A stretch of 64,000 bases of DNA, taken from Pseudomonas gozinkensis. Lineage in GTDB: Bacteria; Pseudomonadota; Gammaproteobacteria; Pseudomonadales; Pseudomonadaceae. The notes under the pieces are model-generated. The model worked only from the letters and a program-made list of their open reading frames with translations. It searched no databases and was not told where the DNA came from. Positions 1 to 64,000 of the stretch are shown piece after piece (position 1 is the first letter of the stretch; every line of letters begins with the position of its first letter). The stretch lies in contig NZ_CP062253.1 of NCBI RefSeq assembly GCF_014863585.1, positions 2,506,501-2,570,500 on the forward strand. The letters run 5' to 3'. The position numbers were made by a program, and so were the translations under genes.

Positions 1-174
1 GTGTGGCAGTTTGCGGCGGTGTATCTGGTGATCTGTTATCTGTCGGTCGGGTGCTGGGTGTATGCGGGGACGTTCTTGCGCGGCTATCTCGGTAATCCGG
101 CAGGGATGCGCTTGTTCAACCGGGTGATGGCGTTGTTGCTGGCGGTGAGTGCGGGCTATTTGTTGCTGCCGTAA
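1..174 (+). CDS. LysE/RhtB-family exporter, C-terminal fragment
   Basis: The window opens inside a reading frame that continues to a TAA at 172-174, giving the last 57 residues of a hydrophobic protein. Two membrane segments are visible, one around residues 5-25 and one at the very C-terminus, separated by a short polar loop with RGYLGNP. This layout, with the last helix ending a few residues before the stop, is typical of LysE/RhtB amino-acid exporters, which would place it in the inner membrane. The start and the N-terminal LysE signature lie outside the window, so the family call rests only on this tail. The GTG at base 1 is in frame but is probably internal. Confidence 0.55.
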   Translation: MWQFAAVYLVICYLSVGCWVYAGTFLRGYLGNPAGMRLFNRVMALLLAVSAGYLLLP

Positions 175-302
175 GCGTGGCGGGCCTTGGGTTTAAAGGT
201 GTTTAAGGATGCTTCCGGCAAGCCACAACACCTTGCGCCATTGCCTACGCATCCGCCAGAATCCGCCGGCTTGTGCGCCTTTGGGTCGAGTTCTATCGTG
301 TG

Positions 303-521
303 TCGGTCGCTGATGAATCAGCGATCGGGTTTAGCGACTCGTATCATAAATAGGTGCATCAGCGCTCCATGCTTTGTCGCAGACTCAATGTCTGCAACTC
401 CGCTATGGTGGCTGTATGCGGGAGACCCTCGGGTCTGCCGGGTGCCTATAACCGGTTCGCTAACCTGCGTACAGCCGCCTCCTTCCTGTTTAGCGACAGT
501 TCCGGGCGGCTCCACTCTTAT
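303..521 (+). ncRNA. structured leader RNA, C4-like, upstream of DUF6124-type gene
   Basis: This untranslated stretch carries several nested inverted repeats. TCGCTGAT/ATCAGCGA forms a hairpin at 307-324 and AGACCC/GGGTCT one at about 423-436. GGCTGTATGCGG at about 410-421 pairs, with G-U pairs, with CTGCGTACAGCC at about 464-475. Part of that second strand, AGCCGCC at about 473-479, can instead pair with GGCGGCT at about 506-512, just before the ribosome binding site at about 522. The two pairings exclude each other, as in an attenuator or riboregulator. The wording TCTGCAACTCCGCTATGGTGGCTG and the closing GCCGCC/GGCGG stem recall, from memory, the C4 antisense RNA of phages P1/P7. The GTTTAGCGAC segment occurs twice (about 329 and 489). 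The structure is read by eye. Confidence 0.5.
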
Positions 522-533
522 AGGAGCTTCACC

Positions 534-905
534 ATGATCAAACCAACACCCAACCCACCCGAAGCCGATTCAACCTCGCCCTACGAAACCCTCGATTCCA
601 AGAAGTTCCACGAAGCGGCCGAGCGCGCCCTCGATCACTACCTCAATCCGCTGCTCCCCAGAAAACCGCTGCTCAAACCCGGCACCCGCTACCTCATCGC
701 CCCCGGTATCGACAGCGAAGAACTGCTGGCCGACGCCTGCGAAACCCTGACCTCGGCCAAGGTCATGGCCAATGATTTCGCCGGGTTGGTGGATGGGTCG
801 CAGCGGCATGTGCTGTTGGGGATTGCGCAGTTGATCATGCTGGGGGAACTGGCGGTGAATCGGGTGCTGGATAATCTGGAGGTGGCGGCGGATTCGGCGG
901 CTTGA
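534..905 (+). CDS. DUF6124-like Pseudomonas protein
   Basis: This is a 123-residue cytoplasmic protein without signal peptide or membrane segment. The start ATG at 534 is set by TAGGAGC about 8 bases upstream; a longer open frame reaches back to 354 but runs through the structured leader. The N-terminus (MIKPTPNPPEADSTSPYE, then LDSKKFHEAAERALDHYLNP) is the characteristic opening of a Pseudomonas-specific family annotated as DUF6124 (formerly grouped with DUF3077). Members are often present in several copies and share this kind of leader. The C-terminal half is helical and rich in Leu and Ala. The function is unknown. The gene is followed by a strong palindromic terminator. Confidence 0.7.
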   Translation: MIKPTPNPPEADSTSPYETLDSKKFHEAAERALDHYLNPLLPRKPLLKPGTRYLIAPGIDSEELLADACETLTSAKVMANDFAGLVDGSQRHVLLGIAQLIMLGELAVNRVLDNLEVAADSAA

Positions 906-912
906 TTCGCTG

Positions 913-948
913 AAACAAACAAACGGCCTGCGGGCCGTTTGTTTGTTT
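913..948. terminator. 16-bp palindromic terminator
   Basis: A perfect 16-bp stem (AAACAAACAAACGGCC against GGCCGTTTGTTTGTTT) closes a TGCG tetraloop directly after the DUF6124-like gene. The arms are A-rich on the left and T-rich on the right, so it can act on both strands. Confidence 0.75.
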
Positions 949-1090
949 AGAAATAGCGGATGAACATCATGACCGCTCATCGCTACTGTCAAAGTTGACA
1001 GTAGCGCAGCTCCGACCGTTTGGCGCTCGATAGCTTATTTCCGCTGCAACTTGCAATGGTTGCCGCTGAGTCTGCGAAGGAGCGTTGTCC

Positions 1091-2347
1091 ATGAGTACCT
1101 TGATTCCGAAGTTTGGCTATTGCACGACACTGGGTGGAACCCCTATTCAGAATCCCGGCATCGCACCTGCTGCCGGGATCCGTATCGGTGCAAAAAACGG
1201 CCCCTCCCTAGGGGCTTACATGGTCACCTACAACGGTGGGTCTATTACAGGCCAGTACGACTACTATGGCGTGTTCGATGATCAAATACTCAATCTGAGT
1301 CCTGGATCTCACACTCTCGAGTTGCGGGAAAATCTGAGTTTGCCTGTTACAGACTCATGGATCCTGACGGTAACCGACGTGAACAAGCTGCCCGCACCGA
1401 TCCCCCGCGAGCAATTGAATGACTCCACCGATGACCCAAGCATTATTGATCGGACGAAGCTTGGCTCCAACCCGCTTCAAGTGATCGTGTTGACTGCCGA
1501 CCCCAGTTTTCAGCCGGGCGATACAATCAACGTCATCTACATCGCCAAAGTACCCGGTAAACCTGATGTGGTGGTCGCCCTGACCGGAACTGTTACAACG
1601 GATCAATTCGGACAGAAGGTTCCGTGTATTTTGCAGGTGTCCAACGATCAGGTACCTACCGGGGCGATGGTGACGATTCAATATGATCTGGCCAGAGGTG
1701 TGACGCTGATAGGGCAGTCGTATATAGCAACAGCACAAGTCGTGGGTGAGGCCACTCCTGAACTTACGATTGATACGAGCGACATGCTGCTCACCGGCAA
1801 GAATTACATTCCCGGTCCCGAGTTCGGTTGGATAAGAAAGGCGCAGTTTCCGGGTACCTTTGAGCAACGTACTGCCACGAATGGAACATCACCCTATAAG
1901 TATGAGTCATCCGCTGCTTCAGCCAGTGTGGATAGCACCGGGCTGGTTCAAAGCAAATCCAATGGCCTTGCCCGTATCACGGTGACGGATTCATCTGTAC
2001 CACCTCAGTCCAAGACTTTTATTGTTTACACCGCAAACGTTTATCTGCTAATGAAAAATTATTCCACCTTGACTGTCGAGCAAGCAGCTGAATGGATCGA
2101 TTCTCAGGGTGCATTAAGGTTAGAGGCTGATGATCATAACTTTCTCAACTCAAATTACGCGCCAGGGCTCCCCCCACCTGATGCCACTCATTATCACACT
2201 GGCGCGCGTAATAATGATTTTCCCGAGTATCCCAATCGGGCATTTGTCTTCAGTGAGCATCGGCTCTCCAATAATGGGGTTTTCAATCAGGGAGTGCATA
2301 TAATCCCGGATCCTTTATACCCGGCCATATGTCGAAAGCTCACCTGA
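1091..2347 (+). CDS. unknown protein with Ig-like/BIG2-type repeats
   Basis: This is a 418-residue protein. The start ATG at 1091 has GAAGGAG 8 bases upstream; an in-frame TTG at 1085 is less likely. There is no signal peptide. The sequence is rich in Thr, Val, Gly and Pro and has beta-strand character. Residues about 50-210 look like two tandem immunoglobulin-like sandwiches, and residues about 215-310 contain the SVDSTGLVQSKSNGLARITVTD pattern (split here: SVDSTG, then GLARITV), typical of BIG2-like bacterial Ig domains. The last 100 residues form a separate polar domain with clustered His, Asn and Tyr that I do not recognise. The gene is convergent with the giant toxin-like gene. A role as adhesin-like or toxin-associated protein is only a guess from the fold type and the neighbour. 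Confidence 0.6.
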   Translation: MSTLIPKFGYCTTLGGTPIQNPGIAPAAGIRIGAKNGPSLGAYMVTYNGGSITGQYDYYGVFDDQILNLSPGSHTLELRENLSLPVTDSWILTVTDVNKLPAPIPREQLNDSTDDPSIIDRTKLGSNPLQVIVLTADPSFQPGDTINVIYIAKVPGKPDVVVALTGTVTTDQFGQKVPCILQVSNDQVPTGAMVTIQYDLARGVTLIGQSYIATAQVVGEATPELTIDTSDMLLTGKNYIPGPEFGWIRKAQFPGTFEQRTATNGTSPYKYESSAASASVDSTGLVQSKSNGLARITVTDSSVPPQSKTFIVYTANVYLLMKNYSTLTVEQAAEWIDSQGALRLEADDHNFLNSNYAPGLPPPDATHYHTGARNNDFPEYPNRAFVFSEHRLSNNGVFNQGVHIIPDPLYPAICRKLT

Positions 2348-2399
2348 CTTCAAATTCATTGGAAAAGGTGACGCATTAATTTTCCAGTATCCACCAAAG

Positions 2400-2433
2400 C
2401 CCGCGTTCTTCTTCAACTGGAAGCGCGGGTTTT
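2400..2433 (+). terminator. rho-independent terminator
   Basis: A CCCGCG/CGCGGG stem, extended by the partly paired TTCTTC/GAAG bases, is followed by TTTT. It lies about 50 bases after the Ig-like gene. Confidence 0.7.
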
Positions 2434-2502
2434 GTCATTCAAATTCAAGCCAGTGCACTCGTTGAATTATGTTGAAGGGACGCAGCCCTGTAGCCATATC
2501 GC

Positions 2503-2521
2503 TCCCACGCTGAGCGTGGGA
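2503..2521. repeat. short REP-like palindrome
   Basis: TCCCACGCTGAGCGTGGGA is an almost complete palindrome in the gap between convergent genes. It matches the GTTCCCACGC...GCGTGGGAAC type of repeat scattered through fluorescens-group genomes. Confidence 0.5.
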
Positions 2522-2597
2522 ACGATCAAAATTGATTTGTCAGGCACCCAACACCGGGGTTGTCAGGATTACACCGATCAGGCGAACGACCGATGCG

Positions 2598-5500
2598 TCA
2601 GAAGATGCCGTTCAACTCGCGAAATACATGCGGGGGCATCGGCGTAAACCGACCTGCCCGCAATTGGCTGATGGCATACAGTGCGCTCGCGGTGCGCCCG
2701 TTTCCATCGCCGAAGCCTTGAAAGCCGACCACTGCGGCCAGCAAATGCTTGTCGAAGTGGGTATGGCGGGTATCCAGCAATTTCAGATGATCCTCCAGCA
2801 ACGCGAAACCGGTGATACTGCTGCCATATTTCGCCTCGGTGCCGCCGCCGCGTACTTTTCCTGCCAGGTGCGGTACCAGTCGCCTGTGGACTTCCCGGAT
2901 AACGGCGGGGTCGGTCAAGGACTGGTTGTTGCCAGCATATTCGCGCAACAGCGCGACGATGTTATCGAAGTCATTATCAGACGTTGATCCGTTCACCATC
3001 CATGCGGCGGCCCTGTCCGAGGGTTCGGTATAACCTTTCGGGTTGAAGGCCGAGTCCGGTAAAACGTCGGTCCACGGTGCCTGTCCCAGATCCTGTTTCA
3101 GGACATTTTGCTGGTGGTTTTTCATGTAACTGGCTTTTTTCGTTTCCAGCCTGGCCAGGTCGCCCAGGGTGTCGACGTAGGTTTGCACCGAGAACACGGC
3201 ATTATCGAGTTGAACCGGGTGACTGCCCAGGCGAGAGGAAAGAAGTTCGTCGACGGCCGATCGGCCAATGATTGATTCCAGATCCTTTACATGCGTGTTC
3301 TGGAGGGCCGTTTCTTTCACGGCGTTAAACGCCAGTTGTTCCAGTTCTGCCGGTGGCACGCCCTTGAGTGAGGCAATGTTCTTGTCGCTCAGGCGCGTCA
3401 CAACATCTTGCGCGGTGACGATGCTGTCGCTTTTGAACAGGGCGCGGGCATGTTCCACCGTATCCAGTGACATCCGGATCCGCGATGCCGAGCCAGTGTG
3501 GTCGATGGCTTTGAGCAGGTCGTAGCTGTTCGCGCCTGTCAGGTAGCGCAACTGCTGACGGGCCTGACGGGTTGCCGATAGTGTCGAAGCGCTCAGTTTC
3601 GAAACGCCGCGAGCGGCCAGCTTGCCTCCACCCTTGAGCAAGTCAGGCAGTCCGCTCAGTGGATTGAACAGGCTCAGGGTGTTGCTCGTCAGTACTCGGG
3701 AGGCGGACAGTAGCCGGGTGGTCACTGTTGCGGCTTTGGCGCTGGTACTGGCAATTTTTGCGGGCACGGCGGCAAAGGCGAACACCAGCGCTGCGGCGTC
3801 GACCATGCAGTCGACAATGGCGGCTCCCTGTTTCTTGGCATCACCTGACGTCAGGCCTTCCACGCAACCCTTCAACGGGATGATCAGGTTGAGAATGACT
3901 TCGAAGATGGCTTCGGTTTTTGCAATGGCTCGCTCGCGCCGGGTTGCTTGCAGGCCCAACTGGCGAATTTCGCTCAGGGTCAGGTACGGATTGTTTTCGG
4001 CAATGAACCTGCTCAATGTCTCTTTGCGTGGCGAGCGCAAGGACGGTGTCGGATAGGCGGGGTCCGCGTCTCCCGTCGGCGCCTTCAACTCTCCCAACTT
4101 TTGCAGGTAAAACCTGGATTTGATGTTGCTGCGAGGGGCGACGTTTTGCAGATAGGCCTGCAAGTCGACAGGAATATTTTCGAGTTTGCCGGTCTTGGCG
4201 AACCGGGTATCCAGATCATCGTAGTTACCAGATACCAAGGGTTCGAAGAAGGTTTCGAGATCCGGGTTGTACCGGCATTCCATTCTCATGGGGAACAATT
4301 CAAAGCAGGCAATGGTGTTGTGAGTGAACTGCGCGCAGACGATGACACCATAGCGACCGGTGTCGCCCGGCAATTCAGCGGCGGGGATGGTGACACCTGG
4401 TCGACCGGAGGCGGATTCCGCCCGGTAGTCCACTTTGCGCAATGCGTAGATGCCCAGGGCGCCGTACTCAAGAGCTCCGGCATCTGTCGGTGAAACTTGT
4501 GAAAGTGCGATTTCCAGATTGTGGGTCAGCGCATCGGTGATCCCGTTGAAATAGTCTGAAATGGCCGATTCATAAAGCTCCTGGACGGGGAACAGTTCGG
4601 TCAGTCCCGGAAACACTTCATAGATACTCGTGCCTCGGATCCGGTCCCAATCGCGGGTGTGAAGCTCATCCCCCATATAAAGGTCGAGCACAGAGACTTT
4701 TCGTCCGGCACCGCCTCCACTGCCCCGGTGCTTGACCAGCAGTTCGTCGGGATCGCAGTCCGGAACATCGGACGTGAGTTCCCGCCGTGCAATTTGCCGG
4801 CGATCAGGCATGGGGCTGGAAAACTTCCTGGCTGCGCTCAATAACTTGTCGAGATGCAGGTTGTATGCAGCAATGGCTCTAGTAATGGACGCCTGGCTTA
4901 CAGCGTTATCGGCCTCCCGGGTGATGAGTTTGTTCATGACCGCCCAGTTGATCACCGGGTCTACGGCCCCGTGGGATTGCAACGATGAAAGCAGTGGCAT
5001 GGCTTTCGCCGCCTGCCCGAATCCCAGCAGTTGTTCATAACTCATTTTGCGGGAAACACCGGGGATCAACGCTTCGGCAAGGTGCACGGCCTGGGTGCCG
5101 ATCACCCAGGCCGGCGTGCCGATCCTGATCTCGGAAGGCCATTGACGGAACACATATTCGGGTGCCATCCCTCCGAGCACCCACTGCGTCACCAAAGGGG
5201 CGAGGATTGGATGGAGATCCAGTGTGTCGACCAGATGCTGTTCGAGTTGTATGCGAACGGCGGAAGGAGGGCGCAAGAACAGGTCGCTGGCGTACAGGTC
5301 GAAACCGGCAAAGTGGGTATTGGCGACGTCGAGTGCAGGATCCAGGTCGAGCAGCATCGCGGCGATCAACAGCTGTTCGACGAGCTCCGGTGTCGCGGCT
5401 GTTGCTGCCGCATCAGGGAACCAACCCAGAGCATCGATATGCATCCTGGCGTGATCCGAATCCCAGCCGGCTATTTCGAGCAATCTTTGTAACCGGTACT

Positions 5501-6263
5501 CCACGCTGGTGGGCAACTGGTCGGCGGAGGCGCTTTCAAGTATCAAATGGGCGCCGAAGCGTTCTATCAGAAAGTCATAACCTTCCTTCATCGCCTTGTT
5601 CACCTCACCAATGATCGCGCGATGTTTGTCTTCGATCTTGAACGGAGAACCGTCGGGGGCGTTCAGCAATTGCCAATAATCGCCATACCTGGGGGCGCCA
5701 GGCAGGTTCGAAAAGTTCAGCAGATCAATCAGTCCCCTGGCTTCGTTATCGTTGTTTGGCAGTTGCAGGCCCTGAAAGCGTAACCACTGGCCGACAAGGA
5801 TCTGTTCTCCGGACGTTACCCAGCCACCACTTGAACGTGCGGCGCTGCCCAGCAGCCTCAAGTCTTGGGTGAAGTCGTTCAAGTGGGCGACATCGGCAGT
5901 TATGTCGCGAGGGGAAACATAGTAAGTCCCGGGTTTTTCGCCATGCCCCACGAGGTTCCGATAAGAAAAGAAGAGACGGCTGTTTTGATCAACCAGAAAG
6001 ATCGCCGTTTCCGGGATGGAGCGTCGACGGCGAACAGCCGCAAAACCAGGGTGCCGGACAAGAATGGCCAGAGAAAGCCGGGCGGGGCGGTGGATCTGGT
6101 CAAAGGAGGTGCTCCCGATGTTCGGGGTCAGCAGCCGGTCCCATTCCCAGCCCAGAGTCGTTACCGCATCTTTGTTGTCGATGAAGTGGCTGAGCACTGT
6201 TGTAATGTTTTGTTTTTGCTGCGCGTCCAGAGATACCGCAGGTTGAATATCATTTGATTGCAT
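2598..6263 (-). CDS. giant toxin-like protein with C-terminal Fic-like domain
   Basis: This is a 1221-residue protein with no signal peptide. Residues about 1-800 are a long helical region resembling Pseudomonas 'dermonecrotic toxin domain' (DUF6543-type) proteins, including an ALEYGALGIYALRKV segment near the middle. A hydrophobic Ala-rich stretch at about 800-850 could insert into a membrane. The last 150 residues look like a Fic/Fido domain: residues 1182-1190 read QGFGDGNGR, against the Fic consensus HPFx(D/E)GNGR. The catalytic His position is Gln, so normal Fic AMPylation may be lost or altered. The gene stands alone with an AT-rich upstream region and only a weak ribosome binding site. 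An effector or polymorphic-toxin role is inferred from family resemblance. No immunity gene is recognised. Confidence 0.65.
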   Translation of the reverse strand: MQSNDIQPAVSLDAQQKQNITTVLSHFIDNKDAVTTLGWEWDRLLTPNIGSTSFDQIHRPARLSLAILVRHPGFAAVRRRRSIPETAIFLVDQNSRLFFSYRNLVGHGEKPGTYYVSPRDITADVAHLNDFTQDLRLLGSAARSSGGWVTSGEQILVGQWLRFQGLQLPNNDNEARGLIDLLNFSNLPGAPRYGDYWQLLNAPDGSPFKIEDKHRAIIGEVNKAMKEGYDFLIERFGAHLILESASADQLPTSVEYRLQRLLEIAGWDSDHARMHIDALGWFPDAAATAATPELVEQLLIAAMLLDLDPALDVANTHFAGFDLYASDLFLRPPSAVRIQLEQHLVDTLDLHPILAPLVTQWVLGGMAPEYVFRQWPSEIRIGTPAWVIGTQAVHLAEALIPGVSRKMSYEQLLGFGQAAKAMPLLSSLQSHGAVDPVINWAVMNKLITREADNAVSQASITRAIAAYNLHLDKLLSAARKFSSPMPDRRQIARRELTSDVPDCDPDELLVKHRGSGGGAGRKVSVLDLYMGDELHTRDWDRIRGTSIYEVFPGLTELFPVQELYESAISDYFNGITDALTHNLEIALSQVSPTDAGALEYGALGIYALRKVDYRAESASGRPGVTIPAAELPGDTGRYGVIVCAQFTHNTIACFELFPMRMECRYNPDLETFFEPLVSGNYDDLDTRFAKTGKLENIPVDLQAYLQNVAPRSNIKSRFYLQKLGELKAPTGDADPAYPTPSLRSPRKETLSRFIAENNPYLTLSEIRQLGLQATRRERAIAKTEAIFEVILNLIIPLKGCVEGLTSGDAKKQGAAIVDCMVDAAALVFAFAAVPAKIASTSAKAATVTTRLLSASRVLTSNTLSLFNPLSGLPDLLKGGGKLAARGVSKLSASTLSATRQARQQLRYLTGANSYDLLKAIDHTGSASRIRMSLDTVEHARALFKSDSIVTAQDVVTRLSDKNIASLKGVPPAELEQLAFNAVKETALQNTHVKDLESIIGRSAVDELLSSRLGSHPVQLDNAVFSVQTYVDTLGDLARLETKKASYMKNHQQNVLKQDLGQAPWTDVLPDSAFNPKGYTEPSDRAAAWMVNGSTSDNDFDNIVALLREYAGNNQSLTDPAVIREVHRRLVPHLAGKVRGGGTEAKYGSSITGFALLEDHLKLLDTRHTHFDKHLLAAVVGFQGFGDGNGRTASALYAISQLRAGRFTPMPPHVFRELNGIF

Positions 6264-6547
6264 GGAATAAAAAACCGATTGGTACTCAATACTTTGGAGT
6301 AATGATTTTGGGTGGTTGGGCTGAGTCGGTTTTATATTAGTGAGTTGTGCGAAATGAAAAATATGGAATGTGTGTTTGGATATTTGTTATGCGTGAAAGT
6401 GCAGGCGGGTGCTGTTCTAAAATAATGGTTTTTTGTGATTAGGTGGGTTTGATGATTTTTCGGAAAAAAATACTGTTCGCGAAACATGCATCATACTTGT
6501 CTGGTGGTTGTGATGAAGTTGCTGTTCGTGACCGTTTCAAGTTGTTT
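6264..6547. other. AT-rich divergence region, promoter of the toxin-like gene
   Basis: These 284 bases separate the toxin-like gene start from the AraC gene end and are clearly richer in A and T than the flanks. They hold no convincing reading frame. The promoter of the toxin-like gene must lie here, but I cannot assign -35 and -10 boxes with confidence. Confidence 0.4.
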
Positions 6548-7381
6548 TCATCCCCGATACTGCCCCGGCGTAGCCGCCAGATGCTGCTTGAACGCCCGCT
6601 GAAAGTGCGCCTGGTCAGCAAACCCCGCCTCCAGCGCCACATCGGCAATCAACTGCCCGCGACGCAGACACTCGCGGGCAAACTGAATACGCTGGTTCAC
6701 CAGAAACGCATGGGGCGTCATGCCGAAGTGCTGTTTGAAGGCGCGGATCAGATAGGACGGTGACAGCTCGGCAGCGGCGCAGATGTCGTCGAGGCTGAGC
6801 AGGTCGGTGCAGTGCTGGCGAATGAATTCGGCGGCGCGCTCGAGTTTGAAGTTCGGTTCGCGCAGCGGTTGTTCGATGGGGTTCAGGCGCAGTTGCAGGT
6901 CGCTGAAAAACTCCACCGCCGCGCTCTGTTTACGCAGCACGTCTTGCTGCTCGTCGACCAATACCGCGTACAACGCATTCAAGTCGCGAAACAGGCGGGC
7001 GTCATTCAAGTGGGTATCGGAAAACCGCCGAAACTCAAGTTCCGCACTGAACCCCAGCTGATGCTGCAGATCGGTCAGCCACGGCGTTTCCACATACAAC
7101 ATCAAATACGACCACGGCTGATCATCGATCGGGTTGCATGCGTGCACATCCCCCGGGTTCATCAGCACCACCGTGCCGGCCGCCACTTCGAACGAGGATT
7201 GCTCATGCACATAGGTGCTGCGCCCGGCGGTGATCGCGCCGATGGAAAAGTGCGCATGGGAATGCCGTGAATAGCAGACCTCACGGCCATCGGCGATGGC
7301 CCGCGCTTCGATGAAGGGCAGGGCGTCGTCGCGCCAGAAGCGCGGGGCTTGTTCGGGGTTCTTGGCGGCAGCGTGTTTCAT
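6548..7381 (-). CDS. AraC-family transcriptional regulator
   Basis: This is a 277-residue DNA-binding regulator. Residues about 15-165 form a cupin-like sensor domain (AraC_binding type) with the HSHAHFSIGAITAG signature and a PGDVHACNP turn. Residues about 175-277 are the two-helix-turn-helix AraC domain, ending in IADVALEAGFADQAHFQRAFK and ATPGQYRG (split: DVALEAGF, then FQRAFK). The start chosen is the ATG at 7381; the open frame extends further upstream but without family similarity. The effector is unknown. Regulators of this subtype often control a neighbouring LysE-type exporter, and such a tail lies at the start of the window, though six kilobases away. Confidence 0.85.
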   Translation of the reverse strand: MKHAAAKNPEQAPRFWRDDALPFIEARAIADGREVCYSRHSHAHFSIGAITAGRSTYVHEQSSFEVAAGTVVLMNPGDVHACNPIDDQPWSYLMLYVETPWLTDLQHQLGFSAELEFRRFSDTHLNDARLFRDLNALYAVLVDEQQDVLRKQSAAVEFFSDLQLRLNPIEQPLREPNFKLERAAEFIRQHCTDLLSLDDICAAAELSPSYLIRAFKQHFGMTPHAFLVNQRIQFARECLRRGQLIADVALEAGFADQAHFQRAFKQHLAATPGQYRG

Positions 7382-7416
7382 TGTTGGGGTTCTCGGCAGG
7401 CCAGTGCCCGAGTGTA

Positions 7417-7920
7417 TTAGCTCTGGCCGGCGAAGGCTCGTTCCAGTTCGGCGATGTCGAGCTTTTTCATCCCGAACATGGCCTGCATTGCCCGTTGGGC
7501 CTTGGTCTGGTCGGGGTCGGTCATCATGTGCATGAAGGCCACCGGCACGATCTGCCAAGACACGCCGAACTTGTCCTTGAGCCAGCCGCATTGCTGCGCT
7601 TCCACCGGCCCGCCGGAGCCGAGGTTGCCCCAGAAATGGTCGACTTCTTCCTGGTTCTGGCAATTGACCTGAAACGAGATCGCCTCATTGAACTTGAACA
7701 TCGGCCCGCCGTTGAGCCCGGTGAAAGTGTGGCCGTCGAGTTCGAAACTGACGGTCATCACCGAGCCTTCCGGGCGGCCGTGGAATTCCTGGCCGACCTT
7801 GCTGTAGTGGGTGAGGGCGGTGATTTTCGAGTGATCGAAGATCGAGCAGTAGAACTTCGCCGCAGCTTCCGCCTGATCGTCGAACCACAGGCACGGAGTC
7901 AGCTTTTGAAAGCGTTGCAT
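7417..7920 (-). CDS. VOC-superfamily protein, PhnB-like
   Basis: This is a 167-residue cytoplasmic protein of the vicinal oxygen chelate superfamily, in the PhnB/'3-demethylubiquinone methyltransferase-like' branch. It opens with MQRFQKLTPCLWFDDQAEAA and contains paired beta-alpha-beta units with GHTFTGLNGGP and FGVSWQIVP segments. The ATG at 7920 is preferred because GAGG lies 9 bases upstream; an in-frame ATG at 7929 is too close to that site. The gene lies 35 bases upstream of the AraC gene in the same direction, so the two may be cotranscribed. The substrate is unknown; family members include promiscuous resistance proteins and non-catalytic forms. Confidence 0.8.
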   Translation of the reverse strand: MQRFQKLTPCLWFDDQAEAAAKFYCSIFDHSKITALTHYSKVGQEFHGRPEGSVMTVSFELDGHTFTGLNGGPMFKFNEAISFQVNCQNQEEVDHFWGNLGSGGPVEAQQCGWLKDKFGVSWQIVPVAFMHMMTDPDQTKAQRAMQAMFGMKKLDIAELERAFAGQS

Positions 7921-8013
7921 GGCAGTCATCCTCGGCAGGTTAGACACGCTGGATAACAGCGTAGTCAGTCTGTAGTCGAGCGGTGCTGCCGTAGATCGAC
8001 AAGTCGGCGAATT

Positions 8014-10461
8014 TCAGAAATCCCAGCGAGTGGTCAGTTGCAGGCTGCGCGGCTCGCCGTAGAACCCGGTGCCGAAGTTGCCGAGGCCGGTGTAGTAGGT
8101 CTTGTCGAACAGGTTCTTGATGTTGAACGTGGTGCTCAGGTGTTCGTTGAAACGGTAGCGGACCATGGCGTCCACCAGGTAGTAGCTGCTCTGGGTAATG
8201 CGCACGTTCTGGCCGGTCCCTGTCGGGTCGGGCTGGAACACGTTGCCGAAGAACTCGCTCTGCCAGCTCACGCCGCCGCCCACGGTGAGGTTTTGCAAAG
8301 CGCCCGGCAGACGATAAGTGCTGAACACCCGCACGATCTGTTCCGGCGCGGTGGTTTGCAGGATCGCGCCGTAGACCGGATCGCCATTGGCGTCGCGGGT
8401 GTGGTTGAGCGCGTAGCCGGCGGAGAGGTTCCAGCCTTCGCGCAGCTCGCCCGTCAGTTCGAATTCGAAGCCTTGGGTGGTTGCGCCCTGTACGGCGCGG
8501 TAGACGGACTGGCTGTCGAAACCGCTGACGTATTCGGCGATGTTGTCCTGCTCGATGTGGAACACGGCAAAACTGGCGTTGAGCCGACCGTCGTAGAACC
8601 CGGCCTTCACACCGGCTTCCAGGCTGTTGCCCTGCACCGGGTCGAGCACGTGGCGCGAGGCGTCCTTGCTGGTTTGCGGCTGATAGATGCGGGTGTAGCT
8701 GGCATACAGCGACCAGGTTTTGTCGAGGTCGTAGACCATGCCGGCGTAGGGTGTGACGACGCCGGTCTGGCGATACCCGTCGCGCACGTCCGGGGTGTCC
8801 GGGTCGCTGTAATCGAGGTGGTCGCGGGCGGTGAAATCGCTGACCCGGCCGCCGAGAATCAGCGCCAGATCGTCGCTGGGTTTGAGGCGGGTGGCGAGGT
8901 AGGCGCCGGTCTGGCGTTGTTCGATGTGGTCACGGCCGACCTGCGGGATGTCCGGTTTGGGAACCTCGCCACGCCAGTCGAAGAGGCTGCCGTTCAGCGC
9001 CGGGTAGACCGAGCCGTAGACCGGGATGTCCTGGCGGGTGTTCATCGACATGAAACCGGCGCTCAACTGATGCTCGCGGCCAAGCAGACTGAAGGGGCCG
9101 CTGAGGCTGAGGTCGATGTTGTCCTGAACCTCGTCGCCCTTGAATTTGCCCATGTACAGGAACATGCCGTCGCCGCTGACCGGGTCGGGATTGCCGCCGC
9201 TGGCGGAGCCGAGCAGGGTGTCGTGCTGGCGGTGCTTGCGGTCGTAGCTGAGTTTCAGCGTCCAGTCGTTGGCCAGTTGCCGGTTGAGGGAGGCGAACAG
9301 CGTCTGGTTGGTGAAGTCGCGCCGGCTCCAGTCGGTAGCCGGGTTGAACGAACGGGAGAAATTCGTTCGTGAACCGTCGCTGTAGAACATCGGAAAACCG
9401 GTCCAGCTGGCGCCGCGCGAGCGGGTGTTCTGTTGGTCGAAACCGAGGGTCAGCAGGGCGTCCGGCGTGAGGTCGGCTTCGAGGATGCCGTAGGCGATGT
9501 CTCGGGTGTTTTGATAATGGTCGGCGTGGGCGCTGCGCTGCTGATGGACACCGACGAAGCGCCCACGCAGGTTGCCGCTGTCGGTCAGCGGCCCGGCGAT
9601 ATCGGCTTCGCTGCGGTAGTGATCCCACGAGCCGACGGTGCCGCTCAGCGAGGATTTGAACACTTGGGTTGGCCGCTTGCGGATCAGGTTGACCGTGGCC
9701 GACGGGTCGCCGGAACCGGTCATCAAACCGGTGGCGCCCTTGATGATTTCGACCCGGTCGTAGGGCGCCATGTCGGTGCTGGTGGTGCCGTAGTCGTAGA
9801 CGCCGTCGTAGTCGGTATTGACCCCGTCGTACTGGAAATTGGTGATCGGCGCGCCCCGGGCGGAGAACTCCCAGCGCTCGCTGTCGTAATTCTGCACGCT
9901 GATGCCGGGCGCGCGGCGCAGGATGTCGGCGATGCCGGTAGCGCCCTGATCGTCGAGTTGCTGGCGGGTGATGACGGTGACCGACTGCGGGGTTTCGCGC
10001 AGAGACAAGGGCAGGCCGGTGGCCGACGCGGTCGAGCCGGTGGTGTAGGCGCCGGTGTCTTCGGTGATGGCGCCGAGCTGTCGGCCGGAGACCGTGGTGG
10101 CGTCCAGTTCCAGCGGATCTTGCCCGGCCGGCGCGGCCCGCAACACGTAACCGCCCGCGCTCTCCGCTTGGGCTTGCAGGCCGCTGCCTTGCAGCAGGCG
10201 TTGCAGGGCTTGTTGTTCGGTGAAGTCGCCGCTCAGGCCGGGGCTGCGTTTGTCGGCCGCCAGGTCGTTGTGGCCGGCGAGGAACACGCCGCTTTGTTCG
10301 GCGAAACGGTTGAGGACGCTGACCAACGGACCGGGTGCGATGTTGTAGCGATGAGTTACTGCGCGCAGGGCTTCGGCCACGGCATTCGGCGCGCACAGCC
10401 CCGGCAAGGCGCACGCCAGGGCCAGGGTGAAGCGGGTGCGAGCAAACGTGGAGCGCAGCAT
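8014..10461 (-). CDS. TonB-dependent ferrisiderophore receptor with STN signalling domain
   Basis: This is an 815-residue outer-membrane receptor. It has a signal peptide (about residues 1-30, LALACALPGLCA), an N-terminal secretin/TonB short N-terminal (STN) domain at about 35-95, a TonB box region and plug at about 110-260 (SLRETPQSVTVITRQQLDDQ, RVEIIKGATGLMTGSGDPSA), and a 22-strand barrel ending in aromatic WDF. The start at ATG 10461 fits the signal peptide; an upstream in-frame TTG at 10500 would add an unlikely prefix. It is the third gene after an ECF sigma factor and a FecR, so it should be activated by its own siderophore through the STN-FecR-sigma relay. An ECF-like -10 (CGTCT, minus strand, about 10508-10512) lies upstream. 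The ligand cannot be assigned from sequence alone. Confidence 0.92.
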   Translation of the reverse strand: MLRSTFARTRFTLALACALPGLCAPNAVAEALRAVTHRYNIAPGPLVSVLNRFAEQSGVFLAGHNDLAADKRSPGLSGDFTEQQALQRLLQGSGLQAQAESAGGYVLRAAPAGQDPLELDATTVSGRQLGAITEDTGAYTTGSTASATGLPLSLRETPQSVTVITRQQLDDQGATGIADILRRAPGISVQNYDSERWEFSARGAPITNFQYDGVNTDYDGVYDYGTTSTDMAPYDRVEIIKGATGLMTGSGDPSATVNLIRKRPTQVFKSSLSGTVGSWDHYRSEADIAGPLTDSGNLRGRFVGVHQQRSAHADHYQNTRDIAYGILEADLTPDALLTLGFDQQNTRSRGASWTGFPMFYSDGSRTNFSRSFNPATDWSRRDFTNQTLFASLNRQLANDWTLKLSYDRKHRQHDTLLGSASGGNPDPVSGDGMFLYMGKFKGDEVQDNIDLSLSGPFSLLGREHQLSAGFMSMNTRQDIPVYGSVYPALNGSLFDWRGEVPKPDIPQVGRDHIEQRQTGAYLATRLKPSDDLALILGGRVSDFTARDHLDYSDPDTPDVRDGYRQTGVVTPYAGMVYDLDKTWSLYASYTRIYQPQTSKDASRHVLDPVQGNSLEAGVKAGFYDGRLNASFAVFHIEQDNIAEYVSGFDSQSVYRAVQGATTQGFEFELTGELREGWNLSAGYALNHTRDANGDPVYGAILQTTAPEQIVRVFSTYRLPGALQNLTVGGGVSWQSEFFGNVFQPDPTGTGQNVRITQSSYYLVDAMVRYRFNEHLSTTFNIKNLFDKTYYTGLGNFGTGFYGEPRSLQLTTRWDF

Positions 10462-10542
10462 GGAGTTCCCGAAGGCAGAAGAGGGGCTACTGAGGATCAA
10501 CCGAACGAGACGGCCAAAAGGGAACCGTGAAATGAAAAATAA

Positions 10543-11514
10543 TCAGCCTCTGGGTCCGACGTTGACCCACCAGCTCAATGTCTTGTCGACCCGGATCGGC
10601 AACGCCGCCTCGAGCAATCGCAGCGCCTGATCGGTGTCCTTGAGCGGGAAGGAACCCATCACCGGCAACCGCGCAACGGCCGGATCGCAATGCAGATGTC
10701 CCGGTCGATAGCGGCCGAGTTCTTCGATCAGTTCGCCCAGCGGCAGGTTGTCCGCCAGCAGCAGGCCCTGACGCCAGGCTTCGCGGGATGGATTGGCCGG
10801 GGTTGTGGCGTGCAACTGCTCAGCGTTGAACGCCAGTTGCCGTCCGGCCTGCACCACTTCGATCTGATCGTTGTGATTGCGCACTTCGACCGCGCCTTCG
10901 AACACGTTGAGTACGGTTTGCTGTTCTTCATGACGCACGCTGAATCGCGTGCCGAGGGCGCGCATCCGGCCATGAACGGTGTCCACCAGAAACGCGCGGC
11001 CGGGATCTTTCGCAGTGTCGATCAGCACTTCGCCGGCGCGCAGTTGCAGCCGCCGTTGCGTGGCATTGAAACGTACATTGAGGGCGCTGAGGGCGTTGAG
11101 CCAGATCCGGCTGCCGTCGGCGAGCGTGGTTCCGCGGGTCTCCCCGGTGCCGGTGGACAGGTCGGCGCTGAGGCGTTCGAAAGTGCCCGGCAACGGTGTG
11201 CCGCGCCATGCGACCCAGCCGCTGAGGCCGGTAGCCGCAAGGATCAACAGACCCTTGAGCGACTGACGACGGCTGATCGAAGCGCGCGGGCTGCTGCGCA
11301 AAGTGTGGCTGACGGCATGGGCCTCGTTCTCGCCCTGCAACGGTGCGAAACGCTGGCCGACCCGTTCCACGTAGCGCCACGCTTCCTGATGCTCGGCACT
11401 TTGCGCCAGCCAGGCTTGCCAGCGCTGGCGTTCGTGGTCGGCGACGTGTTCGTCGTGCAGCTGCACGTACCACTGCGCGGCCTGTTCGAGGCTGGCGTGA
11501 CTGAGTCGGTTCAT
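10543..11514 (-). CDS. FecR-family anti-sigma factor
   Basis: This 323-residue protein is the inner-membrane regulator that passes the receptor signal to its sigma factor. Residues about 5-50 form the cytoplasmic DUF4880/FecR N-terminal domain (AAQWYVQLHDEHVADHERQRW in two parts), one membrane segment lies at about 85-105 (GLLILAATGLSGWVAW), and the periplasmic FecR domain covers about 115-215 (GETRGTTLADGSRIWLNA). A C-terminal domain of the STN-binding type follows. The start ATG at 11514 lies 4 bases after the sigma gene stop and uses the GAGTAAGG overlap as ribosome binding site. It is the middle gene of the sigma-FecR-receptor set. Confidence 0.9.
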   Translation of the reverse strand: MNRLSHASLEQAAQWYVQLHDEHVADHERQRWQAWLAQSAEHQEAWRYVERVGQRFAPLQGENEAHAVSHTLRSSPRASISRRQSLKGLLILAATGLSGWVAWRGTPLPGTFERLSADLSTGTGETRGTTLADGSRIWLNALSALNVRFNATQRRLQLRAGEVLIDTAKDPGRAFLVDTVHGRMRALGTRFSVRHEEQQTVLNVFEGAVEVRNHNDQIEVVQAGRQLAFNAEQLHATTPANPSREAWRQGLLLADNLPLGELIEELGRYRPGHLHCDPAVARLPVMGSFPLKDTDQALRLLEAALPIRVDKTLSWWVNVGPRG

Positions 11515-11518
11515 GGCC

Positions 11519-12043
11519 TTACTCAATCAACAGACCATCGAGTTCGGCCTCGAGGATCGCGCAATGCATCATCGCTTGGGCCAGGTATTTCTTGATCATC
11601 CGTTCGCTGACGCCGATCTGTTCGGCGATCAGCCGGTAAGGCATGTCGTGCAGTTGCGCGAGGATGAACGCTTCACTGACCCGTTGCGGCAGGCGCGCGA
11701 GCATGGCGTCCACTTCGTGCAGGGTCTCGACGATGATTGCCTGTTGTTCCGGCGACGGTTGCAGGGCCGGCGGACGGTTGGCCAGGGTTTCCAGCCAGGT
11801 CTGTTCCAGTTGCCGGCGGCGCCAGTGATCGACACACAGGCCACGGGCGATGGTCGCCAGATGCGAGCGTTCATGGACTTCGCCGTTGAACGCCTGCGGA
11901 CGCTTGAGCACGCGGATGAACGTGTCGTGCGCCAGATCGGCGGCATCCATCGCGTTGCTCAGGCGCCGCCGCAATAGCTCGTGCAGCCAGCGGTGATGGC
12001 TGACGTAGAGGTTCTGCACGAGAGAGGTGTCGGCGACCGTCAT
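11519..12043 (-). CDS. FecI-type iron-starvation ECF sigma factor
   Basis: This is a 174-residue extracytoplasmic-function sigma factor. Region 2 is at about residues 10-80 (DAADLAHDTFIRVLKRP) and region 4 at about 110-165 (LPQRVSEAFILAQLHDMPYR, then AEQIGVSERMIKKYL). There is no region 3, as usual for ECF factors. It should direct RNA polymerase to the receptor gene when the cognate siderophore is present. The start ATG at 12043 is preferred over a TTG at 12052. The upstream region carries a Fur-box-like palindrome, which fits iron repression of this group. Confidence 0.92.
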   Translation of the reverse strand: MTVADTSLVQNLYVSHHRWLHELLRRRLSNAMDAADLAHDTFIRVLKRPQAFNGEVHERSHLATIARGLCVDHWRRRQLEQTWLETLANRPPALQPSPEQQAIIVETLHEVDAMLARLPQRVSEAFILAQLHDMPYRLIAEQIGVSERMIKKYLAQAMMHCAILEAELDGLLIE

Positions 12044-12124
12044 TCTGAGCAAGCGTCCAGGGCGACCGTTGTCAGCGGTCCAAATAAGAATGGGTCGCGA
12101 TTAAAGCAAATGGGTCGAAGCTGC

Positions 12125-12143
12125 GCAAATGATATTGGTTTGC
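12125..12143. promoter_or_regulatory. Fur-box-like site upstream of the sigma factor gene
   Basis: GCAAATGATATTGGTTTGC matches the 19-bp Fur consensus at 12 positions and is itself partly palindromic (GCAAA...TTTGC). It lies 80 bases upstream of the ECF sigma start, where Fur control of FecI-type genes is usual. Confidence 0.5.
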
Positions 12144-12335
12144 TTTTGGGAGGGGTGTCGGATGTGGAAGTGGATTTGTAGTCTGTTTGACTTCTTTGTT
12201 AGTCGTTATGACTAATTCGGTATGAGGTCATATTGACTACGTCATTCTCAAATTGCTGATTCTGTTGGGTTAAAAATCTGGCACGAGAGTTGATACATCC
12301 AACGTACCCACTGAACCGATCAGGAGTACGCCACC

Positions 12336-12584
12336 ATGTTCGCTTTCTTCGAAAGTCCGCTGAACGTTCTGCACCTGTCGAGCAAGATCCTCGTCGCCGG
12401 TCTGGTGATGCTGCTGGCAGGTATTTACGGCGCCTACCTTTATCAGGGCCACATGCCGATTGCGCTGCTGGTAGCCATGCACGCGATGACCATCATTGGC
12501 CCGACGCTGCTGAAAATCGGCTACGTGATGCGGCTCCTGTCTCAATATCGGCTGGGCCGGCATCACGCCGCCGTGGTGGCTTGA
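12336..12584 (+). CDS. ppyR: PpyR-like small membrane protein
   Basis: This is an 82-residue inner-membrane protein with two hydrophobic segments (about residues 17-40 and 45-65). It resembles PpyR (P. aeruginosa PA2663), described as a membrane regulator of the psl and pyoverdine operons. Support comes from size, the ILVAGLVMLLAGIYGAYLY segment, the LLKIGYVMRL motif and the adjacent NnrS-type gene, as at PA2663-PA2662. Start ATG 12336 is preceded by CAGGAG (about 12320-12325). The stop lies two bases before the start of the degraded nnrS. The name is from remembered similarity and synteny. Confidence 0.65.
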   Translation: MFAFFESPLNVLHLSSKILVAGLVMLLAGIYGAYLYQGHMPIALLVAMHAMTIIGPTLLKIGYVMRLLSQYRLGRHHAAVVA

Positions 12585-12586
12585 AC

Positions 12587-12998
12587 ATGCGCAGACTCGC
12601 CGATGCACCGCTGTTCAGCCTCGGTTTTCGGCCGCTGTTTCTGGCTGGTGCCGGAGCTTGAACCGTCCGCCGGCGCAGGCCGTCAATCCTCTGCCAACAC
12701 GCTTGCTGTTGATCGGCAGCCTGCTGATCGCCGTCACCTTCGCGGCAGGCCTCAATGATTCGCCACGACTGTGGCTGGCGGGTTTGTTCGTGCTGACCGG
12801 CAGTTTGCAGTTGATACGGTTGATCCGCTGGCATGATCGCGGAATGTGGCGGGTGCCGCTGCTCTGGTCGTTGTTCCTGGCTTACGGCTGGTGCCGTTTT
12901 CCAGTCTGGGGCTGGGGCTGTCGGTGGTGCTCTGGTGCGCGGGGTTCGCCCTGTTTTTGCGGCATTCCACCGGGATCCTGCTCAAGCCGAGGCTCTAA
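12587..12998 (+). pseudogene. nnrS remnant (NnrS family, internal deletion and frameshift)
   Basis: NnrS proteins are heme- and copper-containing membrane proteins of about 400 residues linked to nitric oxide metabolism. Here the first 24 residues (MRRLADAPLFSLGFRPLFLAGAGA) are intact and then stop. The next part, from about 12660, reads as the C-terminal membrane helices in another frame (LLLIGSLLIAVTFAAGLNDS, LRLIRWHDRGMWRVPLLWSLF in parts), and a further frameshift near 12890 leads to VPFSSLGLGLSVVLWCAGFALFL in two parts and the final KPRL before TAA at 12996-12998. About two thirds of the gene is missing. The fragments keep normal codon use, so the decay looks recent. Confidence 0.7.
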
Positions 12999-13003
12999 GC
13001 GTT

Positions 13004-13675
13004 TTAAGCGCGACGCTCGGCAATCATCAACAACGACTGCGGCACCGGGCTTTGCGGATGCTGCGGCTCGCGCAGGCCGGTCAACTGCAGGCCGGCCATG
13101 TCCAGCGCATTCAGCCAACTGGACAGGGTGCGGAAATACCATGGCATCGGCTTCCACTCGCCCTGGAAGCCGTCGAAGGTTTCTTCCCGCCAGCCATCCT
13201 GATAATCACCGGCGGCGACCGACCACGGATGCAGCGTCTGGATCACCAGCGCACCGCCGGGCACGAGCAGGGCATTCATCGCCGCGAGCAGCGGAATGAT
13301 GTCCTGGTGCAGCAGGGAAAAGTTGGCGCAGATCAGATCGTAATCGCGGCCGATGTCGACCTTCGCCTCCACCAGTTCTTCGTAGCTGGCGACATGCACG
13401 GGCGCTGAACCGGCCACCCGCGCGGCCTCGACCAGCGTCGCATCACCGTCCACACCGACGGCGTCGAACCCTCGTTCGGCCAGCGCCCGCAACAGCCAGC
13501 CTTCGCCGCATCCCAGATCGAGTACGCGCTCCGGCTGACGTCCCATCGCCGCCAGCAGAATGGCCTGATCGGTGACCTGTCGACGGCTCTCGATGGCGCC
13601 GCTGCGCACGGCTTCGGTCCAGGCGTGGGCGTTGTGGTGCCAGCTCTGGAGGAGGGTGGATTCAGGCGAGGGCAT
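13004..13675 (-). CDS. class I SAM-dependent methyltransferase
   Basis: This is a 223-residue cytoplasmic enzyme with a Rossmann-like methyltransferase fold. Motif I is VLDLGCGEGWLLRAL at about residues 52-66, the acidic residue of motif II is in GVDGD at about 76, and motif IV is DLICANFSLLHQD at about 113-125. The start ATG at 13675 has GGAG 7 bases upstream; a GTG at 13693 is possible. The gene is convergent with the decayed nnrS, with five bases between them. The substrate is unknown. Confidence 0.85.
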   Translation of the reverse strand: MPSPESTLLQSWHHNAHAWTEAVRSGAIESRRQVTDQAILLAAMGRQPERVLDLGCGEGWLLRALAERGFDAVGVDGDATLVEAARVAGSAPVHVASYEELVEAKVDIGRDYDLICANFSLLHQDIIPLLAAMNALLVPGGALVIQTLHPWSVAAGDYQDGWREETFDGFQGEWKPMPWYFRTLSSWLNALDMAGLQLTGLREPQHPQSPVPQSLLMIAERRA

Positions 13676-13713
13676 GGTGAACTCCGACGTCACGGGATGC
13701 AGGCAAGGATAGA

Positions 13714-14862
13714 TCAGGTGTAGTCGGCCAGACGAATCCGGTTGCGACCGCTTCGCTTGGATTCGTAGAGCGCGCTGTCACCCTGTTCGATCAATGCCGT
13801 GAGGCTGGCCGGTGGCTGATCGAAGACCTTGGCGCCAATGCTCAGGGTGACCGCTTCAGGGGTGATGTACGCCTGCGAAGTCATCTCCTGAAATTGCTCA
13901 CGCAGCGCACTGCCCAGCACCATGATCTGTTCGTGGGTTGCATTGCCCAGCAGCATCACGAATTCGTCACCGCCCAGCCGTGCCGCCAGTGCGCCTTTGG
14001 GCAGCACTGCGCGGATCATCTCGCTGAGGGTGATGAGCAATCGGTCGCCGGCGGTGTGGCCGTACAGGTCGTTGATCAGTTTGAAGTTGTCGATGTCGAT
14101 CAGCAGCAGGGCGCCGGGCCGGGTATTGGACACTTCATCGAGCAGACGCGGTGCGCGGACTTCCAGGGCGCGACGGTTGTACAGCGCGGTCAGCGGGTCC
14201 CGGGCGGCCAGTTCGGCAATCTGCTTTTCCCGGCGGTAGCGTTCGGTGCCGGTCATCGACAAAGCGATCAGCATGATCGCCATCGCGCCTTCCACCAGGG
14301 AAATCTGAATGATTTCGCCACGCAGCGACGCCAGATCGATCAGCGTGCCGGGAATTAACGCGATGATCGCCTTGGTGAAATAGAACGCGCCGTGGATCAG
14401 CAGCACATAACGCAATTGCACCGCACCGACGCTCAACGATTTGCCGTGCGGGCGCAGCAACAGGCTGGCCCGCAGCATCAACGCGGCCACTAGCAGGGAG
14501 TTGGCCATCAGCATGATCTTCGACCACGACGGGTCTTCCGGTAACAGCAGCAACGCCAGCCAGAGCAGGAACATCAAGTACCAGGCCCGCGACAAGCGCT
14601 TCTGCGTAAACCGCGCGACCCCCAGCAGAAACAGCCAGTGGGCGACCACCAACAGGCCGTTGGCGAACCAGATGCCGATCAGCGGATAACCGTTGGCGCG
14701 CAGCAGGGCCAGGCTCGAGCCGACGGTGATGGTGGCGAAACCGGCGCTCCAGAACAGCAGGGAAGGTTCGCGGATGCTGCGCCATTCGACCGCCAGATAA
14801 AGCGCAGCCGCCGCTGCCAGAGCGGTGGAAATGGTGAGCATCGTGAGAGGATCGAGCGCCAT
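13714..14862 (-). CDS. membrane-bound diguanylate cyclase (GGDEF)
   Basis: This is a 382-residue protein. Six or seven membrane segments fill residues about 1-215, and the cytoplasmic GGDEF domain follows at about 220-382. The active-site signature RLGGDEFVMLL is intact, as are the DPLTALYNRR start motif and DIDNFKLINDLYGH. It should make cyclic di-GMP from two GTP. No RxxD inhibitory site is evident five residues before GGDEF. The start ATG at 14862 is chosen over further upstream in-frame codons because it begins the first helix directly. The sensor part is of an unassigned multi-helix type. Confidence 0.88.
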   Translation of the reverse strand: MALDPLTMLTISTALAAAAALYLAVEWRSIREPSLLFWSAGFATITVGSSLALLRANGYPLIGIWFANGLLVVAHWLFLLGVARFTQKRLSRAWYLMFLLWLALLLLPEDPSWSKIMLMANSLLVAALMLRASLLLRPHGKSLSVGAVQLRYVLLIHGAFYFTKAIIALIPGTLIDLASLRGEIIQISLVEGAMAIMLIALSMTGTERYRREKQIAELAARDPLTALYNRRALEVRAPRLLDEVSNTRPGALLLIDIDNFKLINDLYGHTAGDRLLITLSEMIRAVLPKGALAARLGGDEFVMLLGNATHEQIMVLGSALREQFQEMTSQAYITPEAVTLSIGAKVFDQPPASLTALIEQGDSALYESKRSGRNRIRLADYT

Positions 14863-14971
14863 GAAAGAACAGGTCTGCCTGAATAGTATTAATGGGCCAC
14901 GATTGTAAGCGTTCCCCCAGTGGGCTGCTATTTTCACTCACCGGATATTCCATTTTCAGACGAGGTGTTCC

Positions 14972-15364
14972 GTGGACCGATTGACCGGCGGTTGTTTGTG
15001 CGGCGAAGTGCGGATCGAGGCCTCAGGACGACCCTACAGAGTGGGCGTTTGCCATTGTCTGGATTGCCGCAAACACCATGGCGCGCTGTTTGCTGCGTCG
15101 GCGATCTTTCCCGAGGGTGCGGTGACGATTACCGGCGAGACCCATGACTATGCGGGTCGGCATTTTTGTCCGCGCTGTGGCTCGTCGGTGTTCGGTCGCA
15201 GTGGCGATGAAGTCGAGGTGAATCTCGGCGCGCTGGATGCACCGGATCAATTCCAGCCCACCTATGAGTTGTGGACGGTGCGTCGCGAATCCTGGCTGCC
15301 GGCCTTTGCATTGGCCAGACATTACGTGCGCGATCGCGAGGGCGCAGGGCGAACCGAAAAATAG
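14972..15364 (+). CDS. GFA-family (glutathione-dependent formaldehyde-activating-like) protein
   Basis: This is a 130-residue zinc protein. The CENP-V/GFA fold is indicated by GGCLCGEVR, CHCLDCRKHHG and FCPRCGSSVF, which supply the expected cysteines for two zinc sites. The start is GTG at 14972 with CGAGGTG about 7 bases upstream. The name of the family comes from Gfa of Paracoccus; most members have no shown activity on S-hydroxymethylglutathione. It ends just before a shared hairpin with the convergent hydrolase gene. Confidence 0.88.
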   Translation: MDRLTGGCLCGEVRIEASGRPYRVGVCHCLDCRKHHGALFAASAIFPEGAVTITGETHDYAGRHFCPRCGSSVFGRSGDEVEVNLGALDAPDQFQPTYELWTVRRESWLPAFALARHYVRDREGAGRTEK

Positions 15365-15395
15365 CCGGGGTCAGGCTGGGCGCCTGACCCCGGCC
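15364..15395. terminator. bidirectional terminator hairpin
   Basis: GCCGGGGTCAGGC pairs perfectly with GCCTGACCCCGGC around a five-base loop between two convergent genes. There is no long T tract. Confidence 0.65.
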
Positions 15396-15402
15396 AACAG
15401 GA

Positions 15403-16233
15403 TCAGCCGCGAATGAACGCCAGCAGATCCGCGTTGATCGTCGGTGCCTCGGTGGTCGGCATCCCGTGGGGGAAGCCCGGATAAATTTTCAGCGTGCTGT
15501 TTTTCAGCAGTTTTGCCGACAGTACACCGGCGTTTTCATACGGCACGATCTGGTCGTCGTCGCCGTGCATCACCAGTACCGGGATCGAGATGCTTTTCAG
15601 GTCGGCGGTGAAGTCGGTCTGCGAGAAAGCAACGATGCCGTCGTAGTGCGCCTTGGCGCTGCCGATCATGCCTTGGCGCCACCAGTTCGCAATGATCCCT
15701 TCCGATGGCTTGGCGCCAGGGCGGTTGTAGCCATAGAACGGCCCACTGGGCACGTCGCGATAGAACTGCGCACGATTGGCCGCCAGTTGTGCCTGAAGAT
15801 CGTCGAACACCGATTTGGGCAAACCACCGGGGTTGCTCTCGGTTTTCACCATCAGCGGTGGCACGGCGCTGATGATCGCGGCTTTTGAAACTCGATCCTC
15901 GCCATGCCGGGCGATGTAATGAATCACTTCACCGCCTCCCGTCGAATGGCCGACATGCACGGCTTTCTGCGTCCCCAGATGATTGACCACTGCTGCCACA
16001 TCGTCGGCGTAGTGATCCATGTCGTGGCCGTCCCAGACCTGGCTCGAACGTCCGTGCCCCCGTCGATCATGGGCCACGACCCGGAAGCCCTGGGCGAGGA
16101 AGAACAGCATCTGCGCATCCCAGTCGTCTGCGCTGAGCGGCCAGCCGTGGTGGAAGTGGATCACCGGTGCGTCTTTCGGGCCCCAGTCCTTGTAGAAGAT
16201 CTCGACGCCGTCTTTCGTTGTGACATATCCCAT
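15403..16233 (-). CDS. non-heme chloroperoxidase-like alpha/beta hydrolase
   Basis: This 276-residue enzyme has the full catalytic triad of cofactor-free haloperoxidases: Ser in GHSTGGGE at about residue 97, Asp in [10 protein letters not shown] at about 228, and His in FPHGMP at about 257. It opens [18 protein letters not shown], and [12 protein letters not shown] forms the oxyanion loop. Such proteins act as perhydrolases and esterases; the halogenating reaction is a side activity. There is no signal peptide. The gene is transcribed away from the IorA-type operon. Confidence 0.88.
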
Positions 16234-16472
16234 GTTCGCGACTCCAGGAAAGAGTGAAAGGGCAGGTCTTGCGATGACAACCGGATCAACTGTAGGAGCA
16301 AAGTCGGCACTTTGGTCGAAGAATTCCCGAACGGTGCGGCATGACCGGTGGTCGCGGCGGCTGGTCGTCGGGTCAAAATGCGCTTAGCTGAAAGGGATAA
16401 GCCGAGGCGCGCACAGCCATCGAGAGCCGTAGCAGCGCCCTTCAGAACACCGTGAGTCTGAGGAAGTCCCCG

Positions 16473-16928
16473 ATGCTGACCTTGAACATCAATGGCAAGG
16501 ATCAGGAGCTCGATGTCCCCGCGGACATGCCGTTGCTCTGGGTCCTGCGCGATGTCGCGCACCTGACCGGTACCAAATTCGGTTGCGGCCTGGCCCAGTG
16601 CGGTGCCTGCACCGTGCACGTCGATGGCGCGCCGCTGCGCTCGTGTATCACCCCGGCCACGGCCGTCGCCCATGGCCAGAAAATTCTCACCATCGAAGGC
16701 CTGTCGAGCGACGGCTCGCACCCGGTGCAACAGGCCTGGGCCGAGCTGGACGTGGTGCAATGCGGCTACTGCCAGTCCGGGCAGATCATGTCCGCCGCCG
16801 CGTTGCTGGCGAAAATCCCCAAGCCCACCGACAGCGATATCGATCAGGCGCTCTCCGGCAACATCTGCCGCTGCGGCACGTACCCAAGAATCCGCGCGGC
16901 GGTCAAACGCGCCGCCGACATCGGCTGA
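16473..16928 (+). CDS. (2Fe-2S) subunit of a molybdenum hydroxylase (IorA-like)
   Basis: This is a 151-residue electron-transfer subunit. It carries a plant-type [2Fe-2S] cluster ([13 protein letters not shown] ... C) and the second, xanthine-oxidase-type cluster (CGYCQSG ... [10 protein letters not shown]). Size and motifs match the small subunit of isoquinoline 1-oxidoreductase. Start ATG 16473 has GAGGAAG 9 bases upstream; a GTG at 16452 would add a poorly conserved prefix. It is the first gene of a three-gene operon with the large subunit and a cytochrome c. The true substrate is not known. Confidence 0.9.
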
Positions 16929-16945
16929 GCGAGGGGAGGTGAGTG

Positions 16946-19108
16946 ATGAACAGTCCTGTATCCCGTCGCGGATTTCTCAAGGGCAGTGCCGTACTTGGTG
17001 GCGGCCTTGTCGTGGCGTTCGTGGTGCCTGGCGGCAACCGGTTCGCCATGGCCGCCGAGAATGAAGGCAAAGTGTTTGCGCCGAACGCGTTCCTGCGGAT
17101 TGCAGCGGACAACAGCGTGACCGTGCTGCTCGGCCATTCGGAAATGGGCCAGGGCATCTGGACCGGCTTGACCATGCTGATCGCCGAAGAACTGGACGCC
17201 GACTGGTCGAAGATCCGCGTCGAGCATTCCCCGGCTTCGGCCGCCGATTACGGCATGCCGGCGTTTGGCGGGATGCAGATCACTGGCGGTTCGACCTCGA
17301 CCTGGATGGAATTCGACCGCTACCGACTTGCGGGTGCTACGGCGCGGCAGATGCTGGTTGAGGCGGCGGCCAAGCGCTTCAATGTGGCACCGTCGACGAT
17401 CCGCACTGAATCCGGCGTGGTGATTGCCGGCGACAATCGCGCCACTTACGGCGAACTGGCAGACGCCGCCGGGCAACTGCCGGTGCCGGATCCGAAGTCG
17501 ATCACCTTTAAAGAAGCCAAGGACTGGAAGGTCATCGGCAAACCCACCAAACGCCTCGACACCCCGGAGAAAATCACCGGCCGTGCGAAGTTCGGCATGG
17601 ACGTGCAGTTCGACGGACTGATGACGGCGATGGTCGTGCGAGCGCCTACGTTCGGCGCCACAGTGAAATCCTTCGAAGGCGCAGAAGCCCTGGCGATTCC
17701 CGGCGTGCACAAAGTGGTGCAAGTGCCGACCGGTGTAGCGGTGGTCGCCGAGCATTACTGGGCGGCGAAACTCGGTCGTGATGCGCTCAAGGTCGATTGG
17801 GACCTGGGGCCGAACGCTGATCTGAGCAGTGAAAAACTGCTGGCGAGTTTCCGCAAACTGGCGGCCACGCCAGGTACCTCGGCGGCGCAGGCTGGCGATG
17901 CCAAGGGCAATTTCGGCAAGGCAGCGAAGAAAATCGACGTCGAATACAGCGTGCCGTACCTGGCCCATGCGCCGATGGAGCCGCTGAACTGCACGGTGAA
18001 GATCAGCTCAGATAAATGCGAGATCTGGACCGGCACCCAGTTCCAGACGCTGGACCAGATGGTTGCCGGCAAGATCACCGGGCTCAAACCGGAGCAGGTC
18101 GAGATTCACACCGAATTCCTTGGCGGCGGTTTCGGCCGGCGGGCCAATCCGACCTCGGACTTTGTCGCCGAAGCGGTGCAAGTGGCCAAGGCTGCGGCGA
18201 TGCCGGTGAAAACCGTGTGGTCGCGCGAAGACGATATTCGCGGTGGTTACTACCGCTCGATGTTCCTGCATCAGGCAAAGATCGGCCTCGGCGCCGACGG
18301 CATGCCGCTGGCCTGGCAGCATGTGCTGGTCGGGCAGTCGATCATGGCCGGCACCATGCTCGAGAAAACCATGGTCAAGAACGGCGTCGACCAGACGTCG
18401 GTCGAAGGCGTTTCGGACAGTCCGTACATCAAGGGCCTGGCCCATCATCAGGTCGACCTGCATTCGCCGACCACCGGGATCAACGTGCTCTGGCTGCGCT
18501 CGGTGGGCCATAGCCACACCGCGTTTGTCATGGAGTCGCTGATCGATGAAATGGCCACGGCGGCGGGCAAGGACCCGGTGGAGTACCGACGAACGCTGCT
18601 CAAGGATCATGCCCGGCATCTCGGCGTGTTGAACCTGGCGGTAGAGAAGGCCAACTGGAAAGCCCCGCTGCCGGACGGTCATGCGCTGGGCGTGGCGGTG
18701 CACGAATCGTTCGGCAGTTACGTGGCGCAGGTGGCCGAGGTGTCCCAGGACAATCTGGCGATCCGCGTGCATCGCGTGGTCTGCGCGGTGGACTGCGGGA
18801 TTGCGGTGAACCCGCAGAGCATCGCGGCGCAGATGGAGTCGTGCATCACTTTCGGCCTGGGCATGGCGCTGCACAGCAAACTGACGCTTAAGGACGGTCA
18901 TGTCGTGCAGTCCAACTATCACGACTATCAGGTGTTGCGCCTGAACGAAATGCCGGTGGTCGAGGTGCACATCGTGCCGAGCACCGACAAACCCGGCGGC
19001 ATCGGCGAGGCCGGTGTGCCGCCCACGGCGCCGGCGGTGGCCAACGCGGTGTTCGCCCTGACCGGGCAGCGCCTGCGGGAACTGCCGCTGCAACTGTCGG
19101 GGGTGTGA
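16946..19108 (+). CDS. molybdopterin-binding subunit of aldehyde/isoquinoline oxidoreductase (IorB-like)
   Basis: This is a 720-residue catalytic subunit of the xanthine dehydrogenase family. It has a twin-arginine signal (SRRGFLKGSAVLGGG, residues 7-21), so the folded enzyme should be exported to the periplasm with its small subunit. Molybdenum-cofactor segments include GHSEMGQGIWTGL, GGGFGRRANPTSDFVAEA and the C-terminal GIGEAGVPPTAPAVANA with the catalytic Glu. Start ATG 16946 follows GGGGAGGTG closely; the preceding GTG at 16943 is in frame but less suited. Electrons probably pass to the cytochrome encoded next. Confidence 0.9.
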   Translation: MNSPVSRRGFLKGSAVLGGGLVVAFVVPGGNRFAMAAENEGKVFAPNAFLRIAADNSVTVLLGHSEMGQGIWTGLTMLIAEELDADWSKIRVEHSPASAADYGMPAFGGMQITGGSTSTWMEFDRYRLAGATARQMLVEAAAKRFNVAPSTIRTESGVVIAGDNRATYGELADAAGQLPVPDPKSITFKEAKDWKVIGKPTKRLDTPEKITGRAKFGMDVQFDGLMTAMVVRAPTFGATVKSFEGAEALAIPGVHKVVQVPTGVAVVAEHYWAAKLGRDALKVDWDLGPNADLSSEKLLASFRKLAATPGTSAAQAGDAKGNFGKAAKKIDVEYSVPYLAHAPMEPLNCTVKISSDKCEIWTGTQFQTLDQMVAGKITGLKPEQVEIHTEFLGGGFGRRANPTSDFVAEAVQVAKAAAMPVKTVWSREDDIRGGYYRSMFLHQAKIGLGADGMPLAWQHVLVGQSIMAGTMLEKTMVKNGVDQTSVEGVSDSPYIKGLAHHQVDLHSPTTGINVLWLRSVGHSHTAFVMESLIDEMATAAGKDPVEYRRTLLKDHARHLGVLNLAVEKANWKAPLPDGHALGVAVHESFGSYVAQVAEVSQDNLAIRVHRVVCAVDCGIAVNPQSIAAQMESCITFGLGMALHSKLTLKDGHVVQSNYHDYQVLRLNEMPVVEVHIVPSTDKPGGIGEAGVPPTAPAVANAVFALTGQRLRELPLQLSGV

Positions 19109-19109
19109 G

Positions 19110-19688
19110 ATGAAACGACATTTGTTGTTGGGCACGGTGATTCTGCTTGGGCTGGGTGGTTACGCCTCGGATCTGTTCGCTGACGATCAGGAAGCCTTGA
19201 AAGCTTTCGGCACGGTGCAGAAAGTCTTCCAGAGCCCGCGCTGCCAGAACTGCCACATTCCCGGCGATTCACCGTTGCAGTTCGACGCTGGCACGCCCCA
19301 CGCGATGAACGTGGTGCGCGGCATGGACGGCAAGGGCGCCGCCGGTTTGCCCTGCGCCACCTGCCACGCCGAAAGCAATCCGCCGGCCAGTTACGGCCCC
19401 CACGCGCCACCTGGCGCGCCGCACTGGAGCCTGCCGCCAGCCGCGCACAAAATGGCCTGGATCGGTCTGCCGCCGGATCGTTTGTGCGCGATGATCAAGG
19501 ATCGCAGCAGCAACGGCGATCGGGATTTCGCTGCACTGATCAAGCACGTCAGCGAGGACAAACTGGTGCTCTGGGGCTGGAATCCGGGGGGCGGGCGCGC
19601 GCCGGTGCCGGTGCCGCACGATATCTTCGTGACCCAGTTCAAACTGTGGGCCGATGCGGGCGGGCCCTGTCCGGTGGCCGGTGGATGA
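19110..19688 (+). CDS. diheme c-type cytochrome of the IorAB operon
   Basis: This is a 192-residue exported protein with a signal peptide (about residues 1-24) and two heme-binding CxxCH motifs, CQNCH at about 46-50 and CATCH at about 86-90. Its start ATG is one base after the stop of the large-subunit gene, so the three genes form one transcription unit. It is a natural periplasmic electron acceptor for a TAT-exported molybdenum hydroxylase. The rest of the protein is Pro- and Gly-rich without further motifs. Confidence 0.82.
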   Translation: MKRHLLLGTVILLGLGGYASDLFADDQEALKAFGTVQKVFQSPRCQNCHIPGDSPLQFDAGTPHAMNVVRGMDGKGAAGLPCATCHAESNPPASYGPHAPPGAPHWSLPPAAHKMAWIGLPPDRLCAMIKDRSSNGDRDFAALIKHVSEDKLVLWGWNPGGGRAPVPVPHDIFVTQFKLWADAGGPCPVAGG

Positions 19689-19749
19689 GAAGTTGAGTCA
19701 TTGCTGATTCGGTCTACGCTCAAGTGCATCGACGACAAAGGAGTGTGTG

Positions 19750-20715
19750 ATGCTGGTACCCGGCAAACCCGCCAATGAAGCTGTCCGTATTCAAGCGCTG
19801 CAGGACCTGAAGCTGCTCGACTCCGCACCGGAAGAACGCTTCGACCGGCTGACGCGACTGGCCAAGCGTCTGTTCAACGTGCCGATCGCGCTGGTCACGC
19901 TGGTGGACAAGGATCGGCAGTGGTTCAAGTCCTGCGTGGGCCTGGACGCCACCGAAACTCCGCGGGACGTTTCGTTCTGCGGCCACGCGATCCTCAAGGA
20001 CGAACTGCTGTTGGTGCCCGATGCTCGCGAGGACGAGCGCTTTCACGACAATCCGCTGGTGATCGGCGCTCCGAACATCCGCTTCTACGCCGGTTATCCG
20101 CTGACCGTGCCCAACGGCAACAAGATGGGCACGCTGTGCCTGATCGACACCCAACCCCGCGAACTCGACGACGAAGAGCGCGACCTGCTGCGTGATCTGG
20201 CGGGCATGGCCGAGCAGGAACTGATGGCCGTGCAGATGGCGAGCATGGATGAGCTGACACTGCTGTCCAACCGTCGCGGCTTCAAGATGCTCGCCCAGCA
20301 CGCGCTGGATGCCTGCGCGCGCCTGGAAAAACCGGCGACGCTGCTGTTTTTCGACCTCAATGACTTCAAGCAGATCAACGATCTTTATGGGCACGCCGAG
20401 GGCGACAGCGCGCTCAAGACCTTCGCCGATGTGCTGCGCATTGCCTTTCGCGAGAGCGATGTGGTCGGGCGTCTGGGCGGCGATGAATTCGTGGCGTTGC
20501 TGACCGGCTCAAGCCATGTCGAAACCACGGCGATCATGGCGCGACTCAAGGAAATCCTCGAAGAACGCAATGCCACGTTGCACCGCGGTTATGCGATTCG
20601 CTTCAGTGTCGGCCAGATCGAGTACGACCCACGGCGGCATGACACCGTGGACAAACTGCTGGCGGATGCGGACGGGGCGATGTATGCGCACAAGCAGGCT
20701 TTAAAGCGTTGCTAG
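19750..20715 (+). CDS. diguanylate cyclase with GAF sensor domain
   Basis: This is a 321-residue soluble protein. Residues about 20-155 form a GAF domain (LLDSAPEERFDRLTRLAKRLF in two parts, FYAGYPLTVPNGNKMGTLCL in two parts), and residues about 160-321 form a GGDEF domain with an intact RLGGDEFVALL site and DLNDFKQINDLYGHAEGD. It should make cyclic di-GMP in response to a small ligand or redox signal bound by the GAF domain. The start ATG at 19750 is supported by AAAGGAG 7 bases upstream; the GTG three bases before it is in frame. Confidence 0.9.
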   Translation: MLVPGKPANEAVRIQALQDLKLLDSAPEERFDRLTRLAKRLFNVPIALVTLVDKDRQWFKSCVGLDATETPRDVSFCGHAILKDELLLVPDAREDERFHDNPLVIGAPNIRFYAGYPLTVPNGNKMGTLCLIDTQPRELDDEERDLLRDLAGMAEQELMAVQMASMDELTLLSNRRGFKMLAQHALDACARLEKPATLLFFDLNDFKQINDLYGHAEGDSALKTFADVLRIAFRESDVVGRLGGDEFVALLTGSSHVETTAIMARLKEILEERNATLHRGYAIRFSVGQIEYDPRRHDTVDKLLADADGAMYAHKQALKRC

Positions 20716-20726
20716 TGCCGGCCTCA

Positions 20727-20789
20727 TCGCGAGCAAGCTCGCTCCCACAGGAGGCGAATTTCAAAGGGTGGGAGCGAGCTTGCTCGCGA
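20727..20789. repeat. inverted REP pair (BIME-like)
   Basis: TCGCGAGCAAGCTCGCTCCCAC at 20727-20748 (each arm itself palindromic) is repeated in inverted form at 20768-20789, with 19 bases between. This is the common Pseudomonas REP doublet, here placed between two convergent genes. Confidence 0.8.
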
Positions 20790-20809
20790 AGGCGTCTGTA
20801 CTGGCACTG

Positions 20810-21235
20810 CTATTTGGCAAACAACTGCCCGATATCCTTGAACGCCTTGAACTCCAGCGCATTGCCGCACGGGTCAAACAGAAACATCGTCGCCTGTTCG
20901 CCCACCAGTCCCTGAAATCGAATCCCCGGCTCGATCACAAACCGCGTGCCCAGCGACTTCAAACGCTCGGCCAGTGCGTGCCATTCCTCCATCCCGAGCA
21001 CCACACCAAAATGCGGCACCGGCACGTCATGGCCATCCACGGCGTTGGTGTGCGCCGCTTCCTGTGAAGCGTTCTTCGGCGCCAGGTGAATCACCAGTTG
21101 ATGGCCAAAGAAATTGAAGTCGACCCAGTGATCGCTGGAGCGACCCTCTTCGAGTCCGAACACTTCACGGTAAAAATGCCGGGCGGCGGCGAGGTCGTAC
21201 ACCGGAATGGCCAGGTGGAAAGGGCTGAGTGACAT
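20810..21235 (-). CDS. VOC-superfamily protein (glyoxalase/dioxygenase-like)
   Basis: This is a 141-residue protein with two beta-alpha-beta-beta-beta units. Metal-ligand positions are visible as His in PFHLAIPV, His in [11 protein letters not shown] or the nearby PHFGV, and Glu in GNALEFKAF. It resembles glyoxalase/bleomycin-resistance family proteins of the 'dioxygenase' type. Start ATG 21235 is chosen; an upstream TTG is unlikely. It is divergent from the LysR gene that follows, so that regulator may control it. The substrate is unknown. Confidence 0.8.
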
Positions 21236-21348
21236 AGGCGCGGTCTCTATCAAGGGTTGGGGTGAACTGAGTCTAGCGCTGTGCTTTTCGATTGAAAGAC
21301 GATAGTTTTTGCGCCGAGCTCAAATTATTTCGATCAGTCGAGGCGCCT

Positions 21349-22212
21349 ATGCTGCGTGAACTGAAAACCTTTCTGGCAGTGGCGCGGCATGGCACGTTTG
21401 CCGCCGCAGGCCTGCATATCGGCCTGACGCAATCGGCGGTCAGCGCGCAGATTCGTAATCTGGAGCAGGCCTTGGGCGTGCGTCTGTTCGATCGCACCGG
21501 GCGGCAGGCGATCCTTAATCCGGCAGGGCAGCGGGCGGTGCCGATGGCGCAGGAAATGCTCGCCACCTTCAGCCGCATGGCGATCAGCGAAGATGTCAGC
21601 GAGTTTCGCGGCGAGCTGAGAATCGGCGCCGTGGCGACTGCGCAAACCGGGCTGTTGCCTCAGGCGTTACTGCGCTTGCGGCAACAGGCGCCAGGTGTGG
21701 AGCCGAAACTGGTGCCCGGCGTGTCGCTGAATCTGTTGAGCCAGGTGGACGCCGGGGAAGTCGATCTGGCGATCATGATCAAGCCACCGTTCGAATTGCC
21801 CAAGGAGCTGTCGGCGCAGGTGATTCGCCGCGAGCCTTTTGTGCTGATCGTGCCAATAACGGTCGAGGGCGATGATCCGCTGCCACTGCTGGCCGAGCAT
21901 CCTCACGTGCGTTATGACCGCAACTCGTTTGGTGGACGGCTGGTGACGCAGTTTCTGCGTGAGCAGCGGATTGATGTCCACGTAGCGCTGGAGCTGGATG
22001 AGCTGGAAGCGATCGTGAAGATGGTCGAGTGCGGGCTCGGGGTTTCGTTGCTGCCCAGAGCCGGGCTGTGGCTGGAGCATCCGCTGAAGGTGAGGGTGAT
22101 CGAACTGGGAGAACTGACGTTCTATCGGGAAATGGTGGTGTTGCAGCGTTACAGTCAGCGCTCCCAACCGATTCAACAGTTGTTCGCCCGTTGCCTGGAA
22201 TCGCAGGCATGA
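21349..22212 (+). CDS. LysR-family transcriptional regulator
   Basis: This is a 287-residue regulator. The N-terminal winged helix-turn-helix (about residues 1-60) reads MLRELKTFLAVARHGTF and LTQSAVSAQIRNLEQALG, and a periplasmic-binding-like effector domain covers about 90-285. The start ATG at 21349 has GAGG 6 bases upstream; the longer open frame from 21292 has no family support. It is divergent from the VOC gene with about 110 bases between starts. Its effector is unknown. It ends at a terminator shared with fabI. Confidence 0.88.
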   Translation: MLRELKTFLAVARHGTFAAAGLHIGLTQSAVSAQIRNLEQALGVRLFDRTGRQAILNPAGQRAVPMAQEMLATFSRMAISEDVSEFRGELRIGAVATAQTGLLPQALLRLRQQAPGVEPKLVPGVSLNLLSQVDAGEVDLAIMIKPPFELPKELSAQVIRREPFVLIVPITVEGDDPLPLLAEHPHVRYDRNSFGGRLVTQFLREQRIDVHVALELDELEAIVKMVECGLGVSLLPRAGLWLEHPLKVRVIELGELTFYREMVVLQRYSQRSQPIQQLFARCLESQA

Positions 22213-22239
22213 AAAAGCCCGCTAACAGGCGGGCTTTTT
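22212..22239. terminator. bidirectional rho-independent terminator
   Basis: AAAAAGCCCGC pairs perfectly with GCGGGCTTTTT around CTAACA, giving an 11-bp stem with T tracts on both strands between the convergent LysR and fabI genes. Confidence 0.9.
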
Positions 22240-22255
22240 ATCGGCAGCGCGAAGA

Positions 22256-23050
22256 TTACTCTTCGATGTTGCCCATGGCGGTGGTGTTGAAGCCGCCGTC
22301 CACGTACATGATTTCACCGCTGATGCCCGACGCCAGGTCGGAGCACAGGAAGGCGCCGGCGTTGCCGACTTCTTCGATGGTGACGTTGCGGCGCAGCGGG
22401 GTTTGCGCTTCGTTGGCGGCCAGCATCTTGCGGAAGTTCTTGATGCCCGAAGCGGCCAGGGTGCGGATCGGGCCGGCCGATACGCAGTTGACGCGGGTGC
22501 CGTCCGGGCCCAGGGAGCCGGCCAGGTAACGTACGCCGGCTTCCAGCGAAGCCTTGGCCATGCCCATCACGTTGTAGTTCGGCATGGTGCGCTCGGCGCC
22601 CAGGTACGACAGGGTCAGCAGGCTGCCGTTGCGGCCTTTCATCATTTCGCGACCGGCTTTGGCCAGGGCCACGAAGCTGTAGGCGCTGATGTCGTGAGCG
22701 ATGCGGAAACCGTCACGGGTGGTGGCTTCGGTGAAGTCGCCGTCCAGTTGGTCGCCCGGGGCGAAGCCGACGGAGTGCACGATGCAGTCCAGGCCGTCCC
22801 ACTTCTTGCTCAGTTCTTCGAAGACCTTGGCGATTTCTTCATCGCTGGCCACGTCGCACGGGAAGCACAGCTCAGGGCTCGAACCCCAGCCCTGTGCGAA
22901 CTCTTCTACGCGACCTTTCAGTTTGTCGTTCTGATAAGTGAAGGCAAGCTCAGCGCCCTCGCGATGCATGGCGGCAGCGATGCCGGATGCGATGGACAGC
23001 TTGCTGGCGACACCGACGATCAGTACGCGCTTACCGGCGAGAAAACCCAT
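22256..23050 (-). CDS. fabI: enoyl-[acyl-carrier-protein] reductase (NADH) FabI
   Basis: This 264-residue enzyme reduces the enoyl-ACP double bond in the last step of each fatty-acid elongation cycle. The short-chain reductase signature is complete: [20 protein letters not shown] as nucleotide-binding loop (two parts), and the FabI-type Tyr-x6-Lys pair in YNVMGMAK. It is the target of triclosan in other bacteria. Start ATG 23050 has GAGGAGC 7 bases upstream. It lies 19 bases after the ABC ATPase gene in the same direction, the PA1807-PA1806 arrangement. Confidence 0.96.
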
Positions 23051-23069
23051 GTGTTGCTCCTCTTTCAGG

Positions 23070-24680
23070 TTATTGCGCAGTGGCTGGTGCCAGGAAAGCG
23101 GCCTCCAGCAACTGCTGTGTATACGGATGTTGGGGGGCGGCAAAGATACTTTGCGCGTCTCCCTGTTCGACCACTTGGCCATGCTTGACCACCATCAGCT
23201 GGTGGCTCAGCGCTTTCACAACAGCCAGGTCATGGCTGATGAACAAATACGTCAGGTTGTACTTGGCTTGCAGTGAACGCAACAGCTCCACTACTTGCCG
23301 CTGAACCGTCCGGTCGAGGGCCGAAGTCGGCTCGTCCAGCAGGATCAGCGCCGGCTTGAGCACCAGGGCCCGGGCTATGGCAATTCGCTGCCGTTGCCCA
23401 CCGGAAAATTCATGGGGGTAGCGGTGCCGGGTTTCCGGATCCAGACCTACCTCCTTCAATGCGGCAATAATTGCCGCCTCTTGCTCTGCTGCGGTGCCCA
23501 TCTTGTGGATCCGCAGGCCTTCACCAACGATGTCATTCACGCACATCCGCGGGCTCAGGCTGCCAAACGGATCCTGAAACACCACCTGCATCTCCCGGCG
23601 CAATGGCCGGACTTCGCTTTGCGTCAGGCAGTCTAGCTGCTTGCCTTCAAAACGGATCGCACCCTGGCTGCCGATCAGCCGCAGGATTGCCAGGCCGAGG
23701 GTGGATTTGCCGGAACCGCTTTCCCCCACAATCCCCAGAGTTTGACCCTGAGGCAGGCTGAAGTTGATGCCGTCCACTGCCTTGACGTGATCCACCGTGC
23801 GCTTGAGCAGGCCTTTCTTGATCGGGAACCAGACTTTCAGATCCTCGACTTCAAGCAGCGGCGCCCCGATTTTATTGCTCGCCGGGCCTCCGCTGGGCTC
23901 CGCGCCAAGCAGTTCCCGAGTGTACGGATGCTGCGGCGAACGGAACAGCTCTTCGCACGATGCCTGTTCGACGATGCAACCGCGCTGCATGACACATACA
24001 CGATGCGCAATTCTTCGCACGAGGTTCAAATCGTGACTGATCAGTAACAGCGCCATGCCCAATCGAGCCTGCAATTCCTTGAGCAGGTCGAGGATTTTCA
24101 GCTGAACGGTCACGTCCAGCGCGGTGGTCGGCTCGTCGGCGATCAGCAGTTCCGGCTCGTTGGCCAGGGCCATGGCGATCATCACCCGCTGGCGCTGGCC
24201 ACCGGACAATTCGTGGGGCAGGGCCTTGAGGCGCTTGTGCGGCTCGGGGATGCCGACCATCTCCAGCAACTCCAGAGTACGCCTGGTCGCGACTTTGCCG
24301 GTCAGGCCCTTGTGGATGCCCAGCACTTCGTTGATCTGCTTCTCGATCGAGTGCAGCGGGTTGAGCGAGGTCATCGGCTCCTGAAAGATCATCGCGATCC
24401 GGTTGCCACGAATGTGACGGATGGTCTTTTCGCTCAGCTCCAGCAGGTTTTGCCCGGAATAATTGATGCTGCCGGCCGGATGCCGCGCCAACGGGTAAGG
24501 CAGCAGGCGCAGGATCGAATGCGCCGTCACCGACTTGCCCGAGCCGCTTTCGCCCACCAGCGCCAGGGTTTCGCCGCGCTTGATGTCGAAACTCACGCCT
24601 TCGACCACCCGTTGCACGCGATCACCGATGCCGAATTCGACGGCCAGGTCGCGGATTTCGATCAGATTGTCCTGATTCAT
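23070..24680 (-). CDS. nppD: ABC transporter ATPase, double nucleotide-binding protein (YejF/NppD)
   Basis: This 536-residue cytoplasmic protein has two complete ATP-binding cassettes. The first has Walker A GESGSGKS near residue 37, [12 protein letters not shown] and [12 protein letters not shown]; the second has [11 protein letters not shown] near 312, [12 protein letters not shown] and [12 protein letters not shown]. It energises the YejABEF-type importer; in P. aeruginosa PA14 the equivalent NppA1A2BCD takes up peptidyl nucleoside antibiotics. The start ATG at 24680 is preceded by CGAGGAAG and lies 1 base after the stop of the permease gene. Confidence 0.93.
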
Positions 24681-24681
24681 G

Positions 24682-25701
24682 TCACTTCCTCGGGTCGAAG
24701 GCATCGCGAGCGGACTCGCCGATGAACACCAGCAGACTCAACATCAGCGCCAGCACCGCAAACGCGCTCATGCCCAGCCACGGCGCCTGCAGGTTGGATT
24801 TGCCCTGGGCCACCAGCTCACCCAGCGACGGACTGCCGGCCGGCAAGCCGAAACCGAGGAAGTCCAGCGCGGTGAGGGTGCCGATGGCGCCGGTCAGGAT
24901 GAACGGCATGAAGGTCATGGTCGAGACCATGGCGTTGGGCAGGATGTGGCGGAACATGATCGCGCCGTTCTGCATGCCCAGCGCTCTTGCTGCGCGCACA
25001 TATTCGAGGTTGCGCCCTCGCAGGAACTCGGCGCGGACCACGTCCACCAGGCTCATCCACGAGAACAGCAGCATGATCCCCAGCAGCCACCAGAAATTCG
25101 GCTGGACGAAGCTGGCGAGGATGATCAGCAAATACAGCACAGGCAAACCCGACCAGATCTCCAGAAAGCGTTGGCCGGCCAGATCGACCCAGCCGCCATA
25201 GAAGCCCTGCAAGGCGCCGGCGATCACGCCGATGATCGAACTGAGCACGGTCAGGGTCAGGGCAAACAGTACCGAAATCCGGAAACCGTAGATCACCCGC
25301 GCCAGCACGTCGCGGCCCTGATCGTCGGTGCCCAGCAGGTTGTCCGCCGACGGCGGGGCGGGGGCCGGGACTTTCAGGTCGTAGTTGATGCTCTGGTAAC
25401 TGAACGGAATCGGCGCCCACAGCACCCACGCGTCCTTGGCCTTGAGCAGTTCGCGGATGTACGGGCTCTTGTAGTTGGCTTCCAGCGGGAATTCGCCGCC
25501 GAAGGTGGTTTCCGGGTAGCGCTTGATCGCCGGGAAATACCAGTTGTTGTCGTAGTGCACCACCAGCGGCTTGTCGTTGGCGATCAGTTCGGCGCCGAGG
25601 CTTGCGCCGAACAGGATCAGGAACAGCCACAGTGACCACCAGCCACGCTTGTTGGCCTTGAACAGTTCGAAGCGCCGGCGGTTGAGAGGGGACAGGTTCA
25701 T
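24682..25701 (-). CDS. nppC: ABC transporter permease (YejE/NppC)
   Basis: This is a 339-residue inner-membrane permease. An N-terminal helix (residues about 25-48) is followed by a long periplasmic segment (about 50-140) and then five helices of the binding-protein-dependent transport domain, with the EAA-like loop ARALGMQNGAIMFRHILPNA (coupling to the ATPase). The GTDDQGRDVLAR motif is typical of oligopeptide-type permeases. Start ATG 25701 has GGGAGC upstream, and the stop of yejB-like lies one base before it. Confidence 0.92.
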   Translation of the reverse strand: MNLSPLNRRRFELFKANKRGWWSLWLFLILFGASLGAELIANDKPLVVHYDNNWYFPAIKRYPETTFGGEFPLEANYKSPYIRELLKAKDAWVLWAPIPFSYQSINYDLKVPAPAPPSADNLLGTDDQGRDVLARVIYGFRISVLFALTLTVLSSIIGVIAGALQGFYGGWVDLAGQRFLEIWSGLPVLYLLIILASFVQPNFWWLLGIMLLFSWMSLVDVVRAEFLRGRNLEYVRAARALGMQNGAIMFRHILPNAMVSTMTFMPFILTGAIGTLTALDFLGFGLPAGSPSLGELVAQGKSNLQAPWLGMSAFAVLALMLSLLVFIGESARDAFDPRK

Positions 25702-25702
25702 C

Positions 25703-26776
25703 TCAATGCTCCCGGCTGGCAAAGTCGATGCGCGGATCGACGAGGGTGTAGGTGAGGTCGCCGATCAGTTTCACCACCAGCCCCAGCAAGGTGAAGATGA
25801 ACAGGGTGCCGAACACCACCGGGTAATCGCGGTTGATCGCCGCTTCGAAGCTCATCAGGCCGAGGCCGTCGAGGGAAAAGATCACTTCCACCAGCAGCGA
25901 GCCGGTGAAGAAAATGCCGATGAACGCCGACGGGAAGCCGGCGATCACCAGCAGCATCGCATTGCGAAATACATGGCCGTAGAGCACGCGGTGGCGGGTC
26001 AGGCCCTTGGCCTTGGCGGTGACCACGTACTGCTTGTTGATCTCGTCGAGGAAGCTGTTTTTGGTCAGCAGGGTCATGGTCGCGAAGTTGCCGATCACCA
26101 GCGCCGTCACCGGCAGCGCCAGGTGCCAGAAGTAATCGAGGATCTTGCCGCCCAGGCTCAGTTCATCGAAGTTGTTCGAGGTCAGTCCGCGCAACGGGAA
26201 CCAGTCCAGATAACTGCCGCCGGCAAACACCACGATCAGCAGAATCGCAAACAGGAATGCCGGAATCGCGTAACCGACGATGATCGCGGAGCTGGTCCAG
26301 ACGTCGAAATGACTGCCGTGTCGCGTGGCCTTGGCGATCCCCAGCGGGATCGACACCAGATACATGATCAGCGTGCTCCACAGCCCGAGGGAGATCGACA
26401 CCGGCATCTTTTCCTTGATCAGGTCGATGACCTTGGCGTCGCGGAAGAAGCTGTCGCCGAAGTCCAGCCGGGCGTAGTTCTTGACCATGATCCACAGCCG
26501 TTCCGGGGCCGACTTGTCGAACCCGTACATCTTCTCGATTTCCTTGACCAGTGCCGGGTCCAGGCCCTGTGCACCCCGATAGGAGGAGCCGGCCACCGAC
26601 ACCTCGGCACCGCCCCCTGCAATGCGGCTGGTGGCGCCTTCGAAGCCTTCGAGCTTGGCGATCATCTGTTCCACAGGGCCGCCGGGCGCGGCCTGGATGA
26701 TCACGAAGTTGATCAGCAGAATGCCGAACAGGGTCGGGATGATCAGCAGCAGTCGCCGAAAAATGTACGCCAGCAT
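25703..26776 (-). CDS. nppB: ABC transporter permease (YejB/NppB)
   Basis: This 357-residue inner-membrane permease opens [20 protein letters not shown], the standard first helix of DppB/YejB permeases, followed by a periplasmic loop (about 30-130) and five further helices. The coupling loop [18 protein letters not shown] is intact. It pairs with the YejE-like permease. It lies 4 bases after the second binding-protein gene, in one operon. Confidence 0.93.
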
Positions 26777-26780
26777 CTGA

Positions 26781-28622
26781 TTACTCCGTGCCCACAGGGT
26801 CGGCTTGCAGTTGGGTTTCGACTTCTACCGCAGGTTTCGCATCGGGTTTGACCCACCAGGTGTTAATGCCGATGTCGTACTTGGGGGAGACTTTCGGGTG
26901 GCCGATGTGGTTCCAGTACGCCACGCGCCAGGTCTTGATGTGCCAGTTCGGGACCACGTAGTAACCCCATTGCAGCACACGGTCGAGGGCGCGGGCGTGG
27001 GCCACCAGGCTTTTGCGCGAGTCGGCGTTGATCAGGTTCTCCACCAGATGATCGACCACCGGGTCCTTGAGTCCCATGGTATTGCGGCTGCTGGGCTTGT
27101 CGGCGGCAGCGCTCATCCAGAATTCACGCTGTTCGTTGCCCGGCGAGTTGGACTGCGGGAAGCTGCCGACCATCATGTCGAAGTCCCGCGAGCGTACGCG
27201 ATTGACGTATTGCGAAACGTCGACACGGCGGATCACCAGGTCGATGCCGAGGTCACTGAGGTTGCGCTTGAACGGCAACAACACGCGTTCGAATTCGGTC
27301 TGCGCCAGCAGGAATTCGATGACCACCGGTTTGCCGGTCGCGTCGACCATTTTGTCGTCGACGATTTTCCAGCCAGCCTCTTGCAGCAACTGATACGCCT
27401 CGCGCTGTTGCGTGCGGATCATGCCGCTGGCGTCGGTTTTCGGATTCTCGAAGGCTTCGCTGAACACCTGCGCCGGCAGCTTGCTGCGGTACGGGTCGAG
27501 GATCGTCACCTGTTCTGCATCTGGCAGACCGGTGGCGGCCATTTCCGAGTTTTCGAAGTAACTGCGGGTGCGCGCATAAGCGCCGTTGAACAGTTGCTTG
27601 TTGGTCCATTCGAAGTCGAAGAGCAGGCCGAGCGCCTGGCGTACCCGCACGTCCTGAAACACCGGGCGGCGCAAATTGAAGACGAAGCCTTGCATGCCGG
27701 TCGGGTTGCTGTTGGCAATCTGTTCCTTGATCAGCCGCCCCTCGGTCACCGCTGGCACGTTGTAGGCGTTGGCCCAGTTTTTCGCGGCCATTTCCAGCCA
27801 GTAATCGAACTGCCCGGCTTTCAACGCTTCCAGTGCCACTGTGTTGTCGCGGTAATAGTCGGTGGTCATCACATCGAAGTTGTAGAAACCGCGATTGACT
27901 GGCAGGTCCTTGCCCCAGTAATCCTTGACCCGCTCATAACGCACCGAGCGTCCGGCCTTCACTTGGGTGACCTTGTACGGGCCGCTGCCCAGCGGGATTT
28001 CCAGGTTGCCCTTGTTGAAATCCCGATCGGCCCACCAGTGTTTCGGCAGCACCGGCAACTGACCGAGGATCAGCGGCAGTTCGCGGTTGTTGGTGTGCTT
28101 GAACTTGAACAACACCTTGAGCGGATCTTCGGCGATCACGTCCTCAACGTCGGCGTAGTAGCCGCGATACATCGGTGCGCCATCCTTGGTCAGGGTCTGG
28201 AAGCTGAAGACCACGTCTTCGGCGCGGATCGGATGGCCGTCGTGAAACTTCGCTTCGGGACGCAGGTAAAAACGCACCCAGCTGTTGTCCGGGGCCTTTT
28301 CGATCTTGCCGGCGATCAGGCCGTACTCGGTGAACGGCTCGTCCAGGCCCTGTTTGGCCAGGGTGTCGTAGATCAGGCCGATATCTTCCGCCGGCACGCC
28401 TTTGCTGATGAACGGGTTGAGGCTGTCGAAACCGCCGAAGCCGGCCTGGCGGAAGATCCCGCCCTTGGGCGCGTCGGGGTTCACGTAATCGAAATGCTTG
28501 AAGTCGGCGGGGTATTTCGGCGGCTCGTTGTACAGGGTCACGGCGTGTTGCGGGGCGGCACAGGCCAGCCCGGCGAACAACAGACCGCAGGCCTGCACAA
28601 GCAGGGTGCGAACGGCGTTCAT
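26781..28622 (-). CDS. nppA2: extracellular solute-binding protein (YejA/NppA2)
   Basis: This 613-residue periplasmic protein has a signal peptide at residues about 1-23 ([18 protein letters not shown]) and the SBP_bac_5 fold ([33 protein letters not shown]). It binds the peptide-like substrate and delivers it to the permeases. The start ATG at 28622 overlaps the stop of the preceding binding-protein gene as ATGA, so a longer prefix is excluded in practice. Two successive binding proteins are characteristic of the npp operon. Confidence 0.92.
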
Positions 28623-30451
28623 TGACCTTTCTCCGAAGATTTCAGCCACCACGCGCTCAGGCCCAGGGTGTAGGGCGGCGTGGTGACGAAGGCGAACCGG
28701 TTGCGGTACGCCAGACGGTGATAATTGAGGTACCAGTTGGGAATGCTGTAGTGCTGCCAGAGCAGCACGCGGTCCAGTGCCTTGCCGGCGGCGACCTGTT
28801 CATCGCGGGTGCGGGTGGCGAGCAGTTGCTCGAGCAGATGATCGACCACCGGGTTGGCGATGCCCGCGTAATTCTTGCTGCCCTTGACCCCGACCTGGCT
28901 GGAGTGGAAGTACTGCCACTGTTCCAGCCCCGGACTGAGGGTCTGGTTGAGGGTCATCAGGATCATGTCGAAATCGAACTGATCCAGACGCTGTTTGTAC
29001 TGGGCGCGATCCACCGTGCGCAGGCGCGCGTCGATGCCGATGCTGTTGAGGTTCTCGATGTACGGCTGGAGTATCCGCTCAAGATTCGGATTGACCAGCA
29101 GCAGCTCGAAACGCAGCGGCTGGCCGGCGGCGTTCTGCAGGCGCTGGCCGTTGAGCTTCCAGCCGGCCTCGGCCAGCAGTGCCAGGGCCTTGCGCATGGT
29201 TTCCCGGGGAATGCCGCGCCCGTCGGTCTGCGGCAGCGTGAACGGCTCGGTGAATAGCCGCGCCGGCAATTGATCCTTGTACGGCTTGAGCATCAGCCAT
29301 TCATGGCCGACCGGGAGGCCGACGGCGCTGAATTCGCTGTTGGGGTAGTAACTGGTGGTGCGCTTGTAGGCGTCGCTGAACAGTGCGCGGTTGGTCCATT
29401 CGAAGTCGAACATCAGGCCCAGGGCTTCGCGCACCTTGATATCGGCAAAGGCCGGGCGCCGGGTGTTCATGAACAGACCCTGGCTCTGGGTCGGGATCTG
29501 GTGCGGGATCTGCGCCTTGATCACGTCGCCGCGACGGATCGCCGGGAAGTTGTAGCCGTTGGCCCAGTTCTTGGCCTGATGCTCGATATAGATGTCGAAC
29601 TCGCCGGCCTTGAACGCTTCGAAGGCCACATCGCTGTCGCGGTAGAACTCGACTTCCATGCGGTCGACGTTGTATTTGCCGCGATTGACCGGCAGGTCCT
29701 TGCCCCAGTAGTCCTTGACCCGCTCGAAAATCAACTGCCGACCCGGCGTGACCGAGGTGATGCGGTACGGCCCGCTGCCCAGCGGCGGTTCGAAGGTGGT
29801 GGCCTTGAAGTCGCGACCCTTCCAGTAATGCTGGGGCAGCACCGGCAATTCGCCCAGACGCAGGATCAGCAGCGGGTTGCCGCTGCGCTTGAGCACAAAC
29901 CGGATGCGCTGCGGATTGAGGATGTCGACCCGCAGCACTTCCTGAAGGGCGGTGCGGTACAGCGGATGACCTTCCTTGAGCAGCAGGCGATAGGAGAACG
30001 CCACGTCGTACGCGGTGATCGGCGTGCCGTCGTGGAAGCGCGCTTGCGGGCGTAGATTGAACACGACCCAGCTGCGATCTTCGCTGTACTCCACCGATTG
30101 CGCGATCAGGCCGTAACTGGAGGCCGGTTCATCGCCGGACGGCGAATACTGCCCGGTGCCGACCATCAACGGCTCGTTCAGCTCGTTGATGCCGTACTGC
30201 AGGAAATTAGGAGTGGTAACCGGGCTGGTGCCCTTGAAGGTGTAGGGATTGAGCGTATCGAAGGTGCCAAACGCCATCACCCGCAAGGTGCCGCCCTTGG
30301 GCGCTTGCGGGTTGACCCAGTCGAAGTGGGTAAATCTGGCCGGGTACTTGAGCGTGCCGAACTGCGCATAACCGTGGCTTTCGGTGATCGTCGCGCTGAC
30401 GGGGGAGCTCAAGGCCAGGCTGATCAGGAGCAGGAGGAGGGGACGCTTCAA
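28619..30451 (-). CDS. nppA1: extracellular solute-binding protein (YejA/NppA1)
   Basis: This 610-residue periplasmic protein is the first gene of the npp operon and a paralogue of the next one (shared FDWVNPQAPKGGTLRVM, FKGTSPVTTPN, RPQARFHDGTPITAYDV in parts). It has a signal peptide at residues about 1-20. The start is TTG at 30451, followed directly by KRPLLLLLISLALS; no ATG is available upstream in frame. About 175 bases separate it from the mltD terminator, so the operon promoter should lie there. Confidence 0.9.
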   Translation of the reverse strand: MKRPLLLLLISLALSSPVSATITESHGYAQFGTLKYPARFTHFDWVNPQAPKGGTLRVMAFGTFDTLNPYTFKGTSPVTTPNFLQYGINELNEPLMVGTGQYSPSGDEPASSYGLIAQSVEYSEDRSWVVFNLRPQARFHDGTPITAYDVAFSYRLLLKEGHPLYRTALQEVLRVDILNPQRIRFVLKRSGNPLLILRLGELPVLPQHYWKGRDFKATTFEPPLGSGPYRITSVTPGRQLIFERVKDYWGKDLPVNRGKYNVDRMEVEFYRDSDVAFEAFKAGEFDIYIEHQAKNWANGYNFPAIRRGDVIKAQIPHQIPTQSQGLFMNTRRPAFADIKVREALGLMFDFEWTNRALFSDAYKRTTSYYPNSEFSAVGLPVGHEWLMLKPYKDQLPARLFTEPFTLPQTDGRGIPRETMRKALALLAEAGWKLNGQRLQNAAGQPLRFELLLVNPNLERILQPYIENLNSIGIDARLRTVDRAQYKQRLDQFDFDMILMTLNQTLSPGLEQWQYFHSSQVGVKGSKNYAGIANPVVDHLLEQLLATRTRDEQVAAGKALDRVLLWQHYSIPNWYLNYHRLAYRNRFAFVTTPPYTLGLSAWWLKSSEKGQ

Positions 30452-30593
30452 GTCAGATCCGATCCAGGCGGCTTGGGCTTTGTGGGCCGTACAGTAACAG
30501 CTTGTATGGACAGGAAAAAGACAGGGGCTTAATGCGCGGTTAATTGTGGGAGCTGCGTGCGCCGATCTACGGAAATATCAAAAAATGACAGGC

Positions 30594-30621
30594 GAAAAAA
30601 AGCCCCTGAAATTCAGGGGCT
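30594..30621 (-). terminator. terminator of mltD
   Basis: On the minus strand, AGCCCCTGAA/TTCAGGGGCT forms a 10-bp palindromic stem followed by seven T. It sits six bases after the mltD stop. Confidence 0.9.
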
Positions 30622-30626
30622 CCTTG

Positions 30627-32105
30627 TCAGTGCGGCTGGTAGACCGTGAGCATCTGCCCAGGCTTGAGCGCCTTGCCGGCGCCCGGATTCCAGCGCTTGA
30701 GGTGCTGCATCTCGACGTTGAAGCGCTTGGCCACCACGTACAGCGTGTCGCCGCGCTTGACCTTGTACTGGGTCTGCTGCTTGCCGTCGTCCTTGTCTTT
30801 GGTCTTGCTGCTGGTCTTGCTGTTGGCAGCGATGACCGTATTGATGCGCCCGCCAGTGTTACGCGCAGGCGTGCGTTTGGTGGTGTCCTGCATGACCAGG
30901 GTCTGGCCGACCTTGAGGTTCTTGCCGGTCAGCTTGTTCCAGCGTTGCAGGTCCTTGACCTCGACCTTGTTGGCCTTGGCAATGGAGCCGAGGTTATCGC
31001 CACGCTTGACCCGATAGGCACGCTTGGCCTGTGCGATTTCGCTCGGATCGGCGCCTTCGAATACCGGTTTCAGCGAACGCGGGCTGATCAGCTCTTCAGG
31101 ACGCATGGTCTGCAGGCTGGCGGTCAGCAATTGCGCCTTCGAGGTCGGCACCAGCAGGTGCTGCGGGCCGTCGATGGTAGTGCGCTGCTTGAAGGCCGGG
31201 TTGAGCTGGAACAGCTCGTCTTCGTCGATGTTGGCCACCGCCGCGACCTTGGACAGGTCCATGCGCTGGTTGATTTCGACGACCTGGAAATACGGTTCGT
31301 TGGCGATCGGGTTGAGGTTCACGCCATAGGCTTCAGGCGTCAGTACCACTTGCGAGAGCGCCAGCAGTTTCGGCACGTAAGCCTGGGTTTCTGCCGGCAG
31401 CGGCAGGTTCCAGTAATCGGTCGGCAGGCCGAGCTTTTCGTTGCGCTCGATGGCGCGGCTGACCGTGCCTTCACCGGCGTTGTAAGCGGCCAGTGCCAGC
31501 AGCCAGTCACCGTTGAACATGTCGTGCAGGCGAGTCAGGTAGTCCATTGCCGCAGTGGTCGACGCGGTGATGTCGCGACGACCATCGTAGAAACGGGTCT
31601 GGCGCAGGTTGAAGTAGCGCCCGGTGGACGGGATGAACTGCCAGAGGCCCACCGCGTCGGCACGGGAATAGGCCATCGGGTTGTAGGCGCTTTCGATGAC
31701 CGGCAGCAGGGCCAGTTCCAGCGGCATGTTGCGTTCTTCGAGGCGCTCGACGATGTAATGAATGTAGAGGCTGCCGCGTTCGCCGGCGTTCTCGAGGAAG
31801 GAAGGATTACTGGCGAACCACAGGCGCTGTTGCTCGATGCGCGGGTTCACGCCCAGACCTTCCTGCAGCTGGAAACCGCTACGCATGCGCTCCCAGATGT
31901 CCTGAGGCACCTGCGGGCTGGGCTTTTCCGACAACCAGATAGGCTTCTGCTTGGCTCGCGCAGCAATGTTCGGCGTATGCGTCGCTTCAGTCTGCGGAGC
32001 ATGGCTGGAACAGCCCGCCAGTGTGGCGGACACAGCCACCGCGATGGCTTGCGCCAGGCGGGTCAGTGCATCTGAATTGACGGACTTACGTATGGATGAC
32101 GACAT
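30627..32105 (-). CDS. mltD: membrane-bound lytic murein transglycosylase D
   Basis: This 492-residue lipoprotein cleaves peptidoglycan glycan strands with formation of anhydro-muramyl ends. A signal peptide with lipobox LAGC lies at about residues 20-33. The SLT domain (about 110-250) has the catalytic Glu in LLPVIESAYNP, then SRADAVGLWQFIPSTGR and AYNAGEGTV. Two LysM domains with peptidoglycan-binding function follow (YRVKRGDNLGSIAK near 345, YKVKRGDTLYVVAK near 440). Start ATG 32105 is chosen because it fits the lipoprotein signal; a TTG lies further upstream. It follows gloB in the same direction, as PA1812-PA1813. Confidence 0.94.
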   Translation of the reverse strand: MSSSIRKSVNSDALTRLAQAIAVAVSATLAGCSSHAPQTEATHTPNIAARAKQKPIWLSEKPSPQVPQDIWERMRSGFQLQEGLGVNPRIEQQRLWFASNPSFLENAGERGSLYIHYIVERLEERNMPLELALLPVIESAYNPMAYSRADAVGLWQFIPSTGRYFNLRQTRFYDGRRDITASTTAAMDYLTRLHDMFNGDWLLALAAYNAGEGTVSRAIERNEKLGLPTDYWNLPLPAETQAYVPKLLALSQVVLTPEAYGVNLNPIANEPYFQVVEINQRMDLSKVAAVANIDEDELFQLNPAFKQRTTIDGPQHLLVPTSKAQLLTASLQTMRPEELISPRSLKPVFEGADPSEIAQAKRAYRVKRGDNLGSIAKANKVEVKDLQRWNKLTGKNLKVGQTLVMQDTTKRTPARNTGGRINTVIAANSKTSSKTKDKDDGKQQTQYKVKRGDTLYVVAKRFNVEMQHLKRWNPGAGKALKPGQMLTVYQPH

Positions 32106-32204
32106 TGGCTGGAAGTAAGTTCCGGGCAAAAATGTCGGGCGATTCTAGAAAGCGCACCCCCTGCGGTCAACCATTCAGAATTTTCCTCCCCGCTGGCGAC
32201 TGCC

Positions 32205-32972
32205 CTAGAACTTGTCTTTCCATGCTCGCAGAGCCGCAAAAACCTCACTCGGCGCCCGGTTTTGAGGGCCGTTCCGTTCGTCCACTTTTTGTGTAACTAA
32301 TATTTCACTGGTGCGTAAAAACGGGTTTGTGAGCTTTTCCAGCGCAAGGGTCGAGGGCAGGGTCATGACGCCGCTCGCACGTTGCTGGCTGACTTTTTCC
32401 AGACGGGCGGCGATGTCCGGGTTGTCCGGTTCCACGGCAGCGGCGAATTTCAGATTGCTCAGGGTGTATTCATGGGTGCAGTAGACGAGCGTGTCTTCCG
32501 GCAGCGCCGCCAGACGGCTCAACGAATGGTGCATCTGTTGCGGTGTGCCTTCGAACAGTCGGCCGCAGCCGGCAGCAAACAGGGTGTCGCCACAGAACAG
32601 CAGGCCATGGTGGTAGTAGGCGATGTGTCCCAGGGTGTGGCCGGGCACGGCATAGACGTCGAAGTCCCAGCCGAGCACGCGCACTGTGTCGTTGTCCTTG
32701 AGGGCCACGTCCCGCCCCGGAATGCTTTCGCTGGCCGGTCCGTAGACCGTGGCGCCGGTGACCTTTTTCAGCGTCTCGACACCGCCGACATGGTCGTGGT
32801 GATGGTGAGTGATGAGGATGTCGCCGAGCACCCAGCCCGGATGCGCGTCGAGCCAAGCCTGCACCGGGGCGGCATCCCCCGGATCGACCACCGCGCAACG
32901 CTGGGTGGCATGATCCTGTAACAACCAGATGTAGTTGTCGGTGAAGGCGGGCAGGGCACTGATCTGTATCAT
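32205..32972 (-). CDS. gloB: hydroxyacylglutathione hydrolase (glyoxalase II)
   Basis: This 255-residue enzyme hydrolyses S-lactoylglutathione to lactate and glutathione, the second glyoxalase step. The dinuclear metal site is intact: [28 protein letters not shown] and the C-terminal His. The start ATG at 32972 ([16 protein letters not shown]) is the family start; the longer open frame upstream is not conserved. It is divergent from the methyltransferase gene with about 65 bases between. Confidence 0.95.
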
Positions 32973-33037
32973 CGTCGAATTCGCCAAGCGGGTAACATTG
33001 GCGCATCTTAGAGGTTCCTGGCGTGTTGGAGAATGCA

Positions 33038-33796
33038 ATGATCGATAAAGCGTTCGCTCAGGCCGATCCTGACTGGCTCGCGCTGATCGGTGCAGCCCGT
33101 GAATGGCTGTCCGGCCCCCTCGGGCAATTTCTGCTGGACGAAGAACGGCGCATGCTCGAAGACGAGCTGGGGCGGTTCTTCGGCGGCTATCTGGTGCATT
33201 ACGGCCCGTCCGCCGAGACGCCGCCGTCGGCGCCACAGGTGCAGCGCAATGTGCGGCTCGGTGCGCCGCTGCCGGGCGTGGAAATCGTCTGCGAAGAACA
33301 GGCCTGGCCGTTGAGCGAGCACGCCGCCGATGTGGTGGTGTTGCAACATGGCCTGGATTTCTGTCTTTCGCCCCACGGTCTTTTGCGCGAAGCGGCCAGC
33401 AGCGTGCGCCCCGGCGGGCATTTGCTGATTGTCGGCATCAACCCCTGGAGCACCTGGGGGCTACGCCATGTGTTCGCCCATGACGCGTTGCATCAGGCGC
33501 GCTGCATCTCGCCGTCACGGGTGGCGGACTGGCTCAATCTGCTGGGCTTTGCGCTGGAGAAACGCCGCTTCGGGTGCTATCGTCCGCCGCTCGCGTCACC
33601 CAAGTGGCAGGCCCGTCTGGCCGGCTGGGAGCGCAAGGCCGGTGACTGGCAACTGTCGGGCGGCGGCTTCTATCTACTGGTCGCACGCAAGATCGTGGTC
33701 GGCCTGCGTCCGGTACGCCAGGAGCGCCGCGAGCCGATGGGCAAGCTGATTCCGCTGCCGATGGCCAAGGTCAACCGCCGGCGCATCGAACCGTAA
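33038..33796 (+). CDS. class I SAM-dependent methyltransferase (PA1814-like)
   Basis: This 252-residue protein has a Rossmann-type methyltransferase core ([12 protein letters not shown] at about 97-108, then [16 protein letters not shown] at about 122-137). The glycine-rich motif I is poor, as is usual for this Pseudomonas family placed between gloB and rnhA. The ATG at 33038 with TTGGAGA 5 bases upstream is preferred; a GTG at 33023 with GAGG upstream is a real alternative that adds five residues. The substrate is unknown. Confidence 0.8.
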
Positions 33797-33887
33797 ACCT
33801 TCTTTTATTTGTGGCCGGGTCAATCCCGGCCTCGGTCATTGTCGATCCGTGATCGGCGAGGCCACGCATTTTTCTGGATAGACAGGC

Positions 33888-34349
<462 letters not shown>

Positions 34350-34430
34350 GTCCTTGCGACTGAAACACTCCCGGCGAGCGTGTTAACATCGCCGCTTTTG
34401 CACGATTGACCCGTTGAGAGCTGAACACTG

Positions 34431-34448
34431 ATGGCCACCAGATCCGTT
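34431..34448 (+). pseudogene. dnaQ: dnaQ 5' end only (first six codons)
   Basis: ATGGCCACCAGATCCGTT encodes MATRSV, the start of the DNA polymerase III epsilon subunit of pseudomonads, at the expected distance after rnhA and with GAGAGCTGAACACTG upstream. The expected continuation (VLDTETTGMP) is absent: the next codons read LILSIVNAS and reach a stop soon after. The rest of dnaQ is not in the window. As dnaQ is important for viability, a full copy probably exists beyond the island. Confidence 0.6.
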
Positions 34449-34863
34449 TTGATCCTCTCGATTGTCAACGCCTCTGTAAAAAATATTTTTTTGCCCCCAA
34501 ACCCCCGCGTCCTCTGACCCCCAGAGGCCCAGCTTCTCCTGAAAAACCTCTGAATTCGTAAAAAGTGTAAAAAAGGGCCCTGTTTGGGCCCTTCTGTTTA
34601 CGTTTTATTCTGAGCCTTCGATTTGCCTGCCTGCACGCGCGCTTGGATACCTGCCTGACACACGCCCGCCCGCTGCCTGGCTGGAGACGGATCAATCACC
34701 CGTCCTACGATCATTCAGGGCCGCGAGATCAATCCTCCAATCTGCTCTCGCCCCAGCCAATGTGCGGCGAAATCGTTTATAAGCGAAGGCAATAACAGAA
34801 ACGGTGCGATACGGAGTAAGCTCCTGGTTCGGGCTCTAGTGGTATTAATTTTTTGCTTGAGGT
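34449..34863. other. island edge, no gene
   Basis: These 415 bases follow the broken dnaQ. No reading frame is convincing. A hairpin (AAGGGCCC/GGGCCCTT, 34574-34594) is followed by a weak T-rich stretch and may be a terminator. Base composition shifts from the GC-rich core towards the AT-rich island genes. I see no integrase and no tRNA. Confidence 0.5.
34574..34594. terminator. hairpin, possible terminator
   Basis: An 8-bp AAGGGCCC/GGGCCCTT stem closes a TGTTT loop, with A-rich sequence on the left and T-rich sequence on the right. Confidence 0.5.
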
Positions 34864-35922
34864 TCAGGCGTCATTTGAGCCAAAGAGCATGCTTTTTAAT
34901 GCGGCAACATCAGGGGAGCTCGCTAGTTGAATGGATGTCAGCGAGCTTACACGATGCTTGAGGTTTTCAATATCGTCCAAGAGGTCGAGAATGTCTCCGA
35001 TTGAGTTGATACGCTCCTGATCGAGTTTAATATCTCTGCTTGTGGAGTACGAGCGCATTATTAAATCATTCAATGAATACGTTTGCTCGTATTTTAAAAC
35101 ACGCTGGAAATCAATTTTTTTAATGTCTTCCTTTGTGAGTGTCGCGTATATCATGGAAAAAATATCTTCTTCATCACCCATGCCATTCACAAGCTTGGTC
35201 AGCACGCTTTTTAGTTGGTGTTCCAGCTCTTGCAGGCTCACTTCGTACCTGGGGTGAACTCGACCGTTATAAGTGAGGGAAAGCAAGTTTAGGTTGTTTA
35301 GGGTGCTTAGTAACGAATAGGCTAGATAGTTGGCGTCAAATTCCATAAAGCGCCGGAATTTGCTTTTTTTGATATTTTCCCATTGGCTGCGTTTTACTTT
35401 TCGGTACGCACCGTATGGGATGGTTTCGTTTGAGTGCCCAAATTGAACTTCGGTGCTGTCAAGGTAATCATTGATGTAACTTGCGAAATCTGCCGCAATT
35501 GCGGATGCTGCCTTGACTCCAGATGTAAAAGCAATTTTTTCGTCGGTCAGGTTACTTTTTTCCATCAGACTGGAAAAATGTTCATTGGCGTCCGTTATTA
35601 GTGCTATTAGAGTTCCAGTTTGTCGTTCTAATATGGTGTCAATTTTTGCTTCTAATGATGAAAGTGTTGATTTGTTGGCTTCGAGAGCGAGTTTTAATTT
35701 TTCGGATGCGGCACTGATGGAAATGAAACAGTATTGTTCGAAGCTTATAAAAATCTGGGGCGAAAAATAGAGATTGGAAGACGCCTCTAGAGATTTAAGG
35801 TTGCAGACAATTCGACCCAAGTTATCGCGAAGCTGAGTTCCATCAATGGAATATCCGTCATTATCTAGTTTGGCTTGAAGCTCGGGCGGTATTTTTACTG
35901 TTATATGTTTTTCGGTATCCAT
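34864..35922 (-). CDS. unknown helical/coiled-coil protein in the island
   Basis: This is a 352-residue protein that I do not recognise. Residues about 1-15 (EKHITVKIPPELQAKL) resemble a short ribbon-helix-helix-like strand-helix start. Residues about 70-130 are heptad-like (ASEKLKLALEANKSTLSSLE in two parts, KIDTILERQ), and the C-terminal third is strongly charged and helical. No signal peptide or membrane segment is seen. The gene is AT-rich compared with the core region, a sign of transfer. It ends a row of four unknown genes on the minus strand. Start ATG 35922 has CTGGAA just upstream. Confidence 0.65.
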   Translation of the reverse strand: MDTEKHITVKIPPELQAKLDNDGYSIDGTQLRDNLGRIVCNLKSLEASSNLYFSPQIFISFEQYCFISISAASEKLKLALEANKSTLSSLEAKIDTILERQTGTLIALITDANEHFSSLMEKSNLTDEKIAFTSGVKAASAIAADFASYINDYLDSTEVQFGHSNETIPYGAYRKVKRSQWENIKKSKFRRFMEFDANYLAYSLLSTLNNLNLLSLTYNGRVHPRYEVSLQELEHQLKSVLTKLVNGMGDEEDIFSMIYATLTKEDIKKIDFQRVLKYEQTYSLNDLIMRSYSTSRDIKLDQERINSIGDILDLLDDIENLKHRVSSLTSIQLASSPDVAALKSMLFGSNDA

Positions 35923-36096
35923 TTCCAGATCTCGCGTCGAATGAGGTAGAAAGGTGGTTGTGATCCACCAGTAAAAAGAGTTCTTAACCTATAAGATGAT
36001 GCCAGCAGCTAGACGTAACCTTTCTTGCTTATCGGCAGGAATTTTAGACATGTCACTTCTTGAGCGCATGGCATATGTACTTTTATGGTCAGCTGA

Positions 36097-36918
36097 TCAC
36101 TCATGTTCTGAATCCGATCCGCTCTGGGCGGTTGCTAGACCGATTTCAGCAGGAAATGCCTTGGCCATCATTTTTTCCACGACAGAATCCATTGTTCTTG
36201 CCGTGGGCGATGTGAGAAAAGATTTGTTTACAACTACGTCATCGTATTTAACAAAGTCTTTAGGGTTTGGCCGCTTAGCCTTGGCTGACGTTTTGAAGTA
36301 CGCTTTGATAATGAACTGACTTCCAGGCTGAAGATTCCAGTAATCATCGAGATTTTTCACGCTTGCCGGGAACAAAAAACGTACCCAGTTTTTTCGCCAG
36401 TATTCATTTTTTGAATTTTTCTTTTTAATTGGCGCGAAATCTTTAAGCACCAGAAGGATTAGCGGGATTTCATATTCTTTCAGATGGTGATAACCCCAGA
36501 TCTTCCTTTCGTCTGCGAAATTCAGAAGCTCAATGAAATCCTCGACTTTTGCGTAACCAACGTAGTCGCGAAATTGGAACCAGTGAAGATGCCAGCGCGA
36601 GAAAAAAGACTCTCTGAGTGCAGATGCGATCTCGGCGCTGTATGAAGCAGGGATCAGCACTTCATATTTTGCCCTGCCTCCTTCTTTAATTGGGCAAGGA
36701 TGTTGTTCGACGCCTAAGACAGGGTTGTGACTAAAGACCTTGGTGATTTTGCTTGTCCCTGACTCACCCTTGATATGAAGGTCTTCCCTGCAAACCGGAC
36801 ATCTTACCAGAGGGCGTAAATTTGGTCGGTTGGAGGCATCCAACAGCGAGCCATATTCAGCACGGTAGCCCTCGACGGTGATTGGCTTTCCAGTGCGGCT
36901 GTCTTGAGCTTGATGCAT
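36097..36918 (-). CDS. unknown protein with CoiA-like zinc-finger N-terminus
   Basis: This 273-residue protein has Cys40-Pro-Val-Cys43, then VFSH (His64) and HPCP (His73, Cys75). A CxxC pair followed by a lysine-rich strand and a H(F/S)xH motif is the layout of the N-terminal zinc finger of CoiA-like proteins, which in full form are nuclease-like. No PD-(D/E)xK core is evident here. The C-terminal half is basic (about 165-235, rich in Lys, Trp and Tyr), compatible with nucleic-acid binding. The gene is AT-rich. It lies 174 bases from the unknown gene downstream and 77 bases after the next small gene. Confidence 0.6.
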   Translation of the reverse strand: MHQAQDSRTGKPITVEGYRAEYGSLLDASNRPNLRPLVRCPVCREDLHIKGESGTSKITKVFSHNPVLGVEQHPCPIKEGGRAKYEVLIPASYSAEIASALRESFFSRWHLHWFQFRDYVGYAKVEDFIELLNFADERKIWGYHHLKEYEIPLILLVLKDFAPIKKKNSKNEYWRKNWVRFLFPASVKNLDDYWNLQPGSQFIIKAYFKTSAKAKRPNPKDFVKYDDVVVNKSFLTSPTARTMDSVVEKMMAKAFPAEIGLATAQSGSDSEHE

Positions 36919-36995
36919 ATCCCTATCTCACAAAAAATCAGATAGTGGCGTTGCGCTATGAAAAATTCAACCAGTTATTGTTGGTCAACAGGGGG

Positions 36996-37295
36996 TCAGC
37001 CTCTGAATGCTGGATTGTCTCGCGAGTCTAGGCCGGCGGCCCCATGGCTCAATCCCAGCTGGTAATAATGTCCAGCGATTGACGCGCAACTGAGCAGGCT
37101 GCCGACAGATATCTGGTCAGGTACGACTCCGATGAATATACGTTTGCGTGACTTTTTGACATTTTGCTGCAGGCGATAAACACGATAAAACTGTGATTGA
37201 TTGAAGGGAGATTTGGCGGCTTCTACCTCCCAATCACAGTGCTCTCGAAGTACGGAGTTGATTTGATCTTCGTTTAAATCAATTTTTTCGGTCAT
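36996..37295 (-). CDS. small unknown protein
   Basis: This 99-residue protein has a strong ribosome binding site (AAAAGGAGCATATACC before the ATG at 37295), which makes it a real gene. The first half has mixed charge and an EHCDWEVEAAKSPFNQSQFYRVYRL stretch (two parts) suggestive of a beta-sheet domain; the second half has KKSRKRIFIGVVPDQIS and a Gly/Ala/Ser-rich end. No known family is recognised. It lies just upstream of the CoiA-like gene and could be its partner. Confidence 0.55.
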   Translation of the reverse strand: MTEKIDLNEDQINSVLREHCDWEVEAAKSPFNQSQFYRVYRLQQNVKKSRKRIFIGVVPDQISVGSLLSCASIAGHYYQLGLSHGAAGLDSRDNPAFRG

Positions 37296-37456
37296 GGTAT
37301 ATGCTCCTTTTTAATACTTTGCAGTGGGAGCAAGTAGCTTGTAAATGTTCTTTAGGTACTATCGCTGCTATCATGCGGCGGTGAGGCTAGGCGATACCAA
37401 GGTTCCCACCTTGCTTCACATATTTTTTGCAATGTCTGGCCAATAAACGTGCCTGT

Positions 37457-38236
37457 TCAAACAAAATCTCCCGAAAGCGTCCACACCGTGCTCTGGTGCT
37501 CTTCAAAATTACCACCGATCTCCAGTGACGCCTTGCTGAGCTGAGCTTTCAGGCCGGCATTGATGCCGAAGTCTTCAGTGTATGTCAGGGTCAACGAGAA
37601 TTTTTTGAGGCCGTGCTTTGTCCGGTTATTGGCAATCGCCTGCCACATTGGTTCAAAGGGATACCAGGCCAGGTCGTCCGGGATGGTCGGCGACGCATGC
37701 CCTTCAAGGGTCGAGGTAAAGAGTAATCGCGAATTGTCACTTCGTGTATGCCCGGCCTCCATGGACGCTGTCTCACCTGTAGCCGCAAATGCACCTGCCA
37801 GATTTGCAGCGAACTCTTGCCCCCATCCTTTGACGTGTTCTGCCTGGATGTTCGATGCGCCGAGCGCAGCCAGCAAGCGAATGACCTCTGCGAATTTGTG
37901 TTCAAAGGCAAATCTATGGAATCCCGCTAGCGGGAAATACGTTGTTTGCTTCGCGGGGTGCTTTGCATAGACCAATCGCTCTTGCGGGTGGCCAGGAGGA
38001 AATTGCAGATCGCAGGCGCGCTGTGCACTGATTACTGAAACATTATCGATTTCTGCAATCGTATTGAGGACTTTTTCCAACGTTTTGGAGGTTGCGATGG
38101 AGAACCAGTCCAGTGGGTTCTTTTCACTTAAAATCGTTTCCCTAACGGTACGTAAATGCCCCGAGATTTTGTGCTCGACCTTGCCGTCCTTTGAGACAAT
38201 GATTAGCTGATTGTTCAGCGAATTCTGACCGTTCAC
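37457..38236 (-). CDS. unknown protein, probable defence-island component
   Basis: This is a 259-residue soluble protein. The middle (about 85-125) contains LVYAKHPAKQTTYFPLAGFHRFAFEHKFAE in two parts and LLAALGASNI, and the C-terminus (about 205-259) is beta-rich (LKKFSLTLTYTEDFGINAGL, SKASLEIGG, STVWTLSGDF). The pattern of a helical N-terminal part and a compact C-terminal beta part with alternating hydrophobic residues could interact with membranes, but this is speculation. The start is GTG at 38236, set by AAGGAAAACC 3-9 bases upstream. It is transcribed in the same direction as, and 153 bases after, the large RloC-like ATPase. Confidence 0.55.
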   Translation of the reverse strand: MNGQNSLNNQLIIVSKDGKVEHKISGHLRTVRETILSEKNPLDWFSIATSKTLEKVLNTIAEIDNVSVISAQRACDLQFPPGHPQERLVYAKHPAKQTTYFPLAGFHRFAFEHKFAEVIRLLAALGASNIQAEHVKGWGQEFAANLAGAFAATGETASMEAGHTRSDNSRLLFTSTLEGHASPTIPDDLAWYPFEPMWQAIANNRTKHGLKKFSLTLTYTEDFGINAGLKAQLSKASLEIGGNFEEHQSTVWTLSGDFV

Positions 38237-38389
38237 AGGTTTTCCTTGTTGATTTCAACTCTTTACACCCAGCCGCCATCAAGCTCGGATGGGGGAGATA
38301 TTCTATTCTGTCGGCGTGCTTTCTTCGATCTTTACGCAAGGATATCCAGAAGTCGGGCACCTCGCCGGTATCGCAGGCTAATTGACCCT

Positions 38390-41044
38390 TTAATTTCTAC
38401 TTTTACTGGGCGCCGTAATAGGCAACGGAGCAGAAAAGGTACCCGATTTCCTGGCGCGACTCGTCGCAGTGCTGCGAGTTTCGATTTGAAGACGCCATGC
38501 TTCCAAAGCCTGGATATCCGTGAGCAATTCATCCGGATCAGGTACCGCTACGTCACCTGCCATTGCCTTGTCATGGGCATAATTGGAGCACTTGCTCATG
38601 CCAGCAGTTACTTGCAGGTAGTCATTGTCATCAACGATGACTCCAGATAGACGCTGGGTTTCTACACCCTTGCGGAATCGTAAGACGACACACCTTAAAA
38701 GCACCTCCTCGACTGCACGTTCCCATGCCATTCGAAGTAGGAAGTATGCCTCGACGGTTTGTCTGCGGTGCTCGTCCTCTTCTCCCGATCTGAAAAGCTT
38801 TGCTATGTGCTGTTGCCGCACCTTCAATGATCCGATGCGACCAGTCGTATTTTTGCCTTCAAATGGCAGCTCCGGCGTTGCGACACCATAACCTTCAGCA
38901 CTTTGTGCGATGCTTTGGGTCATTGCGGTGACCCCAGTCGAATCTGCTTGCTCCGCTAAAACACAAAGGAAGTAGATGTCGTGGGTGAAAACGACTACCT
39001 GTCTGCGCGCCGCTTCTTTGACTAACCTAGCCGCGACACGCTCGCGACGCCGGTGATCCAGGGAGGAAACCGGGTCATCCAAAATGATGCCTCCTGTGCT
39101 TTCATCGAGCCCTACCTCGGCCAAAAAGGACGCTAATGCAATGGCTCGCTGTTCACCTTCACTGAGAAGGTCTTTCGGATTTCGACTCTGCGGCAGATCC
39201 AACTTGAGCTTGTGCAGCATTTTTCCGCGCCCTGATCGACTCTGGAGGGCAACCTGGAGACCTCCCACACCTAGCGCTTTGAACTCGGCATTAAGAGCGT
39301 CCTGGAGTGACGTGGAGATTACGGTCTCACCAATCTGAGTGGCTTTGGTTGAGATGGCATTTGTCCGAAGCGAGGTGATGCATTTGGCCAAAAGGGCCAC
39401 GTGGGTCATTCGGGAAATGGCGTTTATGACTGCGTCTTTTACCTTGCTCAGCAGCACGCGTGCTTCCAGTTCTGCATACGCCTGCTGAAGTTGAATTCTT
39501 ACCACCTCATCGGACGCCTGCTCAAGGTTGAGAGCTTGTTGATTGAGTTGGTTTACCAGTGCCTGTAATCCAGATGAGGGATTTGACGGGGGAGGCGTGA
39601 TACCTATCCAGTTGTTGGACTTCACAGCGTCAACCAATTGGTCACGACGCTCCCCTAATGCACGCTCATACTCCCGACAGTCCGCCGCGACCTTTGGAGC
39701 CAGTACGTGGATTTCCGCATGCGTGGCCTCATCGAGTCCAATCGTCACATCCAGTGTTGTAAGCGGTGTGTATTTCTCAACCATCGCTTTACGGCGGGAG
39801 CGCGACGTTTTTTCAGCCTCTTGTTGGATGAACTCCTCAAAGCGAGCCAGTCGCGCGGCGCCATCATTGAGCGTTTGCTGGCAGAGTGGACATGGGCTGT
39901 TCGGGTCGAGCGATATGAAGTCCTGACCTGGGTGGGATTCGAGAGCGAATTTACGGGCTGCGTCGAAAAGCTCCCGCCAGGCATCACCACCAGTGCCTGG
40001 TAGTAGGTTTTGCTGTTCTTTGAATTTATTCGCGGCGAGTTCCGCCGCCGATTTTGCTAGTAGATAGTCCTCAACCGATTGCTTGAGGCCTTGTTCAACG
40101 TCCTGGTCAACGTGTGGCGATTTGTTCAGGGCGGTGCCGGCAACTACAGATATACGTTGTGCCAGTCGCCTCAACTGGTTGGCCTTTTCTTTGGGATTAT
40201 TTTCCTGGAGGCTCTTGCCAATGGTCGTGTGCTGGGTGAGCTCGTCTTCTGAAAGGGTGCCGAGCGTTTGAACAGTATCTGGATTGGTCTTGGCGGAGAG
40301 AGCGGCAATCATCCTTCCAACTTCGGTCTTGCCTTGCATCGGGGAGAAGGCAGTGAGGTCAACGGAGTACTCTCTCTGCTCCTGCTCGATCGCCGTTTTT
40401 AACTGTTGCTGGAGCACGGCGAGTCGTTCAAAAACATCCAGACCGTGAGGGACATAAGAGTAGTCGGCTTCGTTTACCAGGTATGCATTTGCACAGCGGG
40501 AGTCAAAAATTGAAAGGCTGGAGAGTTCCGGCGGCGCAGGCTGGTTATCCGTCCACAGCACATCGATACCGACACCATTCACGCTAATGCTAAAGCTGGC
40601 CCGGGCATTGGCATCCACTGGTAGGGGATGATTGGCATTCGGGTAGATTGTTTCTGACTGATCCCGCGCTCGACATGCTCGTTTCAATACTCGGGAGTAC
40701 CCTGATTTGCCAGAGCCATTCCCTCCGTAAATTACAGTCAGCCCCTGCGGCGCGAATACCAGGCTGTGTTCTGGCGCAATCGCGTTGACGTTTACAAGAT
40801 TTTTGACTGCAAGCAGTTCGATGTGAGTTGTTGGTTTTATTGCAGCGGGAATCTGATCCTCATTCAGTGGGGAGGCGATACGTCCCTGCGGGTCGGTGAT
40901 TCCATGAGCTGCCTTGAGCAGGGCGAGCACATCCTCAAAGTCCTGTGGGGTCAAAGAGTCCTGCCTCAGCAAGCGTCTCACACAGTCCCCTTGCCAAGCG
41001 GGCAAACTTTTCGACCAAATCAACACTTCCTGCAGAACTGACAT
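38390..41044 (-). CDS. SMC/RloC-like ATPase with zinc hook, probable anticodon nuclease-type defence protein
   Basis: This is an 884-residue AAA_13-type ATPase. Walker A is GGNGSGKS at residues 107-114. A long coiled-coil follows, with a CPLC zinc hook at 385-388 as in Rad50 and RloC. The ABC signature is LSEGEQ at 627-632, Walker B is GGIILDDPVSSLD at 651-663, and the H-loop is FTHD near 686. The C-terminal domain (about 740-860) holds Arg771-x3-Glu775 and His824 in SNYAHD, similar in order to the Arg-Glu-His triad of the PrrC/RloC tRNA anticodon nucleases, though the Glu-His spacing (49) is longer than the 32 I recall for PrrC. Start ATG 41044 has GGAGG upstream. No restriction-modification genes accompany it. 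Confidence 0.72.
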   Translation of the reverse strand: MSVLQEVLIWSKSLPAWQGDCVRRLLRQDSLTPQDFEDVLALLKAAHGITDPQGRIASPLNEDQIPAAIKPTTHIELLAVKNLVNVNAIAPEHSLVFAPQGLTVIYGGNGSGKSGYSRVLKRACRARDQSETIYPNANHPLPVDANARASFSISVNGVGIDVLWTDNQPAPPELSSLSIFDSRCANAYLVNEADYSYVPHGLDVFERLAVLQQQLKTAIEQEQREYSVDLTAFSPMQGKTEVGRMIAALSAKTNPDTVQTLGTLSEDELTQHTTIGKSLQENNPKEKANQLRRLAQRISVVAGTALNKSPHVDQDVEQGLKQSVEDYLLAKSAAELAANKFKEQQNLLPGTGGDAWRELFDAARKFALESHPGQDFISLDPNSPCPLCQQTLNDGAARLARFEEFIQQEAEKTSRSRRKAMVEKYTPLTTLDVTIGLDEATHAEIHVLAPKVAADCREYERALGERRDQLVDAVKSNNWIGITPPPSNPSSGLQALVNQLNQQALNLEQASDEVVRIQLQQAYAELEARVLLSKVKDAVINAISRMTHVALLAKCITSLRTNAISTKATQIGETVISTSLQDALNAEFKALGVGGLQVALQSRSGRGKMLHKLKLDLPQSRNPKDLLSEGEQRAIALASFLAEVGLDESTGGIILDDPVSSLDHRRRERVAARLVKEAARRQVVVFTHDIYFLCVLAEQADSTGVTAMTQSIAQSAEGYGVATPELPFEGKNTTGRIGSLKVRQQHIAKLFRSGEEDEHRRQTVEAYFLLRMAWERAVEEVLLRCVVLRFRKGVETQRLSGVIVDDNDYLQVTAGMSKCSNYAHDKAMAGDVAVPDPDELLTDIQALEAWRLQIETRSTATSRARKSGTFSAPLPITAPSKSRN

Positions 41045-41266
41045 GAAACCTCCATTTCCATGCGATACCGTCCAGCTCTAAGCTTTTGGTTTCGCTCTGG
41101 TTTCTATGTAGGTGACCAGCAAAAGCATGGTGAGTAGTTCGCGCTGTGATCGAACCTAATCCACATAAGTTGTGAGTCTAGCTTGTTCAGTGATGATGAC
41201 TTCTCGGATACTCCATTCTCTTAAATTAATTTCCAAAAATACTCACAATGCCCTAGCGAGGCTGAC

Positions 41267-42139
41267 TTGAGACGAAGTGATTATCTGCAAGGTGACGTTG
41301 CGCGATTTTACAAATGGCTATCCCAGCGATTGAGGGGGTGCCCTATTCATTTTTCGATCACGGGATATCACAGGCAATATCCAGCGTTGTATGACGCATT
41401 GAACGCATACAGGTGGCCACCGAGGGAGGTGTCTGGTCGACCGAATCCTGATGGCAGTTATCCCTACATGCACCCAACGGTGCCTACCTTAGTGGCAAAC
41501 AGTACGTTGGCCGCCAATTCGGAAGTACTTGAGATTATCCAGAAGGCATTACGAACTGCGTACGCTGAGGCACCCGCGTCGAGCAGCGCGCTTGCTGGGG
41601 CAGTGGCAGCCACGCTCCACTGGGGCGGCGTTTATACGAGAACTAGACATGGTGGTAACAAGCCCTGGCTTGCTCAAAATTACGTGAATTTGTTCTCCGT
41701 CCTTCAAAATGTAGTGAAGGATCATGCCCTAGGAGACGATGTCAGCGGGGTTGCCGCGTTGCGCTTTAATTCCGGGATGACGAAGATATACTCGCTCCTC
41801 ATAGATGATTTCATTATCTATGACAGCAGGGTCGCTGCGGCGTTAGCTTGGTTGGCCCTGAAATGGTGGACGGTTATTGAAGGTAAGCCGCAAAACCAGA
41901 TACATGAGCACCTTCGCTTTCTATGTCTCCCAGGTAACGGAAAATCACGGAAACTTCGTAATCCTGCGCCTTCAGTGTTTACGACCCACGCGACCAATCC
42001 CTATGAGCACTACAAATGGAACGTGCGAGCTAACTGGTTGCTACATCATGCTCAGGTGCTGGCAGGTAAAAAAAGCCGCTTCAGTTCATTGCGTGAGGTT
42101 GAGGCGGCGCTGTTTCAGATGGGGGAGAGAGTGGTTTAA
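41267..42139 (+). CDS. unknown protein in defence-rich region
   Basis: This 290-residue soluble protein starts at TTG 41267 (CGAGG 6 bases upstream); no ATG is available near the N-terminus. It is rich in aromatic residues (YKWLSQRL, WPPREVSG, LAWLALKWWTVIEG) and helical. The order of segments (a helical core, then KIYSLLIDDFIIYDSRVAAALAWL in two parts) recalls helical DNA-repair or glycosylase-like folds, but I cannot name a family. It is divergent from the RloC-like ATPase with a 220-base gap, so the two may share a regulatory region. Confidence 0.5.
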   Translation: MRRSDYLQGDVARFYKWLSQRLRGCPIHFSITGYHRQYPALYDALNAYRWPPREVSGRPNPDGSYPYMHPTVPTLVANSTLAANSEVLEIIQKALRTAYAEAPASSSALAGAVAATLHWGGVYTRTRHGGNKPWLAQNYVNLFSVLQNVVKDHALGDDVSGVAALRFNSGMTKIYSLLIDDFIIYDSRVAAALAWLALKWWTVIEGKPQNQIHEHLRFLCLPGNGKSRKLRNPAPSVFTTHATNPYEHYKWNVRANWLLHHAQVLAGKKSRFSSLREVEAALFQMGERVV

Positions 42140-42332
42140 ATTAGCGAGAGATCGAAGAGCTACGATTCAAAAAGAGTTGTGTGGTTACCATTAGATCCTT
42201 GGTCGCTACGCTAAAAAACTCAGGTTGGTGATCGAGTAAATGAAGCTGGGGTTCGTAGCAAACGGGGCCGTTCGGGGAGAAATACGGTGCAGCGCTCTTG
42301 CTCCGCGCTTCCATCTTTAAGCAAAAAAATGG

Positions 42333-42554
42333 TCATTCGGAAGTGCCTGCACTTCTCCCCAGCCTCGCGATCCCCTGCTTGATATGCCCGGCATTCTCGC
42401 CAATTGTGTCCAGCGCAACCCGAGCATTGTCACAAGCCTCAGATGACCCTCGCTTCTCCTCCAGCAGCACAAGTTCCATCAGCGCTGCTTCGATGGCCAG
42501 TTGATTTTCGTACAGTCTTGCCAGTACGTCGGGAAGGGAATATTGCTCGGCCAT
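42333..42554 (-). CDS. small conserved Pseudomonas protein
   Basis: This is a 73-residue helical protein (MAEQYSLPDVLARLYENQLA, IEAALMELVLLEEKRG). The start ATG 42554 has CGGAGTCGAG about 8 bases upstream; the longer frame from 42674 starts inside the neighbouring regulator gene. Similar short proteins occur in Pseudomonas accessory regions and prophages. It has an amphipathic helix-turn-helix look that fits a dimer. The function is unknown. Confidence 0.6.
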   Translation of the reverse strand: MAEQYSLPDVLARLYENQLAIEAALMELVLLEEKRGSSEACDNARVALDTIGENAGHIKQGIARLGRSAGTSE

Positions 42555-42655
42555 GACTCGACTCCGTTCGGATGGAGAGCAAAAGCATAGCAGTGGTTCG
42601 AAGACGGCCTGTATTGCCTGGCGGGCGAGGTCATAGACAAGAAAGAGCAAAAAAC

Positions 42656-43111
42656 TCAGTCCAAGCGATTCCAATGGCGCTGAACGGTGGTTTTTGCCAT
42701 CCCCAGCTTCATTGCAACCTCAGCCCGCGAAAGGCCTTGCTCCTTGAGCACCCGGACGGCCTCTCGCGCTTGGGTGGCTGCAGTAACGCGCGGGTGAGGG
42801 GACGGCTCCATTTTCATTGGGATCGAACCCTTCAACAGCTTCAGCGATTTCAGATCCCTTTCAGCATTCTTCAGGATCTCGCCGGCGCTCAAATCGTCCT
42901 GCACTCCACATACGATTGCCATTAGCGCAACAGGACTGATCTCCAGCGCGTCGGCAAGCTCAATGATGGCCTCCAGGCTTGGTGAGGTCTTCTCATTCTC
43001 GATGCGGCTGACATGCGATTGATCGACCTTTTGGCTCAGCGCTTGCTGCGTGAGATCACGTTGGGCTCGCAAGAGCTTTAAGGTCGCGGCAAATGCGGTG
43101 CGGACAGACAT
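42656..43111 (-). CDS. XRE-family regulator with additional C-terminal HTH
   Basis: This 151-residue protein has a Cro/CI-type helix-turn-helix at residues about 8-62 (LKLLRAQRDLTQQALSQKVD, QSHVSRIENEKTSPSLE) and a second resolvase-like helix-turn-helix at the C-terminus (about 118-148, LSRAEVAMKLGMAKTTVQRHW in parts). Two DNA-binding units in such a small protein suggest that it bridges or bends DNA. It is probably a local repressor in the island. Start ATG 43111 has CGGAACGGAA upstream. It lies 101 bases upstream of the small gene, in the same direction. Confidence 0.8.
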   Translation of the reverse strand: MSVRTAFAATLKLLRAQRDLTQQALSQKVDQSHVSRIENEKTSPSLEAIIELADALEISPVALMAIVCGVQDDLSAGEILKNAERDLKSLKLLKGSIPMKMEPSPHPRVTAATQAREAVRVLKEQGLSRAEVAMKLGMAKTTVQRHWNRLD

Positions 43112-43528
43112 TTTTCCGTTCCGTAAAAACAGAGCTGTATGCCGCGATTGCCATGATCCACTCAAATGTATATATTCATTCTGGTGGATCTGACGGCTCG
43201 TTAATGCAGCGACACGCTTTGGAGGCTCGGCGACGTGACAGCCGTTAGTCATTCAATTTAGCTGTAAATCGAGATCAAGATCGGGAGACAGATCGAATCT
43301 GTGCAGCGAACGCTCATCAACTGAGCCTCTGCTCCAATGCTTCGCCTAGCCGTGCTGTGTACACCAAACATAATGCATGTACGGCGCCCATCCGAACGCA
43401 CGGCGGGGGCGGACGTGCGAGAACCACGAACCTCTATTTTTAGTAAAGAAGGGCGGTCTGAATGGTCGATGGTCTCGGCGAGATTTTGCGTGATAGGAGC
43501 GTTGCTCCCCTGGTGACAGTCCGGCGTG
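43112..43528. other. divergent intergenic region
   Basis: These 417 bases lie between the XRE regulator and the next small gene and should hold both promoters. A short hairpin (GGAGC GTT GCTCC, 43496-43508) sits just before the 43529 gene and could mask its start. No gene or known repeat is supported. Confidence 0.4.
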
Positions 43529-43837
43529 ATGATTGATCAACAGAGTCTTTCATGTGTCCCGGCAGCCGTCGCTGTGGCGATGGAAAAGGACTTCGGAGTG
43601 CCCGTTACGGCGTACTTATTCGCCGCCATCGACAGTCCACCTGTTCTGATGGGAACGGTTTACGGCGATACCACTGGGCGATTTCGCGAGGGAACCAGCA
43701 TGCGGACGTCGAGGATCATAGGCGTGCTGTTCATCGATGGTTATTCGCTATTCAGAACCATCGCCGGCAGCCTCTACGTGGTGGTCAGTTGGATACCTGG
43801 AGGAAGCAATATTTATATGAATCGCGTTTATCACTGA
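43529..43837 (+). CDS. small hypothetical protein
   Basis: This is a 102-residue beta-rich protein. The repeated pattern RTSRIIGVLFIDGYSLFRTI (two halves) then SLYVVVSWIPGG and the RFREGTSMRTS segment is typical of short Pseudomonas island proteins with an SH3-like beta fold. The start ATG at 43529 (or the preceding GTG) lacks a good ribosome binding site. No function is known. The next gene, in the same direction, begins 121 bases later. Confidence 0.5.
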   Translation: MIDQQSLSCVPAAVAVAMEKDFGVPVTAYLFAAIDSPPVLMGTVYGDTTGRFREGTSMRTSRIIGVLFIDGYSLFRTIAGSLYVVVSWIPGGSNIYMNRVYH

Positions 43838-43958
43838 GTATTTTTTGGCTAGATGCTTTTTTCAACAACTCGCTGCGGCAATCAGGTTGGCGAGGGGTAA
43901 GGGCACTGTGAAAGAGCTCCTCTTCGCGTGCAGGGTAGAGCGGTAGGTTTGATTGGCA

Positions 43959-44396
43959 ATGGAAAAAATGAGCGTTACAGATGTTGAGTTGTTGGGGGAT
44001 TTGTTTTTTGGGCCGGCCACCGTCTTGGGTGGTTCAGGGTTAGACGACGGGGCACTGAAGCAGGCCGCAATGGAATCATTCCCTGAAAAGCGCAGCTGCG
44101 TGGTGCGTGAGTGGATGCTCCTCGATTTGATGCTTGAGGATGAGTGTCAGCGGGAGATGAGGGGCCAAGGGTTAGTACCTACCATCCTGTACACCCAAAA
44201 TCTGGTGTTCGACAGCGCCCAAAAACTTCCTGAGCGAGGCCTATTCAGAACGCATTTTGCGACCTCTGTAGAAGGTTGCTTCTTCGAAACGACCGATACG
44301 GTTTTCGTACTCGCTGGCAGAGGCAGTCGTAAGTATGCAAGTCTTTGTGCAATCAGCGCACTGGACTTGGCCATTAAGATGCAACCGATACGCTAA
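43959..44396 (+). CDS. DUF6957-like hypothetical protein
   Basis: This is a 145-residue cytoplasmic protein. The opening VELLGDLFFGPATVLGGSGL and KRSCVVREWMLLDLMLEDEC with a later FATSVEGCFFETTDTVFVLAGRG (two parts) match, from memory, a Pseudomonas-limited family called DUF6957. Start ATG 43959 is chosen; an ATG at 43974 and an upstream TTG are also in frame. The frame stays open for 200 bases after its stop codon, which may be chance. Confidence 0.6.
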   Translation: MEKMSVTDVELLGDLFFGPATVLGGSGLDDGALKQAAMESFPEKRSCVVREWMLLDLMLEDECQREMRGQGLVPTILYTQNLVFDSAQKLPERGLFRTHFATSVEGCFFETTDTVFVLAGRGSRKYASLCAISALDLAIKMQPIR

Positions 44397-44648
44397 GCCA
44401 AGCAAGCGCATCAGTTTGAACGCAACGAGACAATTCGACACTTTCAGGCAAGCAGACAGCACGTCCAAACAGGGTACAACGTAAGCGGGACATTGACCGT
44501 GATGACCATGACACCGTCGGGTCGGAGGACGGGCATTTCCGACGACTCGGACTTCACTCTGCTGGTGTCCTTCCGATGCCGCGCGGATACGAACTGAGCG
44601 ACGCTGCGCTAAAATCGCGCGATGTGAACAAGTGATCAGGTCTATTCG

Positions 44649-44909
44649 ATGGATGAAGCAACAATCTCTCGCCTACAGTGGCTGGACGAATCGGCCAGTG
44701 ATCACGGTTGGAACAATCGTGAAGAAATTAACGCGAGCGTGAGATGCATCTGCAGCGCCTGTGGACAATGGTCAGAACCCGCCAACATCACAAGGTGGTA
44801 CAAAGAAAAGCACGCCTGTTGCCCCTACTGTGGGCTGACCGGTGTTGTGGTTGGCTCAGAGTCGGGACTGCCGCTTGAGGAATACGAGAACTGCCGAATT
44901 CCTGAGTAG
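44649..44909 (+). CDS. small zinc-ribbon-like protein
   Basis: This 86-residue acidic protein has two cysteine pairs, CICSAC near residue 33 and CCPYC near residue 57, spaced as in a zinc ribbon. The tail is acidic (EEYENCRIPE). No catalytic domain is present, so it is likely a small metal-bound regulatory or structural protein. It ends before a clear terminator. The family is unnamed to me. Confidence 0.6.
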   Translation: MDEATISRLQWLDESASDHGWNNREEINASVRCICSACGQWSEPANITRWYKEKHACCPYCGLTGVVVGSESGLPLEEYENCRIPE

Positions 44910-44944
44910 CGCAGCCCCATACAATTCGCTCGTTGGAAAAGCCC

Positions 44945-44975
44945 AGAACCCGCCATAAAGCGGGTTCTGTCGTTT
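44945..44975 (+). terminator. rho-independent terminator
   Basis: AGAACCCGC (44945-44953) pairs with GCGGGTTCT (44960-44968), followed by GTCGTTT. It lies 36 bases after the zinc-ribbon gene. Confidence 0.75.
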
Positions 44976-45020
44976 ATGAAACATAGGAAAACCATGATTT
45001 GCATTCAAAGGCCAATGGAT

Positions 45021-45137
45021 TCATTCGAGCCAATCCCGAAGAACGGCCCGAAGCATTTCCTGAACGAGTGCCTGCACCATTTTTTCAGCAAGAAACTGGG
45101 CTGCGGATTTGAAGCGGCTCTTGTGTCGCATGGGCAT
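45021..45137 (-). CDS. very small basic helical protein
   Basis: A 38-residue frame starts at ATG 45137 with GGAGAAGGAA directly upstream, a strong ribosome binding site. The product (MPMRHKSRFKSAAQFLAEKM, VQALVQEMLRAVLRDWLE) is basic at the N-terminus and an amphipathic helix after it, so it may bind membrane or act as a small toxin or antitoxin-like peptide. No homologue is recalled. It is listed because of its start signal; the length alone gives little support. Confidence 0.35.
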   Translation of the reverse strand: MPMRHKSRFKSAAQFLAEKMVQALVQEMLRAVLRDWLE

Positions 45138-45299
45138 TTCCTTCTCCAATGATTGAAATTTCAACAGGGCTATCGAAGCAACAACTGTCAGAGCTGTTGA
45201 CGTCATAGCGTGTTGAACAGATGCAATGGTGAAGGCAAAAAAAGCCTGCTTTTGAGGCTGGTTTGCATGGTTTTTACGTCGAGCATGGCTGCTCTAGAA

Positions 45300-45488
45300 T
45301 CAAATCGCTTCCAGGTTTTTCACTGAAGAAGTTGATTTGTTCAGGTGACTCACCAGAGCCTCACGCAGCGTCTCCAAAGCATCCTGCAGACGCCGCTTCT
45401 CTCTCGGATCATCTCCTGCCGGCACAAAGCTCTCGCAATGTCTGATCAGCGCCTCACAGTCGTTTGCATTCAAATCAAACTCGATCAT
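45300..45488 (-). CDS. small hypothetical protein
   Basis: This is a 62-residue acidic helical protein (MIEFDLNANDCEALIRHCES, then DDPREKRRLQDALETL). Its start at ATG 45488 overlaps the end of the upstream gene by 14 bases, which points to translational coupling; the longer frame is not supported. Similar short proteins with the DCEALxxH pattern occur in Pseudomonas. The function is unknown. Confidence 0.5.
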   Translation of the reverse strand: MIEFDLNANDCEALIRHCESFVPAGDDPREKRRLQDALETLREALVSHLNKSTSSVKNLEAI

Positions 45489-45897
45489 TTTCAAACCACT
45501 CCCGGTGCGCTTTGAGATGTGCCATTTCCCGTACCCATAGTCGTAAAAAGCGTCGCCAGTCACTTGCGTAGCTTCCTTGGGGTAAACGGGTTGAAAGCAT
45601 GCTGGCGGCTTCAAATCTTGCGTGCCAAGGTTGGGGTATGTGCTGATCCAGGACGATCACAAAAGAATGGCCATCAGTGCCTTCGATTCGCGTCTCTGGA
45701 ACGGCCTCACGAAGCTCATCTAGCGACATGGCGCCGGAGAGTCCAATAGGATTTTCCAGATCCTGCCGGTCGATTTCAGCCAGTGTGGCCAAAAGTGCTT
45801 TGGCTTCTGCTGCGCCAGATTGCAGAACTTCCAGATCCCACAACGCTTCTCTACGGTTTCGCTCGCGCAGCCAAAGGGCTTTTAGATCACTGTCCAT
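45475..45897 (-). CDS. hypothetical protein
   Basis: This is a 140-residue protein with an acidic, helical N-terminal half (LWLRERNRREALWDLEVLQS) and a C-terminal half with SFVIVLDQHIPQPWHARFEA and SDWRRFLRLWVREM. ATG 45897 has TAAGGAG 7 bases upstream and is clearly the start, though the frame is open to 46068. It forms a two-gene overlapping unit with the following 62-residue gene. No family is recognised. Confidence 0.55.
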   Translation of the reverse strand: MDSDLKALWLRERNRREALWDLEVLQSGAAEAKALLATLAEIDRQDLENPIGLSGAMSLDELREAVPETRIEGTDGHSFVIVLDQHIPQPWHARFEAASMLSTRLPQGSYASDWRRFLRLWVREMAHLKAHREWFENDRV

Positions 45898-46263
45898 CCG
45901 TAACTCCTTACTGCATTGACTGTCTGTTGGCACCATTAACATTTCAGCGAATGCTATCAGCGACTGCTGGGAAAGGGCGCTATGGATGGTGAAAAGGATA
46001 TGCAAATAGAATTCCGGTAAAAGGTAAGGGGCAGTGACAGGAGAACTATAGGTGAGGACTGCTTGCAACGTAATGTACGTCGCTTGTGGTCGCCCAGTAT
46101 CGGGCTACGCAATATTTTCGCCTATGCAAAGGACGGCTTGCGGCGATTTGCTGACGCTCACGAACGCCTGCTTTCGGCCAGAAGCAGTCATTTGCAGCCC
46201 AGAAAAAAGTGAGACCCAATCGAGTAAGGGATATATTGCCTGCCTCGAAACAGACTTGTATTC
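45898..46263. other. intergenic region with part of a repeated palindromic element
   Basis: These 366 bases contain no supported gene. CTTTCGGCCAGAAGC at 46171-46185 is found again in inverted form at 46903-46917, on the other side of the kinase-like gene, as part of an intergenic sequence family common in Pseudomonas. Confidence 0.5.
46171..46185 (+). repeat. copy 1 of an inverted repeat flanking the kinase-like gene
   Basis: CTTTCGGCCAGAAGC is the reverse complement of bases 46903-46917. The flanks (GCAGTCA against GCGGTCAG types) are also similar to the widespread intergenic motif of fluorescens pseudomonads. Confidence 0.5.
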
Positions 46264-46818
46264 ATGGAGGAAAAATTGCGGATTTACATTACAGGTGCTT
46301 CGTGTGCGGGCGTGACTACTTTGGGTCAAAACGTCGCAACTCTGCTCGGTGTACGCCAGGTCGATGTCGATGATTACTTCTGGATGCCTACTGACCCTCC
46401 TTTTACGACCAAGCGAACTCCCAGTGAGCGCGTGTCATTGATCCAGCAAAAGTTCGGTGATGACGATTGGGTGCTAACCGGTTCTTGCATGGTCTGGGGA
46501 GAAGCGCTGATTACCCATGTCGATCTGATTGTTTTCGTTGTAACTCCAACACCCACTCGCCTTGAACGGCTGGCCGCCCGTGAAAAGGAGCGTTTTGGAG
46601 ATCGGATAGCACCGGGCGGTGACATGCATGAGATACATGTAGCCTTTCGGGAATGGGCTTCGCAGTATGACGATCCGAACTTTTCAGGACGCAACCGGGC
46701 GTGGCACGAGGCGTGGCTATCAGAGCAGACCGCTCCGGTCTTACGGATTGACGGGATGAACAGTGCTGAAAAGATGGTTGCGGATGTCATTCATGCTTTG
46801 TCGCAAGTAGCGCAATAA
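46264..46818 (+). CDS. P-loop kinase-like protein with altered Walker A
   Basis: This 184-residue protein resembles the adenylate/shikimate kinase-like P-loop group. The P-loop at residues about 10-20 reads ITGASCAGVTTLG: the usual Lys before Thr is Val. DVDDYFWMPTDPPFTTKR is the substrate-binding-like segment, and residues about 115-160 form a lid-like helical part. A family with GxSGxGVSTL-like loops is known among annotated 'AAA family ATPase' proteins, so the change may be normal for it. ATG 46264 lacks a clear ribosome binding site. The substrate is unknown. Confidence 0.7.
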   Translation: MEEKLRIYITGASCAGVTTLGQNVATLLGVRQVDVDDYFWMPTDPPFTTKRTPSERVSLIQQKFGDDDWVLTGSCMVWGEALITHVDLIVFVVTPTPTRLERLAAREKERFGDRIAPGGDMHEIHVAFREWASQYDDPNFSGRNRAWHEAWLSEQTAPVLRIDGMNSAEKMVADVIHALSQVAQ

Positions 46819-46902
46819 CTCGAGGCCGGAACGGCTGAGGCACGACTCAACACGCTTTAGTAATGCTCGCTTCGGGTCGAAAGCGGTCAGTCGCGACCGT
46901 CC

Positions 46903-46917
46903 GCTTCTGGCCGAAAG
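46903..46917 (-). repeat. copy 2 of an inverted repeat flanking the kinase-like gene
   Basis: GCTTCTGGCCGAAAG is the reverse complement of bases 46171-46185 and lies inside a longer imperfect palindrome (about 46864-46920, with AAGCGG/CCGCTT arms). Confidence 0.5.
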
Positions 46918-46989
46918 TGATCTTCCACAAGGACAGCAAAATTGGAAACTCGAAAAGCTTTGATAACTGCCCGCTGCTTTCTCCAAGGC

Positions 46990-46997
46990 ATAAAAAA
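46990..46997. repeat. left target-site duplication of the insertion sequence
   Basis: ATAAAAAA directly abuts the left inverted repeat and is identical to bases 48306-48313. Confidence 0.85.
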
Positions 46998-48305
46998 GGT
47001 TCTTCACGGAATCCCGGGAAACACAGAAACAAGAACGCCGATTTGATTGATGATGTTCGTGCGAGCAAACACATCTAACAAACCGGCGTTCTTATGCGCG
47101 ATATTAATACTTTCCTTCCTTTTTGGGAGGGCTTTTCTGTCGTCACGATCAAGCCTGATGGTGACGCTCTACAGATCGATCTGATTCCCCACGCCACCCG
47201 ATTCCCTTCCTGCGGTGGCTGCCAAAAACCTTGTTCATCCACTCATGAGTATTGCGAGCGAACCGTACGTGATCTGCCCATTCTCGGCCGTGCGGTGCGC
47301 CTCAGTGTTTTGCTCAGACGGGTTGTCTGTCGGGACTGCGGCAAACGCATGGAAGCCGTCAGTTGGCTGGATCGCTATGCGCGCATGACGCGCCGCTTGG
47401 CTGATGCGGTTATTCAGGCTTGCGAGCGCCTTCCCACGCTGCACGTGGCCCAGATGCTTGGGTTGCATTGGGGCACGGTTCGGTTGTTGGAGCGTCGCGC
47501 TTTGCAGGCGGTATTGAGTGAACTGCCGAAGGCGCAACCACGACGCTTGGTGATGGATGAGTTCGCGCTGTTCAAAGGGCATCGCTACGCCAGTGTTGTG
47601 CTGGATGCCGATACGCGACGAGTGCTCTGGATCGGCGAAGGTCGCAGCCGGGCGGCGGTTCGGCCCTTTTTCGAAGAGCTTGGGACAGAGGGGTGTGCTC
47701 GTATCGAAGCGGTGGCCATGGACATGAACACTGCGTTTGACCTGGAGGTTCGTCAGCACTGCCCGAACGCGCGAGTGGTCTACGACCTGTTTCATGTGGT
47801 GGCCAAATATGGCCGAGAAGTCATTGATCGGGTCCGCGTCGACGAAGCTAACCGATTACGGCACGACAAGCCGGCGCGCAAGGTCATCAAGCAGGCGCGA
47901 TGGCTGTTACTGCGCAATCCACAAAATCTGAAAACGCCGGACCAGCAGGTTCACTTGCAGGATTTGTTGGAGGCCAACCAATCGCTGATGACGGTGTATT
48001 TGATGAAGGCTGAGCTAAAAACACTTTGGACGCCGATTACTGCTTGGGCTTGGCGATCAGCCTGGAAGCAATGGCTGCGCCATGCTCATGAAAGTGAAAT
48101 CCCCGCCTTGATCCAATTTGCCAAACGGCTAAAGGGATATTGGCGTGGCATCGTCAGTCGCGTTCGCTGGCCGATGCATACCGGTCAGCTGGAAGGAATA
48201 AACAACCGAATAAAGGTTATCAAGCGGATGGCGTACGGTTACCGGGACAGCGAGTTCTTCTTCATGAAGATCAAGAGCGTCTTTCCCGGTAATCCGTGAA
48301 GAACC
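46998..48305 (+). mobile_element. ISL3-family insertion sequence, complete
   Basis: The element is 1308 bp long. Its ends are imperfect inverted repeats: GGTTCTTCACGGAATCCCGG at 46998-47017 faces the reverse complement of CCGGTAATCCGTGAAGAACC at 48286-48305, with one mismatch. It is flanked by perfect 8-bp direct repeats, the size expected for ISL3 elements, and contains one full-length transposase. All this indicates a recent, intact insertion. Confidence 0.93.
47094..48299 (+). CDS. ISL3-family transposase
   Basis: This 401-residue transposase has an N-terminal zinc-binding region (CGGCQKPC ... C, then VVCRDCGKRM at about 80-89), a helix-turn-helix (LHVAQMLGLHWGTVRLLERR), and the DDE domain: Asp in RLVMDEFALFKGH, Asp in VAMDMNTAFDL, and a C-terminal Glu in TGQLEGINNRIKVIKR. 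The stop lies 6 bases inside the right end of the element. The frame is uninterrupted, so the element may be active. Confidence 0.93.
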   Translation: MRDINTFLPFWEGFSVVTIKPDGDALQIDLIPHATRFPSCGGCQKPCSSTHEYCERTVRDLPILGRAVRLSVLLRRVVCRDCGKRMEAVSWLDRYARMTRRLADAVIQACERLPTLHVAQMLGLHWGTVRLLERRALQAVLSELPKAQPRRLVMDEFALFKGHRYASVVLDADTRRVLWIGEGRSRAAVRPFFEELGTEGCARIEAVAMDMNTAFDLEVRQHCPNARVVYDLFHVVAKYGREVIDRVRVDEANRLRHDKPARKVIKQARWLLLRNPQNLKTPDQQVHLQDLLEANQSLMTVYLMKAELKTLWTPITAWAWRSAWKQWLRHAHESEIPALIQFAKRLKGYWRGIVSRVRWPMHTGQLEGINNRIKVIKRMAYGYRDSEFFFMKIKSVFPGNP

Positions 48306-48313
48306 ATAAAAAA
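48306..48313. repeat. right target-site duplication of the insertion sequence
   Basis: ATAAAAAA follows the right inverted repeat and is identical to bases 46990-46997. Confidence 0.85.
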
Positions 48314-48336
48314 CCTCGCCGAAGCAAGGTTTTTCT
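48309..48336 (-). terminator. UUCG-loop terminator of the minus-strand (Shango) operon
   Basis: Read on the minus strand, AACCTTGC pairs with GCGAGGTT (one G-U pair) around a TTCG tetraloop and is followed by a run of T. The insertion sequence sits immediately downstream and duplicated the T run as its target site. Confidence 0.8.
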
Positions 48337-48352
48337 CTTCGTTTACGCCTGA

Positions 48353-48530
48353 TCAGGTGCCTAGCAAGCTAGCCGGCTTTCTCCACTCTGTAGGCGGCTC
48401 GTCTGCCAAGGGAACCAAAGCCTCATATTTTATGATGCCGGCAATCCTGGCCGCTTTGTCGATGTTGTCACGAGCATCCTTAAGAGCAGATGCTTTAGTC
48501 CAGCCAGTCGTGTAGTGCCCCGGGTATCAT
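48353..48530 (-). pseudogene. frameshifted small gene or gene tail behind sngC
   Basis: On the minus strand, ATG 48530 opens MIPGALHDWLD and then stops. In another frame the next bases read TGWTKASALKDARDNIDKAA and continue RIAGIIKYEALVPLADEPPT up to a TGA at 48353-48355, just before the terminator. The uninterrupted, well-composed 57-codon frame has no start codon of its own. It could be a fourth gene of the operon disabled by one frameshift, or the remains of a replaced gene. No family is recognised. I cannot rule out that it is chance. Confidence 0.3.
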
Positions 48531-48545
48531 TTCATTGGGATTTGT

Positions 48546-50786
48546 TCAGGTTGCGGCGTGCGTTTGTGCAAACTCGATCGCCGTTGAGATATCCAATGAA
48601 ATCGAAGCAAATGATTTCATCAGTAATGATTCGGGCAATGCCCAATCCCATTTTTCGCGCAGCATGTTTTCCACGTCTGCGAGTATCGAATCCAGATCAT
48701 TTGCATCCAGTTCACCAACGTCCTTGAGTGCCACCAATGTCCGTTGGATATCGGCGTCAATCTCAATCGCTAAGCCCGCGTTATCACACGAGAGCCCCAC
48801 ATGATTGAGTAATAGGCGAAGCGCATCGTTGGCGTAATCACCCAGCCAACTGATCAGATAGCATTTGCCACCAGACTCAATTAGGTAGCATTCACCGAGG
48901 CTTAACGCGTTGAATGTCTTTTTGGCTTCGTCGAGTAACACTTGGGCATCGCGGTCTATGAATGGGCAGGGATTAGGGTCTGCGAGGACGGCTCGCATTT
49001 CCTTGCGCACGTTGTCATGCACCATGGCGCCCAGGCCGTCGAATAGGGGAGGGGCGCCCCCGCGTGCCGGGGCTACGATGATGACCTTTGCCTGAAGATC
49101 AACATCACGAACTTGCCACCGTCGGCCACCGAAGATGATGCGCTGATCCTTTGTCAAAGGCCTGCTGACGGGTACAGATCCTAGGGCTTTACCGTCGCAC
49201 ACCAGGCGGAACTCCTCATCGCTGATGAAGGCGCTATAGAACTCATAGTGGTTGATCAGGCGCTCACCGACTGTCCCAGGTAGCAACAAGCCCGAGCTGT
49301 CTTGGACGATGAGTTCATGTTCTCCCAGCGACTTGAGCAGCTTGAGAAAATCGGATTTCTCTACGTTCTGGAATGCCGCTTCAGCGACCAAGTGTTTCCA
49401 AAGATCAGCCGCAGTTGCACCACCACACTGAGCAATTACAGAGAGACATTGCTGAACGAGTGTGGACGCATGAAGACCCTGAGTCCGGGGAGGTTCGAAC
49501 CATCCACCGAGCAACAAACGAACCATGGCAATGGTCTGAACCAAACCTTGGCGTAACTGATCCGAAAGGCTGGAGATATCCTTCAGTGGCGACTCCTTGC
49601 AGTAAACGCGCAAGATCGCGTTTTCTCCCGGTCGTCTACCCGAGCGACCCAGTCTCTGTCGCAAGCTGGCCACCGAGGGTGGGGCGCCAATCTGCACCAC
49701 TGTCTTGATGCTACCGATATCTATACCGAGCTCCAGCGTCGTAGTACAGATGGCTGATGCTGCTTGGTCGCCCGCCTTGAGGGCGTGCTCAGCTTGCTCG
49801 CGCAAGTCTTTCGAAAGGCTGCCGTGGTGGGGCCAGAACTCATTGGGCACACCATCTTTCTCACAACGCCGGCGCAACTGATCTGCGTACCATTCAACTT
49901 GCTGCCGGCTGTTTGGGAAAATCAGATTGTTGCTACCACGCAATACCTTGTAGAGATGGTCAGCGATCGCAAAGTCGGGACTTGCCTTGTTTTCCGTTTC
50001 GTCTTCTTCGCTTTGTTCGTCAGCAGATTGGATGAGAAGCTTTTTAAGCTCACTCATGGGGGGCTGGATGTAACCGCGAACCTGTACCTGGAGTGTCTGG
50101 CCTGAGTTTTCGGACTTGATGACGGTTACTCCTCCTGCGTCTGCAGAACGAAGAAACTCCTTAGCTAAACTCATATTGCCGAGCGTGGCTGAAAGCCCGA
50201 CCCTGGGGAGAGGGCGCCTGGCAACGAGCTCTACTCGGTGCATCAGGGATTGAAGCTGTTTGCCTCGCTCACTTCCAATGAATGCATGCAACTCGTCCAC
50301 GACGATATAACGCAGGTTCTGGAACGCTCCGGCAAGAGTGGAGCCTCGGTTGACGAACAGAGCCTCCAGGGATTCAGGCGTGATCAGAAGCACCCCTTCA
50401 GGCGACTTCAGGAAGCGATGTTTTTTACTTGATGAAATGTCGCCATGCCAAGCCACCACGGGAATTTCGAGCTGCTCGCAGAGGCGACCTAGTCTGTCCC
50501 ATTGATCATTGATCAAGGCTTTAAGCGGACTGATGTACAGCACAGAGCCGGGAGGGTCATTGTGGTTGAGTAAATGGGTCAGGATGGGGAGGAACGCGGC
50601 CTCGGTTTTCCCCGCCGCCGTTGCGGCGGCAATGATGACATCCTGATCGGCATCCACCAGTACCGGTACAGCCCTTTCCTGGGCGTCACGCAAGGACGTC
50701 CAGCCTTCAGCCCAAATCCATCGCTGAATACGAGGTTCCAGCTGGTCGAATCCCGATGACTCAGAGTGTGAAGGTGGCAAGTTCAT
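48546..50786 (-). CDS. sngC: Shango system helicase SngC (Lhr-like DEAD/DEAH helicase)
   Basis: This 746-residue superfamily 2 helicase has the Q-motif region near residue 25, Walker A AAATAAGKT with Lys60, motif II DELH at 164-167, and motif VI QRLGRSGRRPGE near residue 370. The C-terminal half is of the Lhr/BrxHI type. It is the third gene of a TerB-protein/ATPase/helicase operon and starts 26 bases inside the ATPase gene. In Shango, all three genes are needed for phage defence; the helicase presumably acts on phage DNA. Confidence 0.85.
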   Translation of the reverse strand: MNLPPSHSESSGFDQLEPRIQRWIWAEGWTSLRDAQERAVPVLVDADQDVIIAAATAAGKTEAAFLPILTHLLNHNDPPGSVLYISPLKALINDQWDRLGRLCEQLEIPVVAWHGDISSSKKHRFLKSPEGVLLITPESLEALFVNRGSTLAGAFQNLRYIVVDELHAFIGSERGKQLQSLMHRVELVARRPLPRVGLSATLGNMSLAKEFLRSADAGGVTVIKSENSGQTLQVQVRGYIQPPMSELKKLLIQSADEQSEEDETENKASPDFAIADHLYKVLRGSNNLIFPNSRQQVEWYADQLRRRCEKDGVPNEFWPHHGSLSKDLREQAEHALKAGDQAASAICTTTLELGIDIGSIKTVVQIGAPPSVASLRQRLGRSGRRPGENAILRVYCKESPLKDISSLSDQLRQGLVQTIAMVRLLLGGWFEPPRTQGLHASTLVQQCLSVIAQCGGATAADLWKHLVAEAAFQNVEKSDFLKLLKSLGEHELIVQDSSGLLLPGTVGERLINHYEFYSAFISDEEFRLVCDGKALGSVPVSRPLTKDQRIIFGGRRWQVRDVDLQAKVIIVAPARGGAPPLFDGLGAMVHDNVRKEMRAVLADPNPCPFIDRDAQVLLDEAKKTFNALSLGECYLIESGGKCYLISWLGDYANDALRLLLNHVGLSCDNAGLAIEIDADIQRTLVALKDVGELDANDLDSILADVENMLREKWDWALPESLLMKSFASISLDISTAIEFAQTHAAT

Positions 50787-52056
50787 CGTCCGTGTCGACT
50801 TTCGTGTCTTCTTCTCCGCCCAGGTCTTTGGCTACCTCGACACCTCCCAGCAGCGTTTTCCAGTCAGCTCCCGGGTTCTGCTCCAAGATGGCTAGCAGAT
50901 TGATAAATGCAGTGATCGTGGTGCGCGGCGTGCGGAAGTAGGCTTCACCCAAGCGCTGATTACAGTGCGCCATAAACAGGGGGAGCGCTTCGTCAGGCAG
51001 TAGATATTTTTCGACATCGCCGCCCGCGTAAACATTGCGAAGCTTCTGCAGCAGTACATAGAAGTCTTCGGGGGTGAGGCTGGTCAGACGAATCACCGGG
51101 CCCGACAGATCCACCAGCCCTGACTTGGCAAACGAGTTCTCTGCCAAGCGCGATTGCAGGGCAGGGTAGCTAAACAGACCTCGACGAGTGTCCATCAAGA
51201 ACTCTGGGGTACCGCCCAAGACGAATCCGAGACCCTCAGAGGATCCCTGCAGCGAATCATTGAGGATGCGCAGGATCTGCTCGTAGTTGGCATTGCGTGC
51301 CTGCGTGTTGGCCAGCTTGTAGAGGTTGACCAACTCGTCCAGGCAGATCATCAGACCGCCAAAACCTGCGAGTTTGACGAATCTCGAGAGCAGCTTGAGC
51401 TGATCGTATACGGAGGCATCATCAATGATGGTTCGCACACCCAAGGCTGCGCGGGCATCGGTCTTGGTGGTGAACTCGCCACGCAACCAGCGAATGGCAT
51501 CAGCCTTGAGTTGTTCGTTGCCTTCCTCGAAACCTCGGCAATACGCGGCGATTACTTCAGCGAAATCGTAGCCGTTGACCATCTCGGTCAACTCAGCCAA
51601 GTGTGCTCGAATGACAGTCTCACTGTCCGTGCCTGCCGCCTTGGCTTCCGTTTTGGCCTGCGAGATAAACTTCTCAACAATGCCTTGCATCGCACCACCG
51701 TCGGGCTTGGTGCGCGTCGACATGTTCTTGGCCAGCTCGGAGTAAAGCGAGCGTGCTTGACCGCCGGTGGCGTGCAACCTGCGATCCGGGTTTAAGTCAG
51801 CGTGCATGGTGACGAGTTTGCGCTCCATGGCGATGGCTCGAACCAAGTTCAAAAAGAACGTCTTGCCTGCACCGTACTCACCAATCACCACTCGAAATGC
51901 CGATCCGCTCTCGACCAGGCGATTGACGTCCTTGATCAGCGCATCCAGCTCTCCCACTCGGCCAACCTGAATCAAGTGTTGACCGACGCGAGGAACAACG
52001 CCTGCACGCAACGATTGGATGACCGCGTCGCGATCCTTGGCTCTGATAGTGCTCAT
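50761..52056 (-). CDS. sngB: Shango system ATPase SngB (BrxD/DUF2791-like)
   Basis: This 431-residue protein has a P-loop GEYGAGKT at residues 59-66 and a Walker B-like segment LMICLDELVNLYK near residue 235. It matches the BREX ATP-binding (DUF2791, BrxD) family, which is also the ATPase of Shango. Start ATG 52056 overlaps the stop of the upstream gene as ATGA, and the gene overlaps the helicase gene, so all three are translationally coupled. Confidence 0.87.
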   Translation of the reverse strand: MSTIRAKDRDAVIQSLRAGVVPRVGQHLIQVGRVGELDALIKDVNRLVESGSAFRVVIGEYGAGKTFFLNLVRAIAMERKLVTMHADLNPDRRLHATGGQARSLYSELAKNMSTRTKPDGGAMQGIVEKFISQAKTEAKAAGTDSETVIRAHLAELTEMVNGYDFAEVIAAYCRGFEEGNEQLKADAIRWLRGEFTTKTDARAALGVRTIIDDASVYDQLKLLSRFVKLAGFGGLMICLDELVNLYKLANTQARNANYEQILRILNDSLQGSSEGLGFVLGGTPEFLMDTRRGLFSYPALQSRLAENSFAKSGLVDLSGPVIRLTSLTPEDFYVLLQKLRNVYAGGDVEKYLLPDEALPLFMAHCNQRLGEAYFRTPRTTITAFINLLAILEQNPGADWKTLLGGVEVAKDLGGEEDTKVDTDDELATFTL

Positions 52057-54470
52057 AGGGCTAGTTCTTCCAGAATGTCTGTATTGATCTCGATGGGATC
52101 ATCACCTTCGGTGACGGGCATGTCGAAGCGCTCAAAAGCCATGTCATTGATTTGCTCCAGGGCGCCATCGAGCATCAGCTCCATATCGCTGGCAGCGGCT
52201 TCAAGTTCGGATCGGCTCCATTCGGCACGGGAAATCAACAAGCGCAAGAATGCAGAATGTTCCAGATCGAGGCCGGCAACGTCAGCAGTGGTTTCGGTCG
52301 CCGACTCCACGGTATCAACGGCCTGTTCCGGCTCCTCAACCTGGTCATCAGTGAATACCTGGGCGAGGAGGGCAGAGACTTCAGCCGTTTCACGTTGCAG
52401 CTCAGCAATGCGCTCGTGATCGAGCACGAAGCCCTGGTTTGCAACGGCGGCTGATTGTGTGCCGGGTTCGGTTGGAGTGGAGCTTGTTGCAGGTTTGACG
52501 GGAGTAATACTCGCCCCGGCTGCGGCGCCGTGAAGATCGCTGTAGAGCAGTTGACTATCCAGTTGCAGCGCCTTGTAAACACGCTCAAGAAGTTTCACTT
52601 CAGCAGGGCTGACGATCCCATCGGCTTGAGCCAAGTGAGCCAGGAAACTGGCAATCGTGCGCTTGGCTTCGACAGTTAATGGATCGAGCTTTTTCTTCAA
52701 GCTTGCCAGCGTTGGCGGTTGCTGGATTTGAATCTGCAGGTGCGCCTTGAGACGTTTGCGATGGGCAACGCTCAGGTGACTCCAGGAGTCGATGTGCTGA
52801 GCAAGTAGTGAAGCTTCTTCATTGGATGTATCACCGTCGGCAGAGGCGACTGAACTGGCCAAATCGAGTGTGACTGAGGCCGCGTTGTAGGCCGCTGACG
52901 CTCGCAGTGATCCGTCCTCAGGTTGGGTCACGAACAGCGCTATACGATCTTCAGCTTTTGGAGTCCTGCTCCCAGCAAGAACATCAGGCTCCATACCGAT
53001 ATGAAGTGATTCCAATGCACGAGCAAGGGCCAGAACCTTGTCACGAGATAACGCACCAGCGCTTTTGAATCGACCGGCGAGTTCTCCAAAGCTCATGACA
53101 ATCAGATCGTCACCGATTCTGCTTTGAAGCTCATCCAACTCCGTACGGGCTGTAGCTGGCCATAGGGTGACGGGAAGTTGCAGCAGGCCTTCAAGGGCTT
53201 CTGCGCTTTCAGGGTTTCGGCCTAGATAACGGCTGTAGGGTTCTAGCTCGCTGGTGCAAAGCTCCACCAACGACTGCAGACTTTTGCGCGTTCCCGACGT
53301 TGCCATGACATCAGGAAGATCGCCCACGTTGAGCAAGGGGGCCATGAGAACGGCCGAGGCAGGTCGATAGCTGGCTTTAAGCTTGGTCTTGTTTTGAGCG
53401 AGCATTAGACCCGCAGGATGTGTACTGGCGTACTTGAGCTTGAACAGCGCCGCGAAGACATTCTTGCACCGAGTTACCGGGGTGCGCTTGCTGATATTGG
53501 GGTCAGCTAACGCCCATGCCAATGCCCAGGCGGCATCAAGTGGTCGTTTGTTTGCAGCGTGTTGCCCCAAACCAATACGCAGTGGAAGCGGCATTTCATA
53601 GCTGTAAGCAACTGCATCGGGAGGTGGGCCAAGGTAAAGGCTGGCGTCGAGCGATTGATTGCTCAGGTAATCCAGAAAGCCCTCTGCGTAACCTCTGAAC
53701 GAACGATTCTCCCCATAAATACTGAGTAATCGTTGGACTTCTCTGACGATCAGGGGAATCTCGGCCTTCACCTGCGGATCGCTTACTGCATCAACGAGAG
53801 CACGACGCTCAAGGCCATAGAAGAACAGAAAAACGTAGCCAGTGTCTGCCAGCGGATCACGCCGTCCGCCTTCTAGCCACTGCAGATAACCGCGCCGAGC
53901 CTCAGGCGATATGGAATGAAAACTCGGCCAGTAGGACATCAGCCGCTCTCCGATATCAACGTACGACTTGGCTATCCGTAGTTTGGGATTGAGCAGTGAT
54001 GGCTCTTGCGCGTCGTATCGACCCAGCGCGCTTCCTACATAGAGCATTCCACCTGGAAGTGAAAAGCCAGCCACGGTAACTGACTCGCCCGCAGGCACCC
54101 AGCGGGCATCTGATTTCTGCTTGCTCGCATCTGGGATTTTGAAGGAGGCGGAAGAAGGGGAGCCGAGTTGGGCGGTATAAAAGTCGGAGGTTTCTTCAGA
54201 CATATTGCTCGACGAAACCTCTTGCATCGAGAAGGTCACGTTCTTGTCGCGCGGCTCACGCGGAGGTCTTGTCGCTGAGGTAGATTTTTGCAACTGCGTG
54301 AGCTGCCGTTTCGTGCGTGTGGCCAACAACCACATGACCCCGCCGATGCAAGCAACCACGCCAATAGCGATCCATGCATTCTTCGGGATCGAAGCGAGCG
54401 CACCAAAAACCAGTGCAAAGATAATCAAGATACCGGTGCCGCTGGAGTTTTTTGCTTTCTTCCTTGCCAT
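52053..54470 (-). CDS. sngA: Shango system TerB-domain membrane protein SngA
   Basis: This 805-residue protein begins with a basic segment (MARKKAKNSSG) and two membrane helices at residues about 12-55 (GILIIFALVFGALASIP, AWIAIGVVACIGGVMWLLA). A TerB_N-type region follows (about 110-330, with the WVPAGESVTVAGFSLPGGML pattern), then a TerB-like tellurite-resistance domain (about 570-660, LDLASSVASADGDTSNEEA) and a C-terminal TerB_C-type tail to 805. ATG 54470 is preferred; TTG 54506 would add 12 residues. It is the first gene of the operon. Its anchoring suggests that defence acts at the membrane during DNA entry. Confidence 0.85.
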   Translation of the reverse strand: MARKKAKNSSGTGILIIFALVFGALASIPKNAWIAIGVVACIGGVMWLLATRTKRQLTQLQKSTSATRPPREPRDKNVTFSMQEVSSSNMSEETSDFYTAQLGSPSSASFKIPDASKQKSDARWVPAGESVTVAGFSLPGGMLYVGSALGRYDAQEPSLLNPKLRIAKSYVDIGERLMSYWPSFHSISPEARRGYLQWLEGGRRDPLADTGYVFLFFYGLERRALVDAVSDPQVKAEIPLIVREVQRLLSIYGENRSFRGYAEGFLDYLSNQSLDASLYLGPPPDAVAYSYEMPLPLRIGLGQHAANKRPLDAAWALAWALADPNISKRTPVTRCKNVFAALFKLKYASTHPAGLMLAQNKTKLKASYRPASAVLMAPLLNVGDLPDVMATSGTRKSLQSLVELCTSELEPYSRYLGRNPESAEALEGLLQLPVTLWPATARTELDELQSRIGDDLIVMSFGELAGRFKSAGALSRDKVLALARALESLHIGMEPDVLAGSRTPKAEDRIALFVTQPEDGSLRASAAYNAASVTLDLASSVASADGDTSNEEASLLAQHIDSWSHLSVAHRKRLKAHLQIQIQQPPTLASLKKKLDPLTVEAKRTIASFLAHLAQADGIVSPAEVKLLERVYKALQLDSQLLYSDLHGAAAGASITPVKPATSSTPTEPGTQSAAVANQGFVLDHERIAELQRETAEVSALLAQVFTDDQVEEPEQAVDTVESATETTADVAGLDLEHSAFLRLLISRAEWSRSELEAAASDMELMLDGALEQINDMAFERFDMPVTEGDDPIEINTDILEELAL

Positions 54471-55191
54471 GAGTATTTCAGCCTTGAAAGTTGGATGCTG
54501 GCGCAATGGAAGTATCCGACAAATGCATTCATAGGGCCATGGGCTACGCAGCGCTTCTGATCGGAGAAAAGCCCATCAGAGATCCCAAGGCGTTAGCTGT
54601 CTACAGTCACCCTTGTGATCGAGCGCTTTGGCTATAGCCGTTTTCTCCAACGGGTTGAATTATTCAAGCATGGAATATAGGCCTTCGATTGATTTTTGCT
54701 GTCAGCCAGTTGTGACACTTAGCAGAGCTGAGGATTGATTACGTCTGTGGCGTTGTCTCAGCTCCAGGCGCTCGCAGATTCGTTGTATTCACAGGGCTAG
54801 GCAGTAGAGGGAAGGGCATAGCCTCTATTGTTCTGGCGACGTCAACAAAAATATATTTTCGAAGCGCCCCTTGAAAATTTTTTTGTGCGACGGATCTTTA
54901 TATTTGAGGACAACAGAAAAGCAGCGATCTCGGCTCCTCACCGTCCACAGGTCTTTCAGGCAGACTGTTGTGGTTTTTCGCTGTTGCTGTGCCCTTGCTT
55001 TTGGATTTTTCCTACGACCTACCTTTGCTAACGCTGGTGTATGGCGGCCTCATGGGTACAGCAAAATCGTTCTTTAGCGGCTGAAAGCCGCTGCTAACCC
55101 GTTTGATTTCAAATTCATGGGCTTTTTTTTGAAAAAATACCCGTGCCGGACAACAAATGGGCTGGGCTGTTGTTTGAAAAAGGTGATGTAA
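54471..55191. other. intergenic region upstream of the Shango operon
   Basis: These 721 bases hold no convincing gene on either strand; the open frames at 54,828-55,077 have no start signals or protein-like composition. The region must contain the promoter of the Shango operon. It is AT-rich in its middle part (54,840-55,190), the kind of sequence MvaT-type proteins bind. Confidence 0.5.
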
Positions 55192-55548
55192 ATGCACAGT
55201 GAGCTTGAGTCTGTCGTGTGGCTCTCGGTGCAGAAAGCATGCGACGCTACAGTATTCGAATCACTGATTCAGCGGGCCGTGGATGGCTTTAAGAGGGCTC
55301 CTGGATTTGATCCTTTGGTGCGTTTGCATGCCTCTGAAATAGGCTCGCTAGGTCTTCAAGTACTGAAGGCTGTGCTGCGGCAGCGAGGGGTTCATCCAGA
55401 ACCTTGCGTCGATGTACCAGGTTGCCTTCAACTGAGGTCTCGACTTAGAGATCACCTACGCTCTGAGCTTCAGTGGTATCTAGTAAAGGGTGGGCATGGA
55501 ACTGAGAGGATCCAAGAAGATCAGCTCGAAAGAGATTTGGGGCTGTAA
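55192..55548 (+). CDS. hypothetical protein
   Basis: This is a 118-residue helical protein with ATG 55192 and AAAAAGGTG 7 bases upstream. Sequence highlights are WLSVQKACDATVFESLIQRA, then PEPCVDVPGCLQLRSRLRDH and LERDLGL. No domain is recognised. It stands just upstream of the MvaV-like gene in the same direction with 56 bases between, so the two may share a promoter. Confidence 0.5.
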   Translation: MHSELESVVWLSVQKACDATVFESLIQRAVDGFKRAPGFDPLVRLHASEIGSLGLQVLKAVLRQRGVHPEPCVDVPGCLQLRSRLRDHLRSELQWYLVKGGHGTERIQEDQLERDLGL

Positions 55549-55604
55549 ACGCTCTATCATGTTACAGATCTATTCTGCGTCATCCACTTTGAAGGAAATT
55601 ATGC

Positions 55605-55970
55605 ATGTCTCGTCTAGCTGAATATCGCGCACTCGAACAACAATTGGCTGCCCAGCTAGCTGAGCTTGAATCGATGAAAGGCGATTCTGGCCTCAAGAAG
55701 GAGATGGAGTTTGAAAGCAAACTACGTGCACTGTTGGCGGAGTACGGCTTCAGTCTGAAAAATGTAATCAACTTGCTTGATCCGCAGTCCGGCCGCCGCA
55801 CTCCAGCTGTAGAGTCCAAAGCCGGTAGCCGCAAGCCACGCCAATTGAAGGTTTACAAGAACCCGCACACCGGTGAATCCGTCGAAACCAAAGGCGGCAA
55901 TCACAAAACTCTCAAGGAATGGAAGGCTAAACACGGCTCTGACATCGTAGAGTCTTGGCTGACCAAGTGA
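55605..55970 (+). CDS. MvaT/MvaV-family H-NS-like protein on the island
   Basis: This 121-residue protein is a xenogeneic silencer homologue. Residues about 1-60 form the coiled-coil dimer part (MSRLAEYRALEQQLAAQLAE and LKKEMEFESKLRALLAEYGF), and the C-terminal DNA-binding domain reads YKNPHTGESVETKGGNHKTL and EWKAKHG with the key GGNH loop. It is closer to MvaV than to MvaT by its MSRLAEYRA start. Core mvaT and mvaV genes are expected elsewhere, so this is probably an extra, mobile copy. Start ATG 55605 has GAAGGAA 7 bases upstream. Confidence 0.9.
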   Translation: MSRLAEYRALEQQLAAQLAELESMKGDSGLKKEMEFESKLRALLAEYGFSLKNVINLLDPQSGRRTPAVESKAGSRKPRQLKVYKNPHTGESVETKGGNHKTLKEWKAKHGSDIVESWLTK

Positions 55971-56032
55971 GTTGCTGTTGAGCGCAACGAGCTCTTCGAA
56001 GCCTATGTGAAAATACGCTCGCGAATGTATCA

Positions 56033-56068
56033 ATAAACGCCCCGACATGCTCGGGGCGTTTATTTTTT
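56033..56068 (+). terminator. terminator of the MvaV-like gene
   Basis: ATAAACGCCCCGA pairs with TCGGGGCGTTTAT around CATGC, followed by TTTTTT. The arms allow use in both directions. Confidence 0.9.
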
Positions 56069-56136
56069 GTGCGCAAGAAGGGCCTCGCTTAAGCGTTCCG
56101 CCACCGCACCTTCCGAGGAGCATGCGCTTGTACTGC

Positions 56137-56832
56137 TCAAGCGGGGGCGGTGCCGAGTAGTTGAGTAATGATCGCCGCAGCTTTAGGCACAGCCTGAGTG
56201 GCGATGTCCATATTCAGCGAGTTCAAGGCAACGACCCCCACGCAGGCTTCGAAGAAGTGTTGGTTGTGGGGGCGACTGATTGGGCTCGCCACACCAATGG
56301 CTCCAGGCTGCAGTTGACCGTGAGTCAAGCTATAGCCCATTTCACGTGCCTGTATAACGGCCTCCAAGTCTTCGCGGTGCGCCTTGCGCCCGGAAAGAAT
56401 CGCAATTCCGGCTGCACCCTGATGAAGGGGGTGGCGACTACCGATTCGATACCCTACGCGCATCATCGACTCTTCAGGGTCGGCGACCATGATCACCATG
56501 CATTCATCGCCTTGAGTAACGGAGATGAAAGCACTGGCTTGAGTCTGTTTGGCCAGGTCGAACAGCGGATGCTGTGCCACAGCCCTCAGCCGGGGTTCAA
56601 AGCGCGCTGCCAGGAGAGTTGCTCCAGCACCCAGTCGGATAACCCCTTCAGCCCCGCGACTGATCAGAAAATGATCCTCAAGCGTGGTCACAATTCGATA
56701 AGCAATGGCCCGATGAACCTCAAGGCGAGTGGCCAGTTCGGCGATGGATATGCCGCTGTCCTGTTGAGCAATGATGTTTAACGCCTGAAGTCCTCGATCA
56801 AGCGTTTGCAGGGTGTTCTTGCTTTTTTCCAT
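56137..56832 (-). CDS. IclR-family transcriptional regulator
   Basis: This is a 231-residue regulator. The winged helix-turn-helix is at about 10-65 (LDRGLQALNIIAQQDSGISI, LATRLEVHRAIAYRIVTTL) and the effector-binding IclR domain at about 80-230. It has GSRHPLHQGAAGIAIL, the usual contact loop. The start ATG at 56832 is fixed by GGAGCG about 8 bases upstream; the longer frame would overlap the P450 gene. It is divergent from the P450 gene with 108 AT-rich bases between, so it probably regulates that gene. Confidence 0.85.
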   Translation of the reverse strand: MEKSKNTLQTLDRGLQALNIIAQQDSGISIAELATRLEVHRAIAYRIVTTLEDHFLISRGAEGVIRLGAGATLLAARFEPRLRAVAQHPLFDLAKQTQASAFISVTQGDECMVIMVADPEESMMRVGYRIGSRHPLHQGAAGIAILSGRKAHREDLEAVIQAREMGYSLTHGQLQPGAIGVASPISRPHNQHFFEACVGVVALNSLNMDIATQAVPKAAAIITQLLGTAPA

Positions 56833-56940
56833 AGACGGGCGCTCCAGGTTCTTTGACGCGATCGAAACAACGGCATATGCTAATTTTCTATATTGGTACA
56901 TTGTTGTGCGATAAAAGTAAAATAATAAAGAGGTCGATTT

Positions 56941-59316
56941 ATGTCTGAGCCACGTGCGCTGGAAAAGTCTGCATCTCGTGAAGCTGGTCAATCAGTCAAT
57001 GCAGGTAAATGTCCGTTTGATCATGGTCAGGTGAAGCCCGCTGCAAGTGCGGGATGTCCGTTCTCTGCGGCGGCGACCAGCTTTGATCCTTTCGATGAGC
57101 CCTATCAGCTGGATCCAGCGAATGCCTTGCGCTGGTTCAGGGATCAAGAGCCGGTGTTCTACAGCGACAAATTGGGTTACTGGATTGTCAGCCGCTACGA
57201 GGATGTGAAGGCGATATTTCGCGACAACCGCGTTTATTCACCTGCCAACGCACTGGAAAAGATCACTCCGTTTGCTCAAGAGGCGCAGGACGTGCTGAAG
57301 AGTCACGGTTACGCCATGGATCGAACCTTGGTCAATGAGGACGAGCCGGCACATATGGATAGGCGTCGAGCGCTGATGGGGTCGTTTTCAGTAGAGGCGC
57401 TGGCCCACCATGAGCCGATGGTGCGGCGCTTGGCCGGTGAATACATTGATCGATTCATTGATTCCGGAAAGGCCGATCTGGTGGATCAAATGCTCTGGGA
57501 ATTGCCGCTGACAGTTGCGCTGCATTTTCTGGGTGTCCCTGAAGAGGATATGGACACTCTCCGTAGGTACTCAATCGCGCATACAGTGAACACATGGGGT
57601 AGGCCTTCCCCAGAGGAGCAGGTGGCCGTCGCCGAAGCGGTTGGACAGTTCTGGCGGTACGCTGGCCAGGTGCTGGAAAAAATGCGTAAGGAGGATTCTG
57701 GCGAAGGTTGGATGGGGTATGCCCTTCAGCGGCAGAAGGATATCCCGGAGATCGTAACCGACTCCTATCTGCACTCCATGATGATGGCCGGAATCGTCGC
57801 TGCACATGAAACCACAGCGCATGCTTCAGCCAATGCCTTGAAGTTATTACTTACCGACCGTACGGCTTGGGATCAACTGTGTGCCGATTCCGCATTGATT
57901 CCCAACGCCGTGGAGGAGTGCCTTCGCTTTTCCGGTTCGATAGTCGCTTGGCGACGACTGGCGACGGATACGACGCGCATTGGGGATGTTGAGATTCCTA
58001 AAGGTGCGAAATTGATGATGGTCATGGCTTCCGCCAACCATGACGAACGACACTTCGAAAACGCAGACGAGTTGGACATCTACCGAGACAACACCACTGA
58101 TCACCTATCGTTTGGCTATGGCAGTCACCAGTGCCTGGGCAAGAATTTGGCACGTATGGAAATGCGCATTTTCATTGAAGAGTTCACCAAGCGTCTGCCT
58201 CATATGCGGCTGGTGGAAAACCAGGTGTTTGAAGTCATCCCGAACATTTCATTCCACGGGCCAGAACACTTGTGGGTTGAATGGGATCCAGAGCTCAACC
58301 CGGAACGGGCAATGCCTGAGCTCTTAGGCAGTTACCTTCCCTCGAAAATAGGCCCACCCGCGCGATCCGATATTTACCGCCATGTAGTCGTTACGCAGGT
58401 GAAGCAAGAAGCCGACCGTGTTTTGAGTATCACGTTGGCAGATCCAAGTGCGAACAAGCTGCCGGGGTGGACTCCGGGCGCCCATATCGACGTGATCGCC
58501 GGTGACTATGTTCGAAAATATTCGTTATGTGGCAGTTCTCACAATCGCCATGAATTTAAAGTTGCTGTCTTAAAGGACGACTGTGGCCGAGGTGGTTCTG
58601 CCTTCATTCATCAAACGATCATCCAGGGGATGGCGCTGAAAATTCGCGGCCCGAGGAACCACTTCAGGTTGGATGAGACGGCGGATGATTACCTGCTGAT
58701 TGCGGGCGGTATCGGTATTACACCGATCATCAGCATGGCGGATCGCCTCAAGCAATTGGGTAAGCGATATCGCATTCATTACGCCGGTCGCTCGTTGCGC
58801 TCAATGGCTTTCATCGAGAGGCTCAAGCGTGACCACTTGGAAAATGTGCAGTTGTATTCCATGGAGCAAGGGAGTCGCTTACAGGTCGGCTCCCTTCTGG
58901 AAACCGCTGCGGCGGGAGCCCACCTCTATGCTTGCGGCCCGGAGCGTCTGCTGACTCACATGCAAGAGCAGGTGCTCTGCAGGCCAGACCTGATATTGCG
59001 CATCGAGCATTTCAGTGCCGCGCTCACGGCGCTGGATGCGACGACTGAAAAAGGCTTTACAGTCGATTTGCAAGACTCAGGGTTGACCATCCATGTGCCT
59101 CCTGAGCAAACGCTTTTGCAGGCCCTTCAAACCTTCAATGTGGATGTTCCTAGTGACTGTGGTGAGGGGCTCTGCGGCTCCTGTGAGGTGCGCGTTGCTC
59201 AGGGTGAAGTGGATCACCGAGATAAGGTTTTGACCACTGCAGAGCGGCAAGTAAATGACCGAATGATGGCCTGCTGTTCAAGAGCCAAGAGCGGCCGGCT
59301 TGTATTGAAGCTTTAG
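56941..59316 (+). CDS. self-sufficient cytochrome P450 (CYP116B-type P450-PFOR fusion)
   Basis: This 791-residue enzyme fuses a P450 to a phthalate-dioxygenase-reductase-like chain. The heme domain (about 50-450) has IVAAHETTAH in the I-helix, EECLRF of the ExxR motif and FGYGSHQCLG with the heme ligand Cys398. Then come the FMN domain (RKYSLCGSS near 520), the NADH domain (LLIAGGIGITPI near 583, YACGPERLL) and a C-terminal [2Fe-2S] domain (CGEGLCGSC, final Cys in MACCS). It should oxidise aromatic or alkyl substrates using NAD(P)H without partner proteins. Start ATG 56941 has AAAGAGG 8 bases upstream. Confidence 0.93.
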   Translation: MSEPRALEKSASREAGQSVNAGKCPFDHGQVKPAASAGCPFSAAATSFDPFDEPYQLDPANALRWFRDQEPVFYSDKLGYWIVSRYEDVKAIFRDNRVYSPANALEKITPFAQEAQDVLKSHGYAMDRTLVNEDEPAHMDRRRALMGSFSVEALAHHEPMVRRLAGEYIDRFIDSGKADLVDQMLWELPLTVALHFLGVPEEDMDTLRRYSIAHTVNTWGRPSPEEQVAVAEAVGQFWRYAGQVLEKMRKEDSGEGWMGYALQRQKDIPEIVTDSYLHSMMMAGIVAAHETTAHASANALKLLLTDRTAWDQLCADSALIPNAVEECLRFSGSIVAWRRLATDTTRIGDVEIPKGAKLMMVMASANHDERHFENADELDIYRDNTTDHLSFGYGSHQCLGKNLARMEMRIFIEEFTKRLPHMRLVENQVFEVIPNISFHGPEHLWVEWDPELNPERAMPELLGSYLPSKIGPPARSDIYRHVVVTQVKQEADRVLSITLADPSANKLPGWTPGAHIDVIAGDYVRKYSLCGSSHNRHEFKVAVLKDDCGRGGSAFIHQTIIQGMALKIRGPRNHFRLDETADDYLLIAGGIGITPIISMADRLKQLGKRYRIHYAGRSLRSMAFIERLKRDHLENVQLYSMEQGSRLQVGSLLETAAAGAHLYACGPERLLTHMQEQVLCRPDLILRIEHFSAALTALDATTEKGFTVDLQDSGLTIHVPPEQTLLQALQTFNVDVPSDCGEGLCGSCEVRVAQGEVDHRDKVLTTAERQVNDRMMACCSRAKSGRLVLKL

Positions 59317-59656
59317 GATTTCAATGGTGCGGTGGCATTTGCACGCCCCCCCAAGGATCAAGTCCCTGAGTGGAAAAGCTTGGGCAAGGAGAACAGTCCG
59401 TTATGACGTCGCGATTAAGCGCGGTTTGAGGCCGGTGAGACGTAAAGCCTTCACTGTTTGCAGTGTCAAGTGTCCACCGGCTATCGAATAGTAAGTGAAC
59501 CCGGTGAGATCGAGGACATTGCTTCTGGATGTTGCGGGTTAAGGATGGTTATCGGCAGAAATGCTAATTGCCATCGCAGTAGTTTGGTTAGCTGAACGGT
59601 AGCTTCGGAGCGTGTCCAGGAGGACAATCGTGTCTCGTCTTGTCCTTGGAAGCACC
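59317..59656. other. intergenic region, no gene seen
   Basis: These 340 bases between the P450 and the LysR gene contain no supported gene. Short open frames on both strands lack start signals. Confidence 0.5.
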
Positions 59657-60550
59657 ATGAATCAGTTGTTAGCGATGCGGACACTTGTGAGGGTCGTCGA
59701 GAGTGGTTCCTTCAGTAAAGCGGCAGATCACTTGGGATTGCCGCGCTCAACCGTGAGCAAACTCATCAGCGATCTGGAGCTATATCTAGGCATCAAGTTG
59801 GTGCATCGCACTACACGTTCGCTGGCTGTGACACAGGAGGGCTATGAGTACGCTACGCGTGCCCGGGAAGTGCTCGGTGGATTGGATGCACTCGACAGCT
59901 CCATCCGTAAAACATCAGATAGACCCGGAGGTCATTTACGCGTCGACGCGCCCACGTCTTTTGCGAATAGGCTTCTTATTCCAGCTTTGCCGGATTTCAA
60001 TCGCTTGTACCCTGACATCAGCATTGCAGTGGGAATAAGTGACCGAACCATTGATATCATTGGGGAGGGTGTTGACTGCGTCATTCGTGCAGGCGTGCTT
60101 GCGGACATACCTTTCATAGCACGGAAAATCTTTACCCTGGATTACGTAACCTGCGCGTCGCCTTCCTATCTTGAGCAGAATGGAATTCCGGAATTTCCGG
60201 CAATGCTAGAAAGCGGGCATCGAGGTGTTGGCTACTTTTCGGCTGCCACAGGTAAGGTTGAACCATTGATATTTCATCGTGATATCGAGCGATATGAGAT
60301 CACGAAACACCACTATTCCGCGAATGAGGGAAATGGGCATATCGAGTTGCTCAAGGCCGGGTTCGGTGTCGGACAGAATCTTAAACGATTCATGGAGGCC
60401 ACTTTACAAGCTGGTGAGTTGGTCACTGTCCTGGATGATTGGACGCGTCCGTCGGTTCCATTCCATATCATCTATCCTCCAAGTCACCATAAAAAAGCTA
60501 GGCTCGGAGTGTTCATTGAATGGCTTGTTGAGCGCTTCCCTACGTTGTGA
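59657..60550 (+). CDS. LysR-family regulator (AaeR/DmlR-like)
   Basis: This 297-residue regulator has the N-terminal helix-turn-helix (about 1-60, MRTLVRVVESGSFSKAADHL and LPRSTVSKLISDLE) and an effector domain with the HRTTRSLAVTQEG linker, as in the subfamily that contains DmlR and AaeR. Start ATG 59657 has TTGGAAG upstream; the open frame from 59612 is not conserved. It follows the P450 gene but is separated by 340 bases. The target may be the convergent SnoaL-like gene region. Confidence 0.87.
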   Translation: MNQLLAMRTLVRVVESGSFSKAADHLGLPRSTVSKLISDLELYLGIKLVHRTTRSLAVTQEGYEYATRAREVLGGLDALDSSIRKTSDRPGGHLRVDAPTSFANRLLIPALPDFNRLYPDISIAVGISDRTIDIIGEGVDCVIRAGVLADIPFIARKIFTLDYVTCASPSYLEQNGIPEFPAMLESGHRGVGYFSAATGKVEPLIFHRDIERYEITKHHYSANEGNGHIELLKAGFGVGQNLKRFMEATLQAGELVTVLDDWTRPSVPFHIIYPPSHHKKARLGVFIEWLVERFPTL

Positions 60551-60597
60551 TTATGGATCACATCCGGTCAACAGACGCTCGGGGCGTGTCAGGAACT

Positions 60598-60672
60598 CCT
60601 AACCGCAATGCGCCAGTGGTTAGGTGATTTCCCCGAGCGATCGGTCATACATGACCTGTATAAACAGGTCGT
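60598..60672. terminator. two hairpins between convergent genes
   Basis: CCTAACC/GGTTAGG (60598-60604, 60618-60624) and GACCTGT/ACAGGTC (60653-60659, 60664-60670, loop ATAA, then GTTT) are perfect 7-bp stems in the 128-base gap between the LysR and SnoaL-like genes. Confidence 0.6.
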
Positions 60673-60678
60673 TTACGC

Positions 60679-61149
60679 TTAGGCCAGCTCCAGCTTGTAG
60701 CCGATATTTACTGCGAGCTTCAGTTCTTCGCACATGAACCAAAGAGTCTCGATTTTCCCTTCTTCGTTGAAGTGGGCGATACCGATCTCTTCCCAGTCGA
60801 TGGTTTTTTGTGTTGCCGGCGCGCCTGCAAACGGGCCCCTATGAAGGATCTGCATGTGCCACTTCATCATCACGGTATCGCCGTCGCCAACTACGTGATC
60901 CACTTTCATTTTTTGGCCGCCAAATGCTTCCGACAAAGGCTTCCAGCCTGCCTCAAGCCAATTTAGAAAGTTACCGCGCTCTGGAATTGCATCTCCAATC
61001 GCATTGTAAAGGTTAGCAAAGCCGGCGCGCAGAGTTACGCATTCGGGAGTTACCATGTCACGAATTACATCAAGCTGGCCATTAGGCATTGCTTCTTCGA
61101 TCAGACGGCGAAAAGTTTCTTTGTTACGTGCTACTTGTGCGCTGGTCAT
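60679..61149 (-). CDS. SnoaL-like / ester-cyclase family protein
   Basis: This 156-residue protein has the NTF2-like cone fold: a helical start (NKETFRRLIEEAMPNGQLDV), then strand pairs with VVGDGDTVMMKWHM and IDWEEIGIAHFNEEGKI. The family includes polyketide cyclases and, more often, proteins of unknown function. ATG 61149 is chosen over ATG 61161 because GAGAAC lies 5-10 bases before it, but the choice is not firm. It could transform a product of the neighbouring P450 pathway; that is inference. Confidence 0.8.
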   Translation of the reverse strand: MTSAQVARNKETFRRLIEEAMPNGQLDVIRDMVTPECVTLRAGFANLYNAIGDAIPERGNFLNWLEAGWKPLSEAFGGQKMKVDHVVGDGDTVMMKWHMQILHRGPFAGAPATQKTIDWEEIGIAHFNEEGKIETLWFMCEELKLAVNIGYKLELA

Positions 61150-61748
61150 ATCAGTTCTCATATAAGTATATAAAAGTGATTGTGAGTTGGTTGTTGCGCT
61201 TGGCCTAACTAAGTGCTTGTGGCAAAACTTGTTAGGAAGTGAGGTAAGCATAAAATCATAATGATCCAGGTGCTACCGTTGAAAATCGATAACACTATCC
61301 ATGTATGTGGATAATCGTTTAAAGCGCGCACGAAGGGTGGATGCCCCATCCCTCATCCCCAACCTATTTGACCGAGGTTGCGAGCACCGCATCCGAGATG
61401 GGTATGGAGGTGTCTTGATGGGTGGGGGTAGGACTGCGCCATGAAGTAGGGACGTAACGAGTTCTGGGCAGAGGCTCGCAGAGAGAGGAGGCAGAAGAGG
61501 CGTTCTTGAGCGCAGTGGCTCGGCGAGATGGTTTTTGGCGTAGTTTGTCTGGCCAAAAAAGTAATTTTGCTAGCTCGTTATTTCTAAGCTGTTCAGTACG
61601 GGGAGGGCTTGCGCAAACATAACGTTTATTGGAAGTTGGATATCATTCCGTAGGAAAAACGTGTTGGTTGATGCACTGCATGCCCTCCTCAAAAAAGCTC
61701 GCTGTCTCAGCCCGGATTCATTCGATTCGCTGTGCTGGACTTAACCAT
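61150..61748. other. 600-base region without a supported gene
   Basis: The frames here are short or lack starts. The segment at 61,340-61,560 is GC-rich and has a Ser/Arg/His-rich minus-strand frame of 67 codons without a start signal or any resemblance to a protein family. It may be a degraded leftover between the SnoaL-like gene and the repressor gene. Confidence 0.5.
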
Positions 61749-62525
61749 TTACCGACCTCCCGCAAACAGCGCGATGTCCGATTTGCACTCTTGCAATGCG
61801 ACCTTGAAGCTTTCGAAATGCATGTTAAACCGACTGGTCGGCGCTACCACGGTCACGGCATGGGGCCCCATGAATGTGGGAACCAAAATGCTACATGCAC
61901 TGACACCTACCAAGTGCTCCTCACAGGAGCTAGCAAAGCCCGTGCGCCGAATTTCATTTAGCTGCGCGAGTAGACCTTCCATGTCGAGTGTCGTGTCAGT
62001 GAGCTTTTCGAGCGAAGTGCCTAGCCATTCTCGTACCTGCTCTTCCGGTATGGTCGACAGCAGTGCCTTGCCATCGGAAGTCGCATGCATAGGCATAGAT
62101 TGGCCCATCGGAACGACAACACGCAATTCTCGCTCGGCGACCACACGGTCGATGATTATGTTCTGTTTACCGCTTAGGCAGGAGAGCGTGACGCTTTCCC
62201 CCAGGTGCTCACTCAGTGACTCCAGGGACTTTCGGGCAATGGAAATAATGTCCGTATGAGTTTGATGGATCAGTTGAGCAAGAGCCGGCCCTAAGCGAAA
62301 TCCGTTTCCTGTAAGAACCGGCTCCACAAGCTGTTCTGCTTCCAAGGCTGCAATGATCCGCTGCACGGTCGACCGAGCCAAGCCCACATGTTGCGCGATG
62401 GCGGTCAAGGTCAACCCTTTCGGGTTACTTCCTAACGCTCGCATTACAGCGCTAGCCCTCGCAATGACCTGAATCCCGCCGGGTCGGCTGGCGTCATTTT
62501 CGACGTTTTCTTCTGCGTTGCTCAT
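61749..62525 (-). CDS. IclR-family repressor of RND efflux (TtgV/SrpS-like)
   Basis: This is a 258-residue repressor. The N-terminus (GIQVIARASAVMRALGSNPK, GLTLTAIAQHVGLARSTVQR) resembles TtgV of P. putida and related SrpS, both IclR-type repressors of solvent-efflux pumps. The winged helix-turn-helix covers about 17-75 and the effector domain about 90-258. ATG 62525 has TGAGGTCG 7 bases upstream. It is divergent from an RND operon, with a strong palindrome over the promoter of the pump. In the known systems, aromatic solvents release the repressor. Confidence 0.85.
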   Translation of the reverse strand: MSNAEENVENDASRPGGIQVIARASAVMRALGSNPKGLTLTAIAQHVGLARSTVQRIIAALEAEQLVEPVLTGNGFRLGPALAQLIHQTHTDIISIARKSLESLSEHLGESVTLSCLSGKQNIIIDRVVAERELRVVVPMGQSMPMHATSDGKALLSTIPEEQVREWLGTSLEKLTDTTLDMEGLLAQLNEIRRTGFASSCEEHLVGVSACSILVPTFMGPHAVTVVAPTSRFNMHFESFKVALQECKSDIALFAGGR

Positions 62526-62613
62526 CTACGACCTCAAAGTCCAATCGGCGGTTTCGTACGAAGACGGGTGCAGTTTACAGGTTCCTCCGCCCGATTCGAC
62601 GCCAAAAACGGGT

Positions 62614-62666
62614 TTGCACAATTCGATTTAACCGCATTATGATTAAAAAACCGCAATGTGGTTAAA
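62614..62666 (+). promoter_or_regulatory. pump promoter and overlapping palindromic operator
   Basis: TTGCAC (62614-62619) and TATGAT (62638-62643) with 18 bases between form a good sigma-70 promoter. Across its -10 region lies TTTAACCGCAT (62627-62637) facing ATGTGGTTAAA (62656-62666), a palindrome with one mismatch in 11. The AACCGCA element occurs again near 62649-62655. The layout fits binding of the divergent IclR-type repressor. Confidence 0.65.
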
Positions 62667-62737
62667 ATTGCTTGCCGCATCCTTACCGTGTTCCGTCCAG
62701 GTAGCTAGGGACATATGCCGCTTAATTGGAGACAGAA

Positions 62738-63868
62738 ATGAAAATCAGAACCGCCCGAAGCATTGGCTACGTGTTGCCTTTAACCGTGCTTTTGCTTTCG
62801 GGTTGCAAGGAGCCACAGCAGGTTGCAGCTGCAGCACCACCAGACGTGGGCGTAGTGATCCTGAAGGCTGAAAATGTATTGCTCAGTAGCGACTTGCCTG
62901 GCCGAACCTCGGCGTACCGTGTTGCTGAGGTGCGGCCTCAGGTCAGTGGCATTATCCAAAAGCGCTTGTTCAGTGAAGGGGCAGTGGTAAAGCAGGGGCA
63001 GCAGCTCTATCAAATCGACCCATCGGCCTATCAGGCTGCTTACGACAAGGCGAAAGCGAACCTTGATACCACTCGCAATCTGGCAGAGAGGTACAAGCGT
63101 TTAGTGGAATCAAGAGCAATCAGTCGCCAGCAATTCGATGACGCTGCTGCCAATTACCTACAGGCGCAAGCCGATCTGAAGATCGCTCAGATCAACTTGC
63201 AGTACACCAAGGTACTTGCACCAATCGATGGTCGGATTAGCAGGTCTGCAGTCACTGAAGGTGCACTGGTGAGTACCAACCAGGCGGATGCACTGGCGTC
63301 CATCAACCAGCTTGATCCGATCTATGTCGATGTCACTCAGGCTTCTACGGAGATGCTTCGGTTGCGTCGAGAAGTTGCTTCTGGAGGGCTGAGTATGGCG
63401 GGCCCCGAACAGGTCAAGGTTCAGTTGAAGTTGGAAGATGGCTCGCGCTACAACCAGTCAGGCGCATTGAAATTTACTGAGGTGACCGTCGACCCGAGCA
63501 CAGGTGCAGTCACCATGCGTGCCGCATTTCCAAACCCTGACAATATTTTACTACCAGGTATGTTTGTTCACGCCAACCTGGCTGAAGGTGTGCGCGAGCA
63601 AGCTGTGCTTGTACCTCAGCAAGGCGTCACTCGTGATCTCAAAGGGCAAGCGACTGCCTACGTGGTCGGCGAAGACAATAAAGCAGAGCTTCGCGACATT
63701 AAGGTGATGCGAACGATTGGAAACCAGTGGCTGGTTGAATCCGGACTGCAAGCAGGTGATCGTGTGGTCACCGAAGGTGTCCAGAGAGTCAGAACTGGTA
63801 TTGAAGTAAATCCTGTCCCCGCCGCAAACATCGACGTTACTCCGGCGATGGCTGCTTCCGCACTCTGA
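62738..63868 (+). CDS. RND efflux periplasmic adaptor (membrane fusion protein)
   Basis: This 376-residue lipoprotein has a lipobox LLSGC near residue 23, a barrel-sandwich (lipoyl-like) domain with YRVAEVRPQVSGIIQKRLF and PIDGRISRSAVTEGALVS, an alpha-hairpin (about 95-160), and beta-barrel and membrane-proximal domains after it. It resembles TtgA/MexA/SrpA-type adaptors, which link the inner-membrane pump to the outer-membrane channel. ATG 62738 has TTGGAGACAG 5-8 bases upstream. It is the first gene of the operon controlled by the divergent repressor. Confidence 0.92.
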   Translation: MKIRTARSIGYVLPLTVLLLSGCKEPQQVAAAAPPDVGVVILKAENVLLSSDLPGRTSAYRVAEVRPQVSGIIQKRLFSEGAVVKQGQQLYQIDPSAYQAAYDKAKANLDTTRNLAERYKRLVESRAISRQQFDDAAANYLQAQADLKIAQINLQYTKVLAPIDGRISRSAVTEGALVSTNQADALASINQLDPIYVDVTQASTEMLRLRREVASGGLSMAGPEQVKVQLKLEDGSRYNQSGALKFTEVTVDPSTGAVTMRAAFPNPDNILLPGMFVHANLAEGVREQAVLVPQQGVTRDLKGQATAYVVGEDNKAELRDIKVMRTIGNQWLVESGLQAGDRVVTEGVQRVRTGIEVNPVPAANIDVTPAMAASAL

Positions 63869-63923
63869 TCATTCTGCTCATGCATTGTCGCCTCGGCGTC
63901 TGATGCACCTTAGGTACCAGCTA

Positions 63924-64000
63924 ATGGCTAACTTCTTTATCAACCGGCCTATCTTTGCCTGGGTGATCGCTATCGTGATCATGCTGGCAGGCAGCTTGGC
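63924..64000 (+). CDS. RND efflux pump permease, N-terminal fragment
   Basis: The first 25 residues (MANFFINRPIFAWVIAIVIM, LAGSL) are the standard opening of an AcrB/MexB-type hydrophobe/amphiphile transporter: a short amphipathic helix and the first membrane helix. The gene runs off the window. It starts 55 bases after the adaptor gene. Confidence 0.92.
   Translation, partial: MANFFINRPIFAWVIAIVIMLAGSL

Follow-up and report, generated by a model that had tools for sequence, protein, structure and literature searches.

The window, i.e. the whole 64,000-nucleotide stretch analysed here, corresponds to C1:2506501-2570500 of a genome that consists of one 6.56-Mb contig (C1). Within it native dnaQ breaks off after exactly 18 bases, i.e. 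six codons, and gives way to unrelated DNA, just as a preliminary description of the sequence had claimed. The identities of rnhA and dnaQ are backed by searches. The features at this junction are:

33888..34349, plus strand: rnhA, the core gene to the left of the insertion; an ORF with matches 95-100% identical in close Pseudomonas
34431..34448, plus strand: orphan native dnaQ codons 1-6 (ATGGCCACCAGATCCGTT), the left flank of attL; same letters in the uninterrupted site of a relative (locus L065)
34449..34454, plus strand: 6-bp core of attL, TTGATC (GTACTC at the right end and in the empty site)
34455..34575, plus strand: conserved left terminus of the element, i.e. its short far end; 95.9% identity to an element in Pseudomonas koreensis over 121 bp
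34559..34607, no strand: subterminal inverted repeat (repeat I1), with a GGGCCC hairpin flanked by GTAAA/TTTAC words, and a T-rich tail, placed from the repeat and the word positions
34455..64000, no strand: in-window part of the 108,128-bp element, which runs on to C1:2649082

The G+C content is 61.9% in window 8001-34430 versus 51.8% across the element. The DNA beyond the break had been called AT-rich, which fits best at 35-37 kb (0.41-0.46 G+C); the element's first 250 bp have 53.6% G+C. The inverted repeat at 34559-34607 could possibly double as a terminator near the left end. An island borne by a tRNA gene was rejected, as there is no tRNA in the window or in loci L006-L010, and no Rfam RNA lies at the site in window 33800-64000.

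The element spans 108,128 bp (C1:2540955-2649082), to which one 6-bp core is added. A complete dnaQ starts at C1:2649065, on the same strand and 108 kb downstream of the break, and is the sole match in the genome above the DnaQ family cut-off. An intact dnaQ had been predicted at the far side of the island, with an integrase adjoining it; it is found past the end of the window, where three recombinase-type genes and a fourth, small one adjoin it. The features at this end, all outside the window, are:

L009 17718-18971, minus strand: ginA, 417 aa, with a Phage_integrase domain
L009 16120-17721, minus strand: ginB, 533 aa, matching Phage_integrase below the curated cut-off
L009 14073-16163, minus strand: ginC, 696 aa, no family match
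L009 13667-14080, minus strand: ginD, 137 aa, no family match
L009 19066, same strand as native dnaQ: element-encoded dnaQ start
L009 19084-19089: 6-bp core of attR

The four gin genes read away from dnaQ in the order A-B-C-D, with 94 bp separating ginA from the new ATG. The ginB product also matches an NCBIfam site-specific integrase family, below that family's cut-off. Alignments revealed invariant residues in GinA (R223, H343, R346, W377 and Y387; 16 rows), GinB (R205/R206, R362, H382 and Y391/Y392; 12 rows) and GinC (H473, R476, W496 and Y508; 12 rows), their putative catalytic roles being assigned by eye. The att arms are alike but not identical, and the 6-bp core and the empty site can both be seen. 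A scan of named genome contigs, which detects close relatives only, found 13 GinA loci, all 13 adjoining dnaQ, in Pseudomonas, Vreelandella/Halomonas, Leclercia, Collimonas, Herbaspirillum and Duganella. Homologues of all four gin genes were present in the same order in 11 of these loci, the exceptions being L036, with ginA and ginD only, and L041, which ends at a contig edge. In L036 (Collimonas humicola, 7001-8886) ginD directly follows ginA and no ginB or ginC is recognisable, i.e. an element at dnaQ has a reduced gin set.

By its build and gene order the element is probably a GInt (ginABCD island), linked indirectly to the published Gin proteins via sister elements at the ssb site. Alternatively, it could be a strand-biased circularizing element (SE), a RIT or a Tn554-type element, as it shares several tyrosine recombinases and a 6-bp core with SEs and Tn554 (PMC10214605). 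However, the gene set here encodes proteins of 417, 533 and 696 aa and a small one, the largest being third, whereas SEs have intA, CDS2, intB and CDS4 and the archetype RIT has three proteins of 315-410 aa (PMC10214605). The sister elements, moreover, occupy the 3' end of ssb, which is a reported GInt site (PMC5385486). We consider assignment to one of these other classes improbable.

The complete dnaQ beside the gin genes begins ATGGTTAACAGGTTAGTA-GTACTC-GATACC (MVNRLV-VL-D), whereas the native gene begins ATGGCCACCAGATCCGTT-GTACTC-GATACC (MATRSV). The expectation that the far dnaQ would share its first 18 bases with the remnant behind rnhA was therefore wrong: MVNRLV is encoded by the element. 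The codon after the core aligns with the Asp of LDTETTG in E. coli DnaQ, which we take to be Asp12. Asp12 and Glu14 of DnaQ are catalytic.

The same place in dnaQ is occupied by 20 distinct elements in Pseudomonas, Halomonadaceae, Leclercia and three Oxalobacteraceae genera, a number reached by removing two duplicate pairs (by coordinates, G245 and L032 are the same genome, as are G024 and L040). Because the 20 elements are related, the following counts are not independent. The right-end core encodes Val-Leu or Ile-Leu ahead of the Asp in 20/20, in the same register throughout. An in-frame ATG occurs before any stop and at most 13 codons upstream of the core in 20/20, compared with 0/20 and 0/20 for the other two frames and 0.17 per element expected from composition. 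Arg at position -5 and Val/Ile at -3, both element-encoded, are found at all 20 right ends, and the leader from ATG to Asp varies among elements from 8 to 15 codons. All 18 of the left ends that were located carry a remnant consistent with the 5' end of native dnaQ, the cores being placed by eye. Within 250 bp of the ends TTTACA/TGTAAA occurs 46 times at the 18 left ends (2.9 expected) and 43 times at the 20 right ends (4.3 expected), the expected counts coming from mononucleotide shuffling; these words are likely to be recombinase-binding repeats.

Judged from the sequence, full-length DnaQ is readable from the element's ATG through the core, and dnaQ is predicted to be both transcribed and translated from within the element. 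The proofreader is therefore predicted to be still made, from start signals that are likely the island's own. The weakest step is an outward promoter of the element for dnaQ, which the leader sequences weakly suggest. A tool scan found no consensus sigma-70 site at the element's own right end. When leaders were scored with promoter position weights taken from general knowledge, 4/20 fell in the top 10% of resampled sequence, with G010 and G024 standing out by extended -10 sites, and the 20 leaders as a set scored slightly above resampled ones (KS p 0.008, from rows that are related).

The insertion might therefore leave dnaQ poorly expressed or dead, its intact frame being incidental, as the lack of a convincing promoter at the element's own right end would allow. 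Against this stand the full dnaQ frame in 20/20 elements and the frame-specific ATG, Arg-5 and Val/Ile-3 in the element-encoded part, and we regard such a loss of expression as decidedly improbable. A far dnaQ that is dead on sequence grounds was rejected, since its product scores 354 bits in the Pol III epsilon equivalog, where the cut-off is 196.

The closest relative by DnaQ (98%) among the 29 genomes searched, G016, has an uninterrupted dnaQ site, ATGGCCACCAGATCCGTT-GTACTC-GATACC (locus L065). In blastn comparisons with L065 the left flank matches as far as window position 34448 (L065 base 2239) and the right flank matches from C1:2649083 (L065 base 2238). The left flank ends and the right flank begins on neighbouring L065 bases, and the two flanks therefore abut in a genome that lacks the island, a comparison proposed earlier. 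The differences from L065 lie in the left-end core (TTGATC versus GTACTC) and, further left, in a stretch of the rnhA-dnaQ spacer. From the core on, the far dnaQ and the DNA downstream of it are 94.9% identical to the uninterrupted G016 locus over 2,239 bp.

The same junction pair, with mostly other cargo between, is found in Pseudomonas koreensis DSM 16610 (L030/L043). Besides the left end, the right 6.5 kb of this element, including dnaQ, matches the present one at 93% identity, and the cargo in common amounts to just four pieces above 150 bp, each of 0.2-1.1 kb; the core in P. koreensis is GTACTC at both ends. The two elements are thus one backbone with mostly different cargo at the same site. 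The earlier suggestion of a site-specific insertion at the 5' end of dnaQ, with a complete dnaQ beside integrase genes on the far side, is supported.

These comparisons also bear on the possibility that the far dnaQ came in with the island as a second copy of foreign origin and that the native gene was destroyed. The first codons of the far gene are indeed unlike the native ones; however, its 94.9% match to the G016 locus over 2,239 bp runs from the core on, i.e. from the base after the left flank's end, and no other match in the genome exceeds the DnaQ family cut-off. The contiguous right flank refutes a foreign copy, which we hold to be extremely improbable. An assembly error, or a chance 18-base match, at 34,449 is very unlikely because the same junction pair recurs in P. 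koreensis with mostly different cargo, and with a single-contig genome and flanks that abut in the empty site its probability is negligible.

GinA was detected at E<=1e-40 in 19 of 398 Pseudomonas genomes, with 7 matches at dnaQ, 10 at the ssb 3' end and 2 in a MocR-type gene. GInt-like elements at the ssb 3' end (L020-L029) are therefore commoner than those at dnaQ in these 398 genomes at this threshold. Wider searches used an alignment of dnaQ-site GinA (A1) at E<=1e-60. The class search found matches in 2/369 genomes, the only one at dnaQ being in the genome studied here. In the Leclercia family there were 18 matches in 17/246 genomes, 1 at dnaQ and 3 near ssb, the other 14 of the 18 having no dnaQ or ssb within 1.5 kb by tblastn. 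The Collimonas family gave 3/294 genomes, all at dnaQ and all previously in the set, and the Vreelandella family gave 5/201, with 3 at dnaQ and 2 near ssb. Both ends were seen on one contig for 12 of the 20 elements at dnaQ, in which the span from rnhA to dnaQ/ginA is 12 to 108 kb.

Searching E. coli at the DNA level with the Leclercia end, which detects close elements only, gave matches in 5,374 of 5,426 genomes but none over more than 80% of the query; among the 20 matches listed, only the dnaQ part of the Leclercia end was covered. Phages gave no match. There were 63 plasmid records with a match, the best at 41% identity and the next at 32%.

We built a GinA tree of 51 rows (L103, L106, L112 and L032 were omitted; L094, L096 and L114-L117 duplicate loci already included). 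One clade (100/100) contains every row labelled dnaQ (20 rows, 19 distinct) together with four rows under the label other, namely G137, which is actually at dnaQ, G134, G182 and a Stutzerimonas stutzeri plasmid. Of the 23 distinct elements in this clade 20 are therefore at dnaQ, and the three elsewhere are G134, G182 and the Stutzerimonas plasmid. On the other side of the root are 27 rows, 14 labelled ssb and 13 without a site label. In the tree table, compiled before G137 was placed at dnaQ, the dnaQ label changes 4 times rather than once. The start of a proofreading gene had been called an unusual attachment site; this stands for genomic islands generally, but within this one GInt-like clade dnaQ is the usual site.

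Several members or neighbours of the clade show features of their own. In G137 (L125) ginA is separated from the element-encoded dnaQ start by about 2 kb that contain further ORFs. G134 and G182 (L131, L012 and L013), the closest sister pair (55% in GinA), have elements in a MocR-type regulator gene with its first part cut off, and their dnaQ is uninterrupted. On the 265-kb Stutzerimonas plasmid (NZ_CP046903.1; L093 8100-9010) a dnaQ-clade GInt shows the core followed by non-dnaQ DNA, and its GinA is split into two pieces in different frames; such a plasmid-borne element is a possible vehicle between chromosomes. In G013 (L132, L145) a distance of 125 kb separates rnhA from dnaQ, which adjoins galU and whose first bases, MSGQVSVNRMVVL, resemble an element end. 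G013 was left out of the count because it has no GinA match at 1e-40 and no recognisable element end behind rnhA, which suggests a relic or a rearrangement.

The element has 89 ORFs of at least 100 aa by greedy choice, part of which were scanned for families. The cargo identified in the window includes:

38390..41044, minus strand: 884-aa AAA ATPase, candidate defence family PDC-S06 (PADLOC 4.9e-216)
47094..48299, plus strand: ISL3-family transposase (Pfam DDE_Tnp_ISL3)
48546-50786, minus strand: Shango sngC (PADLOC SngC 2.3e-292)
50761-52056, minus strand: Shango sngB (PADLOC SngB 9.2e-185)
52053-54506, minus strand: Shango sngA (PADLOC SngA 5.1e-121)
55605..55970, plus strand: protein with an MvaT-type silencer DNA-binding domain (Pfam MvaT_DBD)

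The Shango anti-phage set is complete, with SngA, SngB and SngC together at 48546-54506. The protein at 55605-55970 may be a xenogeneic silencer that the island brings with it. Near the island's other end (L009 1443-3643) a DncV-like nucleotidyltransferase adjoins a patatin-like phospholipase, a CBASS-like pair. Further cargo comprises RND efflux genes, hydantoinase and FAA-hydrolase genes and a P450 fusion.

The exact insertion, the position of the core, the element-encoded ATG, the intact dnaQ frame and the shared clade are observed. Our reading of them, in which we have considerable confidence, is that a 108,128-bp ginABCD-like and probably mobile island lies inside dnaQ, likely through its own Gin recombination, and that its right end re-supplies the start of the gene; the expression and excision parts of this reading are inferred. 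The Gin proteins would have inserted it at 6 bp that make up the codon pair just ahead of the first catalytic aspartate. Six orphan native codons stand behind rnhA at the left end, and the right end provides an in-frame ATG and the codons up to the core (MVNRLV for MATRSV). The right arm is thus likely to be doubly used, as a recombinase site and as coding sequence for the first DnaQ residues. By the precedents of GInts and dusA islands, dnaQ transcription and translation would begin inside the element, and circular excision, which like integration we infer to be carried out by the Gin proteins, would bring back the native dnaQ start. Because VLDTETTG, whose codons the core borders, is a very conserved motif of DnaQ, the same attachment site would do for both gamma- and betaproteobacteria.

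These results indicate repeated entry of islands, about 12 to 108 kb in size, into the gene for the proofreading subunit of Pol III, whose start they replaced with theirs; the present one is loaded with anti-phage and catabolic genes. The position of the core next to a catalytic motif suggests how a single attachment site works from Enterobacteriaceae to Oxalobacteraceae. The arrangement ties a mobile element to the control of replication fidelity in a concrete and testable way. It also carries a warning for annotation, i.e. that a dnaQ start beside gin genes is the element's own. A more speculative and on balance unlikely idea is that the island lineage holds the proofreader hostage: through its hold on the dnaQ start it would set the amount of epsilon, sloppy loss of the right end would disable proofreading, carriage would shift the mutation rate, and the core would have been chosen because hosts can least change that stretch.

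At one end of a GInt lie genes for three recombinases and a small protein; the cargo is exchangeable, the far end is short, the att repeats are imperfect with a 6-nt core, and insertion takes place at either the 5' or the 3' end of a gene (PMC5385486). GinABCD are reported to integrate and excise GInts across the core, and outward transcription is reported for a GInt at an ABC transporter gene (PMC5385486). The traits that define GInts also include conserved AT-rich stretches in the far end, the catalytic residues of tyrosine recombinases in GinA and GinB with the first Arg lacking in GinC, and a circular form, with excision and integration depending on the full set of four gin genes. The present element is like them in having ginABCD at one end, cargo swap, a short far end and a 6-nt core. 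Unlike the GInts described in that paper's main text, it targets dnaQ, reaches 108 kb (versus 'at least 76 kb' there) and has a right end that swaps the target's start codon and first residues (PMC5385486). SEs and Tn554 resemble it in their several tyrosine recombinases, 6-bp footprint and site specificity but differ in gene sets and orders, and circle formation by SEs leaves no empty site (PMC10214605).

For dnaQ as a mobile-element insertion site the literature searched gave a plasmid transposition case only. In Photorhabdus and Xenorhabdus dnaQ is among the island-flanking genes in three of four genomes; unlike the present case, the section concerned gives no dnaQ junction, recombinase, mechanism or side of dnaQ (PMC3091717). 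A dnaQ-specific GInt lineage was not found: dnaQ is absent from the main text of PMC5385486 and from the ginABCD passages of PMC8865565. The lineage with dnaQ as its preferred site may be new, as far as the literature was searched. The GInt kind, and the principle of a promoter and N-terminus supplied by the element, are already known. Islands at dusA, and SXT at prfC, replace the start of their target and supply a promoter and N-terminus, and at dusA a lacZ fusion showed that the island-supplied signals work, although more weakly than the native ones (PMC8409611). They differ from the present element in integration machinery and targets, and expression was measured there whereas it is predicted here (PMC8409611). 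Reported GInt targets include ssb (3' end) and a ribonucleotide reductase gene (PMC5385486), and dnaQ now joins them.
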